From Dechloromonas sp. (GTDB lineage: Bacteria > Pseudomonadota > Gammaproteobacteria > Burkholderiales > Rhodocyclaceae): a stretch of 64,000 nt of DNA. Location of the stretch: assembly GCA_028687035.1 (NCBI GenBank), contig JAQUAX010000010.1, forward strand, positions 83,408 through 147,407, written 5' to 3'. The position numbers and the translations under genes were made by a program. This document shows positions 1 through 64,000 of the stretch, in pieces (position 1 is the first letter of the stretch; every line of letters starts with the position of its first letter). The notes under the pieces are model-generated. The model ran no database searches. It was not told where the DNA came from and saw only the letters and a list, made by a program, of their open reading frames with translations.

Positions 1-1
1 C

Positions 2-1843
2 GCGCTGGCCGGACTGTTCGGCTACACCGGGTCGACGCTGCTGCTGCTGGCCATGCTGGCCGCGGGCTGGAGCGTGTTTTCCGGCATGTCCTGGCTGTGG
101 GCTTTCGAGAAGCTGGGCCAGGGCCTGGAGGCGGGCCTGGCTTTCCTGTACGCACGGGTCGATGCCTGGCGCGACCGCCAGATCGGCCGCGAGGTCGCGC
201 AGCAGCGCGAGGTCGTCGTCGAGGAGGAAAAGCGGCGCGGCGAACTGCACGAGCCGATCATCATCGAGACGCCGCCGCCCGAGGTGCCGGTGTCGAAGAA
301 GGCCGAGGCGCGCATCGAGCGCGAGAAACAGGTCCCGCTGTTCCCCGAGGCCGTCGTCGGCGGCCAGCTGCCGCCGCTGCACCTGCTCGACCCGGCCCCC
401 CCGGCGACCGAGACGGTCAGCCCGGAAACGCTGGAATTCACGTCCCGCCTGATCGAGCGCAAGCTCGCCGACTTCGGCGTCCAGGTCAAGGTGCTGGCCG
501 CCTTGCCCGGCCCGGTGATCACCCGCTACGAAATCGAGCCGGCGGTCGGCGTCAAGGGCGCCCAGATCGTCAACCTGGCGCGCGACCTGGCGCGCGCGCT
601 GGCGCTGGTGTCGATCCGCGTCGTCGAGACGGTGCCCGGCAAGTCGTGCATGGCGCTCGAACTGCCCAACCCGAGGCGGCAGACGGTCAAGCTGTCCGAA
701 ATCATTTCGAGCAAGCCCTACCACGACATGCACAGCCCGCTGACGGTCAGCCTCGGCAAGGACATCGGCGGCCAGCCGGTGGTCGCCGACCTGGCCAAGA
801 CGCCGCACCTGCTGGTCGCCGGCACGACCGGTTCCGGCAAGTCGGTCGGCGTCAATGCGATGATCCTGTCGATGCTGTACAAGGCCGAGCCGGACCAGGT
901 CCGGCTGATCATGGTCGACCCCAAGATGCTCGAACTGTCGATCTACGAGGGCATCCCGCACCTGCTGGCGCCGGTCGTCACCGACATGAAGCAGGCGGCC
1001 AACGCGCTGCACTGGTGCGTCACCGAGATGGAAAAGCGCTACAAGCTGATGGCGGCGATGGGCGTGCGCAACATCGCCGGCCTGAACGCCAAGATCAAGG
1101 AAGCCGAGAAGAAGGGCGAGCACATCCCGAATCCGCTCAGCCTGACGCCGGAAACGCCCGAGCCGCTGAAGACCATGCCCTTCATCGTCGTCATCATCGA
1201 CGAGCTGGCCGACCTGATGATGGTCGTCGGCAAGAAGGTCGAGGAACAGATCGCGCGCCTGGCGCAGAAGGCGCGCGCTTCCGGCATCCACCTGGTGCTG
1301 GCGACGCAGCGCCCGTCGGTCGATGTGATCACCGGCCTGATCAAGGCCAACATTCCGACCCGGCTGTCGTTCCAGGTGTCGAGCAAGATCGACTCGCGCA
1401 CCATCCTCGACCAGATGGGCGCCGAAGCGCTGCTCGGCATGGGCGACATGCTGTACCTGGCGCCGGGCACCGGCTACCCGACCCGCGTCCATGGCGCTTT
1501 CGTGTCCGACGACGAGGTGCACCGCGTCGTCGAGCACCTGAAGGCGACCGGCACGCCGGAATACGTCGAGGACATCCTCACCGGCGGCGGTGGCGACGAT
1601 GACGAGGGCAGCGGCGAATCCGGCGAGGGCAGCGGCGACGCCGAGGCCGATCCGCTGTACGACCAGGCCGTCGATATCGTGCTGAAGAACCGCCGGGCGT
1701 CGATCTCGCTGGTCCAGCGCCACCTGCGCATCGGCTACAACCGCTCGGCGCGGCTGATCGAGGCGATGGAAAAGGCCGGCCTGGTGTCGGCGATGGACGC
1801 GCGCGGCGGCCGTGAAGTGCTGGCGCGCCGGGAGGCCGAATGA
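2..1843 (+). CDS. ftsK: DNA translocase FtsK, 3' part
   Basis: FtsK pumps DNA through the division septum and activates XerCD at dif. The reading frame is open to the left edge, so the N-terminus is missing; the ATG at 53 is internal. The visible part begins with the end of a hydrophobic membrane segment and a linker. It continues with the RecA-like motor, with Walker A GTTGSGKS near residue 265 and a hydrophobic stretch ending [11 protein letters not shown] as Walker B. It ends in the winged-helix gamma domain (about the last 65 residues, [20 protein letters not shown]). An acidic Gly/Ser-rich linker ([18 protein letters not shown]) separates motor and gamma. The stop overlaps the lolA start by ATGA, the ftsK-lolA order usual in proteobacteria. 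Confidence 0.97.
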
Positions 1844-2463
1844 AATCGACCGGAAAATGGCTGTTGACCGCGGCCTGCCTGCTGCTGCCGCTGGCCGCCG
1901 ACGCGGCCAGCGCGATCGACCAGCTGCACGTCTTCCTGAAGGGCACGCGGACGCTGAAGGCCGAATTCGCGCAGACGGTCGTCGCGCGCAGCGGCCGCAA
2001 GCCGCAGCAATCGGCCGGCACCGTCGCGATCTCCCGGCCGGGCAAGCTGCGCTGGGAAATCCTCCGGCCCTATCCGCAGCTGGTCGTCGGCGACGGCGAG
2101 CGCATCTGGATTCACGATCCGGACCTGCAGCAGGTTACCGTGCGCAAGGCCGGCCAGGCCCTCGGCGCCTCGCCGGCCGCGCTGCTGGCCGGCAGCAACG
2201 AACTCGAGAAGAACTTCGCGCTGGCCGATGCCGGCGAGGCCGACGGCCTGGTCTGGGTCGAGGCGACGCCGAAAAGCGGCGACAGCGGCTTCGATAAGGT
2301 CCGGATGGGTTTCGCCGGCGGCGAGCTGCGGGCGATGGAGCTGTTCGACAGCTTCGGCCAGACGACGCAGATCCGCTTCTCGCGCATCGAGCGCAACCCG
2401 GCGCTGCCGCCCGCCACCTTCAGCTTCCGGCCGCCGCCGGGCACCGACGTCGTCGGCGAGTGA
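1840..2463 (+). CDS. lolA: Outer-membrane lipoprotein carrier LolA
   Basis: This periplasmic chaperone takes lipoproteins from LolCDE and hands them to LolB at the outer membrane. The 207-residue product has a Sec signal peptide ([22 protein letters not shown], cut after about residue 22). The family pattern follows: [23 protein letters not shown], and a hydrophobic beta-rich body ending [24 protein letters not shown]. Length is typical. It overlaps ftsK by 4 bp and is probably co-translated. It meets the convergent acetyltransferase gene with only 3 bp between stops. Confidence 0.96.
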
Positions 2464-2466
2464 GGC

Positions 2467-2985
2467 TCAGCCGGCCGGCCGCACCATGTAGCGGGCCGGT
2501 CCGGGGTAGCCGGCCAGCCGGGCCGCCTGCACCGGATCGGCGAGCCGCCGTTCGACGAAACCGGCGCGCTGCCAGAAGGGCAGCGCCTGCTGCACGCAGA
2601 CCAGCGCCACCGGCCAGCCCGGACGTACCGCCAGCGCGTGGCGCAGCAGATGCGACCCCAGTCCCCGGCCGCCGGCGGCCGGCGCCACCGCGAGGTCGTG
2701 CAGGTACAGGCAGTCGGGCGTCGCCGGCGGTTCGAAGCCGCCGCCCAGCGGCGTGACCTTGCCCAGCCGCGACGGGTAGCCGACCAGATAGGCCCGGATT
2801 TCGCGGTCGACCGCGGCGATCCACGCAAAATCCGGCGCCTGCGCCAGCCGCTCGCGCAGCACCGCGGCCGCTTCGTTCATTTCGGGCGGGTAGCAGGCGC
2901 GCTGCACGGCGAGCACCGCCGGCAGGTCGGCGGGCGTCATCGCGCGGATCACGGGCGGGCCGGAGAGGCGGGGGCGGGCGGTCAT
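2467..2985 (-). CDS. GNAT-family N-acetyltransferase
   Basis: This is a 172-residue acyl-CoA-dependent acetyltransferase; the substrate is unknown. [21 protein letters not shown] is a typical GNAT N-terminus. The motif A region [21 protein letters not shown] carries the acetyl-CoA pyrophosphate loop GGRGLG. The frame is open further upstream, but the ATG at 2985 starts just before the conserved domain, and the extra residues upstream look like antisense noise. It is divergent from rarA and tail-to-tail with lolA. Confidence 0.88.
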
Positions 2986-3158
2986 GCGGAGGGCGGTGCG
3001 TGGGGTTCGGCGTCCATTGTCGCATGCGCCGCCGGTTTTCCCCGGACCGGGCCGGCGGCCGCGATTGGCGCGCCGCGCGAATCCGCATACCATGCGCAGC
3101 TTGGCGGCAGCCGCCCGGTCGAGCCGGGCCGTCTCCGCAGGCATGGACTGGAATTCCC

Positions 3159-4469
3159 GTGAGCGATCTGTTTTCTCCCCCCGGCGTCGACCGCAACGCC
3201 CCGCTGGCCGAGCAGCTGCGGCCGCGCACCCCCGACGAAGTGATCGGCCAGCAGCACCTGCTCGGCCCCGGCAAGCCGCTGCGCCTGGCCTTCGCGTCCG
3301 GCCAGCCGCATTCGATGATCCTGTGGGGGCCGCCGGGCGTCGGCAAGACCACGCTGGCGCGGATGATGGCCAGCCAGTTCGACTGCGAGTTCATCGCGCT
3401 GTCGGCGGTGTTCTCCGGCATCAAGGAAGTCCGCGAAGCGGTCGCCCAGGCCGAGGTCTGGCGCAGCCAGGGCAAGCGGACCATCCTGTTCGTCGATGAA
3501 ATCCACCGCTTCAACAAGGCGCAGCAGGACGGCTTCCTGCCCTTCGTCGAGTCCGGGCTGTTCACCTTCATCGGCGCGACCACCGAGAATCCGTCCTTCG
3601 AGGTCAATTCGGCGCTGCTGTCGCGCGCCTCGGTCTATGTGCTGAAGTCGCTCGACGCCGCCGAAATGGGGCAGTTGTTCGACCGGGCCCGCGAGCGGGC
3701 GCTGGCCGATCTCGATTTCGACGCGACGGCGCGCGAACGCCTGGTCGGCCTGGCCGACGGCGACGCCCGGCGCCTGCTGAACCTGCTCGAGCAGGTGCGC
3801 ACCGCGGCGCGCGCGGCCGGCACGGCGACCGTCGACGGCGATTTCATCGAGCAGGCGATGGCGCAGAGCCTGCGCCGCTTCGACAAGGGCGGCGACGCGT
3901 TCTACGACCAGATCTCGGCGCTGCACAAGTCGGTCCGCGGCTCCAGTCCGGACGCCGCGCTGTACTGGCTGTGCCGCATGCTCGACGGCGGCGCCGACCC
4001 GCGCTACCTGGCCCGGCGCATCGTCCGCATGGCCTGGGAGGACATCGGCCTGGCCGATCCGCGGGCGATGCAGATCGCCAACGACGCGGCGGCGACCTAC
4101 GAGCGTCTCGGCTCGCCCGAAGGCGAACTGGCGCTCGGTCAGGCGGTGATCTACCTGGCCGTCGCCGCCAAGTCGAACGCCGGCTACAACGCCTACAACG
4201 CCGCGCGCGCCTTCGTCGCCAAGGCCGGTTCGCAGCCGGTGCCGGTGCATCTGCGCAATGCGCCGACCAAACTGATGAAGGAACTCGGCTACGGCAAGGC
4301 CTACCGCTACGCGCACGACGAGCCGGAAGCCTACGCCGCCGGCGAGACCTACCTGCCGGACGGCATGCCGGAGCCCGGCTGGTACCGGCCGACGCCGCGC
4401 GGGCTGGAAGGCAAGATCGCCGAGAAGCTCGCCCACCTGCGCGAACTCGACCGCAAGGCCGGCAAGTAG
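3159..4469 (+). CDS. rarA: Replication-associated recombination protein RarA (MgsA)
   Basis: AAA+ ATPase of the clamp-loader/RuvB class that acts at stalled replication forks. I chose the GTG at 3159 ([22 protein letters not shown]), since homologues begin just before the RPxTxDEVIGQ motif; the frame stays open upstream but without a conserved start. Walker A is GPPGVGKTT, Walker B is [11 protein letters not shown], sensor 1 is [11 protein letters not shown], and the C-terminal tetramerisation part contains GCRMLDGG-like and YNAYNAAR segments. 436 residues is the usual size. In many proteobacteria ftsK-lolA-rarA-serS form one cluster; here acetyltransferase and peptidase genes are interleaved. 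Confidence 0.95.
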
Positions 4470-4483
4470 GCCGCAAAAAGCAG

Positions 4484-4507
4484 AACGGCCGGAATTCCGG
4501 CCGTTTT
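4484..4507. terminator. Bidirectional terminator between rarA and peptidase
   Basis: A perfect hairpin with arms AACGGCCGG and CCGGCCGTT around AATT is flanked by A-runs on the left and TTTT on the right. It lies between two convergent genes, so it can stop transcription from both sides. Confidence 0.8.
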
Positions 4508-4528
4508 CAAGCGTCCACCGCGACAGTC

Positions 4529-5413
4529 TCAGGAGCGGGTCTGGCTGGCGATGTTGCGCCGCATCCAGGTCAGCATGTCCTGCCAGATTTCCTTCTGCTC
4601 GCGCAGCGGCGGCATCACCGTCGCGTGCGGCAGTTCGATGGTGATCACCGGCATGTTCTTGTGCAGGCCGCCGTAGTTGCCCAGCGAGCCCGGATAGACG
4701 CCCAGCCGGTTCAGGTTCAGGTGGCCGAAGCGGCGCGGCTGGCGGGCCGGGCCGTCGTAGTCGAGCAGGCTGTACGGGGCGTGGATGCTGACGATGACGT
4801 CCGGCTGGAAATCCTCGATCTGCTCGTTCAGCCAGCGCGTCTCGATCTCGGAACCGGCGCTGTCGCCCGGGTAGCGCCGCGGGTCGCGGTCGGTGCGCTT
4901 GGCCCAGTAGCTGTGCGCGTCGCGTTCCCAGTCCGGGGTCGGAAAATTGCGGTTCAGGTCGACGCCGTTGGCGTTGGCGCGCTGCGGCGGATCGGCCAGC
5001 AGGCCGTCCGGGTTGGCGACCGGGATGACGCGCCAGTGGTAGCGGCTGGCCTCGGGGTCGTCCATCCACTGCAGCCAGCGGAAGACGATCGACGCCGAGG
5101 TCAGTTCGTCGCCGTGGATGCCGCCGATGACCAGCACGCGCGGCGCCTTGGCCCGGGCCGAGCCGCCGCTGGCGACCGGCTTCGCGGCGGGCGCGATGTC
5201 GCCGACCATCAGCGCGTGGCCGTTGTTGGAGCGGGCGCCCGGCGGCGCGAGATCGAGCTTGCGGCACTGGGCCAGCGAGACGCTGTGCAGCCGGCGGGCG
5301 ATCGTCGCGCACCAGTCGTCCTGGGCCGCGTCTTCGCCGGAGTCGGCCCGGGCGCCGGCGCCGGCCAGCAGCAGGCCGAGGAGGAGCAAACGGGGGAGGA
5401 GGGGGTGTTTCAT
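4529..5413 (-). CDS. M14-type zinc carboxypeptidase, secreted (MpaA-like)
   Basis: Predicted 294-residue zinc peptidase of the M14 family. The signal peptide is MKHPLLPRLLLLGLLLAGAGARA. The zinc site is seen as VIGGIHGDE (HxxE) and a later IVSIHAPY His; NPDGL, NANGVDLNRNFPTPDW (substrate Arg region) and the late ITIELPHATVMPP segment (catalytic Glu) complete the pattern. It resembles MpaA-type murein peptide amidases, but the signal peptide predicts a periplasmic enzyme, so its substrate may be muropeptides before uptake. The start at 5413 is chosen because the signal sequence begins there; the much longer open frame upstream is antisense to serS. Confidence 0.85.
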   Translation of the reverse strand: MKHPLLPRLLLLGLLLAGAGARADSGEDAAQDDWCATIARRLHSVSLAQCRKLDLAPPGARSNNGHALMVGDIAPAAKPVASGGSARAKAPRVLVIGGIHGDELTSASIVFRWLQWMDDPEASRYHWRVIPVANPDGLLADPPQRANANGVDLNRNFPTPDWERDAHSYWAKRTDRDPRRYPGDSAGSEIETRWLNEQIEDFQPDVIVSIHAPYSLLDYDGPARQPRRFGHLNLNRLGVYPGSLGNYGGLHKNMPVITIELPHATVMPPLREQKEIWQDMLTWMRRNIASQTRS

Positions 5414-5509
5414 GACATTGGCAATGCAGGGGGGCAAGCCGTAATGATAAACGCCCGAGGCCGGTTTGCGAATTCCGGCGCGCCGGGGGCGGGAGGCTCT
5501 CGCGTATAA

Positions 5510-7177
<1,668 letters not shown>

Positions 7178-7202
7178 ATCGACGGGGGCTCCCCGCTGGA
7201 GC

Positions 7203-8627
7203 TCAGTGCCTGAGCTTCAGCCCGGGGGCGCTGCCGCCCTGCATCCCGATCATCCGTTCGACACCGGGCGCGACCGGGCGGGCCGGCAGTTCGTGGCGGA
7301 CCAGGATGTCGTAATAGCTGCGGATGTTCTCGACCAGGATCACCGCTTCGCCGCCGCGGGCGCGGCCGGACTTCAGCCGCTCGTAATACTGCGGTTTGGC
7401 CAGCAGCGGCAGGATACGCTTCATCTCGTACCAGGCGTTCGGGTCGGCCTTCTGCTGGCGGGCCAGCGAACGCGCCGCGTTCAGATGGCCGGGCCCGATG
7501 TTGTAGCCGGCCAGCGCCAGCCACGTGCGGTCCGGCTCGGGGGCATCGAGCTGCTCCTTCAACAGGTTCAGGTAGCGGGCGCCGGCCAGGATGCTCTCGC
7601 GCGGGTCGAGACGGTTGCCGACGCCGAGCCGGTCGGCGGTTTCCTCGGTCAGCATCATGATGCCGCGGACGTTGGTCGGGCTGGTCGCGTTCGGGTCCCA
7701 GTGCGATTCCTGGTAGGCGATCGCGGCGATCAGCCGCCAGTCGATTCCGGTCACCGTCTCGGCCGCCTCGAAATGGCGGCGCAGCTTGGGCAGCGTCGTC
7801 TCCATCTGGCCCAGGAACTTGGTGACGTCGGCCTGGTTCAGCCGGTGGACGTGGCCGAGGTAACGCTCCTCGACGCGGGCCAGCGTGCCGTCGTGCTGGA
7901 TGCGTTCGACGAAGGCGTTGGCGCGGGCCGCCAGTTCGGCGTTCGGGCGCGGGCCGAGCAGCCAGACCACCGGCTGTTCGTCGCTGAGCGCTAGCGAGGC
8001 GCGCAGGCTGGGCACGTACTGGTTGGCGATTTCTTCCAGCGTCTGGTCGATCGCGACGTATTCGACCTGGCGTTCGCCGAGCGCTTCGAGCAGGTCGAGG
8101 ATGGTGCCCTGGCCGACCTCGACGACCTTCAGGTCGGGAATCTGCCGCGACAGCCGCTGCATCGTCGCGGCCTGCCGGGTGCCGGCCATCGCATGTACGG
8201 TCTTGCCCTGCAGCTGGCCGAGGTCGGTCAGCGGCAGCGAGGCCTCGTGCTGGGCCAGCGTGTCGCGCGTCTGGAACAGCGGTGGGGTCGCCGCGTAGCC
8301 TTCGTCGGCGTGCGGCGACAGCCACGCTGCGGCGAGGTGGTAGCGGCCGTTGGCCAGTTCCGATTCCATCTGCTCGGGCGGCACGACGACGTAGCGGATG
8401 CCGACGCCCAGTTCCTGCGCGAACAGTTCGGCCAGGTCGTGCTCGATGCCCGCTGCGTTGCCCTGTTCGTCGGCGGTGTAGGTCAGCGCGCCGGGCCGGG
8501 TCAGCACGACCAGATCGTGCTGGGCCGGGGTCGGGAAGGGCAGCGGGCCACCGAAAGGCTGGTAGTCGCCGCAGGCCGCGACGACAAAAAGCGTTCCGAT
8601 GAGTATCAATGTTGTTGTCCAGCGCAT
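7203..8627 (-). CDS. mltF: Membrane-bound lytic murein transglycosylase F-like lipoprotein
   Basis: It cleaves peptidoglycan glycan strands to 1,6-anhydro products at the cell envelope. The start at 8627 gives MRWTTTLILIGTLFVVAAC, a lipoprotein signal with lipobox VAAC. A solute-binding-protein-type domain follows (about residues 40-270, with GIEHDLAELFAQELGV and VHAMAGTRQAATMQRLS). The SLT domain comes next, with IAAIAYQESHWDPNATSP placing the catalytic Glu at about residue 307, then GIMMLTEETADRLGV and LALAGYNIGPGHLNAAR. 474 residues and this domain order match MltF. The gene is divergent from the tRNA-Ser gene just upstream. Confidence 0.9.
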   Translation of the reverse strand: MRWTTTLILIGTLFVVAACGDYQPFGGPLPFPTPAQHDLVVLTRPGALTYTADEQGNAAGIEHDLAELFAQELGVGIRYVVVPPEQMESELANGRYHLAAAWLSPHADEGYAATPPLFQTRDTLAQHEASLPLTDLGQLQGKTVHAMAGTRQAATMQRLSRQIPDLKVVEVGQGTILDLLEALGERQVEYVAIDQTLEEIANQYVPSLRASLALSDEQPVVWLLGPRPNAELAARANAFVERIQHDGTLARVEERYLGHVHRLNQADVTKFLGQMETTLPKLRRHFEAAETVTGIDWRLIAAIAYQESHWDPNATSPTNVRGIMMLTEETADRLGVGNRLDPRESILAGARYLNLLKEQLDAPEPDRTWLALAGYNIGPGHLNAARSLARQQKADPNAWYEMKRILPLLAKPQYYERLKSGRARGGEAVILVENIRSYYDILVRHELPARPVAPGVERMIGMQGGSAPGLKLRH

Positions 8628-8653
8628 TAGTTGTGCTATTATTTCGGTCCCGC

Positions 8654-8741
<88 letters not shown>

Positions 8742-8751
8742 CTTCTGCAAT

Positions 8752-8777
8752 AAGCCCGTGATTTCACGGGCTTTTTT
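8752..8777 (+). terminator. Rho-independent terminator after tRNA-Ser
   Basis: The hairpin AAGCCCGTG-ATTT-CACGGGCTT is followed by a T-run (TTTTTTGTTTT), 10 bp after the tRNA. Confidence 0.9.
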
Positions 8778-8867
8778 GTTTTCCGGCATTGTAACCCACA
8801 TTGCCCGGATCGCGAACCGGGCGTGCCCGGCGTGTCCAAACCGCCGCTCCTTGGCATAATCCGGCCA

Positions 8868-9845
8868 ATGCTTGCCTACATCGTCCGCCGCCTGCTCTAC
8901 GCCCTTCCCATCCTGATCGGCGTCAACCTGCTGACCTTCGCGCTGTTCTTCGTCGTCAATACGCCGGACGACATGGCGCGCATGCAGCTCGGCGTCAAGC
9001 GGGTGACGCCGGAAGCGATCGCGAAATGGAAGGCCGAGCGCGGCTACGACAAGCCGCTGTTCGTCAATTCGGCCGCCGCCGGGCTATCGACCGTGACCGA
9101 CACGATCTTCTTCGAGAAATCGGCCCGGCTGTTCGTCGGCGATTTCGGCCGGGCCGAGGACGGCCGCGACATCGCCCGCGAGATCGGCGCCCGCATGGGG
9201 CCGTCGCTGGCCATCGCGTTGCCGACCTTCGTGCTCGGCCTGTTCGTGACCGTCAGCTTCGCGCTGATGCTGGCCTTCTTCCGCGCCTCGGCCCTCGATT
9301 TCTGGGGCGTCGTGCTGTGCGTCGCGATGATGTCGGTTTCCGGGCTGTTCTACATCATCGGCGGGCAGTACCTGGTCGCCAAGCTGTGGCGCCTGGTCCC
9401 GATTTCCGGTTTCGGCGAGGGAGTCGATGCCTGGCGTTTCCTGGTGCTGCCGGTGGTGATCGGTGTGATCGGCGGCATCGGCAGTTCGACGCGCTGGTAC
9501 CGGACGATCTTCCTCGAGGAGGTCGGCAAGGATTACGTGCGCACCGCGCGCGCCAAGGGCCTGCCGGAAACGGCGGTGTTCTTCGGGCATGTGCTGCGCA
9601 ACGCGCTGATCCCGATCCTGACCGGCGTCGTCGTCGTGATTCCGCTGCTCTTCATGGGCTCGCTGCTGACCGAATCCTTCTTCGGCATTCCCGGCCTGGG
9701 CAGCTACACGATCGACGCGATCAACGCGCAGGATTTCGCGGTGGTGCGCGCGATGGTCTTCATCGGCTCGGTGCTCTACATCGCCGGGCTGATCCTGACC
9801 GACATCTCCTACACGCTGGTCGATCCGAGGATCCGTTTCCAATGA
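8868..9845 (+). CDS. yejB: Peptide ABC transporter permease YejB
   Basis: Inner-membrane permease of a YejABEF-type oligopeptide importer (microcin C and peptide uptake in Escherichia coli). The ATG at 8868 gives MLAYIVRRLLYALPILIGVN, the usual N-terminus of DppB/YejB permeases. About six TM segments follow, with the EAA-type loop DYVRTARAKGLPETAVFFGHVLRNALIP. 325 residues. The stop overlaps the yejE start (ATGA). No periplasmic binding-protein gene (yejA) lies upstream, where tRNA-Ser sits. Confidence 0.93.
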   Translation: MLAYIVRRLLYALPILIGVNLLTFALFFVVNTPDDMARMQLGVKRVTPEAIAKWKAERGYDKPLFVNSAAAGLSTVTDTIFFEKSARLFVGDFGRAEDGRDIAREIGARMGPSLAIALPTFVLGLFVTVSFALMLAFFRASALDFWGVVLCVAMMSVSGLFYIIGGQYLVAKLWRLVPISGFGEGVDAWRFLVLPVVIGVIGGIGSSTRWYRTIFLEEVGKDYVRTARAKGLPETAVFFGHVLRNALIPILTGVVVVIPLLFMGSLLTESFFGIPGLGSYTIDAINAQDFAVVRAMVFIGSVLYIAGLILTDISYTLVDPRIRFQ

Positions 9846-11248
9846 CCGGCTTCCAGATCGTCGTGCTGTGGTCGGACGTGCTGGTCTGGCTGCTCGTCGC
9901 CGCCGGCGTCGGGGTCGGCCTGCTGATCGCCCGCAATCCGCCGCTGCGCGCCGCCTGGCGGCGGGTCGGGGCGAGCCGGGCGGGCATGGCGTCGGCGACC
10001 GTGCTGGCCGCCTTCGTCGCCGTCGGCCTGCTCGATTCGCTGCATTATCGCGTCGCGCTGGACGGCGCGCCAGGGCAGAAGACGCGCTACGCCGTCGAGG
10101 TGCTGTCGGTCCTCGACGCGCTGGCGACGCCGCTGCGCACGCGCAACGAGAAGACCTACTCGGCGCCGTTCGCGACCCGGCTGTACGCCAAGGAGACGGT
10201 CGATGTCCCGGGCGTCGGCGCGGTGCGCGACTATCCGCCGCTGAAGCACGGCGGCAGCCATCTGGCCGGGCGCGACGACGAGGCGGCGGCGGATGTCGCC
10301 TTCCGCGCCTTCCGCGGCGCGGTGATCGGCTTCCTGGCGTGGATGGCGATCGCGGCGCTCGTCGCCGCGGCGGTCCGCGCCGGCGATTCCGCGGTCGACG
10401 CGGCCGGCTGGCGAAAAATCTGGCGGCGCGAAACGGTCTTCGCGTGGGATGCGGTGCTGGCGACGCTGCTCGCGATGCTGCTGGCCGGCGTGCCGCTGCT
10501 GCTGCTGGCTGCGGATTACCACGTGTTCGGCACCGACAAGGTCGGCCAGGACGTGTTCTACCAGGTGCTGAAGAGCGTGCGCACCGGGCTGATCATCGGC
10601 CTGGTGACGACGCTGGTGATGCTGCCGGTCGCCGTGCTGCTCGGCATCGTCGCCGGCTATTTCCGCGGCTGGGTCGACGACGTGATCCAGTACGTCTACA
10701 CCGTGCTGAACTCGATTCCCGGCGTGCTGCTGATCGCCGCCGCGGTGCTGATGATGCAGGTGGTCATCGACACGCACCCGCAATGGTTCGCCACTGCCGC
10801 CGAGCGCGCCGACTTGCGCCTGCTGGCGCTGTGCTTCATTCTCGGCGTCACGTCGTGGACGGGGCTGTGCCGGCTGCTGCGCGGCGAGACGCTGAAGCTC
10901 CGGGAACTCGAATACATCCAGGCGGCGCAGGCCTTCGGCGTGTCGAGCTGGCGCATCATCGTCCGCCACATCCTGCCCAACCTGATGCACATCGTCATCA
11001 TCGCGCTGGTCATGGATTTCTCCGGGCTGGTGCTGGCCGAGGCCGTGCTGTCCTACGTCGGCATCGGCGTCGATCCGACGATGACCAGCTTCGGCACGAT
11101 GATCAACAACGCGCGGATGGAACTGGGCCGCGAACCGGTCGTCTGGTGGTCGCTGGCCGCCGCCTTCGCGGCGATGTTCGTGCTGGTGCTCGCCGCCAAC
11201 CTGTTCGCCGACGCCGTGCGCGACGCATTCGACCCGAGGGCCGCCTGA
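9842..11248 (+). CDS. yejE: Peptide ABC transporter permease YejE, enlarged
   Basis: Second inner-membrane permease of the importer. The C-terminal ~270 residues are a standard permease domain (FGTDKVGQDVFYQVLKSVRTGL, the EAA loop ELEYIQAAQAFGVSSWRIIVRHILPN, and SYVGIGVDPTMTSFGTMINNAR). At 468 residues it is about 100 longer than common YejE. The excess is an N-proximal insert with an extra predicted TM segment and a segment around residues 75-150 (LDALATPLRTRNEKTYSAPF) that may be periplasmic. It is coupled to its neighbours by 4-bp and 1-bp overlaps. Confidence 0.92.
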   Translation: MTGFQIVVLWSDVLVWLLVAAGVGVGLLIARNPPLRAAWRRVGASRAGMASATVLAAFVAVGLLDSLHYRVALDGAPGQKTRYAVEVLSVLDALATPLRTRNEKTYSAPFATRLYAKETVDVPGVGAVRDYPPLKHGGSHLAGRDDEAAADVAFRAFRGAVIGFLAWMAIAALVAAAVRAGDSAVDAAGWRKIWRRETVFAWDAVLATLLAMLLAGVPLLLLAADYHVFGTDKVGQDVFYQVLKSVRTGLIIGLVTTLVMLPVAVLLGIVAGYFRGWVDDVIQYVYTVLNSIPGVLLIAAAVLMMQVVIDTHPQWFATAAERADLRLLALCFILGVTSWTGLCRLLRGETLKLRELEYIQAAQAFGVSSWRIIVRHILPNLMHIVIIALVMDFSGLVLAEAVLSYVGIGVDPTMTSFGTMINNARMELGREPVVWWSLAAAFAAMFVLVLAANLFADAVRDAFDPRAA

Positions 11249-13215
11249 TGCTGGAAGTCCGCAATCTCCGCCTCGGCTTCGCCGCCGGCCGCAGCACGCT
11301 GGCCGCGGTCGACGGCATTTCCTTCGCCATTTCCCGCGGCGAGACCTTCGCGCTGCTCGGCGAATCCGGCTGCGGCAAGTCGGCCACCGCGCAGGGCATC
11401 CTGCGCCTGCTGCCGGCGGCCGGGCGCCTGCTCGGCGGCAGCGTCCGGCTCGACGGCGAGGAGCTGCTCGCGCTGCCCGAGGCCGAGATGCGGCGCATCC
11501 GCGGCCACCGGATCGCGATGATCTTCCAGGAGCCGGCGACCAGCCTGAACCCGGTGCTGACCGTCGGCCGCCAGATCGGCGAGGTGCTCGAGCGCCATTC
11601 CGGGCTGGCCGGCGACGCGGCGCGCCCGCGCATGCTCGAACTGCTGCGCCAGGTCGGCATCGCCGATCCGGAGCGCCGGCTCGACGAATATCCGTTCCAG
11701 CTATCCGGCGGCATGAAGCAGCGGGTGATGATCGCCATCGCGCTGGCCGGCGACCCCGAGCTGCTGATCGCCGACGAGCCGACGACGGCGCTCGACGTCA
11801 CCGTGCAGGCGCAGATCCTCGATTTGCTGGCCAAAATCCAGGTCGACCGCGGCATGGGCATGCTGCTGATCACCCACGATCTCGGCGTCGTCGCCCGGAT
11901 GGCGCACCGGATCGGCGTCATGTACGCCGGCGAACTGGTCGAAGTGGCGAGCCGCGACGAATTCTTTGCCCGGCCGCGCCACCCCTACACGCAGGCGCTG
12001 TTCGCCGCCCTGCCCGATGCGGCGCGGCGGGGACGCCGGCTGGCGACGATTCCCGGCCAGGTGCCGGCGCTCGACGCGATGCCGGCCGGCTGCCGCTTCG
12101 CCGACCGTTGCCCGCAGGCCATGCCGGTCTGCCGGGAGCGCGCTCCGGCGTGGCGCGAGGTCGCCGGCGGCCATGCGCTGCGCTGCCACTGGCAGGGCGC
12201 TGGTGTCGCCGATGCGGCCGGTCACGCGGTCACCGAGCTGGCTATCGAGCCGGGGCGTCCCTTCCTCGAAGTCGCCGGGCTGCAGGTGCATTTCCCGATC
12301 CGCCGCGGGCTGCTGCAGCGTACCGTCGGCCACGTCCGCGCGGTCGACGGCGTCGACCTCGCCATTTCGCCCGGGCGCACGCTGGCGCTGGTCGGCGAGT
12401 CGGGTTGCGGCAAGACGACGGTCGGCAAGGCTCTGCTACAGCTGATCCGGCCGAGCGCCGGCAGCGTCCGGCTGGGCGGCGCCGATCTGGTCGGCCTGTC
12501 CGGGCGCCGGCTGCGCGCCGCGCGCCGCCACCTGCAGATGGTCTTCCAGGATCCGTTCGCGTCGCTGAATCCACGCCTGCGCATCGGCGAGATCATCGGC
12601 GAGGGCATGGACGCGCTCGGCGTCGGCAGCGGCGGGGAAAGGCGGGAAGCGCTGGTCGCGCTGCTCGGGCAGGTCGGCCTGCCGGCCGCGGCGCTCGACC
12701 GCTATCCGCACGAGTTTTCCGGCGGCCAGCGCCAGCGCATCGCGATCGCCCGGGCGCTCGCCGTTCAGCCCGAACTGCTGGTCTGCGACGAGCCGACGTC
12801 GGCGCTCGACGTCTCGGTCCAGGCGCAGATCCTGAATCTGTTGAAGGAACTACAGGCCGAGCTGGGCGTCGCCTACCTGTTCATCACGCACAACTTCGGG
12901 GTCGTCGACTATCTGGCGCACGACGTCGCGGTGATGTACCTCGGGCGCATCGTCGAGCGGGGTAGGGCGGAAGAGGTGCTCGGCGCGCCGCGTCACCCCT
13001 ATACGCAGGCCCTGCTGTCGGCCGTGCCGAGTCCGCATCCGGGCGATGCCGGCGAGCGCATCCGCCTGCCCGGCGAGACGCCGTCACCGGCCAGTCCGCC
13101 GGCCGGCTGCCACTTCCACCCGCGCTGTCCGAAGGCCGTCGACGTCTGCCGCCAGTCGTATCCGGCCGCGACATTAATTTCCGGCACGCACGCGGTGCAC
13201 TGCCACCGGGCGTGA
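11248..13215 (+). CDS. yejF: Peptide ABC transporter, double ATPase YejF
   Basis: Cytoplasmic ATPase with two fused nucleotide-binding domains that energises YejBE. Half 1 has Walker [11 protein letters not shown] (about residue 38), signature [12 protein letters not shown] and Walker [13 protein letters not shown]. Half 2 has Walker [12 protein letters not shown] (about residue 384), signature [12 protein letters not shown] and Walker [13 protein letters not shown]. Each half ends with the oligopeptide-ABC C-terminal Cys motif ([28 protein letters not shown]). 655 residues. The start ATG overlaps the yejE stop by one base. Confidence 0.95.
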
Positions 13216-13235
13216 AAATCGCCCGCCGGCCGCGG

Positions 13236-14777
13236 TCAACCGCGGCGGTGCGGGCTGTTGCGGGCGATCTTGGCCGGTGCGGCCTTCGCCGCCGGCTTGG
13301 CGGCGACGCGTCCGGGCTTGCCGGCGGCCGGCCTGGACAGGGCGACGCTGACCGTCTTGATGGCGGCCGGTTTGGCTGCGATCCGGGAGGTCGCCTTGCC
13401 GCCGGTCCGTTGCTCGGCCAGCGCCGGCTTGGCGGCGGCGCTGGCGGGGCGGGGCGCCGTCGCGACGCACAGGCGGCCGCCGCGCTTGCTCTTGATGCAG
13501 GTGCGGGCGACCGGCTCCGGTTCGATGACGTACTGCGGGGCTGACGCATTGAGCAGCGGCGTCAGGTTGCCCGAACTGCCGCTGCCCGGGACCAGCAGCG
13601 TCGAGCCGGCGCGCAGCCGGGCGTTTTCCGGCAGGCCGTTGGCGCGGGCCAGTTCGCCTGCCGAAATGCCGAACTGGCCGGCGATGTTGTTCAAGCGCTC
13701 GCTGGACTTCAGCGTGTGGGCCTGCCATTCGCTGAGCGGCGCCTGGTGGTTCTGCAGGTTGTGATGGAAGGTTTCCATCTTGTCGGCCGGAATCACGACA
13801 GCCGATTCGGCCTTGATGATCGGGCGGTTGTGCGACGGATTCAGGCGCTGGAACTCGTCGACCGACATGTTGGCGAGACGGGCCGCGGTCTTGATGTCGA
13901 TCGTCCGCGGCGCTTCGAGCATCGCGAAATAGGGGCGGTTGGGAATGCGCGGCAGGTCCAGTTGGGAGACCAGCGCCGGATTGCCGAAGATGTTCTTAAG
14001 TGCCTGCAGTTTGGGCACGTAGTGCCGCGTCTCGTTGGGCATCGTCAGGTTCGGGTAGTCGGTCGGCAGGCCGCGCGATTCGTTCTTCTCGATCGCCCGC
14101 TTCACCGCGCCTTCGCCCCAGTTGTAGGAGGCCAGCGCCAGATGCCAGTCGCCGTGCATGTCGTAGATGGTCTGCAGGTAATCGAGCGCGGCGGCAGTCG
14201 AGGCGACGATATCGCGGCGCTGGTCCTGCCACCAGTTCTGCTCCAGGTTGAAGCGCTTGCCGGTGGCCGGAATGAACTGCCACAGGCCGGCGGCATGGGA
14301 GCGCGAATAGGCCATCGGATTGAAGGAGCTCTCGACCATCGGCAACAGCGCCAGTTCGGTCGGCATGCCGCGCGCCTCGAGTTCCTCGACGATGTGGTGC
14401 AGGTAGGGGCGGCTGCGCTCGACCATGCGGCGCAGCGCGTCCGGACGGGCCTGGTACCACTGCTGGTAGTACAGCACCAGGTCGTCGTTCAGGTTGGTCA
14501 TCGCGAAGCCGTTGCGGATGCGTTCCCAGAGATTGTCGGTCGGGGCGGTCAGGTCGATGGTGCCCGGCAGTTGCGGCACTGCCTCGATTTCCTGCAGTGT
14601 CAGCGTGTCTTCGGCGATGCGTCTGGTCGGCTGGGCGGCGGCGGTCGGCGCCATCATCAGCGCGAGCAGGGGAAACTTGTCGGCCGGCTCGGCGAGGGCC
14701 GGGGCGTTGCAGGCCAGCGCGGCCAGCCCGGCACCGGCGAGGCGGCGAAGAAGCGACAGAACGTTGCGTTGCTGCAT
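13236..14777 (-). CDS. mltD: Membrane-bound lytic murein transglycosylase D
   Basis: Peptidoglycan-cleaving SLT enzyme (about 513 residues). The ATG at 14777 (MQQRN) is preferred over 14795 because AGGAG lies 8 bp before it. A signal peptide ends near ALAEPA. The SLT domain contains LALLPMVESSFNPMAYS, with catalytic Glu near residue 149, AAGLWQFIPATGKRF and LALASYNWGEGAVKRAI. A LysM module follows (HTLKSSERLNNIAGQFGISAG, about residues 360-405). The tail, about 100 residues, is a low-complexity Ala/Lys/Pro-rich basic segment that could bind the wall or nucleic acid. Only 20 bp separate its stop from yejF. Confidence 0.93.
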   Translation of the reverse strand: MQQRNVLSLLRRLAGAGLAALACNAPALAEPADKFPLLALMMAPTAAAQPTRRIAEDTLTLQEIEAVPQLPGTIDLTAPTDNLWERIRNGFAMTNLNDDLVLYYQQWYQARPDALRRMVERSRPYLHHIVEELEARGMPTELALLPMVESSFNPMAYSRSHAAGLWQFIPATGKRFNLEQNWWQDQRRDIVASTAAALDYLQTIYDMHGDWHLALASYNWGEGAVKRAIEKNESRGLPTDYPNLTMPNETRHYVPKLQALKNIFGNPALVSQLDLPRIPNRPYFAMLEAPRTIDIKTAARLANMSVDEFQRLNPSHNRPIIKAESAVVIPADKMETFHHNLQNHQAPLSEWQAHTLKSSERLNNIAGQFGISAGELARANGLPENARLRAGSTLLVPGSGSSGNLTPLLNASAPQYVIEPEPVARTCIKSKRGGRLCVATAPRPASAAAKPALAEQRTGGKATSRIAAKPAAIKTVSVALSRPAAGKPGRVAAKPAAKAAPAKIARNSPHRRG

Positions 14778-14866
14778 GAGTGAGGCTCCTGGCACGAACG
14801 GGGTCGACTGAAAGGCGGAATTATAACCCAGGGCGATGAAGACCCTGCAGTGCCTAAGGGAAATGA

Positions 14867-14890
14867 AAAGACCAGCCGAAGCTGGTCTTT
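14867..14890 (-). terminator. Terminator of the tRNA operon
   Basis: Read on the minus strand, AAAGACCAGC-TTCG-GCTGGTCTTT with a UUCG tetraloop is followed by TTC-ATTT. It lies 8 bp beyond the last tRNA-Asp gene. Confidence 0.8.
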
Positions 14891-14897
14891 GCAGGGT

Positions 14898-14974
14898 TGG
14901 CGGAGTGGACGGGACTCGAACCCGCGACCCCCGGCGTGACAGGCCGGTATTCTAACCGACTGAACTACCACTCC
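14898..14974 (-). tRNA. tRNA-Asp(GUC), distal copy
   Basis: 77 nt with encoded CCA. The acceptor is GGAGTGG/CCACTCC and the anticodon loop CTGTCAC gives GUC. It is identical to the copy at 15251-15327. Last gene of the six-tRNA operon. Confidence 0.96.
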
Positions 14975-14986
14975 GCGCTTTGATCT

Positions 14987-15062
14987 TGGCGTCCCCACGG
15001 GGATTCGAACCCCGGTTACCGCCGTGAAAGGGCGGTGTCCTAGGCCTCTAGACGATGGGGAC
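14987..15062 (-). tRNA. tRNA-Glu(UUC), distal copy
   Basis: 76 nt with encoded CCA. The acceptor is GTCCCCA/TGGGGAC and the anticodon loop CTTTCAC gives UUC. Identical to the copy at 15354-15429. Confidence 0.96.
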
Positions 15063-15094
15063 CCGGACTTGCAACAACTTGTCGGCTCGGCGCT

Positions 15095-15170
<76 letters not shown>

Positions 15171-15250
15171 GTGAGAGACAGCCGAACCGTTTTCGAACTC
15201 CCGGCCGGAGCCGGTTTTCCGAAAGAACCGGATTTCTCCGGCGTTTAGAT

Positions 15251-15327
15251 TGGCGGAGTGGACGGGACTCGAACCCGCGACCCCCGGCGTGACAGGCCGG
15301 TATTCTAACCGACTGAACTACCACTCC
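15251..15327 (-). tRNA. tRNA-Asp(GUC), proximal copy
   Basis: Same 77-nt sequence as 14898-14974. Third gene of the first Ala-Glu-Asp triplet in transcription order. Confidence 0.96.
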
Positions 15328-15353
15328 GCGCTAAACCTGTACTGCTAAAACCT

Positions 15354-15429
15354 TGGCGTCCCCACGGGGATTCGAACCCCGGTTACCGCCGTGAAAGGGC
15401 GGTGTCCTAGGCCTCTAGACGATGGGGAC
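15354..15429 (-). tRNA. tRNA-Glu(UUC), proximal copy
   Basis: Same 76-nt sequence as 14987-15062. It sits downstream of gltX, whose product charges it. Confidence 0.96.
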
Positions 15430-15462
15430 CCGGACAAAATTTACTGCATTCTTTCGAGCTCT

Positions 15463-15538
<76 letters not shown>

Positions 15539-15554
15539 GTCGAAAGAAGGCCGC

Positions 15555-15583
15555 ATTATAGGTATCGTTTTTTACCTTGTAAA
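15555..15583 (-). promoter_or_regulatory. Strong sigma-70 promoter of the tRNA operon
   Basis: On the minus strand, -35 TTTACA (15583-15578), a 17-bp spacer and a perfect -10 TATAAT (15560-15555) are followed by the GC-rich discriminator GCGGCC. Such discriminators are typical of stringently controlled stable-RNA promoters. It lies between gltX and tRNA-Ala. Confidence 0.85.
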
Positions 15584-15600
15584 GGGCCTGCTTCGAATTT

Positions 15601-16995
15601 TTAGCTATTTGCCTGCAGTTTTGCGAGAACGCGCTCGCGGCCGATCAGCTCGACGACCGCATCGACCGACGGCGTCTGCGCCTGGCCGGTCAGGATCACG
15701 CGCAGCGGCATCGCCAGCTTGGGCATCTTCAGGCCATGCTGGCCGACGCATTCCTTGATCAGCGCATTGATCGCCGGCGCTTCCCAGGCCACTGTCGCGA
15801 TGCCCGCCGCGAAATCGGCCAGCGCCGGGCGAACTTCGGCCGACAGGTGCTGGGCCAGCAATTCGGGATTCGGCGTCACGTGGGCATAGAAGACCTCGAC
15901 GGCGTCCGCCAGCACGTTCAGCGTGTTGCAGCGGTCGACATACAGCGCGACGGCTTTTTCCAGGCAGGGGCCGGCATCCGTATCGACGCCGCGGGCGGCA
16001 AGCCGCGGCTTGACCCGGGCAGCCAGCTCGGCGGCCGGCAGCTGCTTCATGTAGTGCTGGTTCAACCACAGCAGCTTTTCGGTATTGAACTGCGCGGCCG
16101 ACGCGGTGATGTGATCGAGGTCGAACCATTCGACGAACTGCTGGCGCGAGAAGACCTCGTCGTCGCCGTGCGACCAGCCGAGGCGGGCCAGGTAGTTGAT
16201 GACGGCTTCGGGCAGGTAGCCGTCCTCGTCGTACTGCATCACCGACACCGCGCCGTGGCGCTTGGACAGCTTGGCCCCGTCGTCGCCGAGAATCATCGAC
16301 AGGTGGGCGTAAAGCGGCACTTCGGCGCCCAGCGCGGCGAGGATGTTGATCTGGCGCGGCGTGTTGTTGACGTGGTCGTCGCCGCGAATCACATGGGTGA
16401 TGCCCATGTCCCAGTCGTCGACGCAGACGCAGAAATTGTAGGTCGGCGTGCCGTCGGCGCGGGCGATGATCAGGTCGTCGAGTTCGGCATTGGCGATCTC
16501 GATGCGGCCCTTGACCTGGTCGTCCCAGGCGACGACGCCATCCTTCGGGTTCCTGAAGCGGACGACCGGCGGCACGTCGGCCGGCGGCGTCGGCAGCGTC
16601 TTGCCCGGTTCGGGGCGCCAGCGGCCGTCGTAGCGGGGCTTTTCCTTCCGGGCTTCCTGCTCGGCGCGCAGCGCGTCGAGCTCCTCGCGCGTCGTGTAGC
16701 AGTAATAGGCGCTGCCGTCGGCCAGCATTTGCTGGATGACTTCCTTGTAGCGATCCATGCGCTGCATCTGGTAGAACGGACCTTCGTCGTGCCCCAGCGC
16801 CAGCCATTCCATGCCGTCGAGGATCGCCTGGACGGCCTCGGGCGTCGAGCGGGCGACATCGGTATCCTCGATGCGCAGCACGAACTGGCCGCCGTGACGG
16901 CGGGCGTAGGCCCAGGAGAACAGCGCGGTGCGGGCGCCGCCGATGTGCAGGTAACCGGTGGGGCTGGGGGCGAAACGGGTGCGGACAGGCTTCAT
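15601..16995 (-). CDS. gltX: Glutamyl-tRNA synthetase
   Basis: Class I synthetase charging tRNA-Glu. The HIGH motif region is [20 protein letters not shown] (residues 6-25). The KMSKS equivalent is KLSKRHGA (about residue 240). The catalytic core includes [17 protein letters not shown]. 464 residues, normal length. Encoded just upstream of two tRNA-Glu genes on the same strand. A second promoter follows before the tRNAs, so tRNA output does not depend on gltX transcription. Confidence 0.97.
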
Positions 16996-17092
16996 GAGGT
17001 ACGGGATCGCTACGAAAACGAAAAACCGACATTCTAGCCGACTGACGTTTGACCCGCCGAACGACTTGTGTTTAAATGCGCCCCTCTCGAGC

Positions 17093-17132
17093 GGGCGGTT
17101 AGCTCAGCGGTAGAGCACTGCCTTCACACGGC
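17093..17132 (+). pseudogene. Truncated tRNA-Val-like gene, 5' half only
   Basis: GGGCGGTTAGCTCAGCGGTA and the following bases form an acceptor 5' strand, a D arm and the left of an anticodon arm with loop TTCACAC (CAC). After GGC at 17132 the sequence leaves the tRNA pattern, and no 3' half is present. From CCTTCACAC onward, the next ~80 bp resemble the flank just before the right-hand tRNA-Val at 60603-60679. The fragment therefore looks like a scar of recombination at an anticodon-loop att core. Confidence 0.75.
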
Positions 17133-17202
17133 GATGCGCTTTGCAGCAACCACGCGGGTTTCAGAAGGCCCGGTGTAAAAGTTGGTGTAAAACGCAGCAG
17201 GA

Positions 17203-17280
17203 TGGGCGATTAACTCAGCGGTAGAGTGCCACCTTCACACGGTGGAAGTCACTGGTTCGATCCCAGTATCGCCCACCACC
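17203..17280 (+). repeat. Left attachment repeat (attL) of the prophage
   Basis: 78 bp identical to 60679-60756 in direct orientation, spanning the whole tRNA-Val gene plus a few bases. Outside it the two sides diverge (CAGCC versus AACTC on the right). The enclosed 43.5 kb holds a full set of phage genes with the integrase at the right end. Confidence 0.85.
17204..17278 (+). tRNA. tRNA-Val(CAC), left copy
   Basis: 75 nt with encoded CCA. The acceptor is GGGCGAT/ATCGCCC, the anticodon arm CCACC-TTCACAC-GGTGG gives CAC, and the T-loop GGTTCGATCC is intact. Identical to the copy at 60680-60754. Confidence 0.96.
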
Positions 17281-17298
17281 CAGCCTTCGTTGATCTGG

Positions 17299-17318
17299 CC
17301 CGCGAGAGCGGGCTTTTT
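17299..17318 (+). terminator. Terminator after left tRNA-Val
   Basis: The hairpin CCCGC-GAGA-GCGGG is followed by CTTTTT, 20 bp after the tRNA. Confidence 0.75.
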
Positions 17319-17484
17319 CATTTCCGGCGCCGACGGCGCCGCTGGATAAAGTCCAGACGGCCTCAGACCTGTCTTCGCCTGTTCCCCGCACCCCTCAAAG
17401 GGAATAGCGCGCCGCGCCTTTCGGCGCCTTCGGCAATCAATGAATGGGATGGCCGCAAATCAACCCTTGGGCATTCTCTGTAAA

Positions 17485-17847
17485 ATCCGTGGGACTCCCT
17501 TTTTTTTCACGCAAGTCATTGATTTTTGAGAAGAACGCACCCACGGGTTCTTTCGTTTTTCCCACTGGTTAAGGTCTTTTATCCACTGGTTAGGCGTTTT
17601 TCTACACGGATCGGTTTTTCTTCCAACCCCCTTACTTTTCTTCTTAATTCTTGTAAACAAAGAAAAAATTAAGGAAATAGCCGAAGAAAAAAGGAATCTG
17701 AACATCCACGGGTTGAGATTGCTGCCTATTTTTTAATCCACGGGTTTTGCAGTGATCCACGGGTTAATCCGTGGATTCCGTGGATTTATAATTGCCGTGT
17801 ATTCAATGACTTGGGGTTGGTTTTGGCCGCATCCACGCATCCACGGG
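17485..17847. repeat. AT-rich array of ATCCACGGGTT-type repeats
   Basis: The 530-bp gap 17281-17810 has no convincing gene. Its right part holds repeated copies of ATCCACGGGTT or variants at 17539-17549, 17561-17570 (CCCACTGGTT), 17581-17591 (ATCCACTGGTT), 17704-17714, 17736-17746, 17755-17765 and 17831-17847. Inverted copies are at 17485-17492 and 17767-17776. The pair 17755-17762 / 17769-17776 is a perfect inverted repeat ATCCACGG/CCGTGGAT with a 6-bp spacer. Spacing is irregular, so this is not a CRISPR. It may be a binding array for the adjacent Xer-like recombinase or for a replication or partition protein. Confidence 0.7.
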
Positions 17848-18881
17848 AAAATCTGCTACCCCCCCCTGGGGGAGGCTCCGCCGACGCCCTGATTGAGGCG
17901 TTTCTTGAGTTCAAACAGGTGTCCGAGGGACGCTCTGCCCGGACCGTCGAGCGCTATGCGCTGGCGCTTCGGCGCCTGGCCGCGTACATGGGCAACCGGT
18001 CGCTGCTGTCGGCGACGGGCGACGACCTTCTCTTCTTCGCCGGGAAATGGCTTTTCGAGCAGGGCGTCCGCGATCCGGTGTCGCGAAAGCCAGCCGTCGC
18101 CGCAGTTCGCGAGTTCTACAAGTGGATCCATCTGCGCGGCTGGCGTGATGATGATCCGGGCCGCCGGGTGCCTCATCCCAAATTCGGCCGGCGCTTGCCG
18201 GCGGTAATGACGCTCGCCCAGGCTGAGGCGCTGATGTTCATGCCGGACTATTCGACCTTCGAAGGTCTGCGCGATGCGACGATGATGGCGATCCTGCTCG
18301 GTACCGGGCTTCGGGTGTCGGCTCTGACCAGCCTCAACGAGTCGAGCATCCTCGATATTGTGGTCGACAAGAAGCCGCGGCTGGCGCTGCGCGTGCTCAC
18401 CAAGGGCGGGAAGGAGAGCCAGAAGCCTCTGCCCGAGCAGGCCGCGCTTCTGCTGCGCCTCTACCTCGAGCACCCGACGATGCACGCGGTCGACCGGTCG
18501 TTGCCAGATGGCGACAAGGTGCTGTTCATCTCAACGCGGAACAGCCATTGCCCGAAGCACGAATGGCACGGCGAGAAGCGGCGCATGAACCGCCACAGCG
18601 TGCACGGCATGATCGAGCGCTACGGCCGCCGCGCTGGCCTGCCGCCGAATGTGACGCACCCCCATGCGATCCGCCATCTGTTCGGCACCGAGTTGGCCGA
18701 GGACGACACGAACCTGAAGGAAATCGCCGAGCACCTGGACCATTCGAAGACCGAGACTTCCGCGGTCTATATCCACCTGGCCATGCGCAAGAAGACGGCC
18801 ACAATCGACAAGTCGTCGGCGCTCAACAAGATCAAGACCCCGGTCTCCTCCCTGCTCGAGCAGCTGGGGCGCCGCCCGTAG
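17811..18881 (+). CDS. Xer-like tyrosine recombinase at the left prophage end
   Basis: A 356-residue site-specific recombinase with both domains. A SAM-like core-binding N-domain (ALIEAFLEFKQVSEGRSARTVERYALALR) is followed by the catalytic domain with Arg in GTGLRVSALTSL, Lys in LTKGGK, HAIRH (HxxR), HLDH and the nucleophile region AVYIHLAM. The start is uncertain: TTG at 17811 is the first in frame, and a short out-of-frame ATG ORF (17806-17892) overlaps it. It lies beside the ATCCACGGG repeat array and far from the main integrase at the other end. Its role (dimer resolution, a second integration specificity, or a relic of a nested element) is not shown. Confidence 0.85.
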   Translation: MGLVLAASTHPRENLLPPPGGGSADALIEAFLEFKQVSEGRSARTVERYALALRRLAAYMGNRSLLSATGDDLLFFAGKWLFEQGVRDPVSRKPAVAAVREFYKWIHLRGWRDDDPGRRVPHPKFGRRLPAVMTLAQAEALMFMPDYSTFEGLRDATMMAILLGTGLRVSALTSLNESSILDIVVDKKPRLALRVLTKGGKESQKPLPEQAALLLRLYLEHPTMHAVDRSLPDGDKVLFISTRNSHCPKHEWHGEKRRMNRHSVHGMIERYGRRAGLPPNVTHPHAIRHLFGTELAEDDTNLKEIAEHLDHSKTETSAVYIHLAMRKKTATIDKSSALNKIKTPVSSLLEQLGRRP

Positions 18882-19103
18882 GCATTTCGATGCGCGCCGA
18901 CGGGCGTTTTCCTCGACCAGATGAGGCACCGAACAGCCGGTCGGCGCGTCAGCGCATCGGCTCGAAGCGGCGTGGCTGTGTGAAGTCGGGGAGGCTCGCG
19001 TCTTATAGCAAAAGGCGGGCTATCTCTAAACTGTCCCGATTTCGCTTTTTGTCCATTTTGCGAAGTGGTTTAACGTGGCGATGCGGCTTCCGGGGGGAGT
19101 GAA

Positions 19104-19649
19104 ATGGGTAAAAAGCGAAGTCATCGCGACGGTTTTGCAATCGGCGACCTGTTCGGCGATGCGGGTGGGCAAGGGGTGGGGGCTCGGCAAGGCGGGTCTG
19201 GTCCGGTCGGCGGGGGGGGCGGGTACCTGAAAATCTGCGGTGCCCAGAACTTTCAAATCCCGGATGAGTCGCCGGAAGACCCGAGATTTTTGGAGTTGGA
19301 GGCGATCGGCATGCCCGGCGCTTGGCTTCGCCTGGCGCGCCGGGTTGGTTTTGACGCCTTCCTCGACGTCTGGCGGATGATCAGCGAGGATGAATCGACG
19401 CGGCATGACGGCGGCCGCCGCATGCCGAAGCTGCGCGAGTTCAGCGCCTACCAGCGCTATCAGCGCAACCGCTACGTAAAGAGCCTGGCCGAGCATGGGC
19501 TCAACCCGGATCAGATTCAGCGGATCGTGCAGCGTCACCTCGGCGAGAGGTTGAGCGTGTGCCACATCCAGGGGCTCGCGAAAGGCCTGTACCGCCGCCC
19601 CCAGTACGACCCCTACGACCGCCCCCACAAGCCAGCCGAAAAGCCCTGA
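19104..19649 (+). CDS. Phage protein with C-terminal helix-turn-helix
   Basis: 181 residues, strong RBS GGGGGAG before the ATG. The first 45 residues are Gly-rich and low complexity. The rest is helical, ending with a helix-turn-helix-like stretch (LAEHGLNPDQIQRIVQRHLG then LSVCHIQGLAKG). It precedes the packaging genes, so it could be a late regulator or a DNA-recognising small terminase partner. No family recognised with confidence. The preceding gap 18882-19103 shows no gene. Confidence 0.6.
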   Translation: MGKKRSHRDGFAIGDLFGDAGGQGVGARQGGSGPVGGGGGYLKICGAQNFQIPDESPEDPRFLELEAIGMPGAWLRLARRVGFDAFLDVWRMISEDESTRHDGGRRMPKLREFSAYQRYQRNRYVKSLAEHGLNPDQIQRIVQRHLGERLSVCHIQGLAKGLYRRPQYDPYDRPHKPAEKP

Positions 19650-19703
19650 CGGCGGCCCGCCTCCCCCCTTTTTTTGCCCTGCGGATCGGCCAAAGTGTGG
19701 CCG

Positions 19704-20642
19704 ATGGCAAAACAGGATACTTACGCCCCCCTGACCGAAGTCACTTTCCGTTGCCCGGCATGCCGGGTGACGTGGAAGGCCGCCCCCGATCGCGTCGAAG
19801 ACTGGACCGATGACGAAATCCACCCGTGGCGCTATTTCGCGGCGCACGAGTGCGGCCGCGAGTGCGAGCAGGCGCCGTTCGAGCGCGGCCTGCTGCGCGC
19901 CTGGCGCTCGGCGACGGGTCCGAAGACGCCGGAAGGCATTGCCGCCACGGCGAAGAACCTGGAAGGGCATCCGACGCCGGAAGAGGCGCTGAGAACCCGG
20001 TTCAACGGCATGAAGCACGGGCTGAATGCGCGGACAGCCAGCTACTTCCCGGCCAAGCCTGACGGTTACGCCTTCTGCTCGACGTGCAGCGTGGATCGGC
20101 CCTGGTGCAAGGAGCAGCCGGCCTGCGTGAAGCAGACGCAGCACTTCCTGCTGCACCACGCGGCCTTCGAGCAGCGCAATCCGAAGCACCTGATGGGCAT
20201 CTATGCGGACTTCCACGCGGCGCTGATGGCGACCGTCGCCGAGTGCCTGCGGCAGATCGTCGGTGACGGCGTGACGATCCGCACGCCGAAGACCTACGTG
20301 GACAAGGATGGCCGCTGCCTGGTCGTTGAGTACCTGGACGACCAGGGCAACCGGCAGACGGTGCATGACGTCGAGGCGCATCCGCTGTTCCGGCCGGTGG
20401 CCGAGCTGATCACGCGCACCGGCATCGACCTGGCCAACCTCGGTATGACGCCGAAGCAGGCGCCGGAGGACGAAATCCAGCAGGGCAAGCTGGCCGACGA
20501 CCGCGAGGCGGCATCGGTGCTGCAGGAACGCCAGGTGAAGGCGCTGGAAGACCTGCGAACGCTGATGGGCCGGGCGCAAGAGGCCGCCGGCCGTGATCCG
20601 GTGTTGATCGAGTATCAGCAACAGGTGGGGGATCAGGGATGA
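19704..20642 (+). CDS. Cys-rich packaging-associated protein, candidate small terminase subunit
   Basis: 312 residues from the ATG at 19704. It has several Cys clusters: FRCPACRVTW, CGREC, then CSTCSVDRPWCKEQPACVKQ, suggesting zinc sites of an N-terminal and a middle domain. The C-terminal third is charged and helical. Position immediately before TerL suggests the small terminase or a terminase-associated factor; this is contextual, not from motif identity. The stop overlaps the next start (ATG at 20639). Confidence 0.6.
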   Translation: MAKQDTYAPLTEVTFRCPACRVTWKAAPDRVEDWTDDEIHPWRYFAAHECGRECEQAPFERGLLRAWRSATGPKTPEGIAATAKNLEGHPTPEEALRTRFNGMKHGLNARTASYFPAKPDGYAFCSTCSVDRPWCKEQPACVKQTQHFLLHHAAFEQRNPKHLMGIYADFHAALMATVAECLRQIVGDGVTIRTPKTYVDKDGRCLVVEYLDDQGNRQTVHDVEAHPLFRPVAELITRTGIDLANLGMTPKQAPEDEIQQGKLADDREAASVLQERQVKALEDLRTLMGRAQEAAGRDPVLIEYQQQVGDQG

Positions 20643-20785
20643 AACGGGCAAAGCAACATCGGCGGGCGGTTGAAATGGCGAAACTGCGTGCCCGAGTGGC
20701 ACGGGCAGCGCGGTTTTTCGCAGAGTGCCTTGGCATCCCCGCCGGTGAGGTGCTTCAGCAGGCCGGGTTGTCGCGATTTCAATGA
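20639..20785 (+). CDS. Small basic protein between packaging genes, 48 aa
   Basis: A 48-codon ORF, MKRAKQHRRAVEMAKLRARV onward, rich in Arg/Lys and Ala and predicted helical. It overlaps the previous gene and TerL by 4 bp at each end (ATGA both times), which is strong evidence for translation. Function unknown; it could bind DNA during packaging. Confidence 0.65.
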   Translation: MKRAKQHRRAVEMAKLRARVARAARFFAECLGIPAGEVLQQAGLSRFQ

Positions 20786-22362
20786 CCGCTCGCGTCTCCG
20801 CCGCCGCTCGTCGCCGCTCTGCCATCGTTGCCGAGGATGAAATCCTGCGTTTCGCCGGCGACCATGCGCTGTGGCACAAGCACGTCCACAACGTGACGCT
20901 GGACGCGGTGCAGATCCTGAAGATGATCGAGATGGACCAGCACGCGAACACGGTCGATTGGTCGTGCCGGCGGACGGGGAAGACCTTCTGCAAGGAGCTG
21001 CACTGCCTTGAGCACCTGGCCTGCAATGCGCACGAGGAAGAAGGGATCGTGGCGCCACGGGCGCAGCAGTCGCTGACGAACCTCGGGTACCACACCGATG
21101 CGATCCGGCGCTCGCCGATCCTCTCGGCCTTCATCGCGACGAAGAACGGCCGGCGCCAGCTGAAGGACACCGGCTACCAGTTCGCCAACGGCTCCGGCGC
21201 CTGGGCCTACGGGATCATGTCGAACATCGACGGCGACTCGCTGACGGTGGCCTCGCTCGAGGAGACCGACGACATGCCCTACGACCGGCTGACCTCGCGC
21301 TTTCTGCCGATGCTCGGTTCGACGCGGCGGCCCGGGGTCGACCGCGAGATGAAGCCGAAAATCCGCATCACCGGCGTCTTCAAGGGCGCGGACGTGCTGT
21401 CGTCGCTGATCAAGTCGGGGGCTTACCACTCGCTGCCGGTAGTCGATGTCTATCTCGGGCTGGAACTGGGGATCATCGGCCAGCAGTGGGCGGCCGACAT
21501 GCGGACGCAGAACAGCGAAGGCGAGTGGATCCGGCAGTTCCTCTGCAGGAACATCGCGGCGCAGAACTGGATCTGGGAAAAGCACGTACGGCGGGCCAAG
21601 GCGATCGGCCTGCAGGCCGGAATCCAGATCGCCGAGCCGCTGCCGGGGGCGCGGTACAAGCGGCGCGGTCTGATTTCGTTCGGCTACGACCACACCGGCC
21701 ACGGCGAGAGCGGCACGGCGTCGAAGTCGGCGCTGGTAGTGATGGAGCAGATCGGCAGCTTCGCGGTGATCGTATATTGCCGCACCTGGATGGCTGGTAC
21801 CGACGACCGGGTGATCGAGCGCGACCTGGCCGGGTTGTGGGATTACTTCCGCCCGGATTACGCGATGGGCGACGCCTATGGCGTGGGCATGCTGACCAGC
21901 CTGAACGACCGGCTGTACGCCAACGGGCTGACCGATATCGACCGGCGCACGATCGGCGACGGGCAGAGCACGGCGAGCACCTGGGGACAGTGGCCGTTCG
22001 CGCCGATCCGATTCGAGGGGCAGACAAAGCACAGCATGGCCTCGATGCTGCGCCAGGCCTTTCACCACGGGCAGGCGGCGATTCCCGACTTCGACGAGGA
22101 CGATCCGGCGCATTACGCCGACTGGATCGCGCTGATGCGCCAGCTGCCAAACATGAAGGCGGACGCGACGAAGGCCGGCTACAGCAGCTTCAAGATGGCC
22201 GACCCGAAGATCGGCGACGACCTTTTCGACGCGGCCTGCGCGGCGGTGTGGGCGCTGGTGACGCGCGGCGCCGACGAGGTGCCGGTGGTCATTGGCCGGC
22301 GGACGCAGAGCCGGGAGGCGTTGCTGGGCACGCCGGGGCGACTGATCGAGGTGGCGACGTGA
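20782..22362 (+). CDS. terL: Terminase large subunit
   Basis: 526-residue ATPase-nuclease that packages phage DNA. The ATPase centre has a deviant Walker A, DWSCRRTGKTFCKE (about residues 58-71), and Walker B LTVASLEETDD. The RNaseH-like nuclease half has SFGYDHTGHG, with the first acidic residue, then YAMGDAYGVG and DDLFDAACAAVWAL with later Asp residues. Length and order fit tailed-phage TerL. It overlaps small ORFs at both ends. Confidence 0.88.
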   Translation: MTARVSAAARRRSAIVAEDEILRFAGDHALWHKHVHNVTLDAVQILKMIEMDQHANTVDWSCRRTGKTFCKELHCLEHLACNAHEEEGIVAPRAQQSLTNLGYHTDAIRRSPILSAFIATKNGRRQLKDTGYQFANGSGAWAYGIMSNIDGDSLTVASLEETDDMPYDRLTSRFLPMLGSTRRPGVDREMKPKIRITGVFKGADVLSSLIKSGAYHSLPVVDVYLGLELGIIGQQWAADMRTQNSEGEWIRQFLCRNIAAQNWIWEKHVRRAKAIGLQAGIQIAEPLPGARYKRRGLISFGYDHTGHGESGTASKSALVVMEQIGSFAVIVYCRTWMAGTDDRVIERDLAGLWDYFRPDYAMGDAYGVGMLTSLNDRLYANGLTDIDRRTIGDGQSTASTWGQWPFAPIRFEGQTKHSMASMLRQAFHHGQAAIPDFDEDDPAHYADWIALMRQLPNMKADATKAGYSSFKMADPKIGDDLFDAACAAVWALVTRGADEVPVVIGRRTQSREALLGTPGRLIEVAT

Positions 22363-22448
22363 TCCGCATCGCCATCGAGTGGCCCGAGATCATCGCTTTC
22401 GGGATGTGCCTGCTGATCTGGGCCTACGTTCGCTGGAGACTCAAATGA
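22359..22448 (+). CDS. Single-pass small membrane protein, 29 aa
   Basis: GTG start overlapping the TerL stop (GTGA) and stop overlapping the next ATG. The product (IEWPEIIAFGMCLLIWAYVRW core) has one clear TM segment. The tight coupling on both sides supports it; function unknown. Confidence 0.5.
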   Translation: MIRIAIEWPEIIAFGMCLLIWAYVRWRLK

Positions 22449-22690
22449 GCTACGCCAGCGCAAAAGGTCGGGCGCCCGGTTCGTTGAAGACGTTGAACCA
22501 GACGCCGGCACCGCCGCTTTCCGATGCCGAAAAGGCGGTCATCGCGGACCGGGCCAGGGCGGTCAAGGAGCATCTGCCGGAGGCCTGGGATTTCATGAAG
22601 GCGCTGCACGCCGAAGGCATGGTCGACGGCATGCGTTGCCTGGTATCGGTGACGGTTTTTGAAGGGGAAGATCATGGGTCTGATGACTGA
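22445..22690 (+). CDS. Small hypothetical phage protein, 81 aa
   Basis: Begins MSYASAKGRAPGSLKTLNQT. The helical middle (SDAEKAVIADRARAVKEHL) and acidic end (FEGEDHGSDD) show no known motif. Overlaps the previous gene by 4 bp and the portal gene by 17 bp. Possibly a head or packaging accessory by position. Confidence 0.65.
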   Translation: MSYASAKGRAPGSLKTLNQTPAPPLSDAEKAVIADRARAVKEHLPEAWDFMKALHAEGMVDGMRCLVSVTVFEGEDHGSDD

Positions 22691-24053
22691 CGTATTGGCG
22701 AAGCTGCGCGGATTGGGCAGGAATTCGCCAATTCCCGCGGTCGACGCCGCCGGGGGCGGCAATTCCGAGCAGGGCAAGCGCCCGTCGCCGGAAAACTCGA
22801 TGAAGTACCTCTACCGGGCCATGTGGGTCGATCCGGATGTCCGGCAGGCGATTCTCGACGTCCGGGAGATGGACCGCCTCGACGGCCGGGTGCGCCGCAT
22901 CCACAACCGCATCGCCCGCGATGCGGTGAAGGGCGGGCTGGTGATGACGCAGACCAGCGCCTCGCCGACGATCCGCCGGGAGTGGTCGGCCTTCGTCGAG
23001 CGCCTGCAGCTGCGCAACCCCCAGAAGCTGAAGAGCGACGCGCGCGGGCTGGCCATGGAAGGCAATCTGCCGCTGCAGTGGGTGCTGGACGAATCGCTGA
23101 ACGTGGTCGCCGCCGTGCGCATGCCCAGCGAGACGCTGCTGCCGAACGTCGGCGACGACGGCCGCTTCAAGTCGGCCGCCGAGGCCTATTTCCAGATCGA
23201 CCTGACGACGGGCAGCAAGATCGCCACGTTCCCGATGTGGCAGATGTTCCTGTGTCGCCTCGATCCGGATTCGTTCGACGACCAGGGGGCGCTGGGCCGC
23301 CCCTTCCTCGATGCGTCGCGCGATGTCTTGCGCAAGCTGCGGATGACCGAAGAAGACCTGGTGATCCGCCGCCGGCACCGGGCGCCGCTGCGCCTGGTGC
23401 ACGTACTGGAGGGCGCCAGCCCGGACGAGCTGCAGGCTTACCAGGATCGCGTCGAGGCCGAGCAGGGCGAGATCACAGTCGACTTCTTCCTGAACAAGCG
23501 CGGCGCCGTCAGCGCCGTGCAGGGCGATGCCGCGCTGGGCGAGATCGGCGACGTGGTGCACCTGCTCGACACCTTCTTTGCCGGATCGCCCTTGCCGAAG
23601 GGCTTGATGGGCTACACCGACGGCATGGCGCGCGACATCCTGGAGGATCTGAAGCGCGACTACTACGAGGAGGTCGACAGCTTTCAGGACACGCTGGCCT
23701 TCGGCTACGAGTTCGGCTTCCGTCTGCATCTGCTGCTGAAGGGGGTTGTGCTCGACCCGCAGGAAACCTGGATCGGTTTCGCCGAGCGCAAGACCGAGAC
23801 GCCGAACCAGCTGACCGACCGCATGCTGAAGTGGCTGGCGCTGGGCTACCCGCGCGCCATGATCTTCGAGGAAATGGGCAAGGACCCCGAGCAGGTGCGC
23901 CAGCGGATCGAGCAGGCGCAGCGCGACGGCGACCCTTACCCCGGCGGCGACGATCTGCCGGGGGGCGGCGTGCCGGGCGGGGTCAAGATCACGCCGGGAA
24001 ATGCGCCCAAGGGCGAGAGCGCGACCAGCATCGGGAGCCGTAGCCAGAAATGA
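22674..24053 (+). CDS. Portal protein
   Basis: 459 residues, Mu gp29/DUF935-type or related portal by position and pattern. It includes SMKYLYRAMWVDPDVRQAI near the N-terminus, a basic alpha/beta core (VIRRRHRAPLRLVHVLEGAS) and an acidic C-terminus ending in a Gly/Pro-rich tail. The dodecameric portal sits at the capsid vertex and threads DNA. The ATG at 22674 follows GAAGGGG at good spacing; an upstream TTG at 22659 is less likely. Flanked by TerL and the MuF-like gene, the expected order. Confidence 0.8.
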   Translation: MGLMTDVLAKLRGLGRNSPIPAVDAAGGGNSEQGKRPSPENSMKYLYRAMWVDPDVRQAILDVREMDRLDGRVRRIHNRIARDAVKGGLVMTQTSASPTIRREWSAFVERLQLRNPQKLKSDARGLAMEGNLPLQWVLDESLNVVAAVRMPSETLLPNVGDDGRFKSAAEAYFQIDLTTGSKIATFPMWQMFLCRLDPDSFDDQGALGRPFLDASRDVLRKLRMTEEDLVIRRRHRAPLRLVHVLEGASPDELQAYQDRVEAEQGEITVDFFLNKRGAVSAVQGDAALGEIGDVVHLLDTFFAGSPLPKGLMGYTDGMARDILEDLKRDYYEEVDSFQDTLAFGYEFGFRLHLLLKGVVLDPQETWIGFAERKTETPNQLTDRMLKWLALGYPRAMIFEEMGKDPEQVRQRIEQAQRDGDPYPGGDDLPGGGVPGGVKITPGNAPKGESATSIGSRSQK

Positions 24054-24937
24054 CGCCACGCGAACGGGAGGCGGCGATCCGCCGGGCGATGCGCGAGGCG
24101 CAGCGCGAACTGATCGACCTGGACGAAGAGGCGGCCGCCGCACTGATGCGGCTCTACCGGTGGGCTGCCGAGAGCATCGCGCAGGAAATCTTTCTGCGCG
24201 CCGATGGCGACGGCACGCTGGCGCTCGCCCAGCTGGCCGACCTGCGCCGGCAGATCGAGGCACGCCTGGCGCAGCTCGAGGCGGGCCGCAATACCCTGCT
24301 CAACGAGGCGCTCGGGCAGGCCGCCCGGATCGGCGGCGAAACCTTCGTGCAGGCCGGCGTGGTGCCGGCGGCCTCGATGCGCCTGCCGGAAGAAGCGCTG
24401 CGCTTCGTGCGCGGCCTGGTCGCCGCCGATGGCCTGCAGCTATCCGACCGGCTGTGGCGGATCGACCGCGGTGCCCGCGACGCGGTGGTCAATGCGCTCG
24501 AACGCGCGGTCGTCTTGGGGCACGGCGCGGTGCAGGCGGCCCGCGAATTCCTCGATGCGGCCCAGCCGGTACCGGCCGACATCCAGGCGAAGATGAAATC
24601 GGCCGGCGCCTCGGCGATCGCCCGCGACACCCGGGCGCTGATGACCGGCGAGAAATCGGCCGGCGGGCCGCTGGCGCAATCGATGCGGGTATTCCGAACC
24701 GAGATCAACCGGGCGCACGGCGTCGCCTACATGAAGCAGGCCGAGGCCGTGCCCGGATTCGTCGGCATCCGCTTCACCCTGTCGCCGCAGCACCCGAAGC
24801 CGGACATCTGCGACGAACTGGCCAAGGAAGACCGCTTCGGCCTGGGCGAAGGCGTTTTTCCGAGCGTCGACGAGTTCCTGAAGGTCTGGCCGGCGCACCC
24901 GAATACCTTCTCCTTCCCGGTCGCTGTGTTCGGCTGA
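24050..24937 (+). CDS. MuF-like head morphogenesis protein
   Basis: 295 residues, a minor head protein of the Mu F/SPP1 gp7 class. The C-terminal segment RTEINRAHGVAYMKQAEAVP, then SPQHPKPDICDELAKEDRFGLGEGVFP is characteristic of the MuF domain. The N-terminal two thirds are helical. It starts by ATGA overlap with the portal gene, the standard portal-MuF order. Confidence 0.82.
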   Translation: MTPREREAAIRRAMREAQRELIDLDEEAAAALMRLYRWAAESIAQEIFLRADGDGTLALAQLADLRRQIEARLAQLEAGRNTLLNEALGQAARIGGETFVQAGVVPAASMRLPEEALRFVRGLVAADGLQLSDRLWRIDRGARDAVVNALERAVVLGHGAVQAAREFLDAAQPVPADIQAKMKSAGASAIARDTRALMTGEKSAGGPLAQSMRVFRTEINRAHGVAYMKQAEAVPGFVGIRFTLSPQHPKPDICDELAKEDRFGLGEGVFPSVDEFLKVWPAHPNTFSFPVAVFG

Positions 24938-24943
24938 TCCATT

Positions 24944-25162
24944 TCACCAGCCCGGGACAGCGGACGATCCGAAGAATTTCAGCTTTTCAGGCTGCTGCAG
25001 AATTTCGGAAAGGCGCTGGCGCTCTGCTGTCAGCGCTTCCTTGTCTTCGATGGGAATATCCCCTTTCAGGCGCTGATCAATCTGGTCCAAAAGGCCCGGG
25101 TAGTACGACTTTTCCACCGACCGGATCAAGTTCAAGAGCGAGATTGTTTCGTTGAGCATCAT
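24944..25162 (-). CDS. Antisense-oriented small gene (moron-like), 72 aa
   Basis: Lies on the opposite strand between head genes. The ATG at 25162 (or 25159) follows GGAG on the minus strand. The product (LNETISLLNLIRSVEKSYYP, then GLLDQIDQRLKGDIPIEDKE and LTAERQRLSEILQQPEKLKF) is a plausible soluble helical protein with amphipathic spacing. The local codon use is less GC-rich than flanking late genes, both signs of an independently acquired gene. No family recognised. Confidence 0.6.
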   Translation of the reverse strand: MMLNETISLLNLIRSVEKSYYPGLLDQIDQRLKGDIPIEDKEALTAERQRLSEILQQPEKLKFFGSSAVPGW

Positions 25163-25342
25163 GGGCTCCGTGAGTTGAGGAGCCTCCTTTGTAACGTCAC
25201 GACGCTCGGACAAGAGCAAATCGGGTCCCCTTTTTTTGCCGTCGCCGACCGGGAGAATGGGCCACGTCGCGGGAGTGCGCCGTTGGTATCTCCTCCCTCC
25301 CTCCCTCGCCCGGCCCTCCCGCGACACCTGAACGAGGGCGCG

Positions 25343-27913
25343 ATGCGACAGAACCGACATTTCCGACTTTCCGAGAAGAACCCCGACGGGCGGCGCATCC
25401 GTTTCCTGTCGAGCCTGCCTTCTTCGCTGTCCGAATCGCTGGGCGGCGATGCGCCGACCAGCTGGGTGACCGTGACCCGGACGGGCAAGTTTTTCGACCG
25501 CCGTTACGGCGAGTTCGAGATCACCCGGCAGATGTTGTCGGAGATGGTCAAGAACTTCGAGGCCGGCACCTACGGACAAGACATCTTCTTCGACGTTTCG
25601 CACGAGCCCGACAAGGGGGCCGCGGCGAAGCTGCTGAAGCTGACGATCGAGGGCGACCGCCTGCGCGCCCTGGTCGAATGGACGCCCTACGGCGTCAAGG
25701 CGGTGAAGGAGCGTGGCTTCCGCTACCTCTCCGCCGAGTTTCACGAGAACTGGCAGGACAACGAACAACGCGCGACCCATGGATGCGTTCTCCTCGGGGC
25801 TGGCCTGACGACTCGGCCGGTGATCAAGCGCCTCGATCCGATTTCGTTGAGCGAGCAACCCGACGACGGCGCCGCCGCAGCAATCCTGCTGCACCCGACG
25901 CTGCTTTCCGAACTGATTTCCGAGGTAAGGACCACCATGAAAAAGCATCTTGAACAACTCAAGGCGGCGCTGGCCGCGAAGAAACTCTCCGAGGCCGCCA
26001 TTGCTTCGGTGCTCAAGGCCGCCGAGCAGGCGATGACCGGCATGACCGACGAGGCGCAGATGAAGGCGCTGTGCGACGCGCTGGAGGATGGCGCGGTGAA
26101 GCTGGCCGAGTCCGGCCAGACGCCGGGCAACATCAGCATTTCGCTGGGCATGAGCGATGCCGCCGTGGCCGATCTGGTCGCCAAGAAGCTGGCCGATGCC
26201 CAGTCCGACGCCAAGAAGCTCGCCGAAACCGCCGACTCGCGCCGCAAGCTGCTGGCCGATACGGTCGGCGAGAAGGTCAAGGATGCCGAGATCGTCGAAC
26301 AGGTCTGCAAGCCGTTCGCCGCGCTGGTCGCCACGCTGTCCGAAGATGCCGTGAAGGCCGTCGCCGTCGAGGTGATCGCCCTGGCCGAGCCGCTGGCCGC
26401 CCAGAAGCAGCTGGCCGCGATGGGCTTCGGCGGTTTCCGCGGCAATGCCATCATCAGCGTGGATTCGTCGAACCAGGTCAAGGCGCTGCAGGAAGCGATC
26501 GACAAGCGACTGGGCATTGCCGGCATGCCGGCCCGCCGCCGCTTCGAGCTTTCCGGCGGCATCGAGGTCGCCGAAGGCAAGGCGCTGGCCGAGAAGGTGC
26601 TCGCCGAATTCGACCGCCGCAACGGCGCCCAGCTGCACGCCGAGCACAAGATGCTGGCCGGCGGCGACGGCATCATGTCGGATGTCGCCGTGCCGACGAT
26701 TTTCGAGCGCACCGTGATCCGCGAAGTGCTGTACCAGATGGTCGGCATGTCGCTGGTGGACGTCGGCACCGATGCCTTCGCGCAGTCGGTCTCGATCCCC
26801 TACAGCTATCGCGACACGACCGCCGCCGGCAAGAACGACACCCGCACCTATGAAGGCCAGGGGGTGAAGCGCGCCGGCATCAAGCAAGCGATGGACATCG
26901 CTTACCCGATCCCGCAGAAGCTGGCCTTCGAGGTTTCGGACGAACTGCGCTACCTGATGGGCAACGGCCAGCTGAATTTCGACATCCTCGGCGAGAACGC
27001 CCGCAACGCGATCCGGATCATCGGCGAGGACACCGAGCGCCTGATCTGGAACGAGCAGGTGAACGCGGCCGACGAGTACGGCGCCGTGGCGGTGGCCAAC
27101 GAAGGCCTGACCGGCGTCAACGGGGCGAACAAGATTTTCGTGCTGGCCAAGTTCCCGGTGGTCAAGCCGCGCAAGATCTTCGACCTGCAGGGCAACCAGG
27201 TCGGCAACACGATCAACCCGGTCTCCTGCGTCTTCGACGGCGCCGCCTGCCTCGAATACGACGGCACCGGCACCCAGGCCAACGGCACCTACTTCGTGCT
27301 GGACTACCAGCTGGGCGAAGTGCGCTTCGTCAATCAGGCAGGCGTCCTGCAGACCCCGGCCAACGCCAAGGTCATCACCCTGTCGTACAGCTACGCCAGC
27401 AACGCGGCGACGTGGGATACCGACCTCGGCGGCCTGAAGACCAAGGAGCGCTACGACGACCTGCTGTACCGCATCGGCCTGCGCAAGGCGCTGCTCGAAG
27501 ACCAGCGCAGCTACCCGGCATCCCAGATGCTGATGTCGGGCACGCTGATGACCGCCATCGAGCAGGCCGAGAGCTTCGGCGCCAACTTCGCCCGGCCCGG
27601 CACGACGCTGGACCAGAACGGCAACCTGGGCGCGGTCAAGGGCATCCCCGGCTTCAAGAGCTACGCGCCGGGCCTGCAGCTCGGCGATAACCGGATCGTG
27701 ATCGGCCAGCGCGGCCTGACCCGCTTCCGGATGCTGAAGCCGTGGGCGCTCGGCCAGCTGCAGGACCAGAAGGACTCCAACGGCCGCTTCACCGGCAAGA
27801 AGGAAGCCTACGGTGACCAGTTCATCGCGCTGCACACCCCGTCCCCGCTCAAGGCGGGCCTCACGTCGATCGTGCTGTACAGCGCGACGGGCCGGGTGAA
27901 TCGCGCGTCCTAA
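25343..27913 (+). CDS. Fused head protease-scaffold-major capsid polyprotein
   Basis: One uninterrupted 856-residue frame. Residues 1-198 resemble the Mu I-type head maturation protease (WVTVTRTGKFFDRRYGEFEI, then IFFDVSHEPDKGAAAKLLKL and ALVEWTPYGVKAVKERGFRY). Residues 199 to about 420 are Ala/Lys/Glu-rich and helical, like a scaffold (MKKHLEQLKAALAAKKLSEA). From about 445 the major capsid follows (MSDVAVPTIFERTVIREVLY and QKLAFEVSDELRYLMGNGQL) with an internal beta-rich insertion around residues 590-680, ending in YDDLLYRIGLRKALLEDQRS and related segments. The ATG at 25343 has a GAGGG RBS. Most phages encode these as two or three genes. Confidence 0.82.
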   Translation: MRQNRHFRLSEKNPDGRRIRFLSSLPSSLSESLGGDAPTSWVTVTRTGKFFDRRYGEFEITRQMLSEMVKNFEAGTYGQDIFFDVSHEPDKGAAAKLLKLTIEGDRLRALVEWTPYGVKAVKERGFRYLSAEFHENWQDNEQRATHGCVLLGAGLTTRPVIKRLDPISLSEQPDDGAAAAILLHPTLLSELISEVRTTMKKHLEQLKAALAAKKLSEAAIASVLKAAEQAMTGMTDEAQMKALCDALEDGAVKLAESGQTPGNISISLGMSDAAVADLVAKKLADAQSDAKKLAETADSRRKLLADTVGEKVKDAEIVEQVCKPFAALVATLSEDAVKAVAVEVIALAEPLAAQKQLAAMGFGGFRGNAIISVDSSNQVKALQEAIDKRLGIAGMPARRRFELSGGIEVAEGKALAEKVLAEFDRRNGAQLHAEHKMLAGGDGIMSDVAVPTIFERTVIREVLYQMVGMSLVDVGTDAFAQSVSIPYSYRDTTAAGKNDTRTYEGQGVKRAGIKQAMDIAYPIPQKLAFEVSDELRYLMGNGQLNFDILGENARNAIRIIGEDTERLIWNEQVNAADEYGAVAVANEGLTGVNGANKIFVLAKFPVVKPRKIFDLQGNQVGNTINPVSCVFDGAACLEYDGTGTQANGTYFVLDYQLGEVRFVNQAGVLQTPANAKVITLSYSYASNAATWDTDLGGLKTKERYDDLLYRIGLRKALLEDQRSYPASQMLMSGTLMTAIEQAESFGANFARPGTTLDQNGNLGAVKGIPGFKSYAPGLQLGDNRIVIGQRGLTRFRMLKPWALGQLQDQKDSNGRFTGKKEAYGDQFIALHTPSPLKAGLTSIVLYSATGRVNRAS
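25922..25939 (+). promoter_or_regulatory. Internal ribosome-binding site and start (Z-like scaffold-capsid)
   Basis: GAGGTAAGGA ending 6 bp before ATGAAAAAG, in frame with the polyprotein at residue 199. This is the junction between protease and scaffold. It would yield a second product lacking the protease, as Mu gpZ is made from an internal start of gene I. Confidence 0.65.
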
Positions 27914-27928
27914 CGTCATGGGCGACTT

Positions 27929-27961
27929 CCCCCGGCCGGTTTGTCCGGTCGGGGATTTTTT
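27929..27961 (+). terminator. Terminator after the capsid gene
   Basis: The hairpin CCCCGGCCGG / CCGGTCGGGG (one G-U pair) with a short TTTGT loop is followed by ATTTTTT. It probably attenuates transcription so that capsid is made in excess of downstream genes. Confidence 0.8.
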
Positions 27962-27970
27962 CAGGATGAG

Positions 27971-28372
27971 ATGATGAACAAGATCCCCGTTTCGAATTCC
28001 GGCGCGTCGGCGATGTTCGTCGGCAGCGCCATGGTGATGCCGGGCGAAACCCGGCTTTTCGACCCGAGCGAACTGCCGCCGGAGTACCGCCCGGTGGCGG
28101 CGGCTGTTGCCGAGGCGGCGCAGGACGATCCGCTGCTGGCCCTGGCCGACCTCTCGGTCGCCAAGCTGGCGGTCGGCCTGCCCGACCTATCCGACGACGA
28201 ACTGGTGCGCCTGGAAGCGATCGAGCAGGCCAAGGAGAAGCCGCGGGCTGGCGCGCTGGCCGAGATCGCCGCCGAGCGCCTGCGCCGTGCCGAGCAGAGC
28301 GCGCCCGGCGGCCTGTCGGACAGCACCGGCGAACCCGGCGACCAGTCCGGCGACGGCGGAGCCGGCGAGTAA
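27971..28372 (+). CDS. Head-tail region hypothetical protein, 133 aa
   Basis: RBS AGGATGAG before ATGATG. The N-terminus (NKIPVSNSGASAMFVGSAMV, then MPGETRLFDPSELPPEYRPV) resembles small head decoration-type or Mu gp35-like proteins; the C-terminus is acidic with Gly/Ser. Position after capsid supports a head-completion role; identity not certain. Confidence 0.55.
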   Translation: MMNKIPVSNSGASAMFVGSAMVMPGETRLFDPSELPPEYRPVAAAVAEAAQDDPLLALADLSVAKLAVGLPDLSDDELVRLEAIEQAKEKPRAGALAEIAAERLRRAEQSAPGGLSDSTGEPGDQSGDGGAGE

Positions 28373-28375
28373 GCC

Positions 28376-28984
28376 ATGCCCGGAACGATGTCCCGCGCCG
28401 ATCTGGTGGCTGACCTGAAGGCCGCGCTGATGGATTCGGCGCGCACCTTCTCGGCGCCGGCCGATGCGGATTTCGTCCGGATGCTCGATATCGCCGCCGC
28501 CGACATGCACCGGGTGCGACCGCGCAGCCTGGTCGGCGCCATCAACCTGCAGGCCGACAAGGCGGACTATGCGGCCCCGGCCGACATGATCGAACTGCGC
28601 TCGATGCTCTGGGGCGTCGGGCAGCGCGCGCAGCCGTGGGAAAGGCGCTACGCCGGCCGGTTGCCGACGGCGCGCCAGATCGGCACGCTGATCCTGCTGT
28701 CGCCGGCGCCGACCGAACGGCAGATCCTGCTACTCGGGGCGGAGTTCAAATTCCTGTATGTGGCGCGCGATGCGATCTCGGATAGCGCAGGGCAGACGAC
28801 CATTCCCGCCGACGACCGGCACCTGCTGCTGCTGCGCGCCCAGGCCGAGGCGATGCTGATGCTGGCCCAGCGCGACAGCGTGCGGCCGGTGCAGTCGGCG
28901 GCCGGACACGGAAGCCAGGCGAAGACCGGCCTGCCGGTCGCGCTGTGGAAAGAACTGATGGCCGCCTGGCTGGAGGCGGCATGA
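28376..28984 (+). CDS. Head-tail connector-like protein
   Basis: 202 residues, with helical N-terminus (SRADLVADLKAALMDSARTF), a beta middle and a helical C-terminus with LLLLRAQAEAMLMLAQRDS. This size and place (after capsid, before the gp10-like gene) match adaptor/connector proteins of siphoviruses. Overlaps the next gene by 4 bp. Confidence 0.55.
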   Translation: MPGTMSRADLVADLKAALMDSARTFSAPADADFVRMLDIAAADMHRVRPRSLVGAINLQADKADYAAPADMIELRSMLWGVGQRAQPWERRYAGRLPTARQIGTLILLSPAPTERQILLLGAEFKFLYVARDAISDSAGQTTIPADDRHLLLLRAQAEAMLMLAQRDSVRPVQSAAGHGSQAKTGLPVALWKELMAAWLEAA

Positions 28985-29565
28985 ACCGGATCGACATCCG
29001 GATCGACAGCCTGAAGGCGACGGCCGCTTTCCGGGCTGCGCCCGACGTCATGGAGCGCCACGTCGACGGCGGCCTGATGCGCGGCGCCGCAGAAATCGCC
29101 GGCGAGGCGAAGCGGAAAGCCCCGAAGTCGCTGTCTAACCTGGCCAATTCGGTGATCTTCGGCAAGATCGGCCCGCTGACCTACGAGGTTCGGCCGGGCG
29201 TCGATTACGCGCTCTGGGTGGAGTCCGGCAGCGGCCCGGCGGCCGGGCACGCGAAGTATTACCCCAACCCGGACAACCTGCTGGCCTACCTGATGACCAG
29301 CCCGCGGGCGCGCGGCTTCGACCGCTGGAGCCGCAGCGAACGCGGCCGCCTTGAGCAGGAAATGGTCATCGCGCGCCGGGCGCAGGCCTTCGCCTGGTGG
29401 ATCTACCAGCACGGCACCCGGCCGCAGCCATTCATGGCGCCGGCTGCCCAGGAAAAGCGCAGCGCCTGCGAAGACTTCGTGCGCGCCGCGGTCGACCGCG
29501 GGATTGCCGAGGTTTTCGGCGCCGGCACGGTGAGAGAGCGATGGGAACGCCGAACGACACGCTGA
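28981..29565 (+). CDS. HK97 gp10-like head-tail/minor tail protein
   Basis: 194 residues from ATG 28981. The pattern AEIAGEAKRKAPKSLSNLAN, then VRPGVDYALWVESGSGPAAG and QHGTRPQPFMAPA is typical of gp10/putative neck-tail completion proteins. It is coupled by ATGA to the gene before it, and the next gene starts inside its end. Confidence 0.7.
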   Translation: MNRIDIRIDSLKATAAFRAAPDVMERHVDGGLMRGAAEIAGEAKRKAPKSLSNLANSVIFGKIGPLTYEVRPGVDYALWVESGSGPAAGHAKYYPNPDNLLAYLMTSPRARGFDRWSRSERGRLEQEMVIARRAQAFAWWIYQHGTRPQPFMAPAAQEKRSACEDFVRAAVDRGIAEVFGAGTVRERWERRTTR

Positions 29566-29969
29566 ATGCGCTGCTCTCCGGGCTGCAGGCCGCTTTGCCT
29601 GGGCGCCTTGTGTCGCGCTCCCACGTCCCGCTTTCGCTGCGCCCGGTCGGCGATCTGGAAAAGGGCGTGCTCGCCCTGGTCAGCCTCGGCGAAGGGGACT
29701 ACGCGAACTATCGCGGCCGGGAAGCGCAACTGGGGCGCATCAGCGCCCTGCTGATCGGGCATTTGATCGTAAGCGAGCAGGCCGAGGCGATCGCCGTCGA
29801 GCAGGCCGAGCTGGCGCTGGCCGAAGAGATCAAGGCATTCCTGCGCGGCAATCTGCCGACCGGCGTGAGCAGCTGCCTGGCCGATGGCTTCAAGCAGAGC
29901 GGGCAACTCGAGTTCCCGCGTGGATGGATCGTTTTTCAACTGGAGGTGCAAGGTGTCGAAGAAAACTGA
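29541..29969 (+). CDS. Minor tail/tail terminator-like protein
   Basis: 142 residues from ATG 29541. Beta-alpha pattern of tail completion proteins (GDLEKGVLALVSLGEGDYAN, then RISALLIGHLIVSEQAEAIA). The order gp10-like, this gene, tail tube fits the tail terminator. The start overlaps the previous gene by 25 bp. Confidence 0.55.
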   Translation: MGTPNDTLNALLSGLQAALPGRLVSRSHVPLSLRPVGDLEKGVLALVSLGEGDYANYRGREAQLGRISALLIGHLIVSEQAEAIAVEQAELALAEEIKAFLRGNLPTGVSSCLADGFKQSGQLEFPRGWIVFQLEVQGVEEN

Positions 29970-30153
29970 AGCAGCCGCGGCCGAGCCGCTGGCCGAATCC
30001 CAAACCGCCGACGAGGCGCTGCCGGTCGCCGCGCCGATCGACCTCTATGCCGGCCAGGGCGGCAGCTACGTCGTCGACCCGAAAACCGGAGTGCGGACGC
30101 TCGTCGAGCGGACCGAGCATGTCGCCGAGACCGGCGGCGTCAACCAAAAGTGA
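29953..30153 (+). CDS. Small phage protein before the tail tube, 66 aa
   Basis: GTG start with GGAGG 7 bp upstream. Ala/Glu-rich N-terminus, then DLYAGQGGSYVVDPKTGVRT. Similar small proteins often precede tail tube genes. No catalytic motif. Confidence 0.6.
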   Translation: MSKKTEAAAAEPLAESQTADEALPVAAPIDLYAGQGGSYVVDPKTGVRTLVERTEHVAETGGVNQK

Positions 30154-30161
30154 GGTGAGCC

Positions 30162-31097
30162 ATGCCCAAGTTCCAGAACAAGAACGCCATCCTGGCGAAG
30201 ATCGAAACCACCTACGGGACGGACGCCGTACCGACCGGCGCCGCCAATGCGATCCTGCTCGTCGATGAGCCGGAAATCGTCCCGCTCGATATGAGCACGG
30301 TGGATCGCAAGCTGATCCGCGAGTATTTCGGCAATTCCGAACAGCTGCCGACCGGCGTCTTCGCCCGCGTCAACCTGAAGTGCGAAATCGCCGGATCCGG
30401 TACCGCCGGTACGGCGCCGGCCTGGGGGCCGCTGCTGCGCGCCTGCGGCTTCGCGGAAATCATCACCGCCGCCACCAAGGTCGAGTACAAGCCGGTCACC
30501 AGCAACCCGGAAGCCTGCACCATCTACGCCAACAAGGACGGCCTGCTGCACAAGCTGACCGGCGCCCGCGGCAACGTGAAGCTGAATTTCGCGGTCGACG
30601 ACATTCCGCGCTTCGATTTCTCTTTCATCGGCCTGTTCAACCCGGTGACGGATGTCGCGATGCCGGCCACGACGCTGACGGCCTGGAAGACCCCGCTCGC
30701 CGTGAACAAGGCAAACACGCCGACCTTCACGCTGCACGGCAATGCCGCGCCGCTGCAAAGCCTGGCGCTGGACATGGGGAACCAGAACGACTTCTACAGC
30801 CTGCCGAACGCCACCGAGTCGATCCTCTTCTCGGGCCGCCAGCCCAAGGGCCAGGTCTCGATGGAGGCGGTTTCCATCGCCGTGAAGGACTGGTTCACCA
30901 CGGTGAAGAACGTGACGCTGGACACCCTGCAGCTCATCCACGGCACGGCCGCCGGCAACAAGGTGCAGATCGACGCGCCGAAGGTGCAGATCAACAGCCC
31001 GAAGTACGGCGGATACAAGGGCGTGCTGATGCTCAACGGCGACCTCGCGCTGATGCCGAACGCCGGCAACGACGAACTCGTGATTACCGCGCTGTAA
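30162..31097 (+). CDS. Tail tube protein
   Basis: 311 residues, major tail protein type. It begins KNAILAKIETTYGTDAVPTG and has long beta-strand runs (VNLKCEIAGSGTAG, NVKLNFAVDDIPRFDFSFIG, PTFTLHGNAAPLQSLALDMG) and SGRQPKGQVSMEAVS near the end. It precedes the frameshift chaperone pair and tape measure, the invariant position of tail tubes. Confidence 0.8.
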   Translation: MPKFQNKNAILAKIETTYGTDAVPTGAANAILLVDEPEIVPLDMSTVDRKLIREYFGNSEQLPTGVFARVNLKCEIAGSGTAGTAPAWGPLLRACGFAEIITAATKVEYKPVTSNPEACTIYANKDGLLHKLTGARGNVKLNFAVDDIPRFDFSFIGLFNPVTDVAMPATTLTAWKTPLAVNKANTPTFTLHGNAAPLQSLALDMGNQNDFYSLPNATESILFSGRQPKGQVSMEAVSIAVKDWFTTVKNVTLDTLQLIHGTAAGNKVQIDAPKVQINSPKYGGYKGVLMLNGDLALMPNAGNDELVITAL

Positions 31098-31115
31098 GCG
31101 CAAGAAAGGAAAAGC

Positions 31116-31427
31116 ATGGCCAAGTTCACCATCGACCCGAACCCGACCTTCGCGGAGACCGTCACCTTCCGCATGCCCGGCGGAAAGACCGGATCGATCC
31201 GCGTCGATTTCCGCTACATGGACGCCGAAGCCTACGGCGAGCATTTCCAGAAGATGAAGGGCTGCAGCGATGCCGAGATCGCAGAGAGCATCGCCAGCGG
31301 CTGGGATGCCGCCGACGAGTTCGGCAAGGCGGCGCTGGAGCGCCTTTTCAACGCCTACCCGACGGCGGCCCGCGCCTTCTTTGCCACCTTCCGCACGGCG
31401 ATCTACGGGGCGGACGAAAAAAACTGA
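31116..31427 (+). CDS. Tail assembly chaperone, zero-frame product
   Basis: 103 residues (KFTIDPNPTFAETVTFRMPG onward) resembling lambda G-type chaperones, which bind the tape measure during tail assembly. It ends just after a slippery A AAA AAC, with TGA next. A -1 shift joins it to the ORF at 31424-31786 for a 223-residue product (G-GT logic). Confidence 0.78.
   Translation: MAKFTIDPNPTFAETVTFRMPGGKTGSIRVDFRYMDAEAYGEHFQKMKGCSDAEIAESIASGWDAADEFGKAALERLFNAYPTAARAFFATFRTAIYGADEKN
31418..31424 (+). promoter_or_regulatory. Programmed -1 frameshift heptamer A AAA AAC
   Basis: In zero frame it reads GAA AAA AAC TGA. About 10 bases downstream GGCCC-GCTTCT-GGGCC can form a hairpin (31435-31450), and an alternative GCCCGC/GCGGGC stem overlaps it. 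These are the usual stimulators. Confidence 0.75.
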
Positions 31428-31786
31428 CCGAGGCGGCCCGCTTCTGGGCCAGCGGCGGGCGCGACTATACGTCGGCGCTCGCCGACCTCAAGGCGCTCGG
31501 CATCCAGGGTGACGACGCACTGCTCTGGCTGAAGGAGAGCGGCGCCGACGAGGTGTCGGACGAGTTTGCCGTGTGGCCGTGCAATGCCGAGGCCGTTGCG
31601 GTATTCGAGGCGCTGGCCGATTGCTGGGTGCATCCGCCGCTGGGCGGCGACCCGATCCGGATCGACCGCGGCGAAATGCTGGCCACCCTGCAGATGCAGG
31701 GCATCGAGGCGAGCCGCTACCCGGTGTTGTTCCGCCAGCTGAGGCTCATGCAGCAGGCGGCGAAGGACGAGTGGGCGGGACGGTAG
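31424..31786 (+). CDS. Frameshift extension of the tail chaperone (GT-like)
   Basis: 120 residues in the -1 frame with no usable start of its own at the junction. It begins LTEAARFWASGGRDYTSALA and contains EFAVWPCNAEAVAVFEALAD then LGGDPIRIDRGEML, resembling the DUF1799-type second chaperone ORF. It lies between the G-like ORF and the tape measure, as expected. Confidence 0.75.
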   Translation: MTEAARFWASGGRDYTSALADLKALGIQGDDALLWLKESGADEVSDEFAVWPCNAEAVAVFEALADCWVHPPLGGDPIRIDRGEMLATLQMQGIEASRYPVLFRQLRLMQQAAKDEWAGR

Positions 31787-31837
31787 GGGCCGGGTCCGCC
31801 CCTTTTTTTGCCTTGGCCGCTGCGGAGAATCGGGCGC

Positions 31838-34800
31838 ATGAAGAATTCATCCGCCTCTTCGAACAACAACGTCAACGTCATCATCGGCGCCGATGTCTCC
31901 GGCTTGCGCGACGGGGCGAATGAGGCCGCCGGGATCGTCGAGGATCTCGGCAAAAAAACCGGCGAGGCCGGTGAAAAGGCGCGCGTCGGATCGCATGCCT
32001 TCGAACTGATCAGCGGAAAAATCCGCAATTTCGCGGCCGATGCCGTCGGGGCCGCCGCCGCCACCGCCGAATTGGCCATGGCCGCCGCCCGCATGCCCGG
32101 GCCGTGGTTGATCGCCGCCGCTGCGGTGGGTACCTACGCCAAGGCATCCCACGACGCGATGGTCGAGACGCGCGCCATGGACAACGCCATGGCGATCACC
32201 AGCAACTACGCCGGCATGACTGCGGGAACGATGCGGCTGTTGGCCGAGGACGTGGCCGCTGCCGGTACCGCCACCATCGGGCAGTCGAAGGAGATCGTCA
32301 CCGCGCTGGTCGCTTCGGGGAAGATCGGGGCCGCCGCGATCGGCGAAGTCTCCCGCCTTTCCGACGATTACGCCGCGGCGACCGGGAAGACGGTCGGCAA
32401 GATCGCGCCCGACCTGGTTCGCCTCTTTGCCGACCCGGCCAAGGGGGCTCGCGAACTCAACGAGTCGATGCACTTCCTGACCGAGACGCAGATCGACCAC
32501 ATCGAATCGCTGCAACGCCTCGGGGATGCGCAGGGCGCCCAGCTTGAACTGGCGCAGGCGCTGGCTAACCACCTGCCCAAGCATGCGGCGCAGCTGGGCA
32601 CGCTGGAGCGCGCCTGGGATGGCGTGAAGAAAGCGGCATCCAGCGCCTGGGATTCGATGATGGGCGTCGGCCGCGAGTCGACGCCCGAAGCAACGGCGCG
32701 CCAGCTTGCCAGCGAACTCGATGCCCTGGCGTCCGGGCTGGGGACGACGCGCGACAAGCTGGCGGCCAAGGTTGCCGGCACGACGATGGAGTCGCGCGTT
32801 GCCCAGCTTGAGGCCGGGTTGCGCGAGGCGACCCGGTGGGCGTCCGCCGCTGCGACGCGGGCTGCCGAACAGGCCGCCTCGGCCGCCGACAATGACCGGC
32901 GGAATCAGGCGGCCGGATTGGTCGCCAAGTATTCGACGCAGGCCAAGGTCGACGAGCTGATGGCGCAGCGAAAGCTGCTCGAGGAGACCGGCGTCGCCGG
33001 CAGCGACGAGGCGATCAAGAAGATCGACGCCGAGATCGCCAAACTGCGCGAGGTCAAGAAGGAGCGGGCATCGGCCGCGGCGCAGCTGATCGAGTCGGTC
33101 CGCGAGCGTATCGCCATCGAGGAAGCGGCCGCCGGAACGACGGAGCGCCTGAGCGAAGGCGAGCGGATCGCGCTGCGCGTGCGAACGGCGCTGGCGAACG
33201 GCACGCTGAAGATGACCGCCACCCAGCGCTCTGTCGTGAATGCCGAGCTGGACCGCCTGATCGCCCTGGAAAAATCGAACGCCGCCGAGAAGGAGGCCGC
33301 GAAGATCGCCGCCGAACGGGCGGCGATGCTCGGCCGCATGCTCGCTGAAGAGTTGAAGCGCGATGAAACGATCGAGAAGGCCAACGAAAAGCTGCGCGAC
33401 GAGATCGAGATGCTGGGCATCTCGAAGGATGCGCAGGGCGAGTACCGGGCGGCCAAGATCGAGACGCAGGCCGCCAGCGAAGCGGCGACGGCGGCAGCGA
33501 TCGAGGAACAGGCCGAGATGTGGAAGACGCTCGGCGTGCTGCCCGATGTGATCGAGGGCTATCTCGCCCTGGCGGCGGCGAAGCGTGAGTCGGCGGCCGA
33601 TCTGACCGAGCAGGCCCGCCTGCTGCGGGAGAAGGGCGTCAAGGAGGTAGCGGTCAAGGCCGCCGAAGACGCGACGCGCCGGTGGGCGGAAGCGGCGAAT
33701 GATATTTCGCGCAGCCTGACCGATGCCCTGATGCGCGGCTTCGAGTCCGGACGCAGCATGGCTGAAAACCTGATTTCGGCGATCAAGTCGGCCTTCGGGA
33801 CGATGGTGCTGCGGCCGATCGTGCAGGCCGTCGTGATGCCGATCAGCAACGCTGTGGGCAGCGCCATCTACGGGCAGGCCGCCAGCTCGGCGGTAAGCGG
33901 CGGCACCAATATCATTTCTTCCGCAAACGCCCTGAACAACCTCTACGACGGCATCACCAGCAGCTTCGGCAACCTCGGCAACGCCGTCGGCTCTTACGTC
34001 AGCTACGCGCAGACCGCCTCGGGCTATACCTACGGCACGGCGGCCGGCAGTCAGCAATCGATGATGCTGGCCGCGCAGGATGCCGGCCTCACGACGACGG
34101 GCAGCGCCGCGACGATGGGCACTGCCGCCAGCTACCTCGGCGGCGCCCTGGCCGGCTACGCGCTGGGCAAAATGATCTCCGGCGGATATTCCGTCATCGG
34201 CAAGTCCGGCAACACGGCCGTCATGGTCGGTACCGCCATTGGCTCGATCTGGGGACCGATCGGAGCGGCGATCGGCGGCGCCATCGGCGGCCTGATCAAC
34301 CGCGCATTCGGCATGGGGCCGAAGAAGGTCACCGCCTACGGCGTCACCGGCACCTTCGGCGACGGCGATTTCGAGGGCAAGCAGTTCCAGAAGTGGAAGC
34401 AGGACGGCGGCTTGTTCCGCTCGGACAAGAAGGGCACGAACTACAGCCCGCTGGCGGCCAGCGCCGACTACGCGCTGTCGATGACCTTCCGCGCCGTGCA
34501 GGACAGCGCCATCGCCTACGCCGAGGCGATCGGCCTGGGTACGTCGGCCATCGAGGCCTACAGCAAGTCGATCACGATCAACCTCAAGGGCCTTTCCGAC
34601 GAGGAAAAGCAGGCCAAGTGGGACGAGCTGTTCGCGACGATGAGCAACGAGATGGCGGCGCTGGCCGGCAACATCACGGCCTTCGCGCACACCGGCGAAA
34701 CCGCCTCGCAGGTGCTGGAGCGCCTGGCCACGAACCTGACCGCGGTCAATGCGGTGATGGACAGCCTCGGCGACAACGCCTTCGCGGTGTCGCTCAAGGG

Positions 34801-36763
34801 CGCCGGGCTGGCCAGCCAGCTGGTCGACCTGGTCGGCGGGCTGCAGAACTTCTCCAACCTGACCGGCAGCTACTACCAGAACTTCTACACCGAGCAGGAA
34901 CGCTTCGACGCGGCGATCGTCTCGATGCGCAAGACGCTGATCGAGATCGGCGTGACGGCCATCCCGACCACCCGGCAGGCCTTCCGCGACCTGATGGAGG
35001 CGCAGGACCTGACCACCGTCAGCGGCCAGGCGACCTATGCCGCGCTGCTCCAGGTGTCGTCCGGTTTCGCCACGCTGATCGGCAACATCGAGAACCAGAT
35101 CGCGCAGCTGGAAGCCGAGCGCCTGCGCCTGGCGCAGCAGATCCTGGACGAGCACGACAACCTGCTCGCCCGCGCCGCCGAGCTGACCGGCAATACGCAG
35201 GCGCGGCTGGCCGCCGAACTGGCTGGCATCGACCCGCTCAACCGCTCGCTCTACCTCTACGTCGATGCGCTGGAACGTGCCCAGACGGCGACCGAATCGA
35301 TCAGCGCCTCGTTCGACGCGCTGGCCGAGGCCGGCGGCGGGATCGCCTCGTTTGTGCAGAGCATCCGCCAATCGCTGATCGGGCTGGCCTCCGGCGCCTC
35401 GCTGAGCGCCACCCGCGCCGCCTACCGGGCCGACCTCGACCGCGCCCGGCAGGGCGACGTCAGCGCCAGCGGCACGATCACCGGCAGCGCGCAGGCCTAT
35501 CTGGACGCCGCGCGCAGCCAATCGACCAGTCGCGCGCAGTACGCGGCCACCGTCGCCCGCGTCGCCGCCGAACTCGAGGCGCTGCCGGCCACCAAGAGCT
35601 ATGCGCAGCAGCAGGTCGAGCTGCTGCAGCAGCTCAACGACGGCGCCAGCGACATCGAGCAGGCGCTGGCCACGCTGCAATCGGCGCTCTCCGATGCGAT
35701 GGCGGCCGGCTTCGGCCAGCTGGACGTCAACACAAACGGCCTGCTGACCTACGACGAACTGCGCGCCGGCTTGTCCGGCATCGCTACCGATGCCCAGCTG
35801 CGCGCCCTGATCGCCGCCGCCGACACCAACGCCGACGGCCAGATCAGCAAGCTCGAAGCCCAGGCCGCCGCCACCTCGGCCGTCGCCGACAACACGGCCG
35901 GCATGCCGCTGGACGCGCAGGAGCAGATCAACGAACTGCGCCGGCTGGTCGGCGAGACGATCACCAACAGCGGCCGCATCCTCGAGCTCAACGTCTCTCT
36001 GCAGTCGCTGCGCAACGCCATCGTCGAGATGACCGAGCAGGAGCGGACGCAGGCGGCGATCAACAACAAGAACCTCGAACTCGAGGCGCTGACCAAGCTG
36101 CAGGAAGGCATGGTCGGCAGCGTGCTGGCCGGGATCGACTCGATCTGGTCGCTGGCCGCCGCCAACAAGGTGTTCCTGAACGCCGATGCGGGCGCCGCGC
36201 TGAAGAAGAACACGGCCATCTTCAACGTGGTCGACGGCACGTTCGTGTCGGATTACGACCAGATCACCGGCAGCGCGGCGAACATGGATGCCTTCAAGGC
36301 GGCGTTCTACGCGGCCGGCGGCGCCTACGAGCAGACCTACGGCATGGCCGACGACCTGCTCGCGCTCAAGGCCAAGATCGACGCCGCGCGCCAGGCGATC
36401 ATCGCGCTCGGCGGCGTGCCGCAGTTCGCCCGCGGCATCAACGAGGTGCCGGCGGACATGCTGGCGATGATCCACAGCGGCGAGCGCATCCTGCCCGCCG
36501 CTGACAACCGCGCGCTGATCGCCGCGCTGGAAGAGCGCAACCGGCCGCAGGAAATCCGCCTGACCGGCCTGCCGCCGGTCGCCATGCAGCAGGACGACAC
36601 CCTGCGCCGCGAGATGCTGGCCGAGCTGCGCGCCCTGCGCGCCGAACTGGCCAATTCCCGCGCCGAATCGCGGTCGACCGCGCTGTCGACCTCGAAACTG
36701 GCCCGCCTGGTGGATCGGCTGATGCCGGACGGTGACGCGCTCTCCGTGAGGATCGCGGCATGA
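31838..36763 (+). CDS. Tail tape measure protein with EF-hand pair
   Basis: 1641 residues; sets tail length and reaches the host membrane at ejection. Long Ala/Glu/Arg helical regions (about residues 290-620) and a Gly/Ala-rich hydrophobic block near residues 780-840 (VMVGTAIGSIWGPIGAAIGG) are typical. A PQFARGINEVPADMLAMIHS motif near the end is common in tape measures. Unusually, two canonical EF-hand loops occur: residues 1296-1307 (DVNTNGLLTYDE) and 1329-1340 (DTNADGQISKLE). Start ATG 31838. The long antisense ORF on the other strand is a shadow. Confidence 0.9.
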   Translation: MKNSSASSNNNVNVIIGADVSGLRDGANEAAGIVEDLGKKTGEAGEKARVGSHAFELISGKIRNFAADAVGAAAATAELAMAAARMPGPWLIAAAAVGTYAKASHDAMVETRAMDNAMAITSNYAGMTAGTMRLLAEDVAAAGTATIGQSKEIVTALVASGKIGAAAIGEVSRLSDDYAAATGKTVGKIAPDLVRLFADPAKGARELNESMHFLTETQIDHIESLQRLGDAQGAQLELAQALANHLPKHAAQLGTLERAWDGVKKAASSAWDSMMGVGRESTPEATARQLASELDALASGLGTTRDKLAAKVAGTTMESRVAQLEAGLREATRWASAAATRAAEQAASAADNDRRNQAAGLVAKYSTQAKVDELMAQRKLLEETGVAGSDEAIKKIDAEIAKLREVKKERASAAAQLIESVRERIAIEEAAAGTTERLSEGERIALRVRTALANGTLKMTATQRSVVNAELDRLIALEKSNAAEKEAAKIAAERAAMLGRMLAEELKRDETIEKANEKLRDEIEMLGISKDAQGEYRAAKIETQAASEAATAAAIEEQAEMWKTLGVLPDVIEGYLALAAAKRESAADLTEQARLLREKGVKEVAVKAAEDATRRWAEAANDISRSLTDALMRGFESGRSMAENLISAIKSAFGTMVLRPIVQAVVMPISNAVGSAIYGQAASSAVSGGTNIISSANALNNLYDGITSSFGNLGNAVGSYVSYAQTASGYTYGTAAGSQQSMMLAAQDAGLTTTGSAATMGTAASYLGGALAGYALGKMISGGYSVIGKSGNTAVMVGTAIGSIWGPIGAAIGGAIGGLINRAFGMGPKKVTAYGVTGTFGDGDFEGKQFQKWKQDGGLFRSDKKGTNYSPLAASADYALSMTFRAVQDSAIAYAEAIGLGTSAIEAYSKSITINLKGLSDEEKQAKWDELFATMSNEMAALAGNITAFAHTGETASQVLERLATNLTAVNAVMDSLGDNAFAVSLKGAGLASQLVDLVGGLQNFSNLTGSYYQNFYTEQERFDAAIVSMRKTLIEIGVTAIPTTRQAFRDLMEAQDLTTVSGQATYAALLQVSSGFATLIGNIENQIAQLEAERLRLAQQILDEHDNLLARAAELTGNTQARLAAELAGIDPLNRSLYLYVDALERAQTATESISASFDALAEAGGGIASFVQSIRQSLIGLASGASLSATRAAYRADLDRARQGDVSASGTITGSAQAYLDAARSQSTSRAQYAATVARVAAELEALPATKSYAQQQVELLQQLNDGASDIEQALATLQSALSDAMAAGFGQLDVNTNGLLTYDELRAGLSGIATDAQLRALIAAADTNADGQISKLEAQAAATSAVADNTAGMPLDAQEQINELRRLVGETITNSGRILELNVSLQSLRNAIVEMTEQERTQAAINNKNLELEALTKLQEGMVGSVLAGIDSIWSLAAANKVFLNADAGAALKKNTAIFNVVDGTFVSDYDQITGSAANMDAFKAAFYAAGGAYEQTYGMADDLLALKAKIDAARQAIIALGGVPQFARGINEVPADMLAMIHSGERILPAADNRALIAALEERNRPQEIRLTGLPPVAMQQDDTLRREMLAELRALRAELANSRAESRSTALSTSKLARLVDRLMPDGDALSVRIAA

Positions 36764-37653
36764 AGTTCATCGAGCCCGTCAGCCTCGCTAGCGCCGCGCT
36801 GATCTCCTCGACCATCGCCGAGGCCGACTATCCGGCCTGGGATGTCGCGACCTCCTACACCGTCGGCGCCCGCGTCATCAAGACGGCGACGCACCGCGTC
36901 TATGAGTCGGTCAAGGCGGACAACCTCGGCCATGACCCGGCCACGGACAAGACGGCGGAGTGGTGGGTGGATGTCGGCCCGACCAACCGCTGGGCGATGT
37001 TCGACGCCTCGGTCGGCAGCGTGAGCAGCGTGGCCGGCGCGCTGACCGTCGTCCTCGAGCCCGGGATCATCTCGGCGCTGGCGCTGCTCGACATCGCCGG
37101 CACCGCGGTGCACGTGGTCATGGAATCCGGCGGCGCCACCGTCTACGACAAGACCTTCGACATCGCCGACGACGCCGAACTGCTCGACTGGTGGATGTAC
37201 TTCTTCGGCCCGATCACGCCGGCCACCACGCTGATCGTCACCGACCTGCCGCCGTTCCACGCCGGCCGGCTGACCGTGAGCATCACCCCGGCCGGCGGCA
37301 GCGCCGCCTGCGGCACGCTGGCCGTCGGCGAACTGGTCGAGGTGGGCGACGTGGAGTGGGGCGCGCGGATCGGCGTCACCGACTATTCGCGCAAGGAAAC
37401 GGACGAGTGGGGCGTGACGTCGGTCACCGAACGCGGCTACGCCAAGCGGCTGGAGCCCTCGGTCGAGATCCGCAAGACCGCCGTCGATTACGTCGCCCGC
37501 CGCTTCGCCGCCATCCGCGCCCGGCCGGTCGTCTGGATCGGCGTTCCGGACTACGAAAGCACGGTGATCTACGGCTGGCTGCGCGACTGGGGCATCGCGA
37601 TTTCGTACCCGACCTTCTCGGTCGCCCAACTCACCATCGAAGGCCTGACATGA
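36760..37653 (+). CDS. Tail-tip protein with carbohydrate-binding-like module
   Basis: 297 residues. An N-terminal WDVATSYTVGARVI region resembles a short chitin/carbohydrate-binding repeat (W...Y..G..V). The following beta-rich part resembles distal tail proteins of siphoviruses with non-lambda tips (e.g. WGARIGVTDYSRKETDEWGV). It starts by overlap with the tape measure stop, so it is the first baseplate/tip gene. Confidence 0.6.
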   Translation: MKFIEPVSLASAALISSTIAEADYPAWDVATSYTVGARVIKTATHRVYESVKADNLGHDPATDKTAEWWVDVGPTNRWAMFDASVGSVSSVAGALTVVLEPGIISALALLDIAGTAVHVVMESGGATVYDKTFDIADDAELLDWWMYFFGPITPATTLIVTDLPPFHAGRLTVSITPAGGSAACGTLAVGELVEVGDVEWGARIGVTDYSRKETDEWGVTSVTERGYAKRLEPSVEIRKTAVDYVARRFAAIRARPVVWIGVPDYESTVIYGWLRDWGIAISYPTFSVAQLTIEGLT

Positions 37654-38120
37654 CCACGATCACCGCCCTCCCGACGCCGCCCTCGCGGCTGGACCCGGTC
37701 AATTTCCGCGACCGCGCCGATGCCTTCCTGGCCGCGCTGCTCCCCTTCACCGCCGAGGCCAACGCACTGGCCGCCGAAGTCAATGCCGACAAGGCGACGA
37801 TCGTTGCCAAGGTCGATCTGGCGATGCTTTCCGGGCTCGGCAATGCCGCGGCCAATGCCGCGACCGCCGTTGCCAAGGCGGCCGAAGCCGTCGCCGCCGC
37901 GAGCGCCGCGCAGCAGGCGCAGACGCTGGCGACCGCCGCCTGGACGGCCGCGCTCGCCGCCAACCCGGACCTCAACCCGCCGGTGCGGCTCAACCCGCAC
38001 ACGATCACTGCCAACCTCAGCATCCCGGCCGGCTACAACGCCCAGGCCGCCGGGCCGCTGACCATCGCCGAAGGCGTTGTCGTCGAGATCGCCGACGGCG
38101 CCAGCTTTGCCATCAACTGA
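37650..38120 (+). CDS. Tail-tip/fibre stalk protein with repeated C-terminal module
   Basis: 156 residues. An Ala-rich helical middle (AANAATAVAKAAEAVAAASA) likely forms a trimeric coiled coil. The last 43 residues (LNPHTITANLSIPAGYNAQA onward) are nearly the same as the end of the protein at 38553-38861. Coupled by ATGA to the previous gene. Confidence 0.65.
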   Translation: MTTITALPTPPSRLDPVNFRDRADAFLAALLPFTAEANALAAEVNADKATIVAKVDLAMLSGLGNAAANAATAVAKAAEAVAAASAAQQAQTLATAAWTAALAANPDLNPPVRLNPHTITANLSIPAGYNAQAAGPLTIAEGVVVEIADGASFAIN

Positions 38121-38130
38121 GAGGACCGTC

Positions 38131-38400
38131 ATGGCCGAAAACCCCTTCAAATTCGATCCGCCAGGCCAGACCTCGCCGGCCCTCGCGCTGCTCGCCATCA
38201 CGCCGTCGGACGCAGCCGACCTGCCGCGCATCGTCCGCGACATCCGCGTCGGCGCGCCAGGCGACGTGGCGCTGGTCGATACCGAGGGCAACACCGTCAG
38301 CTTTAAGTCCTGCGTCATCGGCGAGCGCCTGGGGCCGTTCCGGGCCGCCCGCGTGCTGGCCACCGGGACGACCGCCGGCCAGCTGGTCGGCTACGTGTGA
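38131..38400 (+). CDS. Spike-base-like small tail protein
   Basis: 89 residues. RDIRVGAPGDVALVDTEGNT then GPFRAARVLATGTTAGQLVG matches the pattern of the RCAP_Rcc01079-type spike base proteins (ATGTTA motif near the end). Probable structural protein at the tail tip. Confidence 0.6.
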   Translation: MAENPFKFDPPGQTSPALALLAITPSDAADLPRIVRDIRVGAPGDVALVDTEGNTVSFKSCVIGERLGPFRAARVLATGTTAGQLVGYV

Positions 38401-38410
38401 GGCGCCCGCC

Positions 38411-38548
38411 ATGCTCAGCCTTTCCATTTCCCTCACTGCCCGCCGCGCCGTACCGGACGCCATCCCCCACTGGGACGTGCTGACCGACGACCAGGGCGCC
38501 CCGATCACACTGGACGACGGCAGCAGCCTCGTCATCTACCTGGAGTAG
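38411..38548 (+). CDS. Small tail-tip ORF, 45 aa
   Basis: MLSLSISLTARRAVPDAIPH then WDVLTDDQGAPITLDDGSSL, ending VIYLE. It fills the space between two structural genes with no larger gaps. The short beta-type sequence suits a tip component. No clear RBS beyond weak GCGCCC, so support is moderate. Confidence 0.5.
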   Translation: MLSLSISLTARRAVPDAIPHWDVLTDDQGAPITLDDGSSLVIYLE

Positions 38549-38552
38549 CGCC

Positions 38553-38861
38553 ATGAGCACCCTGCAGCAGATCCACGCCGACCCGGCCCGCCGCATCGGG
38601 CAACTGCCCGCCACGGCGCTCTTCCTGGTCGATGACGCCGGCAGCAGCAAGACGGCGACGCCGGCGCAGATCACCGCCTATGTGGCCGCCGCCATCGCGG
38701 ACAGCGCCGCCCTGCAGCCGGTCGCCCGCTTCAACCCGAACACCGTGCGCGACAACCTGACCATCCCGGCCGGCTACAACGCCGCGATGGTCGGCCCGAT
38801 CACCCTGGCCGAGGGCGTCGTCGTCGACATCGCCGACTCGGCATCCCTCGCCATCCTCTAA
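38553..38861 (+). CDS. Tail-tip protein sharing the C-terminal module
   Basis: 102 residues. The C-terminus (FNPNTVRDNLTIPAGYNAAM onward, ending SASLAIL) repeats the module of the 37650-38120 protein. The N-terminal half is unrelated, indicating module shuffling. It directly precedes the DGR variable protein. Confidence 0.65.
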   Translation: MSTLQQIHADPARRIGQLPATALFLVDDAGSSKTATPAQITAYVAAAIADSAALQPVARFNPNTVRDNLTIPAGYNAAMVGPITLAEGVVVDIADSASLAIL

Positions 38862-38873
38862 GGAGCCTCAACC

Positions 38874-40214
38874 ATGAGCGAACTTCGCACCCGCAGCATC
38901 GTCGGCAAGGACGGTGGCCCCGTCAGCTTCCCGAACGGCATCGTCATCGGTAGTGCCGGTACCTACGGCAACATCAACCACATCGGCACGCCCGGCCAGG
39001 CCGGCTTCGGCGTCGGCATCTGCCCCGGCCCGCTGCCGGACGGCATGCTGCCGCTGCCCGGCTACGCCGACCCGCTGGCCGAGAATTACGGCAACTACAA
39101 GTACACGGACGGTAGCATCATGGTCTGGGTGCCGGCCTACTGGTACAAATGGGGCACGGGCGCCAACGGCCTGGCGGTCAATGAAGTGGATATCAAGCCC
39201 TTCGCCGCCTACGCCAACCCGGCCGCCGCCACCGCCGCCGGCTACGCGCTGCACCGGGCCTTCTACGACGGAGGCGCGGTGAAGCAGGGCGTGTTCGTCG
39301 ACAAGTACCAGTGCAGCAACAACGGCGGGATCGCCTCGTCGATCAAGCACGGCCTGCCGCTGACCTCGCATGCCACGCACAACCCGTTCGCCGGGCTGGC
39401 CGGCGCGCCGTCCAACACCTACGGCGGCGCGATCGCCGCGGCCAAGACGCGCGGCGCCAGCTTCTTCTGCAACTCGCGCTTCGTCTTCGCGGCCTTGGCC
39501 ATGCTGTCCTATGCCCATGGCCGCGCCAGCGCAAGCACGACCTACAACGCCTGGTACGACGCCGCTGGAACGAAAAATTTCCCGAAGGGGAACAACAACA
39601 ACGCGCTCGGCGACGCCAGCGACGGCGCGATCCTCTACGTGTCGGACGGCTATCCGAACTGCGGCAAGACCGGCAGCGCCAACCTGTTCGCGCGGACCAC
39701 GCACAACGGCCAGAACTGCGGCATCGCCGACCTCAACGGCAACCTGTTCGAGGTGACGCCGGGCCTGACTTCGGACGGCACGAACCTGTACGTCCTGAAG
39801 ACCAGTGTCTCGATGAAGAACGTCACCGGCGGCAACACGCTGGCGACCGACCTCTGGGGCGCGACCGGCATCGCCGCGCAGTACGACGACCTGGGCATCG
39901 CCTACGAGGCATGGCGTGAAACCGGCGCTGACCGGACGACCTACTACGGCAACGCCAGCCAGGTGTTTTCGCACGCAACGAGCGGCAATGCGTGGGCCTG
40001 GGCTGGTGCAGGCGGAATGCTGGCCGGCGGCGATGGCGGCACCAATGCCTTCGGTAACGACCACTTCGCCGATTACAAGCCGAACGAGTCGTGTCCGGTC
40101 TCCGGCGGCACCTGGGGCAACGGTTCGCTCGCCGGCGTCTGGGCGTTGACCCTCACCACCGGCCGCGCGAACTCGAGCAGCAGCGTGGGCTTCCGCTCCG
40201 CCTTGTATTTGTAA
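38874..40214 (+). CDS. DGR variable protein, tail-tip receptor-binding candidate
   Basis: 446 residues; the likely receptor-binding protein diversified by the retroelement. The N-terminus (SELRTRSIVGKDGGPVSFPN) is typical of tail-fibre attachment. The C-terminal ~200 residues fit a C-type-lectin/FGE-like fold, with DLNGNLFEVTPGL, WAWAGAGGMLAGG and the VR end CPVSGGTWGNGSLAGVWALT. VR encodes residues 407-442, where TR Asn codons (AAC) become T, G, L or S, the pattern expected of adenine mutagenesis. Host tail genes precede it; avd, TR and RT follow. Confidence 0.88.
   Translation: MSELRTRSIVGKDGGPVSFPNGIVIGSAGTYGNINHIGTPGQAGFGVGICPGPLPDGMLPLPGYADPLAENYGNYKYTDGSIMVWVPAYWYKWGTGANGLAVNEVDIKPFAAYANPAAATAAGYALHRAFYDGGAVKQGVFVDKYQCSNNGGIASSIKHGLPLTSHATHNPFAGLAGAPSNTYGGAIAAAKTRGASFFCNSRFVFAALAMLSYAHGRASASTTYNAWYDAAGTKNFPKGNNNNALGDASDGAILYVSDGYPNCGKTGSANLFARTTHNGQNCGIADLNGNLFEVTPGLTSDGTNLYVLKTSVSMKNVTGGNTLATDLWGATGIAAQYDDLGIAYEAWRETGADRTTYYGNASQVFSHATSGNAWAWAGAGGMLAGGDGGTNAFGNDHFADYKPNESCPVSGGTWGNGSLAGVWALTLTTGRANSSSSVGFRSALYL
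40091..40200 (+). repeat. DGR variable repeat (VR)
   Basis: 110 bp matching TR at 40656-40765 (offset 565 bp). Substitutions relative to TR occur at 13 TR adenines; one other difference is T to G (TR 40727). The last invariant run GTGGGCTTCCGCTCCG forms the initiation-of-homing side. Confidence 0.9.
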
Positions 40215-40222
40215 CTTTGGAG

Positions 40223-40244
40223 GCCGGGCGCGGGAGCGCCTGGC
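40223..40244 (+). promoter_or_regulatory. DGR target hairpin with GRNA-type loop
   Basis: GCCGGGCGC-GGGA-GCGCCTGGC: a 9-bp stem (one G-U) with tetraloop GGGA, fitting the GRNA consensus. It starts 22 bp after the end of VR and 8 bp after the VP stop. Such hairpins/cruciforms promote homing in the Bordetella phage BPP-1 DGR. Confidence 0.8.
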
Positions 40245-40250
40245 ATTGAA

Positions 40251-40652
40251 ATGAACCTGCACGCCGAAGCCAGCCTGAACCGGAAATTTGTCGAAATGGC
40301 CCAGTTGATGAACGTCTATCTGAACCACTTTCCGCGACACGAGAAGTACGCGCTGTCGCAACAGATCCGGACGGCTGCCTACGACGTGTATTCGCTCATC
40401 GTGGAGGCGCAGAAGCGCTACCACAAGAAAACCACGCTGACCCAGCTGGATATCCGCCATGAACAGCTTCGCATGCTGATCAACCTGGCTTTCGAACTCG
40501 GCTATTTCGCCTTCAAGGACGGAACGCCCAGCGAAGAAAAGCCGGCGAAGCTGGCGCGACATCGTCACCTGGCCATAAGCCGGCTCGTCGATGAGCTAGG
40601 GCGCATGATCGGCGGCTGGCTGGTTTCAGAGCGGCAACGGGAGGCGTCTTAA
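40251..40652 (+). CDS. avd: DGR accessory protein Avd
   Basis: 133 residues, four-helix-bundle, positively charged (MNLHAEASLNRKFVEMAQLM, then LSQQIRTAAYDVYSLIVEAQ and HRHLAISRLVDELGRMIGGW). Avd forms a pentamer that binds RT and TR RNA and is required for cDNA synthesis. It lies between VP and TR as in BPP-1-type DGRs; stop 3 bp before TR. Confidence 0.88.
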   Translation: MNLHAEASLNRKFVEMAQLMNVYLNHFPRHEKYALSQQIRTAAYDVYSLIVEAQKRYHKKTTLTQLDIRHEQLRMLINLAFELGYFAFKDGTPSEEKPAKLARHRHLAISRLVDELGRMIGGWLVSERQREAS

Positions 40653-40655
40653 CAT

Positions 40656-40765
40656 GTGTCCGATCTCCGGCGGCAACTGGAACAACAGTTCGAACGCCGG
40701 CGTCTGGGCGTTGAACCTCAACAACGTCCGCGCGAACTCGAACAACAACGTGGGCTTCCGCTCCG
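40656..40765 (+). ncRNA. DGR template repeat (TR) region
   Basis: 110 bp similar to VR, rich in AAC codon-like units that allow wide mutation at position 1 and 2 while avoiding stops. The following 145 bp to the RT start corresponds to the spacer part of the TR RNA, where cDNA priming occurs in BPP-1. The ATG-initiated ORF across this region is not considered a gene. Confidence 0.85.
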
Positions 40766-40910
40766 ACTCTGCTTCGCCTCGCACCCGGCAACGGGATGGT
40801 GGAACAAAGGGAGACGCTTTCCGGCGCGCGGCCGTTTCGGCGACCGCGGCGAAATCGGTGTGCTGCCGTTTTTCTGGTAGGGGCCGCAGGGCTCTCGAAG
40901 GTCGGACGAC

Positions 40911-41864
40911 ATGAAGCGCATCGGTCATCTGTACGAGCAGGCCTTTACGCCCGAGGCGCTGCTCACCGCTTTTTTCGACGCGTCGCGCCATAAGCGCATG
41001 ACGCGCGCCTGCTTTCAGTTCGAGCGGCGGCTGGCCTACCACCTGGATCAGCTGCACGCCGAACTGCAAGACGGCAGCTACTGCCCGCGCCCGTATTTCA
41101 GCTTCATGGTCTACGAGCCGAAGCCGCGCCTGATCTACGCGCCGGCCTTCCGCGACCTGGTGGTGCAGCACGCGATCTACCGGTTGATCTATCCGCTTTT
41201 CAACCGGGGATTCATCGACCAGTCCTTCGCCTGCCGCAAGGGCAAGGGGACGCACGCGGCGGCCGATTACGCGCAGGCCGCACTGCAAAACTCGCCGGCC
41301 GACAGCTACACGCTGAAGCTGGATATCCGTCGCTTTTTCTACCGGATCGACCGCGCCACCCTGCGCCGGCAGATCGAGCGCAAGGTGAAGGATCGCCGCT
41401 TCGTGGATCTGATGATGGCTTTCGCCGACCACGGCGAGCCGCGCGGCATCCCGATCGGCAACCTGCTGAGCCAGTTGTACGCGCTGATCTACCTCGACCC
41501 GCTCGACCATTTCATCAAGCGCGAACTGGGCGTCCGGCTGTACTGCCGCTATGTCGACGATTTCGTGCTGTTCGGCCTGACCCGCCGCCAGGCGGTCGAA
41601 TACCGGTCGCGGATCGTCGCCTTTCTGGCCGAACGCATTGGGCTTGAACTCTCGCGCTCAACCATTGCACCGACCCGGCGCGGCCTCAATTTCGTGGGCT
41701 ACCGCACCTGGGCCAGCCGCCGTTTCGTGCGCAAGCACAGCCTGTTCACCTTCCGCCGGTCGGTGCGCCGCGGCGACGCGGCCAGCATTGCCGCCTGCCT
41801 CGGCCACGCCCGGCGGACCCACTCTCTTGCCGCGATGCGGCGCTACCTGGAGCAATCGCAATGA
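40911..41864 (+). CDS. DGR reverse transcriptase
   Basis: 317 residues, single-domain RT of the group II intron-related class. YXDD box YVDD (residues 214-217, context YCRYVDDFVLFGL). Motif 4 IPIGNLLSQLYALIYLDPLD has SQ at residues 187-188, the mark that separates DGR RTs from others, which carry QG. The C-terminal thumb (RRGLNFVGYRTWASRRFVRK) is present. It overlaps the next gene by 4 bp. Confidence 0.93.
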   Translation: MKRIGHLYEQAFTPEALLTAFFDASRHKRMTRACFQFERRLAYHLDQLHAELQDGSYCPRPYFSFMVYEPKPRLIYAPAFRDLVVQHAIYRLIYPLFNRGFIDQSFACRKGKGTHAAADYAQAALQNSPADSYTLKLDIRRFFYRIDRATLRRQIERKVKDRRFVDLMMAFADHGEPRGIPIGNLLSQLYALIYLDPLDHFIKRELGVRLYCRYVDDFVLFGLTRRQAVEYRSRIVAFLAERIGLELSRSTIAPTRRGLNFVGYRTWASRRFVRKHSLFTFRRSVRRGDAASIAACLGHARRTHSLAAMRRYLEQSQ

Positions 41865-42292
41865 CCATCATCGCTTACCGCAAGCACATCACCCGCGACA
41901 TCACCCGCGAGCTGCGCGGCCCCGAGGGCTGCATCGAACTCGCCACGGTGGACGGCGTCACTTATGTGTTTTTGCCCGCCAGCGCCACGCTCGGCGAGCA
42001 GCCGGCGGAGATCGCCGACAGCATCACCGAGGTGACGCTCGACGCCGTGACGCGCTCGGCCATCAAGGCGGCCAGCCCGCACTGCCGGCTGATCGCCGAC
42101 CGCATGCAGCAGCGCATCCGCGAGCGCTACAGCCTGGACGACGAGATGTATTTCAACCGCATCGGCTCTGCCGCCGCGCTCGATCTGTACCAGCCGACCG
42201 CCGACGAACTGCATGACCTGTCGGCCTTCAATGCGCACATCGATGACGTCCGCGACTGGGGCCGGCAGCAGCGCGCCGCGCTGGGGCTGTGA
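41861..42292 (+). CDS. Phage tail hypothetical protein after DGR
   Basis: 143 residues (MTIIAYRKHITRDITRELRG then TADELHDLSAFNAHIDDVRD). ATGA overlap with the RT stop. No domain recognised; may be tail-tip assembly or a chaperone. Confidence 0.6.
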   Translation: MTIIAYRKHITRDITRELRGPEGCIELATVDGVTYVFLPASATLGEQPAEIADSITEVTLDAVTRSAIKAASPHCRLIADRMQQRIRERYSLDDEMYFNRIGSAAALDLYQPTADELHDLSAFNAHIDDVRDWGRQQRAALGL

Positions 42293-42294
42293 CC

Positions 42295-42591
42295 ATGGAC
42301 TGGCACTCGATCCTGATCGCGCTGCTGATCCTGTTCGCGCTGCTGCAGCTGGCCGACGCCTGGACCACCGACCGCGGGCTGGCCCGCGGCCTGCGCGAGA
42401 TCAACCCGGCCATGGCCTGGCTGATCGCCCGCTACGGCCGCCGTCCGGCATTGGCCGTCGCCAAGCTGGTGATGATCGCCATCGCCCTCGGCGCCACCGC
42501 CGCCGGCTGGATGCCCTGGCCGGTGCTGGCGGCGATCGATGCGGTGTACGCCGGCGTGGTCGTCAATAACGCGCTCAGGCTGCGTAGATAG
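42295..42591 (+). CDS. Small membrane protein, holin-like
   Basis: 98 residues with two or three hydrophobic segments (SILIALLILFALLQLADAWT; VLAAIDAVYAGVVVNNALRL). Sits at the start of the lysis cassette, so it may be a holin or antiholin. Confidence 0.55.
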   Translation: MDWHSILIALLILFALLQLADAWTTDRGLARGLREINPAMAWLIARYGRRPALAVAKLVMIAIALGATAAGWMPWPVLAAIDAVYAGVVVNNALRLRR

Positions 42592-42600
42592 GGGGACGTC

Positions 42601-42897
42601 ATGCCGGAAAAGATGCTCAGCTGGTGGCAGAGCCTGATCGACACGGCGGCTTTCGTGGCGATGGGGATGTTCATCGGCGTCGGACAACTGCTTGCCAGCA
42701 AGGAGGTGCTGACGCTGCGCATCATCATTGGCCGGGCCTTGTCAACGGGCGGTATTGCCGCTGCGGCCGGCGCGGCGCTGGTCTGGGTGCCGGACCTGCC
42801 GCGCGTCGGCCAGCTGGGCATCGCGGCCGCGCTGGCCAGCCTCGGCACCTCTGGGCTGGAGCGGCTGTTCCAGCGCCTGCTGCAGGGGAGGGGCTGA
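42601..42897 (+). CDS. Phage holin family protein
   Basis: 98 residues, two to three TM segments (IDTAAFVAMGMFIGVGQLLA; STGGIAAAAGAALVWVPDLP) and a charged C-terminus. Position before the endolysin and size fit a class II holin (LydA/HP1 type). Confidence 0.65.
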   Translation: MPEKMLSWWQSLIDTAAFVAMGMFIGVGQLLASKEVLTLRIIIGRALSTGGIAAAAGAALVWVPDLPRVGQLGIAAALASLGTSGLERLFQRLLQGRG

Positions 42898-42898
42898 G

Positions 42899-43015
42899 AT
42901 GGACACCGCGCTGTTCATCGCCATCGCCCTGATCGCCGCCGTGATCGGCGCTTATGACCTCGCGCGCTGCCGGCGACGGCATGCCGCGGGGAAACTTCCG
43001 GAGGACATTCAATGA
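42899..43015 (+). CDS. Small TM protein in lysis cassette, 38 aa
   Basis: MDTALFIAIALIAAVIGAYD then LARCRRRHAAGKLPEDIQ. One N-terminal TM segment and a basic tail; stop overlaps the endolysin start (ATGA). Could be an antiholin-type partner. Confidence 0.55.
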   Translation: MDTALFIAIALIAAVIGAYDLARCRRRHAAGKLPEDIQ

Positions 43016-43536
43016 CCCTCGACCAACTACGGCAGATCATGCCCTACGCCGGCCCGCGCGCCGCGCGCTACTTCCAGCCGCTGACCGACGCGATGCTCGA
43101 ATTCGGCATCGACACGCCGGCCCGCCAGGCAGCCTTCCTCGCCCAGGTGGCGCATGAGAGCGCCAGCCTGCGCTACGTGCGCGAACTGGCGGACGGCACC
43201 GCCTACGAAGGCCGCGCCGACCTCGGCAACACCCGGCCCGGCGACGGGCCGCGCTACAAGGGGCGCGGGCTGATCCAGATCACCGGCCGCGCCAACTATC
43301 GCGCCACCTCGCTCGCGCTGTACGGCGACGAGCAGCTGCTGCTCGACCATCCGCAGCTGCTCGAGGAGGACGAGCCGGCCTGCCGCAGCGCGGCGTGGTT
43401 CTGGTGGATGCGCGGCCTGAACACGCTGGCTGACACCGGGCAGTTCCGCGCGATCACCCGCAAGATCAACGGCGGGTTCAATGGCTACGCCGACCGCCTG
43501 GCCTCGTGGGAAAAGGCCAAGGGGGTGCTGGCATGA
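43012..43536 (+). CDS. Endolysin, glycoside hydrolase family 19
   Basis: 174 residues, chitinase/lysozyme-like muramidase. AAFLAQVAHESASLRYVREL holds the catalytic Glu, with YKGRGLIQITGRANYRATS, DEPACRSAAWFWWMRGLNTL and TRKINGGFNGYADRLASWEK as conserved GH19 segments. No signal peptide, so it needs the holin to reach the wall. Confidence 0.92.
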   Translation: MTLDQLRQIMPYAGPRAARYFQPLTDAMLEFGIDTPARQAAFLAQVAHESASLRYVRELADGTAYEGRADLGNTRPGDGPRYKGRGLIQITGRANYRATSLALYGDEQLLLDHPQLLEEDEPACRSAAWFWWMRGLNTLADTGQFRAITRKINGGFNGYADRLASWEKAKGVLA

Positions 43537-43988
43537 GCCTCACGAGCCTGAAATGGGTGGCCGCACTGGCCGCCGCTGTCGCGCTCTGGTGGGCCTGGAC
43601 GACGCACAACGCGCATCAGCAGCAGATCGGCTACAACCGCGCCGCCGGCGAGTACGCCGCGCAGCTGGCCGAAGCCAAGGCGCAGGCGCTGGCCGCCGAG
43701 CGCGGCTGGAACGACAAATTGAAAGGAGCGATCGATGACCGCACGACCCTGGAACAAGCCCTGGCGGCTGCTCGTGCTCGCGCTGCCGGCGCTGATGAGC
43801 GCCTGCGCCGCACCGCCGACGATTTCCGCAACCGCCTGTCCGCAGCCACCGCCGAAACCGCGCGCGCTGCAGCCGCTGCCGCCGCAGAGTTACTCGGAGA
43901 GTGCGGCGGCCGATATCGAGCGCTGGCAGCAGCAGCTGATGGCCACGCTGCCGACCTCGCCCAGTGCGACGCCGCCTGGCCGGAGTGA
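43533..43988 (+). CDS. Inner-membrane spanin Rz
   Basis: 151 residues, N-terminal TM segment (SLKWVAALAAAVALWWAWTT) and long Ala-rich coiled-coil periplasmic part with a Cys near the end. Forms the complex that fuses inner and outer membranes at lysis. Overlaps the endolysin by ATGA; Rz1 is embedded in another frame. Confidence 0.82.
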   Translation: MSLTSLKWVAALAAAVALWWAWTTHNAHQQQIGYNRAAGEYAAQLAEAKAQALAAERGWNDKLKGAIDDRTTLEQALAAARARAAGADERLRRTADDFRNRLSAATAETARAAAAAAAELLGECGGRYRALAAAADGHAADLAQCDAAWPE

Positions 43989-44013
43989 CGGCAATGCCGG
44001 CGCGGATCGTTGA
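43735..44013 (+). CDS. Outer-membrane spanin lipoprotein Rz1, nested
   Basis: 92 residues from ATG 43735, with RBS AAAGGAG. Lipobox LALPALMSAC and a Pro-rich mature part (CPQPPPKPRALQPLPPQSYS) are classical Rz1 features. It starts inside Rz in the +1 frame and ends just beyond it. Confidence 0.82.
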   Translation: MTARPWNKPWRLLVLALPALMSACAAPPTISATACPQPPPKPRALQPLPPQSYSESAAADIERWQQQLMATLPTSPSATPPGRSDGNAGADR

Positions 44014-44113
44014 TCTGGCGGAGTGGCGCAGGACGCATCCGCCGGTGGTTCGGCTGTGGATGGCGCAGGCGCGGGTGTGGCGGCTGTGGTGGAGGCTGAT
44101 GTGGCGCATCTGA
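43994..44113 (+). CDS. Small Arg/Trp-rich ORF after spanins, 39 aa
   Basis: MPARIVDLAEWRRTHPPVVR then LWMAQARVWRLWWRLMWRI. Overlaps Rz1 and the next gene's GTG start region; similar Trp/Arg-rich ORFs often follow Rz1. Weak evidence otherwise. Confidence 0.4.
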   Translation: MPARIVDLAEWRRTHPPVVRLWMAQARVWRLWWRLMWRI

Positions 44114-44457
44114 GCTTTGTCGAGGCGGTCGAGGCCTTCAGGAAGGTCGAAACCAACGAGTCCGCCGCCCTTGTTTTACGGGACCGCGCCCTGCAATCTG
44201 TGATTGCGTGCTGGCCGAACGTGAGCCGCCGTTTGCCGGAGGGCCGGAGTGATTTTTCCGGCCTGGCGCTCGATGAGCTGTGGTCATTGACCGATTTCGA
44301 CGAGCGCGATGTGGTCGATCTCTCGGGGATCGGTTGCGGGTTGGCGCTGGCGGCGTTCAGGCGGGCAAAAGGAAACCGGCTGATCTATCCGGATGGGTCG
44401 GTCCACAAGGTAGCCAAGGTCATCTTGCAGAAGATGATCAAGGATGCATGCAGTTGA
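44101..44457 (+). CDS. Hypothetical phage protein, 118 aa
   Basis: GTG at 44101 with GGAGG six bp upstream is preferred over the far GTG at 44023, whose extra residues are Gly/Ala noise. MAHLSFVEAVEAFRKVETNE then LALAAFRRAKGNRLIYPDGS are mixed alpha; no known motif. Confidence 0.6.
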   Translation: MAHLSFVEAVEAFRKVETNESAALVLRDRALQSVIACWPNVSRRLPEGRSDFSGLALDELWSLTDFDERDVVDLSGIGCGLALAAFRRAKGNRLIYPDGSVHKVAKVILQKMIKDACS

Positions 44458-44475
44458 TCTTTACGGAGGTGAATC

Positions 44476-44643
44476 ATGGCAGCAAAGAAGGCACGTCCGC
44501 TGTTCGGCAAGGGCTCGCGCGGGCCGCGTGGCCGGACGGCAACCACGGCGCAGGCAATGCAGCGCGCCGGCGCGGGCATCATGAGCCGGCAGCAGGGCAC
44601 CAACCTGGCGCGCCGCAAGTCGATGGGCGGCGCCGGGGGCTAG
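44476..44643 (+). CDS. Small basic protein, 55 aa
   Basis: Strong RBS (CGGAGGTGAATC-ATG). MAAKKARPLFGKGSRGPRGR then TATTAQAMQRAGAGIMSRQQ, rich in Arg/Lys/Gly; could bind nucleic acid. Stop is 1 bp before the next start. Confidence 0.6.
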   Translation: MAAKKARPLFGKGSRGPRGRTATTAQAMQRAGAGIMSRQQGTNLARRKSMGGAGG

Positions 44644-44644
44644 G

Positions 44645-45367
44645 ATGACCCGGGCGGCTCCGAAGAAGCCAAAAAAGAGGCCGCCCACCGGGCGGCTTCT
44701 TTTTGAGCCGATCAAGACGCAGGCGCGCTTTGCGCGCAAGGTGATCGTCGCGTTCTCGGGCGGCAAGGATTCGGTGGTGACGCTGGATCTGTGCTGCCGT
44801 TACTTCGACGAGGTGCATGTGTTCTTCATGTACCAGGTGCCCGGCCTGTCGTTCCAGGAAGCGGCGATCCGCTGGGCGGAAAACCGGTACGGCGTCGAGG
44901 TGATGCGCCTGCCCCACTTCGAGCTTTCGGACTGGTTCCGGCTCGGGCTGTTCCGGCACGAGGACTGGGCGGTGCCGCCGGTCGGCATCCAGGACATTTA
45001 CGCCTACGTGCGGCAGCAGTTCGGCGCGCATTTCATCGCGGCCGGCGAGCGCATCGCCGATTCGATCTGGCGGCGGGCGATGATGAAGCATTCCGGCCAT
45101 CTGGACGTCAAGCGCGGCCGGTTCTACCCGCTGATGTACTTCCGCAAGGAGGATGTGCAGCGCTACATCCGCCAGCACGACCTGAAGGTGAGCCCGGAAT
45201 CGCGCTTTCTCGGGCATTCGTTCCGCTCGCTGCAGGGTGAAGACATGTATTTGCTGCGCCGGCACTATCCGGCGGATTACGAGAAGGTGGCGCGCTGGTT
45301 CCCGTTCGTAGGGGCCGGCGTGCGGCAGTTCGAGATGGAGATGGAGGAAAACGGCCGTGAGTTCTGA
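44645..45367 (+). CDS. PAPS reductase-fold PP-loop protein (IbrA-like)
   Basis: 240 residues. PP-loop IVAFSGGKDSVVTLDLC (about residues 33-49) that binds ATP-like nucleotides, followed by FHM-type helices and RRAMMKHSGHLDVKRGRFYP then YFRKEDVQRYIRQHDLKVSP. Paired with a ParB-like gene as in IbrA/IbrB of enterobacterial prophages and in phage genes linked to DNA modification. Substrate unknown. Confidence 0.78.
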   Translation: MTRAAPKKPKKRPPTGRLLFEPIKTQARFARKVIVAFSGGKDSVVTLDLCCRYFDEVHVFFMYQVPGLSFQEAAIRWAENRYGVEVMRLPHFELSDWFRLGLFRHEDWAVPPVGIQDIYAYVRQQFGAHFIAAGERIADSIWRRAMMKHSGHLDVKRGRFYPLMYFRKEDVQRYIRQHDLKVSPESRFLGHSFRSLQGEDMYLLRRHYPADYEKVARWFPFVGAGVRQFEMEMEENGREF

Positions 45368-46052
45368 TCATCTGACGAAGTACCAGCGTTTCGAGAATGT
45401 GCGGGTGTGGCGGCACGAGCTACGGCCGCATCCGAAGAACCCGCGCACGATCGGCAAGAAGCAGGAGCAGCGCCTGCGCGGCAAGGTTAAGGACGTGGGG
45501 CTGGTGCAGCCGCTGATCTGGAACCGGCGCACCGGCTACCTGGTCGGCGGGCATCAGCGCATGGAGGTGCTCGACCGACTGGAGAAGTACAACGCGCTGA
45601 CGCGGGAAAACGACTATCAGCTGGATGTCTCAGCCTGCGAGCTTTCCGACGCCCAGGAACTGGAGATGCTGGTCTTCCTGAACAACCCGAGCGCGTCCGG
45701 TTCGTTCGACCTCGACCTGCTGGCCGACCTGAACCTCTCGGCCGGCATCGATTTCGCCGGCATGGGGTTCGACCAGATCGACGTCGACCTGATGTTCGAC
45801 GGCGACGCGCGTTTCTCTCACTTGTTCGAGGACGACGACGAGGTGGCGGCGAGCAAGGAGAAGCTGGCCGAGGTGAAGGCGGCGCGCGAGGCCGGCGCGG
45901 AGCGCATGCAGGGGGAGAACAGCGCGGAGTTCTACTTCGTGGTCGTCTGCCGCGACGACGAGGAGCGAACGGAGTGCATGCGGCGGCTCGGGGTGCCGAA
46001 GCACGAGCAGTTCGTCAGCGGGGATTCGCTGCTGGGCGCGACCGAGGGGTGA
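45357..46052 (+). CDS. ParB-like (sulfiredoxin-fold) protein, IbrB-like
   Basis: 231 residues; GTG start overlapping the previous gene by 11 bp. The ParB/Srx core is seen in WRHELRPHPKNPRTIGKKQE, VGLVQPLIWNRRTGYLVGGH (GxxR/H context GGHQRMEVL) and SDAQELEMLVFLNNPSASGS. Tail acidic and helical. Acts likely with the PP-loop protein. Confidence 0.78.
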   Translation: MSSDHLTKYQRFENVRVWRHELRPHPKNPRTIGKKQEQRLRGKVKDVGLVQPLIWNRRTGYLVGGHQRMEVLDRLEKYNALTRENDYQLDVSACELSDAQELEMLVFLNNPSASGSFDLDLLADLNLSAGIDFAGMGFDQIDVDLMFDGDARFSHLFEDDDEVAASKEKLAEVKAAREAGAERMQGENSAEFYFVVVCRDDEERTECMRRLGVPKHEQFVSGDSLLGATEG

Positions 46053-46054
46053 TG

Positions 46055-46107
46055 TCTCCCTCATCGATGAGGGAGAGATGTGAAAAGCCCGCTGTTGCGG
46101 GCTTTTT
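46055..46107. terminator. Double hairpin, convergent terminator
   Basis: A perfect palindrome with arms TCTCCCTCATC and GATGAGGGAGA (46055-46076) lies right after the ibrB-like stop. Nine bases later AAGCCCGC-TGTT-GCGGGCTT-TTT follows (46085-46107). A-runs and T-runs on both sides let it stop both the late operon and the minus-strand cluster. Confidence 0.8.
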
Positions 46108-46109
46108 GG

Positions 46110-46610
46110 TCAGGCCGGCTGCACCAGCCGGCAGGCCGGGCAGGTTTGCGCGTCGTCCAGCCAGTCCGGGCCGGGCGGGTGGCCGCAGCGCAGGCAGTCG
46201 GCCGGCGCCGGGGCGTCGAGGTAGTGGGCGCCGGGCGGCAGGTAGTAGATCCCGGCGTCGTCGGTCTGGTAGAGGTTGAGCCGGCCCTTGTGCAGCGCCG
46301 GCCAGACGTGGCGCGGATTGGCCAGGTGCCAGCCCCAGTAGCCGGTGTCCCAGTCTTCCGGCGCCATGCAGGCCGCCGCGGCCTCGTGGCGCAGCCAGGG
46401 GCGCACGTCGACAAGATCGACGACGCAGACCAGGCGCTGGGTCGGCAGCAGGCTCTCGCTGCCGTCCTCACGATCGATGATGCAGGGCTTGCCGCTGGCC
46501 GGTATGAGCAGCGGCCCGCGGTAGTCGGTGCGCCAGCTGCGCACCTCGATGGTCTTCCAGGCCTCGGCGATGTAGGTGGCCCAGGGCTGGCGAACGGCGA
46601 GTGTGCGCAT
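46110..46610 (-). CDS. ASCH-domain protein with C-terminal zinc ribbon
   Basis: 166 residues. MRTLAVRQPWATYIAEAWKT then IEVRSWRTDYRGPLLIPASG is the ASCH (RNA-binding/hydrolase-like) core. The C-terminus CLRCGHPPGPDWLDDAQTCP with AC is a zinc ribbon of two CxxC. RBS AGGAGG 8 bp before ATG. Last of a three-gene cluster opposite to the late genes. Confidence 0.75.
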   Translation of the reverse strand: MRTLAVRQPWATYIAEAWKTIEVRSWRTDYRGPLLIPASGKPCIIDREDGSESLLPTQRLVCVVDLVDVRPWLRHEAAAACMAPEDWDTGYWGWHLANPRHVWPALHKGRLNLYQTDDAGIYYLPPGAHYLDAPAPADCLRCGHPPGPDWLDDAQTCPACRLVQPA

Positions 46611-46810
46611 TATTTGATCCTCCTGAGTTTTGGCCAGACGGCGATCTTGCAGATGCCGTGCTGGTCGAGCGCGGCTTCCAGGGCCGCCAGACTGCTGACG
46701 GCCAGGGCACTGTATTCGCGGCGCACCCCGGTTTCGAGGGTGACGCGCACGGCGAATTCTTGCAGCGGGGCGCGGGCTGGCGCCCCGCCTTGGTGGGCGG
46801 GGGCCAGCAC
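46610..46810 (-). CDS. Small hypothetical protein, 66 aa
   Basis: GTG at 46810, two bases after the previous stop; stop TAA overlaps the ASCH ATG. LQEFAVRVTLETGVRREYSA then LEAALDQHGICKIAVWPKLR is a small alpha/beta domain with no known family. Confidence 0.6.
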   Translation of the reverse strand: MLAPAHQGGAPARAPLQEFAVRVTLETGVRREYSALAVSSLAALEAALDQHGICKIAVWPKLRRIK

Positions 46811-46812
46811 GG

Positions 46813-47157
46813 TCAGGCCTGCTGCGCTTCGGCCAGGCGGCGGGCAAGCTCGCCGTCGAGCCAGTCGGTGTAGCCGTAGTCGTTGAGGTCGTCGCCACGC
46901 TCGGCGCTGTAGCGCTCGTCGGCCGGGGTGTCGCAGTAGCCGGAGACGCGGTAGATCAAGACCAGGCTGCCGTCGTCGCGCTGCAGCCAGCTGTTGTCGC
47001 TGGCCTCGGTATTGATGAGCAGGCTGTTGTCGTCGAGGTCCAGGTAGAGCTGGTGACTGAGGCCGTCGTAGTAGTCGCACGAGGCGAGGCCGGCGAAGTA
47101 TTGCTGCAGGGTGGCCAGGTTGCCGTCGACGGCAATGAGATCGTCAGTGGTGATCAT
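46813..47157 (-). CDS. Hypothetical protein, 114 aa
   Basis: First gene of the minus-strand cluster (MITTDDLIAVDGNLATLQQY then LYLDLDDNSLLINTEASDNS). Acidic, probably soluble; similar to antirestriction-like or plasmid helper proteins only in length and acidity. No firm assignment. Confidence 0.6.
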   Translation of the reverse strand: MITTDDLIAVDGNLATLQQYFAGLASCDYYDGLSHQLYLDLDDNSLLINTEASDNSWLQRDDGSLVLIYRVSGYCDTPADERYSAERGDDLNDYGYTDWLDGELARRLAEAQQA

Positions 47158-47194
47158 TTTTTACTCCAATCGCCTGGTGAGCCGGCGAGCGCTT

Positions 47195-47280
47195 GTGATC
47201 GATTGACCACGCTCTCATTATAAATATTTTGCAAAAAAACGCAAACATTATTTGACCGTTTGCGAAAAAAATATATGATG
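47195..47280. promoter_or_regulatory. Divergent promoter/operator region
   Basis: AT-rich island in GC-rich DNA. Rightward: -35 TTGACC (47252-47257), 16 bp, -10 TATGAT (47274-47279). Leftward: a TATAAT-like box on the minus strand near 47217-47222. An inverted repeat CGCAAAC (47240-47246) / GTTTGCG (47258-47264) flanks the rightward -35, likely an operator for both directions. Confidence 0.65.
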
Positions 47281-47342
47281 ATGGTGTCGGTGGTGTGCAC
47301 CGGCGGCGCTCGCCGGCCGTCCTGGCGATACTGGAGATCATC

Positions 47343-47600
47343 ATGTCTGACCGCGCTCTGCTCTCGATCCGTCTTACCGTCGACCACGACGACGCCGGTC
47401 CCGGCGTGCCCGCTCGCCCCGTCTACGCCTACGTCAAGTTGTACCGCGAGGCCGATGGCCTGGTCTGGCGCATCGACGGGCCGCTGGGCGACGAGTGCGA
47501 GGCACTGCCCAGGCCGCCGTCGGCGGCCCAGGCAAAGGCAGATGCCCGTCTGGTGTACCCGCAGCACAGCCCGTTCAAGGCGCGCGCTTCCTGGCTGTGA
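47343..47600 (+). CDS. Hypothetical protein, 85 aa
   Basis: ATG 47343 preceded by GGAG. MSDRALLSIRLTVDHDDAGP then YAYVKLYREADGLVWRIDGP, mostly beta. First gene after the divergent promoter; a 63-bp untranslated leader precedes it. Confidence 0.6.
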   Translation: MSDRALLSIRLTVDHDDAGPGVPARPVYAYVKLYREADGLVWRIDGPLGDECEALPRPPSAAQAKADARLVYPQHSPFKARASWL

Positions 47601-47611
47601 TTCAAGCGCTA

Positions 47612-47631
47612 CCCGCTTCGGCGGGCTTTTT
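47612..47631 (+). terminator. Terminator/attenuator
   Basis: CCCGC-TTCG-GCGGG followed by CTTTTT, with a UUCG loop, 12 bp after the previous stop. Confidence 0.75.
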
Positions 47632-47643
47632 ATGGATGAGACG

Positions 47644-47880
47644 ATGAGCGAATGGGAAATCGACCCGGAGGCCTGCGAGGCCCGGCACCCGTGCGGCGTG
47701 ACGCTGCGCTTCCGGCGTGCCGATGATGGCCTGGGCGGCTGGCTCGGCGAGCTGGCCGGCGAGGTCAGCATTCCGGCGGTGATGCGGCACTTTCCCGGCG
47801 AGCAGCCGGCGGCGGTGATTTCGAGGCTGGCCCGCGAGGCCGGCGAGGCGTATTCGGCGGCGATGAGCCGCCGGCATTGA
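47644..47880 (+). CDS. Hypothetical protein, 78 aa
   Basis: ATG 47644 (MSEWEIDPEACEARHPCGVT) has GGATGAG 3-9 bp upstream; the in-frame ATG at 47632 lies in the terminator T-run. LAGEVSIPAVMRHFPGEQPA then SRLAREAGEAYSAAMS helical. Unknown. Confidence 0.55.
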   Translation: MSEWEIDPEACEARHPCGVTLRFRRADDGLGGWLGELAGEVSIPAVMRHFPGEQPAAVISRLAREAGEAYSAAMSRRH

Positions 47881-47890
47881 GGAGTGGGCG

Positions 47891-48217
47891 ATGGATGAGC
47901 AGGTGAATCTGGGGATTTCGATCCCGGCCGGGGTGGTTTTTTCCGACCTGAAGCTGCAGCGCGACCCGGTGACGCAGGCGCTGCGCTTCGACTGGGCGCC
48001 GATCGAGGCGGTGTGTGCGGCTTCCGGGCTGGATGTGGCGATCTTCAAGGAATCCGACGAGGGCAACGTGATCGAGTTGCTGCTGAACTGGTACGGCTTC
48101 AACCTGGCCAGCGGCGGCCCGCGCGATGCGGTGATGGAGCAGGTGGTCGCCGAAGTCGAAGCCGAGGCGGTGGCCGGCATGGCCGGCGTGCAGCCAGGCG
48201 GCGGGAGCGTGCATTGA
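47891..48217 (+). CDS. Hypothetical protein, 108 aa
   Basis: RBS GGAG before ATG. MDEQVNLGISIPAGVVFSDL then VCAASGLDVAIFKESDEGNV; no known motif. Stop overlaps the next TTG start. Confidence 0.6.
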   Translation: MDEQVNLGISIPAGVVFSDLKLQRDPVTQALRFDWAPIEAVCAASGLDVAIFKESDEGNVIELLLNWYGFNLASGGPRDAVMEQVVAEVEAEAVAGMAGVQPGGGSVH

Positions 48218-49242
48218 GCCGTCAGGCGAAAATCATCGATGTGGTAATCGATTGTTTCGGTGACTCGTGGGATGTCAGGGAAAGACGCGAGACGAACCAT
48301 GGGTTTTCATTGCTCATTGGCTGGCCTTCCGGGGTTAAGCGAGGACGCGGCGGCGCCGGTGGGCCACGGGTGATCGTGACGAATGAACTGGCTGGGCATT
48401 TACATCAACGGGCCGAAACCTACGATGTTGAATTGCCAATTGGTCGCAATGCCGTGGTTCGTTTGCGCCGCTTGCTCGGAATCTCGGCGAAAGCGGATCG
48501 GGCGGCCTGGTGGTTTGACCGTCTCGGCGATTTGATGTTGATGACGCTTGCCGACTTCGCCAGAAAACACGGGGTTTCCGTGTCGACTGCGAGCATCAAC
48601 AGCAAGCGGTATTTCGGGCCGCGCGTCAGGGAGGCGGGTTGGTGGAAGTCTCCCGAATTGGCGGACGTGTTATCCATGGCGACGGCCGATGCCGCCGATG
48701 CGCTGGGAATCTCGGCTGTTTCTGTGCGGCGTATTCGATTGGAGTTGGAGAAGATGGGAACTGGATCACAATTTGTTTGGACGCCGGAAGCGGACTCCTT
48801 ATTGGGCAAGGAGTCGGATCTCACAGTGGCGACGAACCTCGGCATCAGTCATATGACTGTGATGGCGAGGCGCCGACAGTTGGGTATTGAGGCAAAGAAT
48901 CCGCGTAGCCCGCGTGTTGAATGGACGCAGGAAATGGATGAGCAACTGGGTACCGACATGGATCATGTCATTGCCGAGCGCTTGGGTTTGTCGGAAAACC
49001 AGGTGATGACCCGTCGCCGAAAACTGAATATCGCGCGCAAGGAAACGCCGAGGCATGCGACTACCGGTGCGAAGCTTTTCATCGAGAACGAACTGATGGA
49101 GAAAATAAGCCGGCTTGAGCCATTTCTGGTCGATCGTTTTCGCAAACTTCGCGTGCCTATAAAGTCGCTTGAGCCGGCACAGGTGATCGAGTCGGCGATC
49201 GACTACATGTTGGACCATGCCGAGGGAGGTAAATTGCGATGA
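48214..49242 (+). CDS. DNA-binding protein with tandem helix-turn-helix units
   Basis: 342 residues from TTG 48214 (GGGAG upstream). The middle has tandem units of the type WTxExDxxLGxxxDxxVAxxLGISxxxVxxRRxxLGI: FVWTPEADSLLGKESDLTVA and VEWTQEMDEQLGTDMDHVIA, with a degenerate earlier unit near LADVLSMATADAADALGISA. Lower GC than neighbours suggests a separate origin. Likely regulator or DNA-recognition protein. Confidence 0.65.
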   Translation: MSRQAKIIDVVIDCFGDSWDVRERRETNHGFSLLIGWPSGVKRGRGGAGGPRVIVTNELAGHLHQRAETYDVELPIGRNAVVRLRRLLGISAKADRAAWWFDRLGDLMLMTLADFARKHGVSVSTASINSKRYFGPRVREAGWWKSPELADVLSMATADAADALGISAVSVRRIRLELEKMGTGSQFVWTPEADSLLGKESDLTVATNLGISHMTVMARRRQLGIEAKNPRSPRVEWTQEMDEQLGTDMDHVIAERLGLSENQVMTRRRKLNIARKETPRHATTGAKLFIENELMEKISRLEPFLVDRFRKLRVPIKSLEPAQVIESAIDYMLDHAEGGKLR

Positions 49243-49460
49243 CAAATTCCGTCTCCCCTTCTGCCTTCGACACCTGGGCCGAGCGGATCAAGCTGAAGGA
49301 GAGCCTGCGCGCACCGCTGAAGCTGGTCTATTGCGACCGGCGGACACCGACCTGGGCGGCGCGGGAGTGCGGGCTTTCTCCGGCTACGATCACTCGCGCC
49401 GTGAAGCAGTACCCGTTCGGCCTGTGCCCGTGCTGCGGCACGCTGGTACCGCTGTTTTGA
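49239..49460 (+). CDS. Small helix-turn-helix protein, 73 aa
   Basis: TPTWAARECGLSPATITRAV is a clear HTH, followed by FGLCPCCGTLVPLF with a CxxC. Possibly a TrfB/KorA-like regulator. Overlaps its neighbours (ATGA and TTGA). Confidence 0.65.
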   Translation: MTNSVSPSAFDTWAERIKLKESLRAPLKLVYCDRRTPTWAARECGLSPATITRAVKQYPFGLCPCCGTLVPLF

Positions 49461-49708
49461 AGACGCGGCTGTTGCTGCCAGACGGCACGGCTCGGGCGTT
49501 GAACTGGACGAACCGGCACCCGAACCAGGCGAGCCGCGCCGGGGTGGTGCTGTTCCGGCATTCTGCGGAGGTGCTTTCCGGCGACGAGGCGCGGCGGTTG
49601 ATCGCGGCCGGTGGCTGGATCGAGACGACGCACCCGGCGCGCATCCGGCTGGCGCTGAATTTCGCGGTCGACGAGCCGGGAATCGTGGAAATGGAAAAGG
49701 AGGCCTGA
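49457..49708 (+). CDS. Hypothetical protein, 83 aa
   Basis: TTG start overlapping the previous stop. KTRLLLPDGTARALNWTNRH then SGDEARRLIAAGGWIETTHP; no family recognised. The stop lies in the loop of the following terminator. Confidence 0.5.
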   Translation: MKTRLLLPDGTARALNWTNRHPNQASRAGVVLFRHSAEVLSGDEARRLIAAGGWIETTHPARIRLALNFAVDEPGIVEMEKEA

Positions 49709-49720
49709 GCCTCCTTTTTT
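49699..49720. terminator. Terminator before the lipoprotein gene
   Basis: GGAGGC-CTGA-GCCTCC followed by TTTTTT, with AAAA on the left. Ends the rightward genes facing the leftward lipoprotein gene. Confidence 0.85.
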
Positions 49721-49735
49721 GTCGACTCGGCGTCG

Positions 49736-51001
49736 TCAGCTGCCCAGGTCGTTGGCCGCCTTGATCGGCTCGATGCGGCGAATGCCGTCGACGATCCTTT
49801 CGAGGACGATCTTGCGCAGGTCGTCGATCGGCGCCGCTTGCGGGCCGGAGCAGCGGCGCTGCATGTCGGCATTGGCCGTGAATTCGGCCCGGGTGACGCC
49901 GCCGAATACGTTCTGGATCCGTGCGTTCTGGCAGCGGGCGAAGCCGTTGTCGATCTTGCCGCGCACCAGCTCATCGGCCAGCACCCGGCCGCCCTGGTAG
50001 GCGGTGATCGCGTAGCCGTATTCGATTTCGTTGCCGCCGCTCAGCACGTCGAACGAGTAGGACGCGTTCTGGGGCATGAACAGCACCGAATTCACGATAT
50101 CGACGTCGGACTGGCGGTAGGTGACGGTTTCCATCCGCTCGGGGGATTGCCGCTCATCGTGGCGCAGTTTTTCGACGATCAGGTCGATTGTCTTCGCCGA
50201 CGTGGGAGCGGCCAGATCGACGCCGGGCAGCGCGCCCTTGATCTCGGCCTTCAGATCCTCGGCGAACAGCCGGTCGGCATTCTTCACCTGCAGGCGGACC
50301 GGGGCATGGATGGCGGCCCTGCGGGCATCGGCGAACGCCGGGTACTGGCGCGCGACGAGCGGCAGCTCGCTGCGCTTGATGTTCATTGTCGGCAGCAGGG
50401 TTTCGATCCTGGCCCATTCCGCCGAGCCGCGCCCGGCCCGCGCGGCGTAGTCGATCAGCGGGCCGACCGGCCGGTGCTTGCTGCCCGCATCCTGAAGCGT
50501 CTGGATGGTGTTGTCGGCGATCATGCGTTGCTGCTCGGCCGATTTGAGGCCGGGGAACTGGCTGATGTTGTCGCTCAGGTCGATGCGGACGAGTCCGGAG
50601 AGGTTGCCTTCCTCGACCGTGCGCATCAGCCGCTCGACCAGGGCCGTGTGCTCGGCGGTGGAGATGATGCCGGCGATGGCGGCGGCGTTGATCCTGCCCA
50701 TCACGGCATCCGCCGTGCCGGCCGTGCTGACCTGTCTGTCGATCCTGCTCTGCAGTTCCTTGACGTAGGCCGCGCGGGCCGCCGGGTCGGCGGCGAAGAA
50801 GGCCTTGATCAGCGCCGCGCCGCTTCGGCGCTGGATCGCCTGGTCGACCTGAACGGCCATCGTCTGGCGGTTGCCGGCGGCCTGGGCGCGCTGCGCCTGC
50901 TCGGCATAGTGGGCGGCGAGGTCTTCTTCGGTGGCGCGCATGCCGGCGCAGCCGGAAAGAATCAGGGCGAAGCTCAGGGCGAAAAGGGTCTTGCTGTTCA
51001 T
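49736..51001 (-). CDS. Prophage lipoprotein, candidate lysogenic-conversion factor
   Basis: 421 residues, start MNSKTLFALSFALILSGCAG (lipobox LSGC). Mature part helical and Ala/Arg-rich, then a mixed C-terminal half; no domain recognised. It lies downstream of the CI-like repressor on the same strand with 120 bp between, so it is probably expressed in the lysogen and may alter the envelope or block superinfection. Confidence 0.7.
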   Translation of the reverse strand: MNSKTLFALSFALILSGCAGMRATEEDLAAHYAEQAQRAQAAGNRQTMAVQVDQAIQRRSGAALIKAFFAADPAARAAYVKELQSRIDRQVSTAGTADAVMGRINAAAIAGIISTAEHTALVERLMRTVEEGNLSGLVRIDLSDNISQFPGLKSAEQQRMIADNTIQTLQDAGSKHRPVGPLIDYAARAGRGSAEWARIETLLPTMNIKRSELPLVARQYPAFADARRAAIHAPVRLQVKNADRLFAEDLKAEIKGALPGVDLAAPTSAKTIDLIVEKLRHDERQSPERMETVTYRQSDVDIVNSVLFMPQNASYSFDVLSGGNEIEYGYAITAYQGGRVLADELVRGKIDNGFARCQNARIQNVFGGVTRAEFTANADMQRRCSGPQAAPIDDLRKIVLERIVDGIRRIEPIKAANDLGS

Positions 51002-51121
51002 GGCGCCATCCGATCTATTCAAAAGGGATATTTTCGCACATGCGCGCGGACGGCCACGCCGGGCGGTTATCCCCGGTTTTTGTGGGCAGTCCTGTGGATT
51101 GTTCGGATAACGCCTTCCGAT

Positions 51122-51514
51122 TCAATCGTTTGAGCCGCTGCCCGTTTTTTGATCGCCGGCCGACGTGGCAGCGATGATGTATTCGAGCGCGCCTTTGGCT
51201 GAATCGGAAAGCGTCAGATAGCTGTGGATCGTCTCTTCTTCCCGCTGGCTCAAGACCTTTGAGCACGGGTCGCCGGCGCCCTCGGCTTCCCGGACGAGTT
51301 CCCACAGCGAGATGTTGAAAGCGGCGGCGATCTGCTCGTACAGATCCATGTAGACGCGCTTGCTTCCCGCCTCCAGACGCTGCAGCCCGGAAGGATCGCC
51401 GCCCTTGGGGTATTGCATCGCCCCGGCCAGGTCTTCGAGCGACATGCCGCGCTCTTCGCGCAGCCGCTTCACCACTGATCCGATCTCCCGGTACACGCCA
51501 CGCCTCCCCGTCAT
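51122..51514 (-). CDS. CI-like phage repressor (XRE HTH)
   Basis: 130 residues. HTH in SVVKRLREERGMSLEDLAGA then PSGLQRLEAGSKRVYMDLYE. The ATG at 51514 has no clear RBS, so the mRNA could be leaderless as in lambda cI. No peptidase-type C-domain visible. Divergent from the cro-like gene across palindromic operators. Confidence 0.8.
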   Translation of the reverse strand: MTGRRGVYREIGSVVKRLREERGMSLEDLAGAMQYPKGGDPSGLQRLEAGSKRVYMDLYEQIAAAFNISLWELVREAEGAGDPCSKVLSQREEETIHSYLTLSDSAKGALEYIIAATSAGDQKTGSGSND

Positions 51515-51536
51515 TTCGGTTCGCGAGTTTCGAGCA

Positions 51537-51603
51537 GCATTGCACCCGGTGCAATGCATCCCATGCAATTTCGCTTGACATGCATTGCACCCGATGCAAT
51601 GAT
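51537..51603 (+). promoter_or_regulatory. Immunity operators and rightward promoter
   Basis: Operator 1 (51537-51557) is a perfect palindrome with 10-bp arms GCATTGCACC around a central C. Operator 2 (51582-51602) is a near copy (GCATTGCACC C GATGCAATGA) with one mismatch. Promoter: -35 TTGACA (51575-51580), 17 bp, -10 AATGAT (51598-51603). Operator 2 fills the spacer and touches the -10, so CI binding would block it. GC-poor partial copies near 51562 and 51616 may be weaker sites. Confidence 0.82.
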
Positions 51604-51634
51604 TGGTGCGTCCAATTGCATGACATGCGAAAAA

Positions 51635-51820
51635 ATGTCGGAAACGAAGATTTCGAAACTCCTTACTCGCCGAGGCGTCAGCGCCAGCGAGGTCGCCAGA
51701 AAGGCCGGGGTGGCTCCATCCACCGTGACCCGCATGGCCGCCGGCGCCATCCCGACGCGGGCGACGCTGAAGAAGATCGCAGGCGCCCTGGGTGTGAAGG
51801 AGCGGTCGATCTTGGGTTGA
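51635..51820 (+). CDS. Cro-like HTH protein
   Basis: 61 residues. MSETKISKLLTRRGVSASEV then ARKAGVAPSTVTRMAAGAIP is an XRE-type HTH. First gene rightward of the operators, opposing the CI-like repressor. Confidence 0.75.
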   Translation: MSETKISKLLTRRGVSASEVARKAGVAPSTVTRMAAGAIPTRATLKKIAGALGVKERSILG

Positions 51821-51826
51821 GGTTTT

Positions 51827-51857
51827 GCCCGTCCGCCGTTGCGAGCGGCAGACGGGC
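51827..51857 (+). terminator. Hairpin after cro-like gene, possible attenuator
   Basis: Arms GCCCGTC (51827-51833) and GACGGGC (51851-51857) with an inner GCCG/CGGC stem, no strong T-run. May act like tR1 or as a processing site. Confidence 0.4.
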
Positions 51858-51953
51858 GATGGTCGGTGGGCGACCGGTGCTGCTTCGCTGTCAGCGCCGC
51901 CAGTTTCTCTGTCGCCTCCCGGTTTTGGTAGTTGATTTGGGAGGAGCGTTCAC

Positions 51954-52400
51954 ATGGACGTACTGCGGGCCGCCTATCTGGTGGCACATGATTTCGAGCC
52001 TTCGGGCGCCGTCGGCCTGGCCAAGAAGATGGGCGTGCCGGTCGGGACATTCCTGAACGAGCTGAACCCCGAGCAGGAAACCCACAAGCTGGGTCTGGGC
52101 CGGGCGGTGGCGATGTCGGTCGCAGCGGGCGACGTGCGCATCCTCCACGCCTTCGCCGATACCTGCGGATGCGTGGCCTTTCCCAAGCCCAACCTTTCCA
52201 ACGTCTCCGACGAGGCGCTGCTCGACCTCTTCCTGGCTCGCGACGAGGCCATCGGCCGCTTTGCCGAGGTGGTCCGCCGCGCACTGTCCGACGGCAGCGT
52301 GAGCGCTGCCGAGCTGGAGGAGATCAAGGAGACGGCCTATCACTCGGCGGCTTCGCTGCTGGAGATCGTCGCCCGCCTGAAGGGACTGCGCGATGGCTAA
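51954..52400 (+). CDS. CII-like regulatory protein (CP76 type)
   Basis: 148 residues. MDVLRAAYLVAHDFEPSGAV then LAKKMGVPVGTFLNELNPEQ and HKLGLGRAVAMSVAAGDVRI match phage regulatory CII (CP76) proteins of P2/186-like and related phages. RBS GGAGGAG. Stands third after cro as cII does. Confidence 0.78.
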   Translation: MDVLRAAYLVAHDFEPSGAVGLAKKMGVPVGTFLNELNPEQETHKLGLGRAVAMSVAAGDVRILHAFADTCGCVAFPKPNLSNVSDEALLDLFLARDEAIGRFAEVVRRALSDGSVSAAELEEIKETAYHSAASLLEIVARLKGLRDG

Positions 52401-52803
52401 GACGGACTGGCCGTCGTGGCGCGATTGGGTGCGCTCGACGGTGTTTGTGGCGGTTTTTTTGGGCCTCTGCGCAGCCCTCGATGCGCAGGCTTGTGAGGAG
52501 AGTGGAAATGGGAACAAGCAACCGGTGTTTGACGATGCGCGAAGAGCGCCTGCTGCGGCAGGCGATGGCGCGCCGCAAGGATGCGGCACGGGACTTTGCG
52601 GTGTTTCGGGCGCTGCTGACGACGGGCATGCGGATCAGCGAGTTCTTGTCGCTGACGGTGCCGGAAGTGAAGGCGGCGCTGGCGATCGAGCGCTTGCTGG
52701 TGCCGGCGAGCCGGCGCAAGGGCGAGGCGTGCGATTTGTTTGTCTATTTGCGTGGCGAGGCGCGGGAGGCGTTTGCCGATTTGCTCAAGCTGGCCGGCGA
52801 TGA
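52393..52803 (+). CDS. Possible small membrane protein, uncertain
   Basis: Starts inside the CII-like stop region; its first ~35 residues (WRDWVRSTVFVAVFLGLCAA) look like a TM or signal segment. After about residue 45 it shares DNA with the next gene in another frame and becomes low-quality sequence, so only the N-terminal part is credible. Confidence 0.3.
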   Translation: MAKTDWPSWRDWVRSTVFVAVFLGLCAALDAQACEESGNGNKQPVFDDARRAPAAAGDGAPQGCGTGLCGVSGAADDGHADQRVLVADGAGSEGGAGDRALAGAGEPAQGRGVRFVCLFAWRGAGGVCRFAQAGRR

Positions 52804-53149
52804 CGGCCCGCTGGTGCCGGGCCGCGACGGCCGCCCGCTGACGCCGCGGGCCTATCAACTGCGTCTGAAGCGCTGGGCGCACGAGTCGGGGGTGGATGAC
52901 CGCCTGTCGCCGCACTGGCTGCGCCACACCTTCGGGGCGCAGTTCTGCCGCATGAGCACGGCCAGCCCGACCGAAACCTGCATCCGCCTGGCCAACCTGC
53001 TCGGCCATGCCGACCCGCGCACCTGCAGCCACTACCTGACGATGAGCCGCGACGACGATCCGGGCGCGGCAATCGAAACGGCTTTCCGCTGCCGCAAGCG
53101 GATCACCAAGGCGCAGGCGCGCCGGGCTTTTGAGTTGAGGGCAGCATGA
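52508..53149 (+). CDS. Tyrosine recombinase catalytic-domain protein
   Basis: 213 residues, catalytic domain only. Arg in LTTGMRISEFLSL, a Lys in SRRKGEAC, HWLRHTFG (HxxR), LLGHAD, and Tyr in CSHYLTM. Lacks an N-terminal core-binding domain. Third tyrosine recombinase of the element; in the early region, so a role in replication or resolution is possible. Confidence 0.72.
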   Translation: MGTSNRCLTMREERLLRQAMARRKDAARDFAVFRALLTTGMRISEFLSLTVPEVKAALAIERLLVPASRRKGEACDLFVYLRGEAREAFADLLKLAGDDGPLVPGRDGRPLTPRAYQLRLKRWAHESGVDDRLSPHWLRHTFGAQFCRMSTASPTETCIRLANLLGHADPRTCSHYLTMSRDDDPGAAIETAFRCRKRITKAQARRAFELRAA

Positions 53150-53436
53150 TGGAATTCAAAGCGGGAAAACACTACGAACATGCCTCTGAGGTCAGCCAGA
53201 TCGAGGTTCGGCATGTGCACTGGTTCGATAAAGGCGAGATCACTTCGCTGGTTTCGATGCGTCTCCGCAGCCGTGGGAAAGGCCCTGTCCAACGATCATC
53301 TGTTGCGACGTTCGACGCCTGGGACATCACTCCGGATGAGCTTCGGTCACTCGCCAAGGCGATGAATGACGCGGCCGACAGCCTCATTGCGCATCAAGCG
53401 TTCATCGCGAACCAACCGAGCGAGGTGGCAGCGTGA
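53146..53436 (+). CDS. Hypothetical early protein, 96 aa
   Basis: ATGA overlap with the recombinase stop. MMEFKAGKHYEHASEVSQIE then VATFDAWDITPDELRSLAKA. No known domain. Overlaps the next gene by 4 bp. Confidence 0.6.
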   Translation: MMEFKAGKHYEHASEVSQIEVRHVHWFDKGEITSLVSMRLRSRGKGPVQRSSVATFDAWDITPDELRSLAKAMNDAADSLIAHQAFIANQPSEVAA

Positions 53437-54053
53437 GCATCTATCAACGCTACTTCCGCGTCACCAGCGGCCCGCTGATGGACAAGGCGCGCGAGATCGA
53501 AGCCGCAAATAGCGCAAATCGTCAAACCGTTCTGGCGTTTGTTGAAGAGATTGGCGCCAAGAACGCCTACACAAAGCGGGACGGAACTATCAGCGGGTTC
53601 TCGTTCGAGAAAACGCCAGACCAAGGCGTATGGAAGCAACCGGACAGCTTCGGCAACTACATGCCGCGGAAGAACACTGCCAACGGAAAGCTGACGCTGG
53701 AGCGCATTAAGAAACTTCCGCTGCTCATTGGCATCGGTAAGGCACTAAACGAGATCGGTCTTGACGATGATTTCCCGGTGCTTATTGGTGGTGGGATGGG
53801 CTATCGATCGACGCTGACCGGGTCGACGAAGCTGGGGGTTATGTTCGTCGGAGTGCCTTGGCGCGATGTCGATCCAGCCGAGATCGAAGAATACAAGCGC
53901 AAGAACGCCGAAGGAGTCTGGGTCAGCGCTGAAATGGAACACCTCAGCTGGAAGCCGCCTGCTGACATGAAAGAAATCAAGCGCTGGGAGCTTGAAAAAG
54001 AGATCGAGGAACTCAACGCACGCCTGCGCGAGATGGCGGAGGAGAAGCCATGA
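53433..54053 (+). CDS. Hypothetical early protein, 206 aa
   Basis: GTG start. SIYQRYFRVTSGPLMDKARE then NYMPRKNTANGKLTLERIKK, ending in a charged coiled coil EKEIEELNARLREMAEE. Lower GC than the flanking genes. Function unknown. Confidence 0.62.
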   Translation: MSIYQRYFRVTSGPLMDKAREIEAANSANRQTVLAFVEEIGAKNAYTKRDGTISGFSFEKTPDQGVWKQPDSFGNYMPRKNTANGKLTLERIKKLPLLIGIGKALNEIGLDDDFPVLIGGGMGYRSTLTGSTKLGVMFVGVPWRDVDPAEIEEYKRKNAEGVWVSAEMEHLSWKPPADMKEIKRWELEKEIEELNARLREMAEEKP

Positions 54054-54223
54054 AAGTCCGCGACCTCATCGCCCAGCTGCAGCAGCAGCCGCCCAGCGCA
54101 ACGGCCTATGTGCTGGTGGCCGATCCGGAAACCAACGCGCCGCTGCTGTACGCCGTCGCCGGCGTCGATCCGGCCCGCTCGCCGGCCTACGGCACGGCCG
54201 TCGTCATCGAACTGGAGGATTAA
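54050..54223 (+). CDS. Small early protein, 57 aa
   Basis: ATGA overlap with the previous stop. MKVRDLIAQLQQQPPSATAY then VLVADPETNAPLLYAVAGVD resembles small phage ORFs of the type MKVRELIEKLQ...P.A.VVV. Ends VVIELED. Confidence 0.6.
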   Translation: MKVRDLIAQLQQQPPSATAYVLVADPETNAPLLYAVAGVDPARSPAYGTAVVIELED

Positions 54224-54226
54224 GCC

Positions 54227-54433
54227 ATGGCCAGCCAGTTTTCCCCCATTCCGGCCACACCGGAGCAGATGGACCGGCTGAGCCGGTCGCTGGTCGCCCT
54301 CGGCGACCGCCTCGAGCAGGAAGGCAGCGACGACTGGTTCGCCGTCGCGCTGGCCGCTGCGGTGATTTCCGGCCTCGGCGCCGAGGTCATGACGATCCAG
54401 GGAGGGCTTGCCGATGCGCTCGCGTCCCGCTAA
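54227..54433 (+). CDS. Small early protein, 68 aa
   Basis: MASQFSPIPATPEQMDRLSR then GSDDWFAVALAAAVISGLGA. Starts 3 bp after the previous stop. Overlaps the next gene by 20 bp. Unknown. Confidence 0.55.
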   Translation: MASQFSPIPATPEQMDRLSRSLVALGDRLEQEGSDDWFAVALAAAVISGLGAEVMTIQGGLADALASR

Positions 54434-54644
54434 GCGCCGCGCCGCCGTGGCGCCCGGCCCGGTCGCCGAACAGACCGCCCGGGCGCGCCACCTGGCCCGC
54501 GAGCGCTACCTGCTGCAGCTGGCCTACCGCGCCCTGCAGATCGGCTACCGCAAGGCCCACCTCGGCCAGGCGTGGATTGCGCACTTCCGCGCCCGCGCCG
54601 ACCACCTTTTCGATCTCGCGCTGAAGGAGTGGATCCATGCGTAA
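54414..54644 (+). CDS. Small basic early protein, 76 aa
   Basis: MRSRPAKRRAAVAPGPVAEQ then LARERYLLQLAYRALQIGYR, rich in Arg and helical. ATG 54414 inside the previous gene. Overlaps the next by 8 bp. Confidence 0.55.
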   Translation: MRSRPAKRRAAVAPGPVAEQTARARHLARERYLLQLAYRALQIGYRKAHLGQAWIAHFRARADHLFDLALKEWIHA

Positions 54645-54936
54645 ACGTTGCCGAAGAACGGTTCGCCGCGAAGCCGCGCCGACCCTCGTTGCCTACTACC
54701 TCAACCCGGAAGTCAGCACGCAGGAGCGGATGGCGGTCGAGGCGATCCGCGCCGGGTATGCCAAGGAGGCGCATTACGACATGCTGGCGCTGGCCGCCGC
54801 CGAGGCGATCGCCTCGCAGATGTACCAGACGCTGCTGCTGGCCTGGACGGGTGAAACCTTCCTGCTGTCGTCGACGCCGATCTGGGTGCAGCCGGCGGCG
54901 GTGGCGCTGAGCGTGGCGCAGGGAGGTGTGGCATGA
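54637..54936 (+). CDS. Hypothetical early protein, 99 aa
   Basis: MRKRCRRTVRREAAPTLVAY then AHYDMLALAAAEAIASQMYQ. Helical, with a basic N-terminus. Coupled to the following gene (ATGA). Confidence 0.55.
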   Translation: MRKRCRRTVRREAAPTLVAYYLNPEVSTQERMAVEAIRAGYAKEAHYDMLALAAAEAIASQMYQTLLLAWTGETFLLSSTPIWVQPAAVALSVAQGGVA

Positions 54937-55322
54937 AACCCGCCTCCATCCCCCTCAAAGACATCGCCCGCTTCTCGGCCGATGCGCAGGTCTGGCGCTC
55001 GTTTGGCCGCTTCATTGCGGTGCAGAACGGGGCGCTGCTCGCGGTGCCGGATGTGCTGGTGAGCGGCGATTTTACGGCGGCCCGCGATGGCTGCCCGGTG
55101 TCGTGGCACGAGGTGTTGACCGCGGTCGACACGCCCATTTCGGCCAATTCGCGGGGGCTTTCGCCCGAGCAATTGGCCGATTCCGCGCCCTTGGTCGCTG
55201 CCCTTTTTCCGCCCTGGGGCTGGGCGCAGGATGCGATCGCGTTGTGCGCGGGCGGCCGGGCGGTCGCTCGGGTTATCTCACCCGACGGGGTGATTTTCTG
55301 CTGGGTTCCTGATCAGGATTGA
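54933..55322 (+). CDS. Hypothetical protein before primase, 129 aa
   Basis: MKPASIPLKDIARFSADAQV then VPDVLVSGDFTAARDGCPVS. No recognised domain; directly upstream of the primase-helicase by 3 bp, so it may serve in replication. Confidence 0.6.
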   Translation: MKPASIPLKDIARFSADAQVWRSFGRFIAVQNGALLAVPDVLVSGDFTAARDGCPVSWHEVLTAVDTPISANSRGLSPEQLADSAPLVAALFPPWGWAQDAIALCAGGRAVARVISPDGVIFCWVPDQD

Positions 55323-55325
55323 TCC

Positions 55326-58127
55326 ATGGCTTTTTCTGACGACCTCAGACGGTTGATCGACCGCCTGAAAGAAACGATCGACCTCCACGATCTGGCCGAC
55401 AAGCTCGGCCTGGAGCGCCCGGGCGGCGCGATGGGCAATTACCGTTCCCCCGGCCACAAGGATTCTTCGCCTTCGCTGTCGATCTTCCCGGCGAAGTTCG
55501 GCACGGCCTTCAAGGATCATTCCGATCCGGACAAGCGCGGCGATTGCGTGGCGCTGTACCAGTACGTTCACGGCGGCGATGCGGTGGCGGCGGTGAAGGC
55601 GCTGTGCGAGCTGTACGCGATCCCCTACGACATCGGCCGCGAGCAGTCGGCCGAGCCGCGGCGGGAGAAGAGCACGGCGGAGTACATCGCCGAGAAGTGC
55701 CTGGCCGCGCCGCTGGCGGCGAAGCAGTACCTGGTCGAGAAGCGCGGCATCCTGGACTGGGTGGCGGACAAGGCGATCCAGGCGCGGGCGGTGGGCTGGA
55801 ACGACTGGCGGTCGACGAAGGTGCCGGAGGGCACGCCGGGGCACGGCGGGCCGGCGGTGGCGTTCATCGTGAAGACGCTGAATCCGGGCCACGTGATGGC
55901 GGTGGATATGCGCTACGACGATCCGGCGCTCAACGGCGGTGTGAAGACGCAGTGCCAGGGTGAAAAGGACGGCTACGGCTGGACATCCGACATCCGCCGG
56001 CTGAAGGCGGCGCGCACGGTGTATGTGGTGGAAAGCCCGATCAATGCGCTGTCGCTGGAATGCGTGATCCGCCAGGACGAGGCGGCCTATGCGATCCGCG
56101 GCGTGGGCAACGTCGATAACATCGATTGGTCATGGGCGCGCGGCAAGCAGGTGGTCATCGTTTTCGACAACGACGAGCCGTTCCCGGAGTACCGCGACGA
56201 CGGCAAGCGTCATCCGCAGGCCGGCATCCGGCCGGGGCTGAAGGCGGCCTGGGCGCTGCACGAGCGGCTGACGGCGCTGGATATCTCGGCGCTGCTGGTC
56301 GATCAGGGCGACTGGGAGGTGAACGACTGCAACGACTTCATCAAGCCGGGCGGGCCAGGGATGGAGAAGCTGAAGCGCGCGGTACGCAAGCTGGAGCAGT
56401 GCGCGATTCCCGGCCTGGCCTGGAACTACGAAGACATGTTCGGTCCGCTGGCCGGCAAGCGCCGGCTGTACCTGCCGTTCCACCACGACCAGAAATACTG
56501 GCGCTACCGGGTGCGGCCGGATTTCACGTCCTACGTGAGCAAGATCGAGAAGGATGACGAAGACGCGATGCCGAAGATCGACCTCAAGGAGGTGGCCGGC
56601 TTCCGCATCGCGGCGATTTCGCGCCTTGAGCTGCAGGGCGCCCGCTCGACGCTGACCGGCGACCCGGATCAGCAGCCGACGACGCGCTACTCGGTGTCGG
56701 TGCAGACGACGCGCGGCGGCCCCAAGCTGATCCGCAAGGTCTTCGACGACGAGAACCTGCACAACATCGAGCGCTGGAAGCGCCTGGGCCCGGTCTGGGA
56801 TCAGTCCAACTTCCTGCGCCTGGTGAATATCCTCGAGTGCGCCTGCGACATCGGTTCGCGCCGCGCCGTGAATTTCGTCGGCCTGTGCTGGCGCAACGGC
56901 GAGCTGTCGATGAACGAGGGGCCGGATTGCTATTTCGAGGATCCGCAGTACCAGTGCCGCTACCACAACCTGATTTTCCCGTCCGGGCCGGCGTCCACCG
57001 CGAAGCGCGTGATCGAGGCCTTCCACCAGACCTTCGCCGAGAACCAGGCGCTGCTGCTGCTGACCTGGGCGCTTTCGGCGCACCTGAAGGCGTTCATCCG
57101 CTTCTGGCCGCACGCGAAGATGGAAGCGGACAAGGGCTCCGGCAAGTCGACGCTGATCGGCCGGCTTTCGGGTGCGATTGCGATGGCTTCGCTGTCTGGA
57201 CAGACGCTGAAGACGGAATACCGGATGGTCAATTCGGTGGCTTTTACCTCGCATCCGGTGTGCTGGGAGGAGTTTTCCCGCCTGAACGACCTGCAGCGCA
57301 AGCTGGCGCTGGATTTGCTGCAGGAAACCTATCAATTCCAGGAAACGACGCGCAGCCAGAAGTCGTTCCTGCTCTCGGCGCCGGTGCTGATCGCCGGCGA
57401 GGATGCGCCGGTCGATGACATCGCCGAAAAGCTGGTTCGCTTCCGCCTGAACAAGACGAAGCAGGGCGACGAACTGCCATTCGACCTGCCGCAGTTCCCG
57501 GTGCGCCAGTGGCTGGAGTTCCTGGCCGATATCCCGGCCGACCGCGTGCGCAAGCTGCAGGTGGCGAGCCGTGCCTTTCTCACGAAATCCGCCGCGGTGA
57601 CCAACGCCCAGCGGATCGTCGAGAACTACGCGGCTTTGCTCACCGGCTGGCAGTTGATGGCCGAGTTTTCCGGCCTGCCGGTCGAGTTCGGCGGCGTGGT
57701 CCGCTCGATCGTGGCCGAGATGAACGAGTACCTGGCCGATTCGAAGGGCGAGCGCCATCCGTGGGTGTGGATCCTGCAGACGCTGCTCGCCGAGATCGCC
57801 CAGGGAACCTACGACGCGCCGCACGTCTTCACGACGATCGACGGCGAGATCCACCTCGCGATCCGCACCAGCGACGTGATGCACCACATCCGCACGCGGC
57901 CGGCGCTGAAGAGCATCTGGGAGCAGCTGCCGGTGAAGTCGGACCGGGTGCTGAAGCGGCAACTGGTGCAGGCCGGCGTGCTGGCCATGAACGACAACGA
58001 TGCACCGCTCGACGTCGAGCGCACCTTCCGCACGCGCCGCGTCGGCCACATGACGGCGATTTCGATCGAGAAGATCAAGGAATACGGCCTGCACGCGGTG
58101 CTGCCGGCGGCTGAGGATATTCGGTGA
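55326..58127 (+). CDS. Phage primase-helicase (TOPRIM plus ATPase)
   Basis: 933 residues. N-terminus resembles the CHC2 zinc-finger fold (MGNYRSPGHKDSSPSLSIF), but the usual zinc Cys are replaced, so it probably lacks zinc. TOPRIM follows (TVYVVESPINALSLECVIRQ; VIVFDNDEP gives the DxD). The helicase-like ATPase has Walker A MEADKGSGKSTLIGRLSGAI near residue 603 and a Walker B-like LLSAPVLIAGEDAP. Key gene of phage DNA replication; largest of the early operon. Confidence 0.85.
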   Translation: MAFSDDLRRLIDRLKETIDLHDLADKLGLERPGGAMGNYRSPGHKDSSPSLSIFPAKFGTAFKDHSDPDKRGDCVALYQYVHGGDAVAAVKALCELYAIPYDIGREQSAEPRREKSTAEYIAEKCLAAPLAAKQYLVEKRGILDWVADKAIQARAVGWNDWRSTKVPEGTPGHGGPAVAFIVKTLNPGHVMAVDMRYDDPALNGGVKTQCQGEKDGYGWTSDIRRLKAARTVYVVESPINALSLECVIRQDEAAYAIRGVGNVDNIDWSWARGKQVVIVFDNDEPFPEYRDDGKRHPQAGIRPGLKAAWALHERLTALDISALLVDQGDWEVNDCNDFIKPGGPGMEKLKRAVRKLEQCAIPGLAWNYEDMFGPLAGKRRLYLPFHHDQKYWRYRVRPDFTSYVSKIEKDDEDAMPKIDLKEVAGFRIAAISRLELQGARSTLTGDPDQQPTTRYSVSVQTTRGGPKLIRKVFDDENLHNIERWKRLGPVWDQSNFLRLVNILECACDIGSRRAVNFVGLCWRNGELSMNEGPDCYFEDPQYQCRYHNLIFPSGPASTAKRVIEAFHQTFAENQALLLLTWALSAHLKAFIRFWPHAKMEADKGSGKSTLIGRLSGAIAMASLSGQTLKTEYRMVNSVAFTSHPVCWEEFSRLNDLQRKLALDLLQETYQFQETTRSQKSFLLSAPVLIAGEDAPVDDIAEKLVRFRLNKTKQGDELPFDLPQFPVRQWLEFLADIPADRVRKLQVASRAFLTKSAAVTNAQRIVENYAALLTGWQLMAEFSGLPVEFGGVVRSIVAEMNEYLADSKGERHPWVWILQTLLAEIAQGTYDAPHVFTTIDGEIHLAIRTSDVMHHIRTRPALKSIWEQLPVKSDRVLKRQLVQAGVLAMNDNDAPLDVERTFRTRRVGHMTAISIEKIKEYGLHAVLPAAEDIR

Positions 58128-58147
58128 GGTTTTTTTAGGAGATGGAA

Positions 58148-58363
58148 ATGGCGCAAAGCAACGCAGAAAAGGAATTCGAATTGGCCGTTCTCAGGTTCAT
58201 TGAGGAAAGCCCGAAACGTGCTCTATCGGCAATCACCGGCTATTTTGTTGGGCTGACTATCGCGCTGATTGAAGGCGAAGGACATGCCGGAATTGGCGAA
58301 ATTCGGATTAATAGCGGTGGCGGGCGAGATATCACGATCCATGCGGAAGGTGGTGGGCGATGA
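58148..58363 (+). CDS. Small early protein, 71 aa
   Basis: AGGAG six bp before ATG 58148. AQSNAEKEFELAVLRFIEES then SAITGYFVGLTIALIEGEGH with a Gly-rich end. Unknown; overlaps the next start by 4 bp. Confidence 0.55.
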   Translation: MAQSNAEKEFELAVLRFIEESPKRALSAITGYFVGLTIALIEGEGHAGIGEIRINSGGGRDITIHAEGGGR

Positions 58364-59034
58364 GCTACGAACACATCTGCCCCGAGGCGAGATTCCTCAA
58401 GGATGTTGCCGAGCATGAAATGATCGTCATCCGCGACGACGGCGTTCATCGGCACATCCGGTTTCAGAAGCCCGGAACGTATTGCATGCACTTCGACCTG
58501 ATCACCTGGCCAGGCTACCTCTGCTACACCGGCGACATGGGTACCTACGTTTTCAGCCGCCTCGATGACATGTTCGAGTTCTTCCGAACTGACCGCGAGC
58601 ATCAGAGGCTGCGCGATGGGCGGACGCTGGCGATCAACCCGGGATACTGGGGCGAGAAACTGCAAGCCGTCGAGCGCTGCGGCGATGACGGCCGCTATCG
58701 CGAGTTCAGCGAGGATAAGTTTGCCCGCGCCGTTATTGGCGACTTGGTTGAGTGGGTACGTAGCCATGCCTACGAGACGACCAAGGAAGAAAGGCGAGAA
58801 CTGTGGGATGCGGTCGTCTCGGACGTGATTGGTGCAGACGGCGATTCCGGCGGCTACCGGAAGCAGTGCGCCGCGCACGACTTCAATCATCGCGTCAATC
58901 GTCGCGTCGAGTTCTACTTCCAGGACTTCTGGGAGAACAACGTCATGGACTACACGCACGGCTTCATCTGGTGCTGCTACGCGCTGGCCTGGGGCGTCGC
59001 CAAGTACGACGAGGCGAAAGGAAGTCCGGAATGA
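58360..59034 (+). CDS. Hypothetical protein, 224 aa
   Basis: MSYEHICPEARFLKDVAEHE then RHIRFQKPGTYCMHFDLITW and DYTHGFIWCCYALAWGVAKY. Soluble, Trp/Tyr-rich, no catalytic signature I recognise. Overlaps both neighbours. Confidence 0.62.
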   Translation: MSYEHICPEARFLKDVAEHEMIVIRDDGVHRHIRFQKPGTYCMHFDLITWPGYLCYTGDMGTYVFSRLDDMFEFFRTDREHQRLRDGRTLAINPGYWGEKLQAVERCGDDGRYREFSEDKFARAVIGDLVEWVRSHAYETTKEERRELWDAVVSDVIGADGDSGGYRKQCAAHDFNHRVNRRVEFYFQDFWENNVMDYTHGFIWCCYALAWGVAKYDEAKGSPE

Positions 59035-59258
59035 AACCCGCCTGGCTAGTTGCCGAACGCTCGATCAATCAGGCCGAGCGGCGCTATCTCAACCTGGACC
59101 AACGGCCAGGATACTGCCGCCGGCGCCGCCACCCTACTTTCCGCCGACACAGAACGATGGCGCTAGGCGAGTGGTGGCCGATGCCGCGTGGTCGGCTGGT
59201 TCCCAAGCCGGGACGCCTGCGGCGCTTCCTGTGGAATAACCAGCCGATTCCTTTCTGA
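59031..59258 (+). CDS. Small basic protein, 75 aa
   Basis: MKPAWLVAERSINQAERRYL then RRRRHPTFRRHRTMALGEWW, strongly basic. ATGA overlap with the previous stop. Unknown, perhaps nucleic-acid binding. Confidence 0.5.
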   Translation: MKPAWLVAERSINQAERRYLNLDQRPGYCRRRRHPTFRRHRTMALGEWWPMPRGRLVPKPGRLRRFLWNNQPIPF

Positions 59259-59380
59259 TTTTTGCTGAGAACCCCCATTGCACATGGGGCCGCCATCGTG
59301 AAGGCGGGCAATCCACGGGGCCAGCCGGCCGTCCCCTGATCAATGTGCAGAACGGCCAAATTTCAAACGAGGAGAGGGAA

Positions 59381-59656
59381 ATGGAGTCGCCGGATATAAC
59401 CAGGCAGCAGCTGTGCGCGGCCTTGAGTATCTCCGAATCCACCGTCCGCAGGCTTGAGAATTTCGGGCTTCCGTTCACGCCGATTGGCGCACGGGGCAAG
59501 CGATACAATCTCAACGAAGTGCGCCGGTGGCTGAAGGAAAATCAATGTCGATTTGGACAGACGAACAAGGCCGGCTCCACGTCGGAATCATGGTCAAAGG
59601 CAAACGCGTTCACCGACGCTTGCCGGAAGGTTCAACTAAGGGTGATGCCAAGCTGA
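59381..59656 (+). CDS. Excisionase-like MerR/AlpA HTH protein
   Basis: 91 residues from ATG 59381 (GAGGAGAGGGAA upstream). MESPDITRQQLCAALSISES then TVRRLENFGLPFTPIGARGK fits the winged HTH of Xis/AlpA proteins. Overlaps the integrase by 112 bp, so expression of both is linked. Confidence 0.75.
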   Translation: MESPDITRQQLCAALSISESTVRRLENFGLPFTPIGARGKRYNLNEVRRWLKENQCRFGQTNKAGSTSESWSKANAFTDACRKVQLRVMPS

Positions 59657-60498
59657 TCGAGGCCGAGCTGCGCAAGGCTACCGGCCGGCAATCGGTGCAG
59701 ATTCCTGAGGATCCTCTGCTGTCGGTCGTGATGGGGCTCTACCTCGAGCACGCCGAGTTCCTGCGCAGCCCGGACACCGCCCGCCAGCATGCGCTGCGCG
59801 CTGGTCCCTGGTGCAAGAATTTCCGCGCCAGCCAGGCGCGCGATGTCGCCGACAAGATGATCAAGGACATGCGGGGCCACTACGCGCCGGCCACGATCAA
59901 TCGCACGCTGGGCGCGCTGAAGGCCGCGCTCCGCATAGCCCACCGGCAGCGCCTGACGGCGGTGAATTACGGCAGCGAGATCCAGCGTCTTCCGGAGAAC
60001 AACGCGCGCCACATTTACCTGTCGATCGATCAGGTGCGCCAGCTGGCCGACCATGCCAGCGAGCAGACGAGGGCAGCGATCTGGATCGCATTGCTGACCG
60101 GCTGTCGCCGCGGCGAGATACTGAAGCTGCGCCGGGAGCACATCGGCCACGACTCGCTGATCATCCCGGCCGGAAACACCAAGACGCTGCGCGTGCGGAC
60201 GATACCGATCGTGCCGGCGCTGCGCCCGTGGCTGGAGTTTGTCCCTCTCAAGATAAACCACGAGGGGCTGAAGTCAGGCTTCCGGCGCGCTCGCGAAGCC
60301 GCAGGGCTTTCGGTCAATTTTCACGACCTTCGGCACTCGTGCGCGAGCCTGCTGATCAATTTCGGTGTCCCGCTGGAGGTTATCCGGGACATCCTTGGCC
60401 ACACCACGGTCAAGACCACAGAGCGCTACGCTCACCTCGTGATCGATCGCCAGGCTGAAGCCTTGAACAGGCTTTCCGACGCCATCAAGGCCGCCTGA
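59545..60498 (+). CDS. int: Phage integrase (tyrosine recombinase)
   Basis: 317 residues from ATG 59545 (AAGGA before it). N-terminal arm-binding part (SIWTDEQGRLHVGIMVKGKR), catalytic Arg in LTGCRRGEILKLR, Lys in GNTKTLRVRTIPI, HDLRHSCASLL (HxxR), ILGHTTVKTTERYAH with the nucleophilic Tyr. 180 bp before attR tRNA-Val, as expected for the element's integrase. Confidence 0.93.
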   Translation: MSIWTDEQGRLHVGIMVKGKRVHRRLPEGSTKGDAKLIEAELRKATGRQSVQIPEDPLLSVVMGLYLEHAEFLRSPDTARQHALRAGPWCKNFRASQARDVADKMIKDMRGHYAPATINRTLGALKAALRIAHRQRLTAVNYGSEIQRLPENNARHIYLSIDQVRQLADHASEQTRAAIWIALLTGCRRGEILKLRREHIGHDSLIIPAGNTKTLRVRTIPIVPALRPWLEFVPLKINHEGLKSGFRRAREAAGLSVNFHDLRHSCASLLINFGVPLEVIRDILGHTTVKTTERYAHLVIDRQAEALNRLSDAIKAA

Positions 60499-60602
60499 CA
60501 CCCGGTGCAATCCGGGTGTAATTTCTACACCGCCAGCGCCCGCCAGTGGCGCGCAGATCACGATTCCAAGCGGGATTGAGCCGTGCCTCCTGCCGTGCAG
60601 TC

Positions 60603-60678
60603 GCCTTCACACCCAAAGGTGCATTACGCATCCATGCGGGTTTCGAAGGTGCCCGGTGTAAAACCGGTGTAAAAAATT
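60603..60678 (+). other. attR-side flank with integrase-arm-like repeats
   Basis: Contains GCCTTCACAC (anticodon-loop sequence), GCGGGTTTCGAAGG and two GGTGTAAAA copies, immediately upstream of attR. A similar string precedes attL at 17120-17203. GGTGTAA/TTACACC-like motifs also occur right after int (60501-60533), suggesting arm sites. Confidence 0.6.
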
Positions 60679-60756
60679 TGGGCGATTAACTCAGCGGTAG
60701 AGTGCCACCTTCACACGGTGGAAGTCACTGGTTCGATCCCAGTATCGCCCACCACC
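60679..60756 (+). repeat. Right attachment repeat (attR)
   Basis: 78 bp identical to 17203-17280. Ends the prophage; after 60757 the base composition and gene type change to host flank. Confidence 0.85.
60680..60754 (+). tRNA. tRNA-Val(CAC), right copy
   Basis: 75 nt with encoded CCA, identical to 17204-17278. Intact, hence probably functional. Confidence 0.96.
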
Positions 60757-60872
60757 AACTCATTGTTTCTGGCCCGCATGTGTCCCTAGGGGCATAACAG
60801 TACCGGAAAGGAACGGTTATACCTGAGGACGACCGAGGCACATAAATGCCTTAGGGTTATAGCAAAAACAGA

Positions 60873-60906
60873 AGCCAGCTCAACTTGCGTTGCGCTGGCT
60901 TTTTTG
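60873..60906 (+). terminator. Terminator downstream of right tRNA-Val
   Basis: AGCCAGC / GCTGGCT stem (60873-60879, 60894-60900) followed by TTTTTG. The 118 bp between tRNA and this site hold no gene. Confidence 0.75.
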
Positions 60907-61002
60907 TTTTGGGAAGGCGGTAGCATCGAGTTAAAGCATGTCCTTGGGGTATGGCCTTTCTAGGCGGGCGCTTTTGAGGCAACCTCTCCCCAGGCAACCT
61001 TT

Positions 61003-61272
61003 TCAGACATTGGCGACGACCTGTCGTAAGGAATCTGGCTTAATCCGAGAACCCTCGTTTGTGCAGCGGTGGCAAGTCTTCTCGTCGGGCGAGTTCGCGA
61101 AAAGTATTTTCAGAAAATTCTTGGCCGACACCGCCGGATGCGTACATTCCAAGCAGTCATGAATGGCGGTTACCAACTCCGGAACATCGTCCTGAGGAGC
61201 GTACCGACAATTCAACTTGGGCGGCTCCGACTCCTCGCGCGACCATCCTAATAAAATTGAGTTTCGCCCCAC
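61003..61272 (-). CDS. Small Cys-rich host-flank protein, 89 aa
   Basis: GTG at 61272 is the only start I see. Two CxxC (DCLECTHP; TCHRCTNEG) could bind zinc. Composition and length suggest a real but unknown gene; the start is unsure. Confidence 0.45.
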   Translation of the reverse strand: MGRNSILLGWSREESEPPKLNCRYAPQDDVPELVTAIHDCLECTHPAVSAKNFLKILFANSPDEKTCHRCTNEGSRIKPDSLRQVVANV

Positions 61273-61762
61273 AAAAAAAGAAGCAAGGCTGATTCAAAAA
61301 AGGCCTCACTAGATAGAGAGGCCTTGGCGAAGTAATCCTGGGTAACGTACTTCTGGTCCAGCGCCCTTACTCCGGGCCGGAAGATAGCATTTCAGAGCCG
61401 CATCTACAACCCTACAACCGCATCTGAAGAGTTGAGAGACAGGCCACGCCCCTTACCCGCCGCTCGGTGATTTCGGATACGGCCATTCCGAGTAACGCTA
61501 AGTGAAACGAAAGCCGCTGTTCGCCGAGCTATGGCCGTAATGGTGGCTGATCGGCAAGTTCCGGATCGCACCGCTCATCAACTGAGAGAGGTAGTCTATC
61601 TCTCGCCGGCCGGAAGCGGCAATTGGAAACCTTGCCTATAAGCGGACAATCGGCCGTGCATACGGGTATGCTATCGGCGTTTTGTGGATTAATTGCAGGC
61701 GAAAACGTGCGCCTTGGGCCTTAAATCCATAGTGACAACTATCTTTAACAGGGAGACCCATC
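61273..61762. other. Intergenic, no gene seen
   Basis: 490 bp without a convincing ORF. It contains a hairpin AGGCCTC/GAGGCCT (61301-61324) preceded by AAAAAA, which fits a terminator for leftward transcription, and otherwise unremarkable low-GC sequence that could be decayed genes. Confidence 0.5.
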
Positions 61763-62770
61763 ATGCCAAATCAACAACAGATTGACCAAGCTCGCGAGAA
61801 GATGGACGAAACATTGGATTGGTTCAAGACATGCGACCTTGAGGTGTTAAGGCGTGACGAGCTTGGGGAGAAATTGTCGTTCGAACAAGCGATGCCCAAT
61901 ATCGAGCGAGTTGTTACGTTCTACCGCAATTTGCTCGACTGCAACCTCGCCGAACTCCCTGTCGTAACTATGAATCAAATCAGCAGTGCTGGTGCCGCCA
62001 CGATAGAGATACTTGGGAGGATCGGCAGGTTTGACCCTGAGAAAGCTCAGAACCCATTTCCTGAGCGTACCCAGCTTATTCAGCAAATACGTGACCGATG
62101 GGAAGCTGATTACCCTGCCGTAGCTCCAGTGCTTGCCTATGCCACAAAGAGCAGCGCCGACTTTCAACGTCTCGAGCGCGAAGCAAGAGGCACGCTTAGC
62201 GAGTTAGGTGAATCTAAAAAGCAGTTCAAGAAGACTACTGATGACATCTTGGCAAGTATGACTTCGGCTTTAGGGGAAGTGCAAGACGCCGCCAAAAAAG
62301 CAGGGGTAGCACAGCACGCCACACATTTCAACGACGAGGCTGATTTATCTAAGAGGATTGCTATTGGCTGGTTGGTGGCTGGCGTAGTTTTTGGCCTTGG
62401 AGCTACTGCTTACGTTCTGTGGCACGTTGAGCCAGCGCTGTCGACGTTAACCAATCCTACGGCCATGCAGTTGGTGCAGGCTTCCATCCCTCGTCTACTG
62501 ATAGTCTTTATACTGACCTTTGGCATGATCTGGTCGGCAAAGAACTTCACCTCCAGCGCACACAATTACGTCGTCAACCGCCACCGGCGCAATGCGCTGG
62601 CGTCTTTCCAGACTTTTGTAGAGGGCGCATCGAAACCCGATGTTAAAGATGCCGTGCTTATGCAGGCAACGCATGCGATCTTTACTCCCCAGGACTCGGG
62701 ATTCGCAAAGGGTGAGGTTCCAAATCCTACGAGCCAGGTCGTCGAAGTATTCCGGGGCATGAAGGAATAA
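61763..62770 (+). CDS. Two-TM coiled-coil membrane protein
   Basis: 335 residues; GGGAGA 7 bp before ATG. A helical N-terminal ~200 residues (ELGESKKQFKKTTDDILASM) is followed by two TM segments near residues 198-218 and 240-262 (IAIGWLVAGVVFGLGATAYV; IPRLLIVFILTFGMIWSAKN) and a soluble tail. GC lower than core genome. No known family; location beside att-tRNA and a HEPN gene suggests an accessory, possibly defence-related island. Confidence 0.65.
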   Translation: MPNQQQIDQAREKMDETLDWFKTCDLEVLRRDELGEKLSFEQAMPNIERVVTFYRNLLDCNLAELPVVTMNQISSAGAATIEILGRIGRFDPEKAQNPFPERTQLIQQIRDRWEADYPAVAPVLAYATKSSADFQRLEREARGTLSELGESKKQFKKTTDDILASMTSALGEVQDAAKKAGVAQHATHFNDEADLSKRIAIGWLVAGVVFGLGATAYVLWHVEPALSTLTNPTAMQLVQASIPRLLIVFILTFGMIWSAKNFTSSAHNYVVNRHRRNALASFQTFVEGASKPDVKDAVLMQATHAIFTPQDSGFAKGEVPNPTSQVVEVFRGMKE

Positions 62771-63068
62771 AGGGTATTAACCAAATAGCCTTGGTTTGAC
62801 TTGATTTACCTGCCGAACGTCTGCTGTTCCCGCTAGTCAATATCCGCTTGGGATTGGAAGCGGCCGTGGTGCTGTGAAAGCCGGCGGCGGCAGCCGATCC
62901 TCAGCTGCCCTCTGTCCTTTGTGAAATCGGACGGTGAGACAGGCTCAAAATGGCATTGGCACCTATTGTGTATATCACAGGTGTTCGATTTGGTGCCGAG
63001 CCGTTGGCCGTCACATGCATTGCTCAGCCTACCGGTGCGTCAATTGTGCAGATTATGGCAACTTCCCA

Positions 63069-63926
63069 TTAATGTGCATCATTAGGGGCAGACAGTAATC
63101 TTGGCCGTGCATTACGCCGGATTGGCCAGTTTTCGGCACTGTAATCAGTGTAACTTCCCTCGTAACTGATAACGATAAACACCAGTTCATTGAAAAGAGT
63201 CCGAACTTTCTGACAGTCCTTAAGTAACTCCGCTATTTTTTCTGGGTCTTGGCTATCTGCATGGGCATGAGCGTTGCGAAGCCTCCCCCACGTTTTCGCC
63301 AGACTCTCTCTGATTTGCCCGGTTGCAGCGAGCTCATGAAGAATGTCCTTGGGGCGGGGGGATGTCAATCCGCTGATCGTGCCATTCAAGCGATTTTTGA
63401 ATCCTGCATCAAGATCAGATTCTTTAATCAATTCTCGCAGTTTTTCAATCTGCCCAAGTACTTCCGAAGTTGGCTGCCCGAGACCTTTAAATTTCAACTT
63501 CAATAGTCCTTCAACTGCCACCGCCAAACTTAATGCTTGAGCATCAAGTGAGGCTCTTGATGCTCGAAGCACTGACATCACATGGCCGCTAAGCGGGTGC
63601 CAATACGGTTTAGTGTAGCTGGCTACGTGATTGAGATACCTTTCAAAGATAACCCAAACCTCTCCATCTGGCTTTGGGTTTTTCCAGGAAAGAGGAGGAT
63701 GTGATGATTTTTTGGATGTGGTGTCATCGTATGATCGTAAAATTTTTCGGGACTCGCCGCTGGAAAAAAACGTGATAACTGCCGGGGTAAACTCAAGATC
63801 AAATGTAAAAGCAAGAGCTTCGCAAATTCGAACCTCGTGATTTCCTTGAAATTCGCCACGCTCTTTGTTGATGGTGTTGATTTGCACCCAAATCTGACCC
63901 GGGTTTTGCATTGAAATCTGACCCAC
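63069..63926 (-). pseudogene. HEPN-like (ApeA-type) gene, probably 5'-truncated by an IS end
   Basis: 285-codon frame. A late motif RLRNAHAHADSQDP resembles the RxxxxH active-site motif of HEPN ribonucleases, with ALSLAVAVEGLLKLKFKGLG as the preceding helix. The first ~17 residues (MGQISMQNPGQIWVQIN) are encoded by the direct repeats of the IS-like terminus, so the native N-terminus is likely lost; the rest is intact. Function would be RNA cleavage in defence, if active. Confidence 0.55.
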
Positions 63927-64000
63927 CCGGATGAGCCGCAGTATGGCTCAGATGCTGTTGGGTTTTCTAGTTTTGTCCTCCCTATTGGTCTTGGTGGAGC
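63880..64000. mobile_element. Terminus of an IS21-like insertion sequence, partial
   Basis: Two tandem copies of TTTGCA-NNN-AAATCTGACCC (63881-63900 and 63904-63923, 23-bp period), a pattern of the multiple terminal repeats of IS21-family elements. The body would lie beyond the window's right edge. No transposase frame is visible here. Confidence 0.5.

Follow-up and report, generated by a model that had tools for sequence, protein, structure and literature searches.

The question raised by this locus was whether the template of a diversity-generating retroelement (DGR) is an intergenic repeat, as the earlier note had taken it to be, or part of a reading frame that leads ribosomes into the reverse transcriptase (RT) gene. 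The window, i.e. the whole stretch of 64,000 nucleotides analysed, carries a complete DGR in a prophage, flanked by tape-measure and holin genes, and all parts listed in that note were recovered where it had placed them. The elements referred to below are the following (window coordinates, strand, description and basis):

17203..17280, +, attL-like copy, tRNA-Val(cac); identical over 78 bp to 60679-60756
38874..40214, +, VP, DGR target protein of 446 aa with a predicted C-type-lectin/FGE-like fold; sequence and structure matches
40091..40203, +, variable repeat (VR), located C-terminally in VP; repeat alignment
40223..40244, +, post-VR hairpin with 9-bp stem and GGGA loop; folding and published consensus (accessible part of PMC3240598)
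40251..40652, +, avd, 133 aa; Pfam and PHROG
40638..40650, +, 5' arm of the covarying 13-bp TR-closing helix, including GGGAGG; covariation
40639..40644, +, GGGAGG, Shine-Dalgarno site predicted for the TR frame; -10.3 kcal/mol against the anti-SD
40654..40914, +, trORF, 86 codons in the VR reading frame, running through TR and spacer; ATG at the TR edge
40656..40768, +, TR, template repeat; repeat alignment
40769..40910, +, Sp, spacer region of the RNA, carrying conserved motifs; family comparison
40811..40823, +, 3' arm of the TR-closing helix; covariation
40911..40914, +, ATGA, in which the RT start codon and the trORF stop (TGA) overlap; sequence
40911..41864, +, DGR reverse transcriptase, 317 aa; PHROG and PDB sequence match
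60679..60756, +, attR-like copy, tRNA-Val(cac); perfect repeat with 17203-17280

The order VP(VR)-avd-TR-RT is that of BPP-1, mtd(VR)-bbp7(avd)-TR-brt, in support of the layout proposed earlier, and the VP, avd and RT frames are all open in translation. The avd product matched the Pfam family bAvd (PF22296, E 1.8e-18) as well as the PHROG 'Avd protein of DGR'. The RT matched phrog_1423 (E 1.4e-101), and its best solved relative was chain 8ub7_A ('Reverse transcriptase', E 1.3e-57), which we take to be the BPP-1 RT, followed as the next distinct chain by the GsI-IIC RT (1.5e-22). YVDD and LLSQ are both present in its translation, as had been read from it before, SQ being a mark of DGR RTs; judged by its best sequence match, the enzyme is of the DGR type. 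The hairpin behind VR, with its 9-bp stem and GGGA loop, fits the published DGR consensus of a 7-10 bp stem and a GRNA loop given in the accessible part of PMC3240598.

VP residues 404-444 matched the solved chain 5vf4_A of TaqVP, a variable protein of a DGR (E 3.3e-5). The VP model (mean pLDDT 76.8, with residues 26-34, 222-256 and 266-282 below 50) was compared with known structures, a check on a C-type-lectin fold that had been suggested previously. TaqVP ranked best (PDB 5vf4, Foldseek E 1.0e-9), followed by Mtd (PDB 1yu3, Foldseek E 4.3e-3) and PvdO, with FGE far weaker; the model matches both TaqVP and Mtd, with an identity of 16% and 10%, respectively. The gene that carries VR at its 3' end encodes a target protein predicted by this model to adopt a C-type-lectin-like fold.

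Over the 110-bp span first described, TR and VR differ at 14 positions, 13 of them TR adenines (24 A in 110; hypergeometric P 1.2e-9), which reproduces the original count; all 24 A lie at codon positions 1 or 2. An aligner without base preference extended the repeat to 113 bp (VR 40091-40203, TR 40656-40768); of the 15 differences it then shows, 14 fall at A (25 A). The additional A-site is TR 40766, and the sole non-A difference is TR T40727/VR G40162. TR and VR were the only two copies of the repeat detected in this genome, and viral contigs scanned with a degenerate pattern for any TR/VR of exactly this lineage gave 0 matches.

An 86-codon frame, missed by the earlier reader because TR was treated as an intergenic repeat, crosses TR and overlaps RT. 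It is preceded by a GGGAGG site, begins with an ATG at the 5' edge of TR and ends in a four-base ATGA overlap with RT, which is read in the -1 frame relative to TR. This overlap makes it likely that RT translation is coupled to translation of the template. The reading that we consider probable is a complete DGR in BPP-1 order within a prophage, with TR inside the frame 40654-40914 and translation of RT likely coupled to that of TR. According to the accessible part of a large DGR survey (PMC8144416), most TRs are intergenic, and in its rejected candidates outside the DGR clade TR and VR usually share their setting, either within a CDS or between genes.

Conservation of the frame was assessed among relatives. 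Upstream DNA was sufficient in 133 of 139 RT-bearing loci; 95 had a repeat pair scoring at least 40, and 86 of these, including the window, had an RT more than 55% identical, which defined the family; the 9 loci outside it, among them L103 (0/13 repeat differences at A), were omitted from the frame counts. Anchored on the Asp codon at the TR end, the frame terminates four bases into RT in 73 of the 86 loci, ends within -8 to +26 of the RT start in 8 further loci, forms a single fused frame with RT in 2 (L092 and L102) and is broken in 3; it is hence open to the RT start region or into RT in 83. When traced from the conserved ATG, it reached RT in 41 of 44 dereplicated loci. Spacers without stops in the TR frame numbered 38 of 43 dereplicated loci, against a mean of 13.3 and a maximum of 21 in 300 rounds of shuffling that preserved neither RNA motifs nor kinship. 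The in-frame ATG is located exactly 111 nt upstream of the Asp codon in 39 of 44 loci, and the median anti-SD energy was -10.3 for the 42 loci with an in-frame ATG vs -2.4 at random ATGs. Measured against these nulls, the start-stop overlap of trORF and RT appears to be kept by selection. Compensation of lost coupling by a stronger RT ribosome site was also considered and found unsupported, as these sites were no stronger in the loci concerned (P 0.70), a result that counts against coupling.

A 13-bp helix, formed between the spacer and the sequence immediately preceding TR, closes the template. Two-sided changes were seen in 9 of its 13 pairs, 98.8% of cells were paired, and none of 500 shuffles attained any of five measures; when the window RNA was folded alone, 0/13 of these pairs appeared in the best structure (pair probabilities ~0.14). 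The predicted ribosome site GGGAGG sits inside the 5' arm of this helix, an overlap of two elements that suggests a possible translate-or-template switch. Ribosomes would begin at GGGAGG-ATG, translate through TR and spacer, terminate at ATGA and restart on RT. With Avd-RT bound to the folded RNA, the helix would conceal the ribosome site, so that one RNA would be either message or template and RT output would thereby be kept in check. As in BPP-1, VR would then be overwritten by cDNA copied from the template, with random bases introduced wherever TR has an adenine. It is conceivable, although on the whole doubtful, that a single RNA serves as message and template in this manner, with ribosomes and Avd-RT mutually exclusive and the mutation rate set by feedback, and that a template readable into RT is a general rule of phage DGRs. 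Such readability, which may have been overlooked, takes the form of frame coupling in this lineage, of fusion in ACA phages and, in the BPP-1 clade, of an RT frame that is open. A lineage with a template readable through to the gene of the enzyme would alter the annotation of DGR templates and suggest, in testable form, a way in which a DGR could restrain its own mutagenesis.

Alternatively, the locus could be an ordinary DGR with TR and spacer untranslated, in which the frame is a by-product of a TR without stops, high GC content and inherited RNA motifs; we regard this as unlikely. It would account for a spacer without coding constraint: dN/dS for the TR frame was 0.85, compared with 1.12 and 0.80 for the other two, substitutions were flat across codon positions, and a coding GC pattern was looked for in the spacer and not found. 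RNA motifs and helix are strongly conserved, and the ATG column is present in 44/44 loci, even in L074, L100 and L102, whose frame from that ATG is broken, which means that the ATG may also be retained for RNA reasons. Moreover, BPP-1, Bise, BalMu-1, ZX4290 and YPCBV-1 manage without the frame. Against an untranslated template stands the fact that 27 of 33 spacer length changes on the RT tree (a quick tree with 22 weak forks) preserved the frame (P 1.4e-8 vs one third), and that 21 of 33 still did so in an equally short reconstruction picked against the frame idea (P 3.5e-4). Gaps in pairwise alignments showed no preference for multiples of three (9109, 8896 and 8539 for 1, 0 and 2 modulo 3); they were judged uninformative because divergent pairs align badly, and the tree-based count was used instead. 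In 6 of 35 coupled loci, the spacer motifs lie in another internal frame while the total frame is kept, and the low-GC members L052 and L055 (41-44% GC) remain open in the TR frame. The UAG of the invariant GTAG motif never falls into the TR frame (0/44 loci). A single conserved UAG motif accounts for part of the contrast between frames: stops by frame numbered 8, 51 and 78 when it was left unmasked and 6, 39 and 35 when it was masked, with 38, 19 and 25 of 43 loci then free of stops.

The DGR of this prophage might be intact in sequence yet now inactive, its 14 adenine differences dating from past events; this is rather improbable. The analysis covered one genome with this prophage, and a search for strain variants of VR found a close RT in none of 75 other genomes of the genus. 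On the other hand, all genes are open, the relatives are active and VP homologues vary at the 11 AAN codons. Ten sets of relatives sharing the same TR were examined for VR variation, nine of which yielded a result. In the five sets with an identical upstream flank (120-500 bp), 19/19, 20/20, 22/23, 16/17 and 0/1 varying VR columns fell at TR adenines (77/80 altogether). VRs that differ almost only at TR adenines despite the same TR and flanks indicate that the family is active. The adenine-specific diversification proposed earlier is thereby supported, and it is borne out at the protein level in the VP alignment, which comprised 49 sequences including the window's own, taken from the best 120 listed homologues. 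The DGR of this prophage may be active as well, and the phage may switch host receptors, as the earlier note proposed.

A -1 ribosomal frameshift that joins trORF and RT into a TR-RT fusion protein, comparable to the direct fusion in ACA-type phages, is very improbable. The RT frame is indeed -1 to the TR frame, TR and RT share one frame in 6/6 dereplicated ACA-clade loci, and L092 and L102 are fused within the family. However, the 35 coupled loci contain a single slippery heptamer, 98 nt upstream of RT in L038, and the NTGA start-stop overlaps are of a type typical of reinitiation. In addition, residue 3 of 8ub7_A aligns with residue 2 of the RT, so that no extension is needed.

Finally, a function of the 86-aa peptide as a protein, for instance as a partner of Avd or a decoy that mimics the VP tip and stays unmutated, is very unlikely, even though 307 predicted database proteins match it at E <=0.001 (the best 120 being 74-104 aa long and the top one 94% identical; 30 homologues of these 120 were aligned with the window's own), because dN/dS is near 1 in the spacer-coded half, the model is predicted to be unstructured (pLDDT 47.5) and conservation of the TR half follows from its need to encode VP. 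Selection on the peptide was rejected from dN/dS, codon positions and structure; with no coding constraint on it, what is selected is likely the coupling to RT.

The coupled arrangement was compared with known DGRs. BPP-1 (AY029185; mtd-avd-TR-brt) shares gene order, Avd, C-terminal VR and, according to the accessible part of PMC3240598, the post-VR hairpin; it also shows an adenine bias (18/22 differences at A), and its RT is 40% identical to the one here. Unlike trORF, its TR frame lacks an ATG at TR and stops 28 nt before brt. Three contrast clades were analysed (9/11, 53/68 and 14/27 loci, dereplicated to 6, 28 and 7). Of the 28 dereplicated loci of the BPP-1 clade, 19 have a broken TR frame, a contrast to the family that is less sharp than this count suggests, since in 9 of the 19 the frame ends only 25-34 nt before RT. 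The spacer RNA of BPP-1 is RF03022 (Phage_DGR spacer RNA), which gave 0 matches between window positions 36000 and 44000 at E up to 1 and in 0/10 family loci, as opposed to 9/9 BPP-1-clade loci tested; searched with Rfam as a whole, the window from 36 to 44 kb yielded 0 matches of any model. In its spacer RNA, this family thus departs from the BPP-1 type.

In Pseudoalteromonas phage ACA1, TR and RT form one ORF (accessible text of PMC10612066), whereas trORF is separate, has its own start, overlaps RT by four bases and stops at 40914 in a frame -1 to RT. DiGReF group 3 is a class based on annotated RT ORFs, as far as the available portion of PMC3521204 goes; the frame here is a separate, conserved one that overlaps the RT start. 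Within the consulted portions of the literature searched (including PMC12875486, PMC6642488 and PMC3091744, with few subscription journals or bioRxiv papers covered), no separate RT-coupled frame through TR was found. Among the phages of the collection searched, Pseudomonas phage Bise (OR683401), which lies outside the count of 86, has the RT nearest to this one (61.6% identical). Its DGR has the same adenine bias (9/9 TR-VR differences at A), but its TR frame is broken 117 nt before RT. The lineage itself occurs in viral contigs as well as in bins and genomes named Rhodocyclaceae, Thiobacillus, Mariprofundaceae, Geobacteraceae and gammaproteobacteria.

Judged by its family, here 86 diversity-generating retroelement (DGR) loci with reverse transcriptases (RTs) more than 55% identical and including that of the window, the DGR in the prophage is ordinary and sound, and its predicted expression architecture is a new variant. 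Its parts are arranged as follows.

38874-40214, variable protein gene (VP)
40091-40203, variable repeat (VR)
40251-40652, avd
40656-40768, template repeat (TR)
40654-40914, open frame through TR and spacer (trORF)
40769-40910, spacer
40911-41864, RT gene

The earlier note had described a complete DGR in a prophage, and the element proved genuine: TR/VR adenine bias, avd, RT and the hairpin following VR were all confirmed, the last three each positive in their DGR test. TR and VR were the sole two repeat copies found in the genome and differ at 15 positions over 113 bp, 14 of them TR adenines; all adenines of the TR as first delimited fall at codon positions 1 or 2 in the VR frame. A model of VP, built from 49 sequences (mean pLDDT 76.8), was matched best by the Thermus aquaticus DGR variable protein (E 1.0e-9), followed by Mtd (E 4.3e-3), PvdO (E 1.5e-2) and, ranked after PvdO with E >1, formylglycine-generating enzymes. 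Mean entropy over the same 49 sequences was 3.09 bits at the 11 codons for which TR reads AAN, compared with 0.70 at other VR codons and 0.95 in the remainder of VP.

The repeat pair was present in 95 of the 133 testable loci (viral contigs and genomes, window included), where 1363/1461 TR-VR differences lie at TR adenines, a total that counts in the L103 pair with 0/13 differences at A; adenines make up 23.5% of TR bases in these loci. VRs differ among contigs that share the same TR and an upstream flank without differences (120-500 bp compared). In five such sets, the variable VR columns at TR adenines numbered 19/19, 20/20, 22/23, 16/17 and 0/1, 77/80 in total; the check proposed earlier, clustering of VR variants at TR adenines, was thereby made in relatives instead of in this phage. 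One more same-TR set had no VR variation, and three sets with diverged flanks gave 19/20, 10/15 and 21/23. These sequence patterns indicate that the DGR family is active in nature. The Psychrobacter sp. 72-O-c genome carries three DGR loci (L096, L101, L102), two of which share one contig and are identical in TR core and VR.

The feature overlooked in the earlier note is an open frame that runs through TR into the RT start. It opens at the 5' edge of TR with an ATG (40654), which lies 9 bases downstream of a GGGAGG motif, and spans TR and spacer for 86 codons in register with VR; its stop is the TGA inside ATGA 40911-40914, the same ATGA that starts RT. In 73/86 family loci the frame likewise stops at +4 into RT; it ends between -8 and +26 of the RT start in 8 further loci, continues in frame into RT in 2 and is broken in 3 (L074, L097, L100). 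Traced from the ATG, it reached RT in 41/44 dereplicated loci (exceptions L074, L100, L102). The distance from the Asp codon at the TR end to the RT start ranges from 125 to 170 and is 2 modulo 3 in 79/86 loci. On a quick RT tree with 22 weak forks, the frame was preserved in 27/33 spacer length changes; among the equally parsimonious reconstructions tried, the one that favoured frame retention least gave 21/33. Dereplicated spacers were stop-free in the TR frame in 38/43 cases versus a shuffle mean of 13.3 (maximum 21); with the conserved UAG motif masked, the three frames gave 38, 19 and 25 stop-free spacers of 43. Where indels have shifted the phase, the stop still tends to coincide with the RT start: it lies one base short of it in L008 and L086 and immediately before it in L089, and L092 is fused. 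The predicted TR-frame start site has a median of -10.3 kcal/mol, compared with -2.4 for random ATGs, and is stronger than the RT site in 31/42 loci. From this conservation, translation of the TR frame and its coupling to RT are predicted. The TR-edge ATG (columns 33-35 of the 44-locus alignment) is present in all 44 loci, including those whose frame breaks.

A selected trORF peptide was considered as the reason for the open frame and rejected on the dN/dS, codon-position, GC and structure prediction results: spacer dN/dS was 0.85 in the TR frame and 1.12 and 0.80 in the others, substitutions were evenly spread over codon positions, a coding GC pattern sought in the spacer was not found, and the peptide is predicted to be unstructured. 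Moreover, RNA motifs lie in another internal frame with the total frame retained in 6/35 coupled loci, and the UAG of the invariant GTAG RNA motif falls in the TR frame in 0/44. Because peptide constraint is lacking, motif frames shift while the total frame is kept and the UAG of GTAG stays out of the TR frame, we infer selection for an open translation path to RT rather than for a product.

In the same 44-locus alignment, a 13-pair closing helix joins the avd end (40638-40650) to the spacer (40811-40823), with 98.8% of cells paired and two-sided changes at 9 pairs; 0/500 shuffles matched any of five measures. When the window RNA was folded alone, 0/13 of these pairs appeared in the best structure, with pair probabilities of about 0.14. 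According to passages of PMC12875486, bRT-Avd is recruited by the folded spacer, and reverse transcription is ended by a motif in the avd 3' end. Since GGGAGG sits within the 5' arm of the helix, and given that role of the avd 3' end, the predicted ribosome site of the family overlaps the closing element of the template. Ribosome and RT complex may exclude each other on the template RNA, which would limit RT. The window spacer (40769-40910), viewed with the alignment, is a conserved, covarying DGR spacer RNA; the models of Rfam 15 gave 0 matches in the window (36000-44000) or in 10 family loci. RF03022, which matched the spacer RNA of 9/9 BPP-1-clade loci tested, matched 0/10 family loci and not the window, and thus does not recognise the family spacer RNA.

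Other DGRs differ in this architecture. In the BPP-1 clade (L145, L167-L224), the TR frame is broken in 19/28 loci, 9 of which end just 25-34 nt before RT; it stops 8 bases into RT in 4/28 and passes the RT start in frame in 5/28. There, it is RT's own frame in which the spacer is stop-free, in 21/28 loci (shuffle mean 6.7, maximum 15), with the RT frame open 5' through the spacer; in BPP-1 itself that frame stays open for 699 nt 5' of RT, a stretch that takes in TR and also avd, the latter in a different frame. TR and RT are fused in 6/6 loci of the ACA clade, a fusion in ACA phages that the authors state in a passage of PMC10612066. The frame is broken in 6/7 and fused in 1/7 loci of the ZX4290 group, and broken too in Pseudomonas phage Bise, which lies outside the family counts and in which an annotated minus-strand hypothetical CDS (L144, 3722-4012) spans TR and spacer.

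The window (GC 65.6%) lies within one contig of a 3.3 Mb genome in 24 contigs. Its prophage of about 43.5 kb would be bounded by tRNA-Val(cac) repeats, between which lie integrases, head genes, the tape measure gene, the DGR and then holin and endolysin.

17203-17280 and 60679-60756, perfect 78-bp repeat containing tRNA-Val(cac)
31808-36763, tape measure gene

Among named genomes, the closest full-length RTs (72-73%) are in Rhodocyclaceae and Rhodocyclales bins, and a close RT was absent from 75 other genomes of the same genus (matches listed ≤41% identical); the phage therefore looks acquired, not ancestral. Three tyrosine integrase genes (17811-18881, 52169-53149, 59527-60498) lie within or at the edges of the single tRNA-Val-bounded region and possibly mark nested or tandem elements. 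A truncated tRNA-Val-like copy (39 nt, 85% identical, 17093-17131) just 5' of the attL copy is perhaps the scar of an earlier integration, and GCCCGGTGTAAAA, found near and upstream of each tRNA-Val copy (17168-17180 and 60651-60663), is a possible integrase arm site. The lysis genes are followed by a PAPS-reductase-like gene (44645-45367) and a ParB/methyltransferase-like gene (45357-46052). On the minus strand, two tRNA Asp-Glu-Ala clusters stand in succession at 14898-15538, apparently a tandem duplication.
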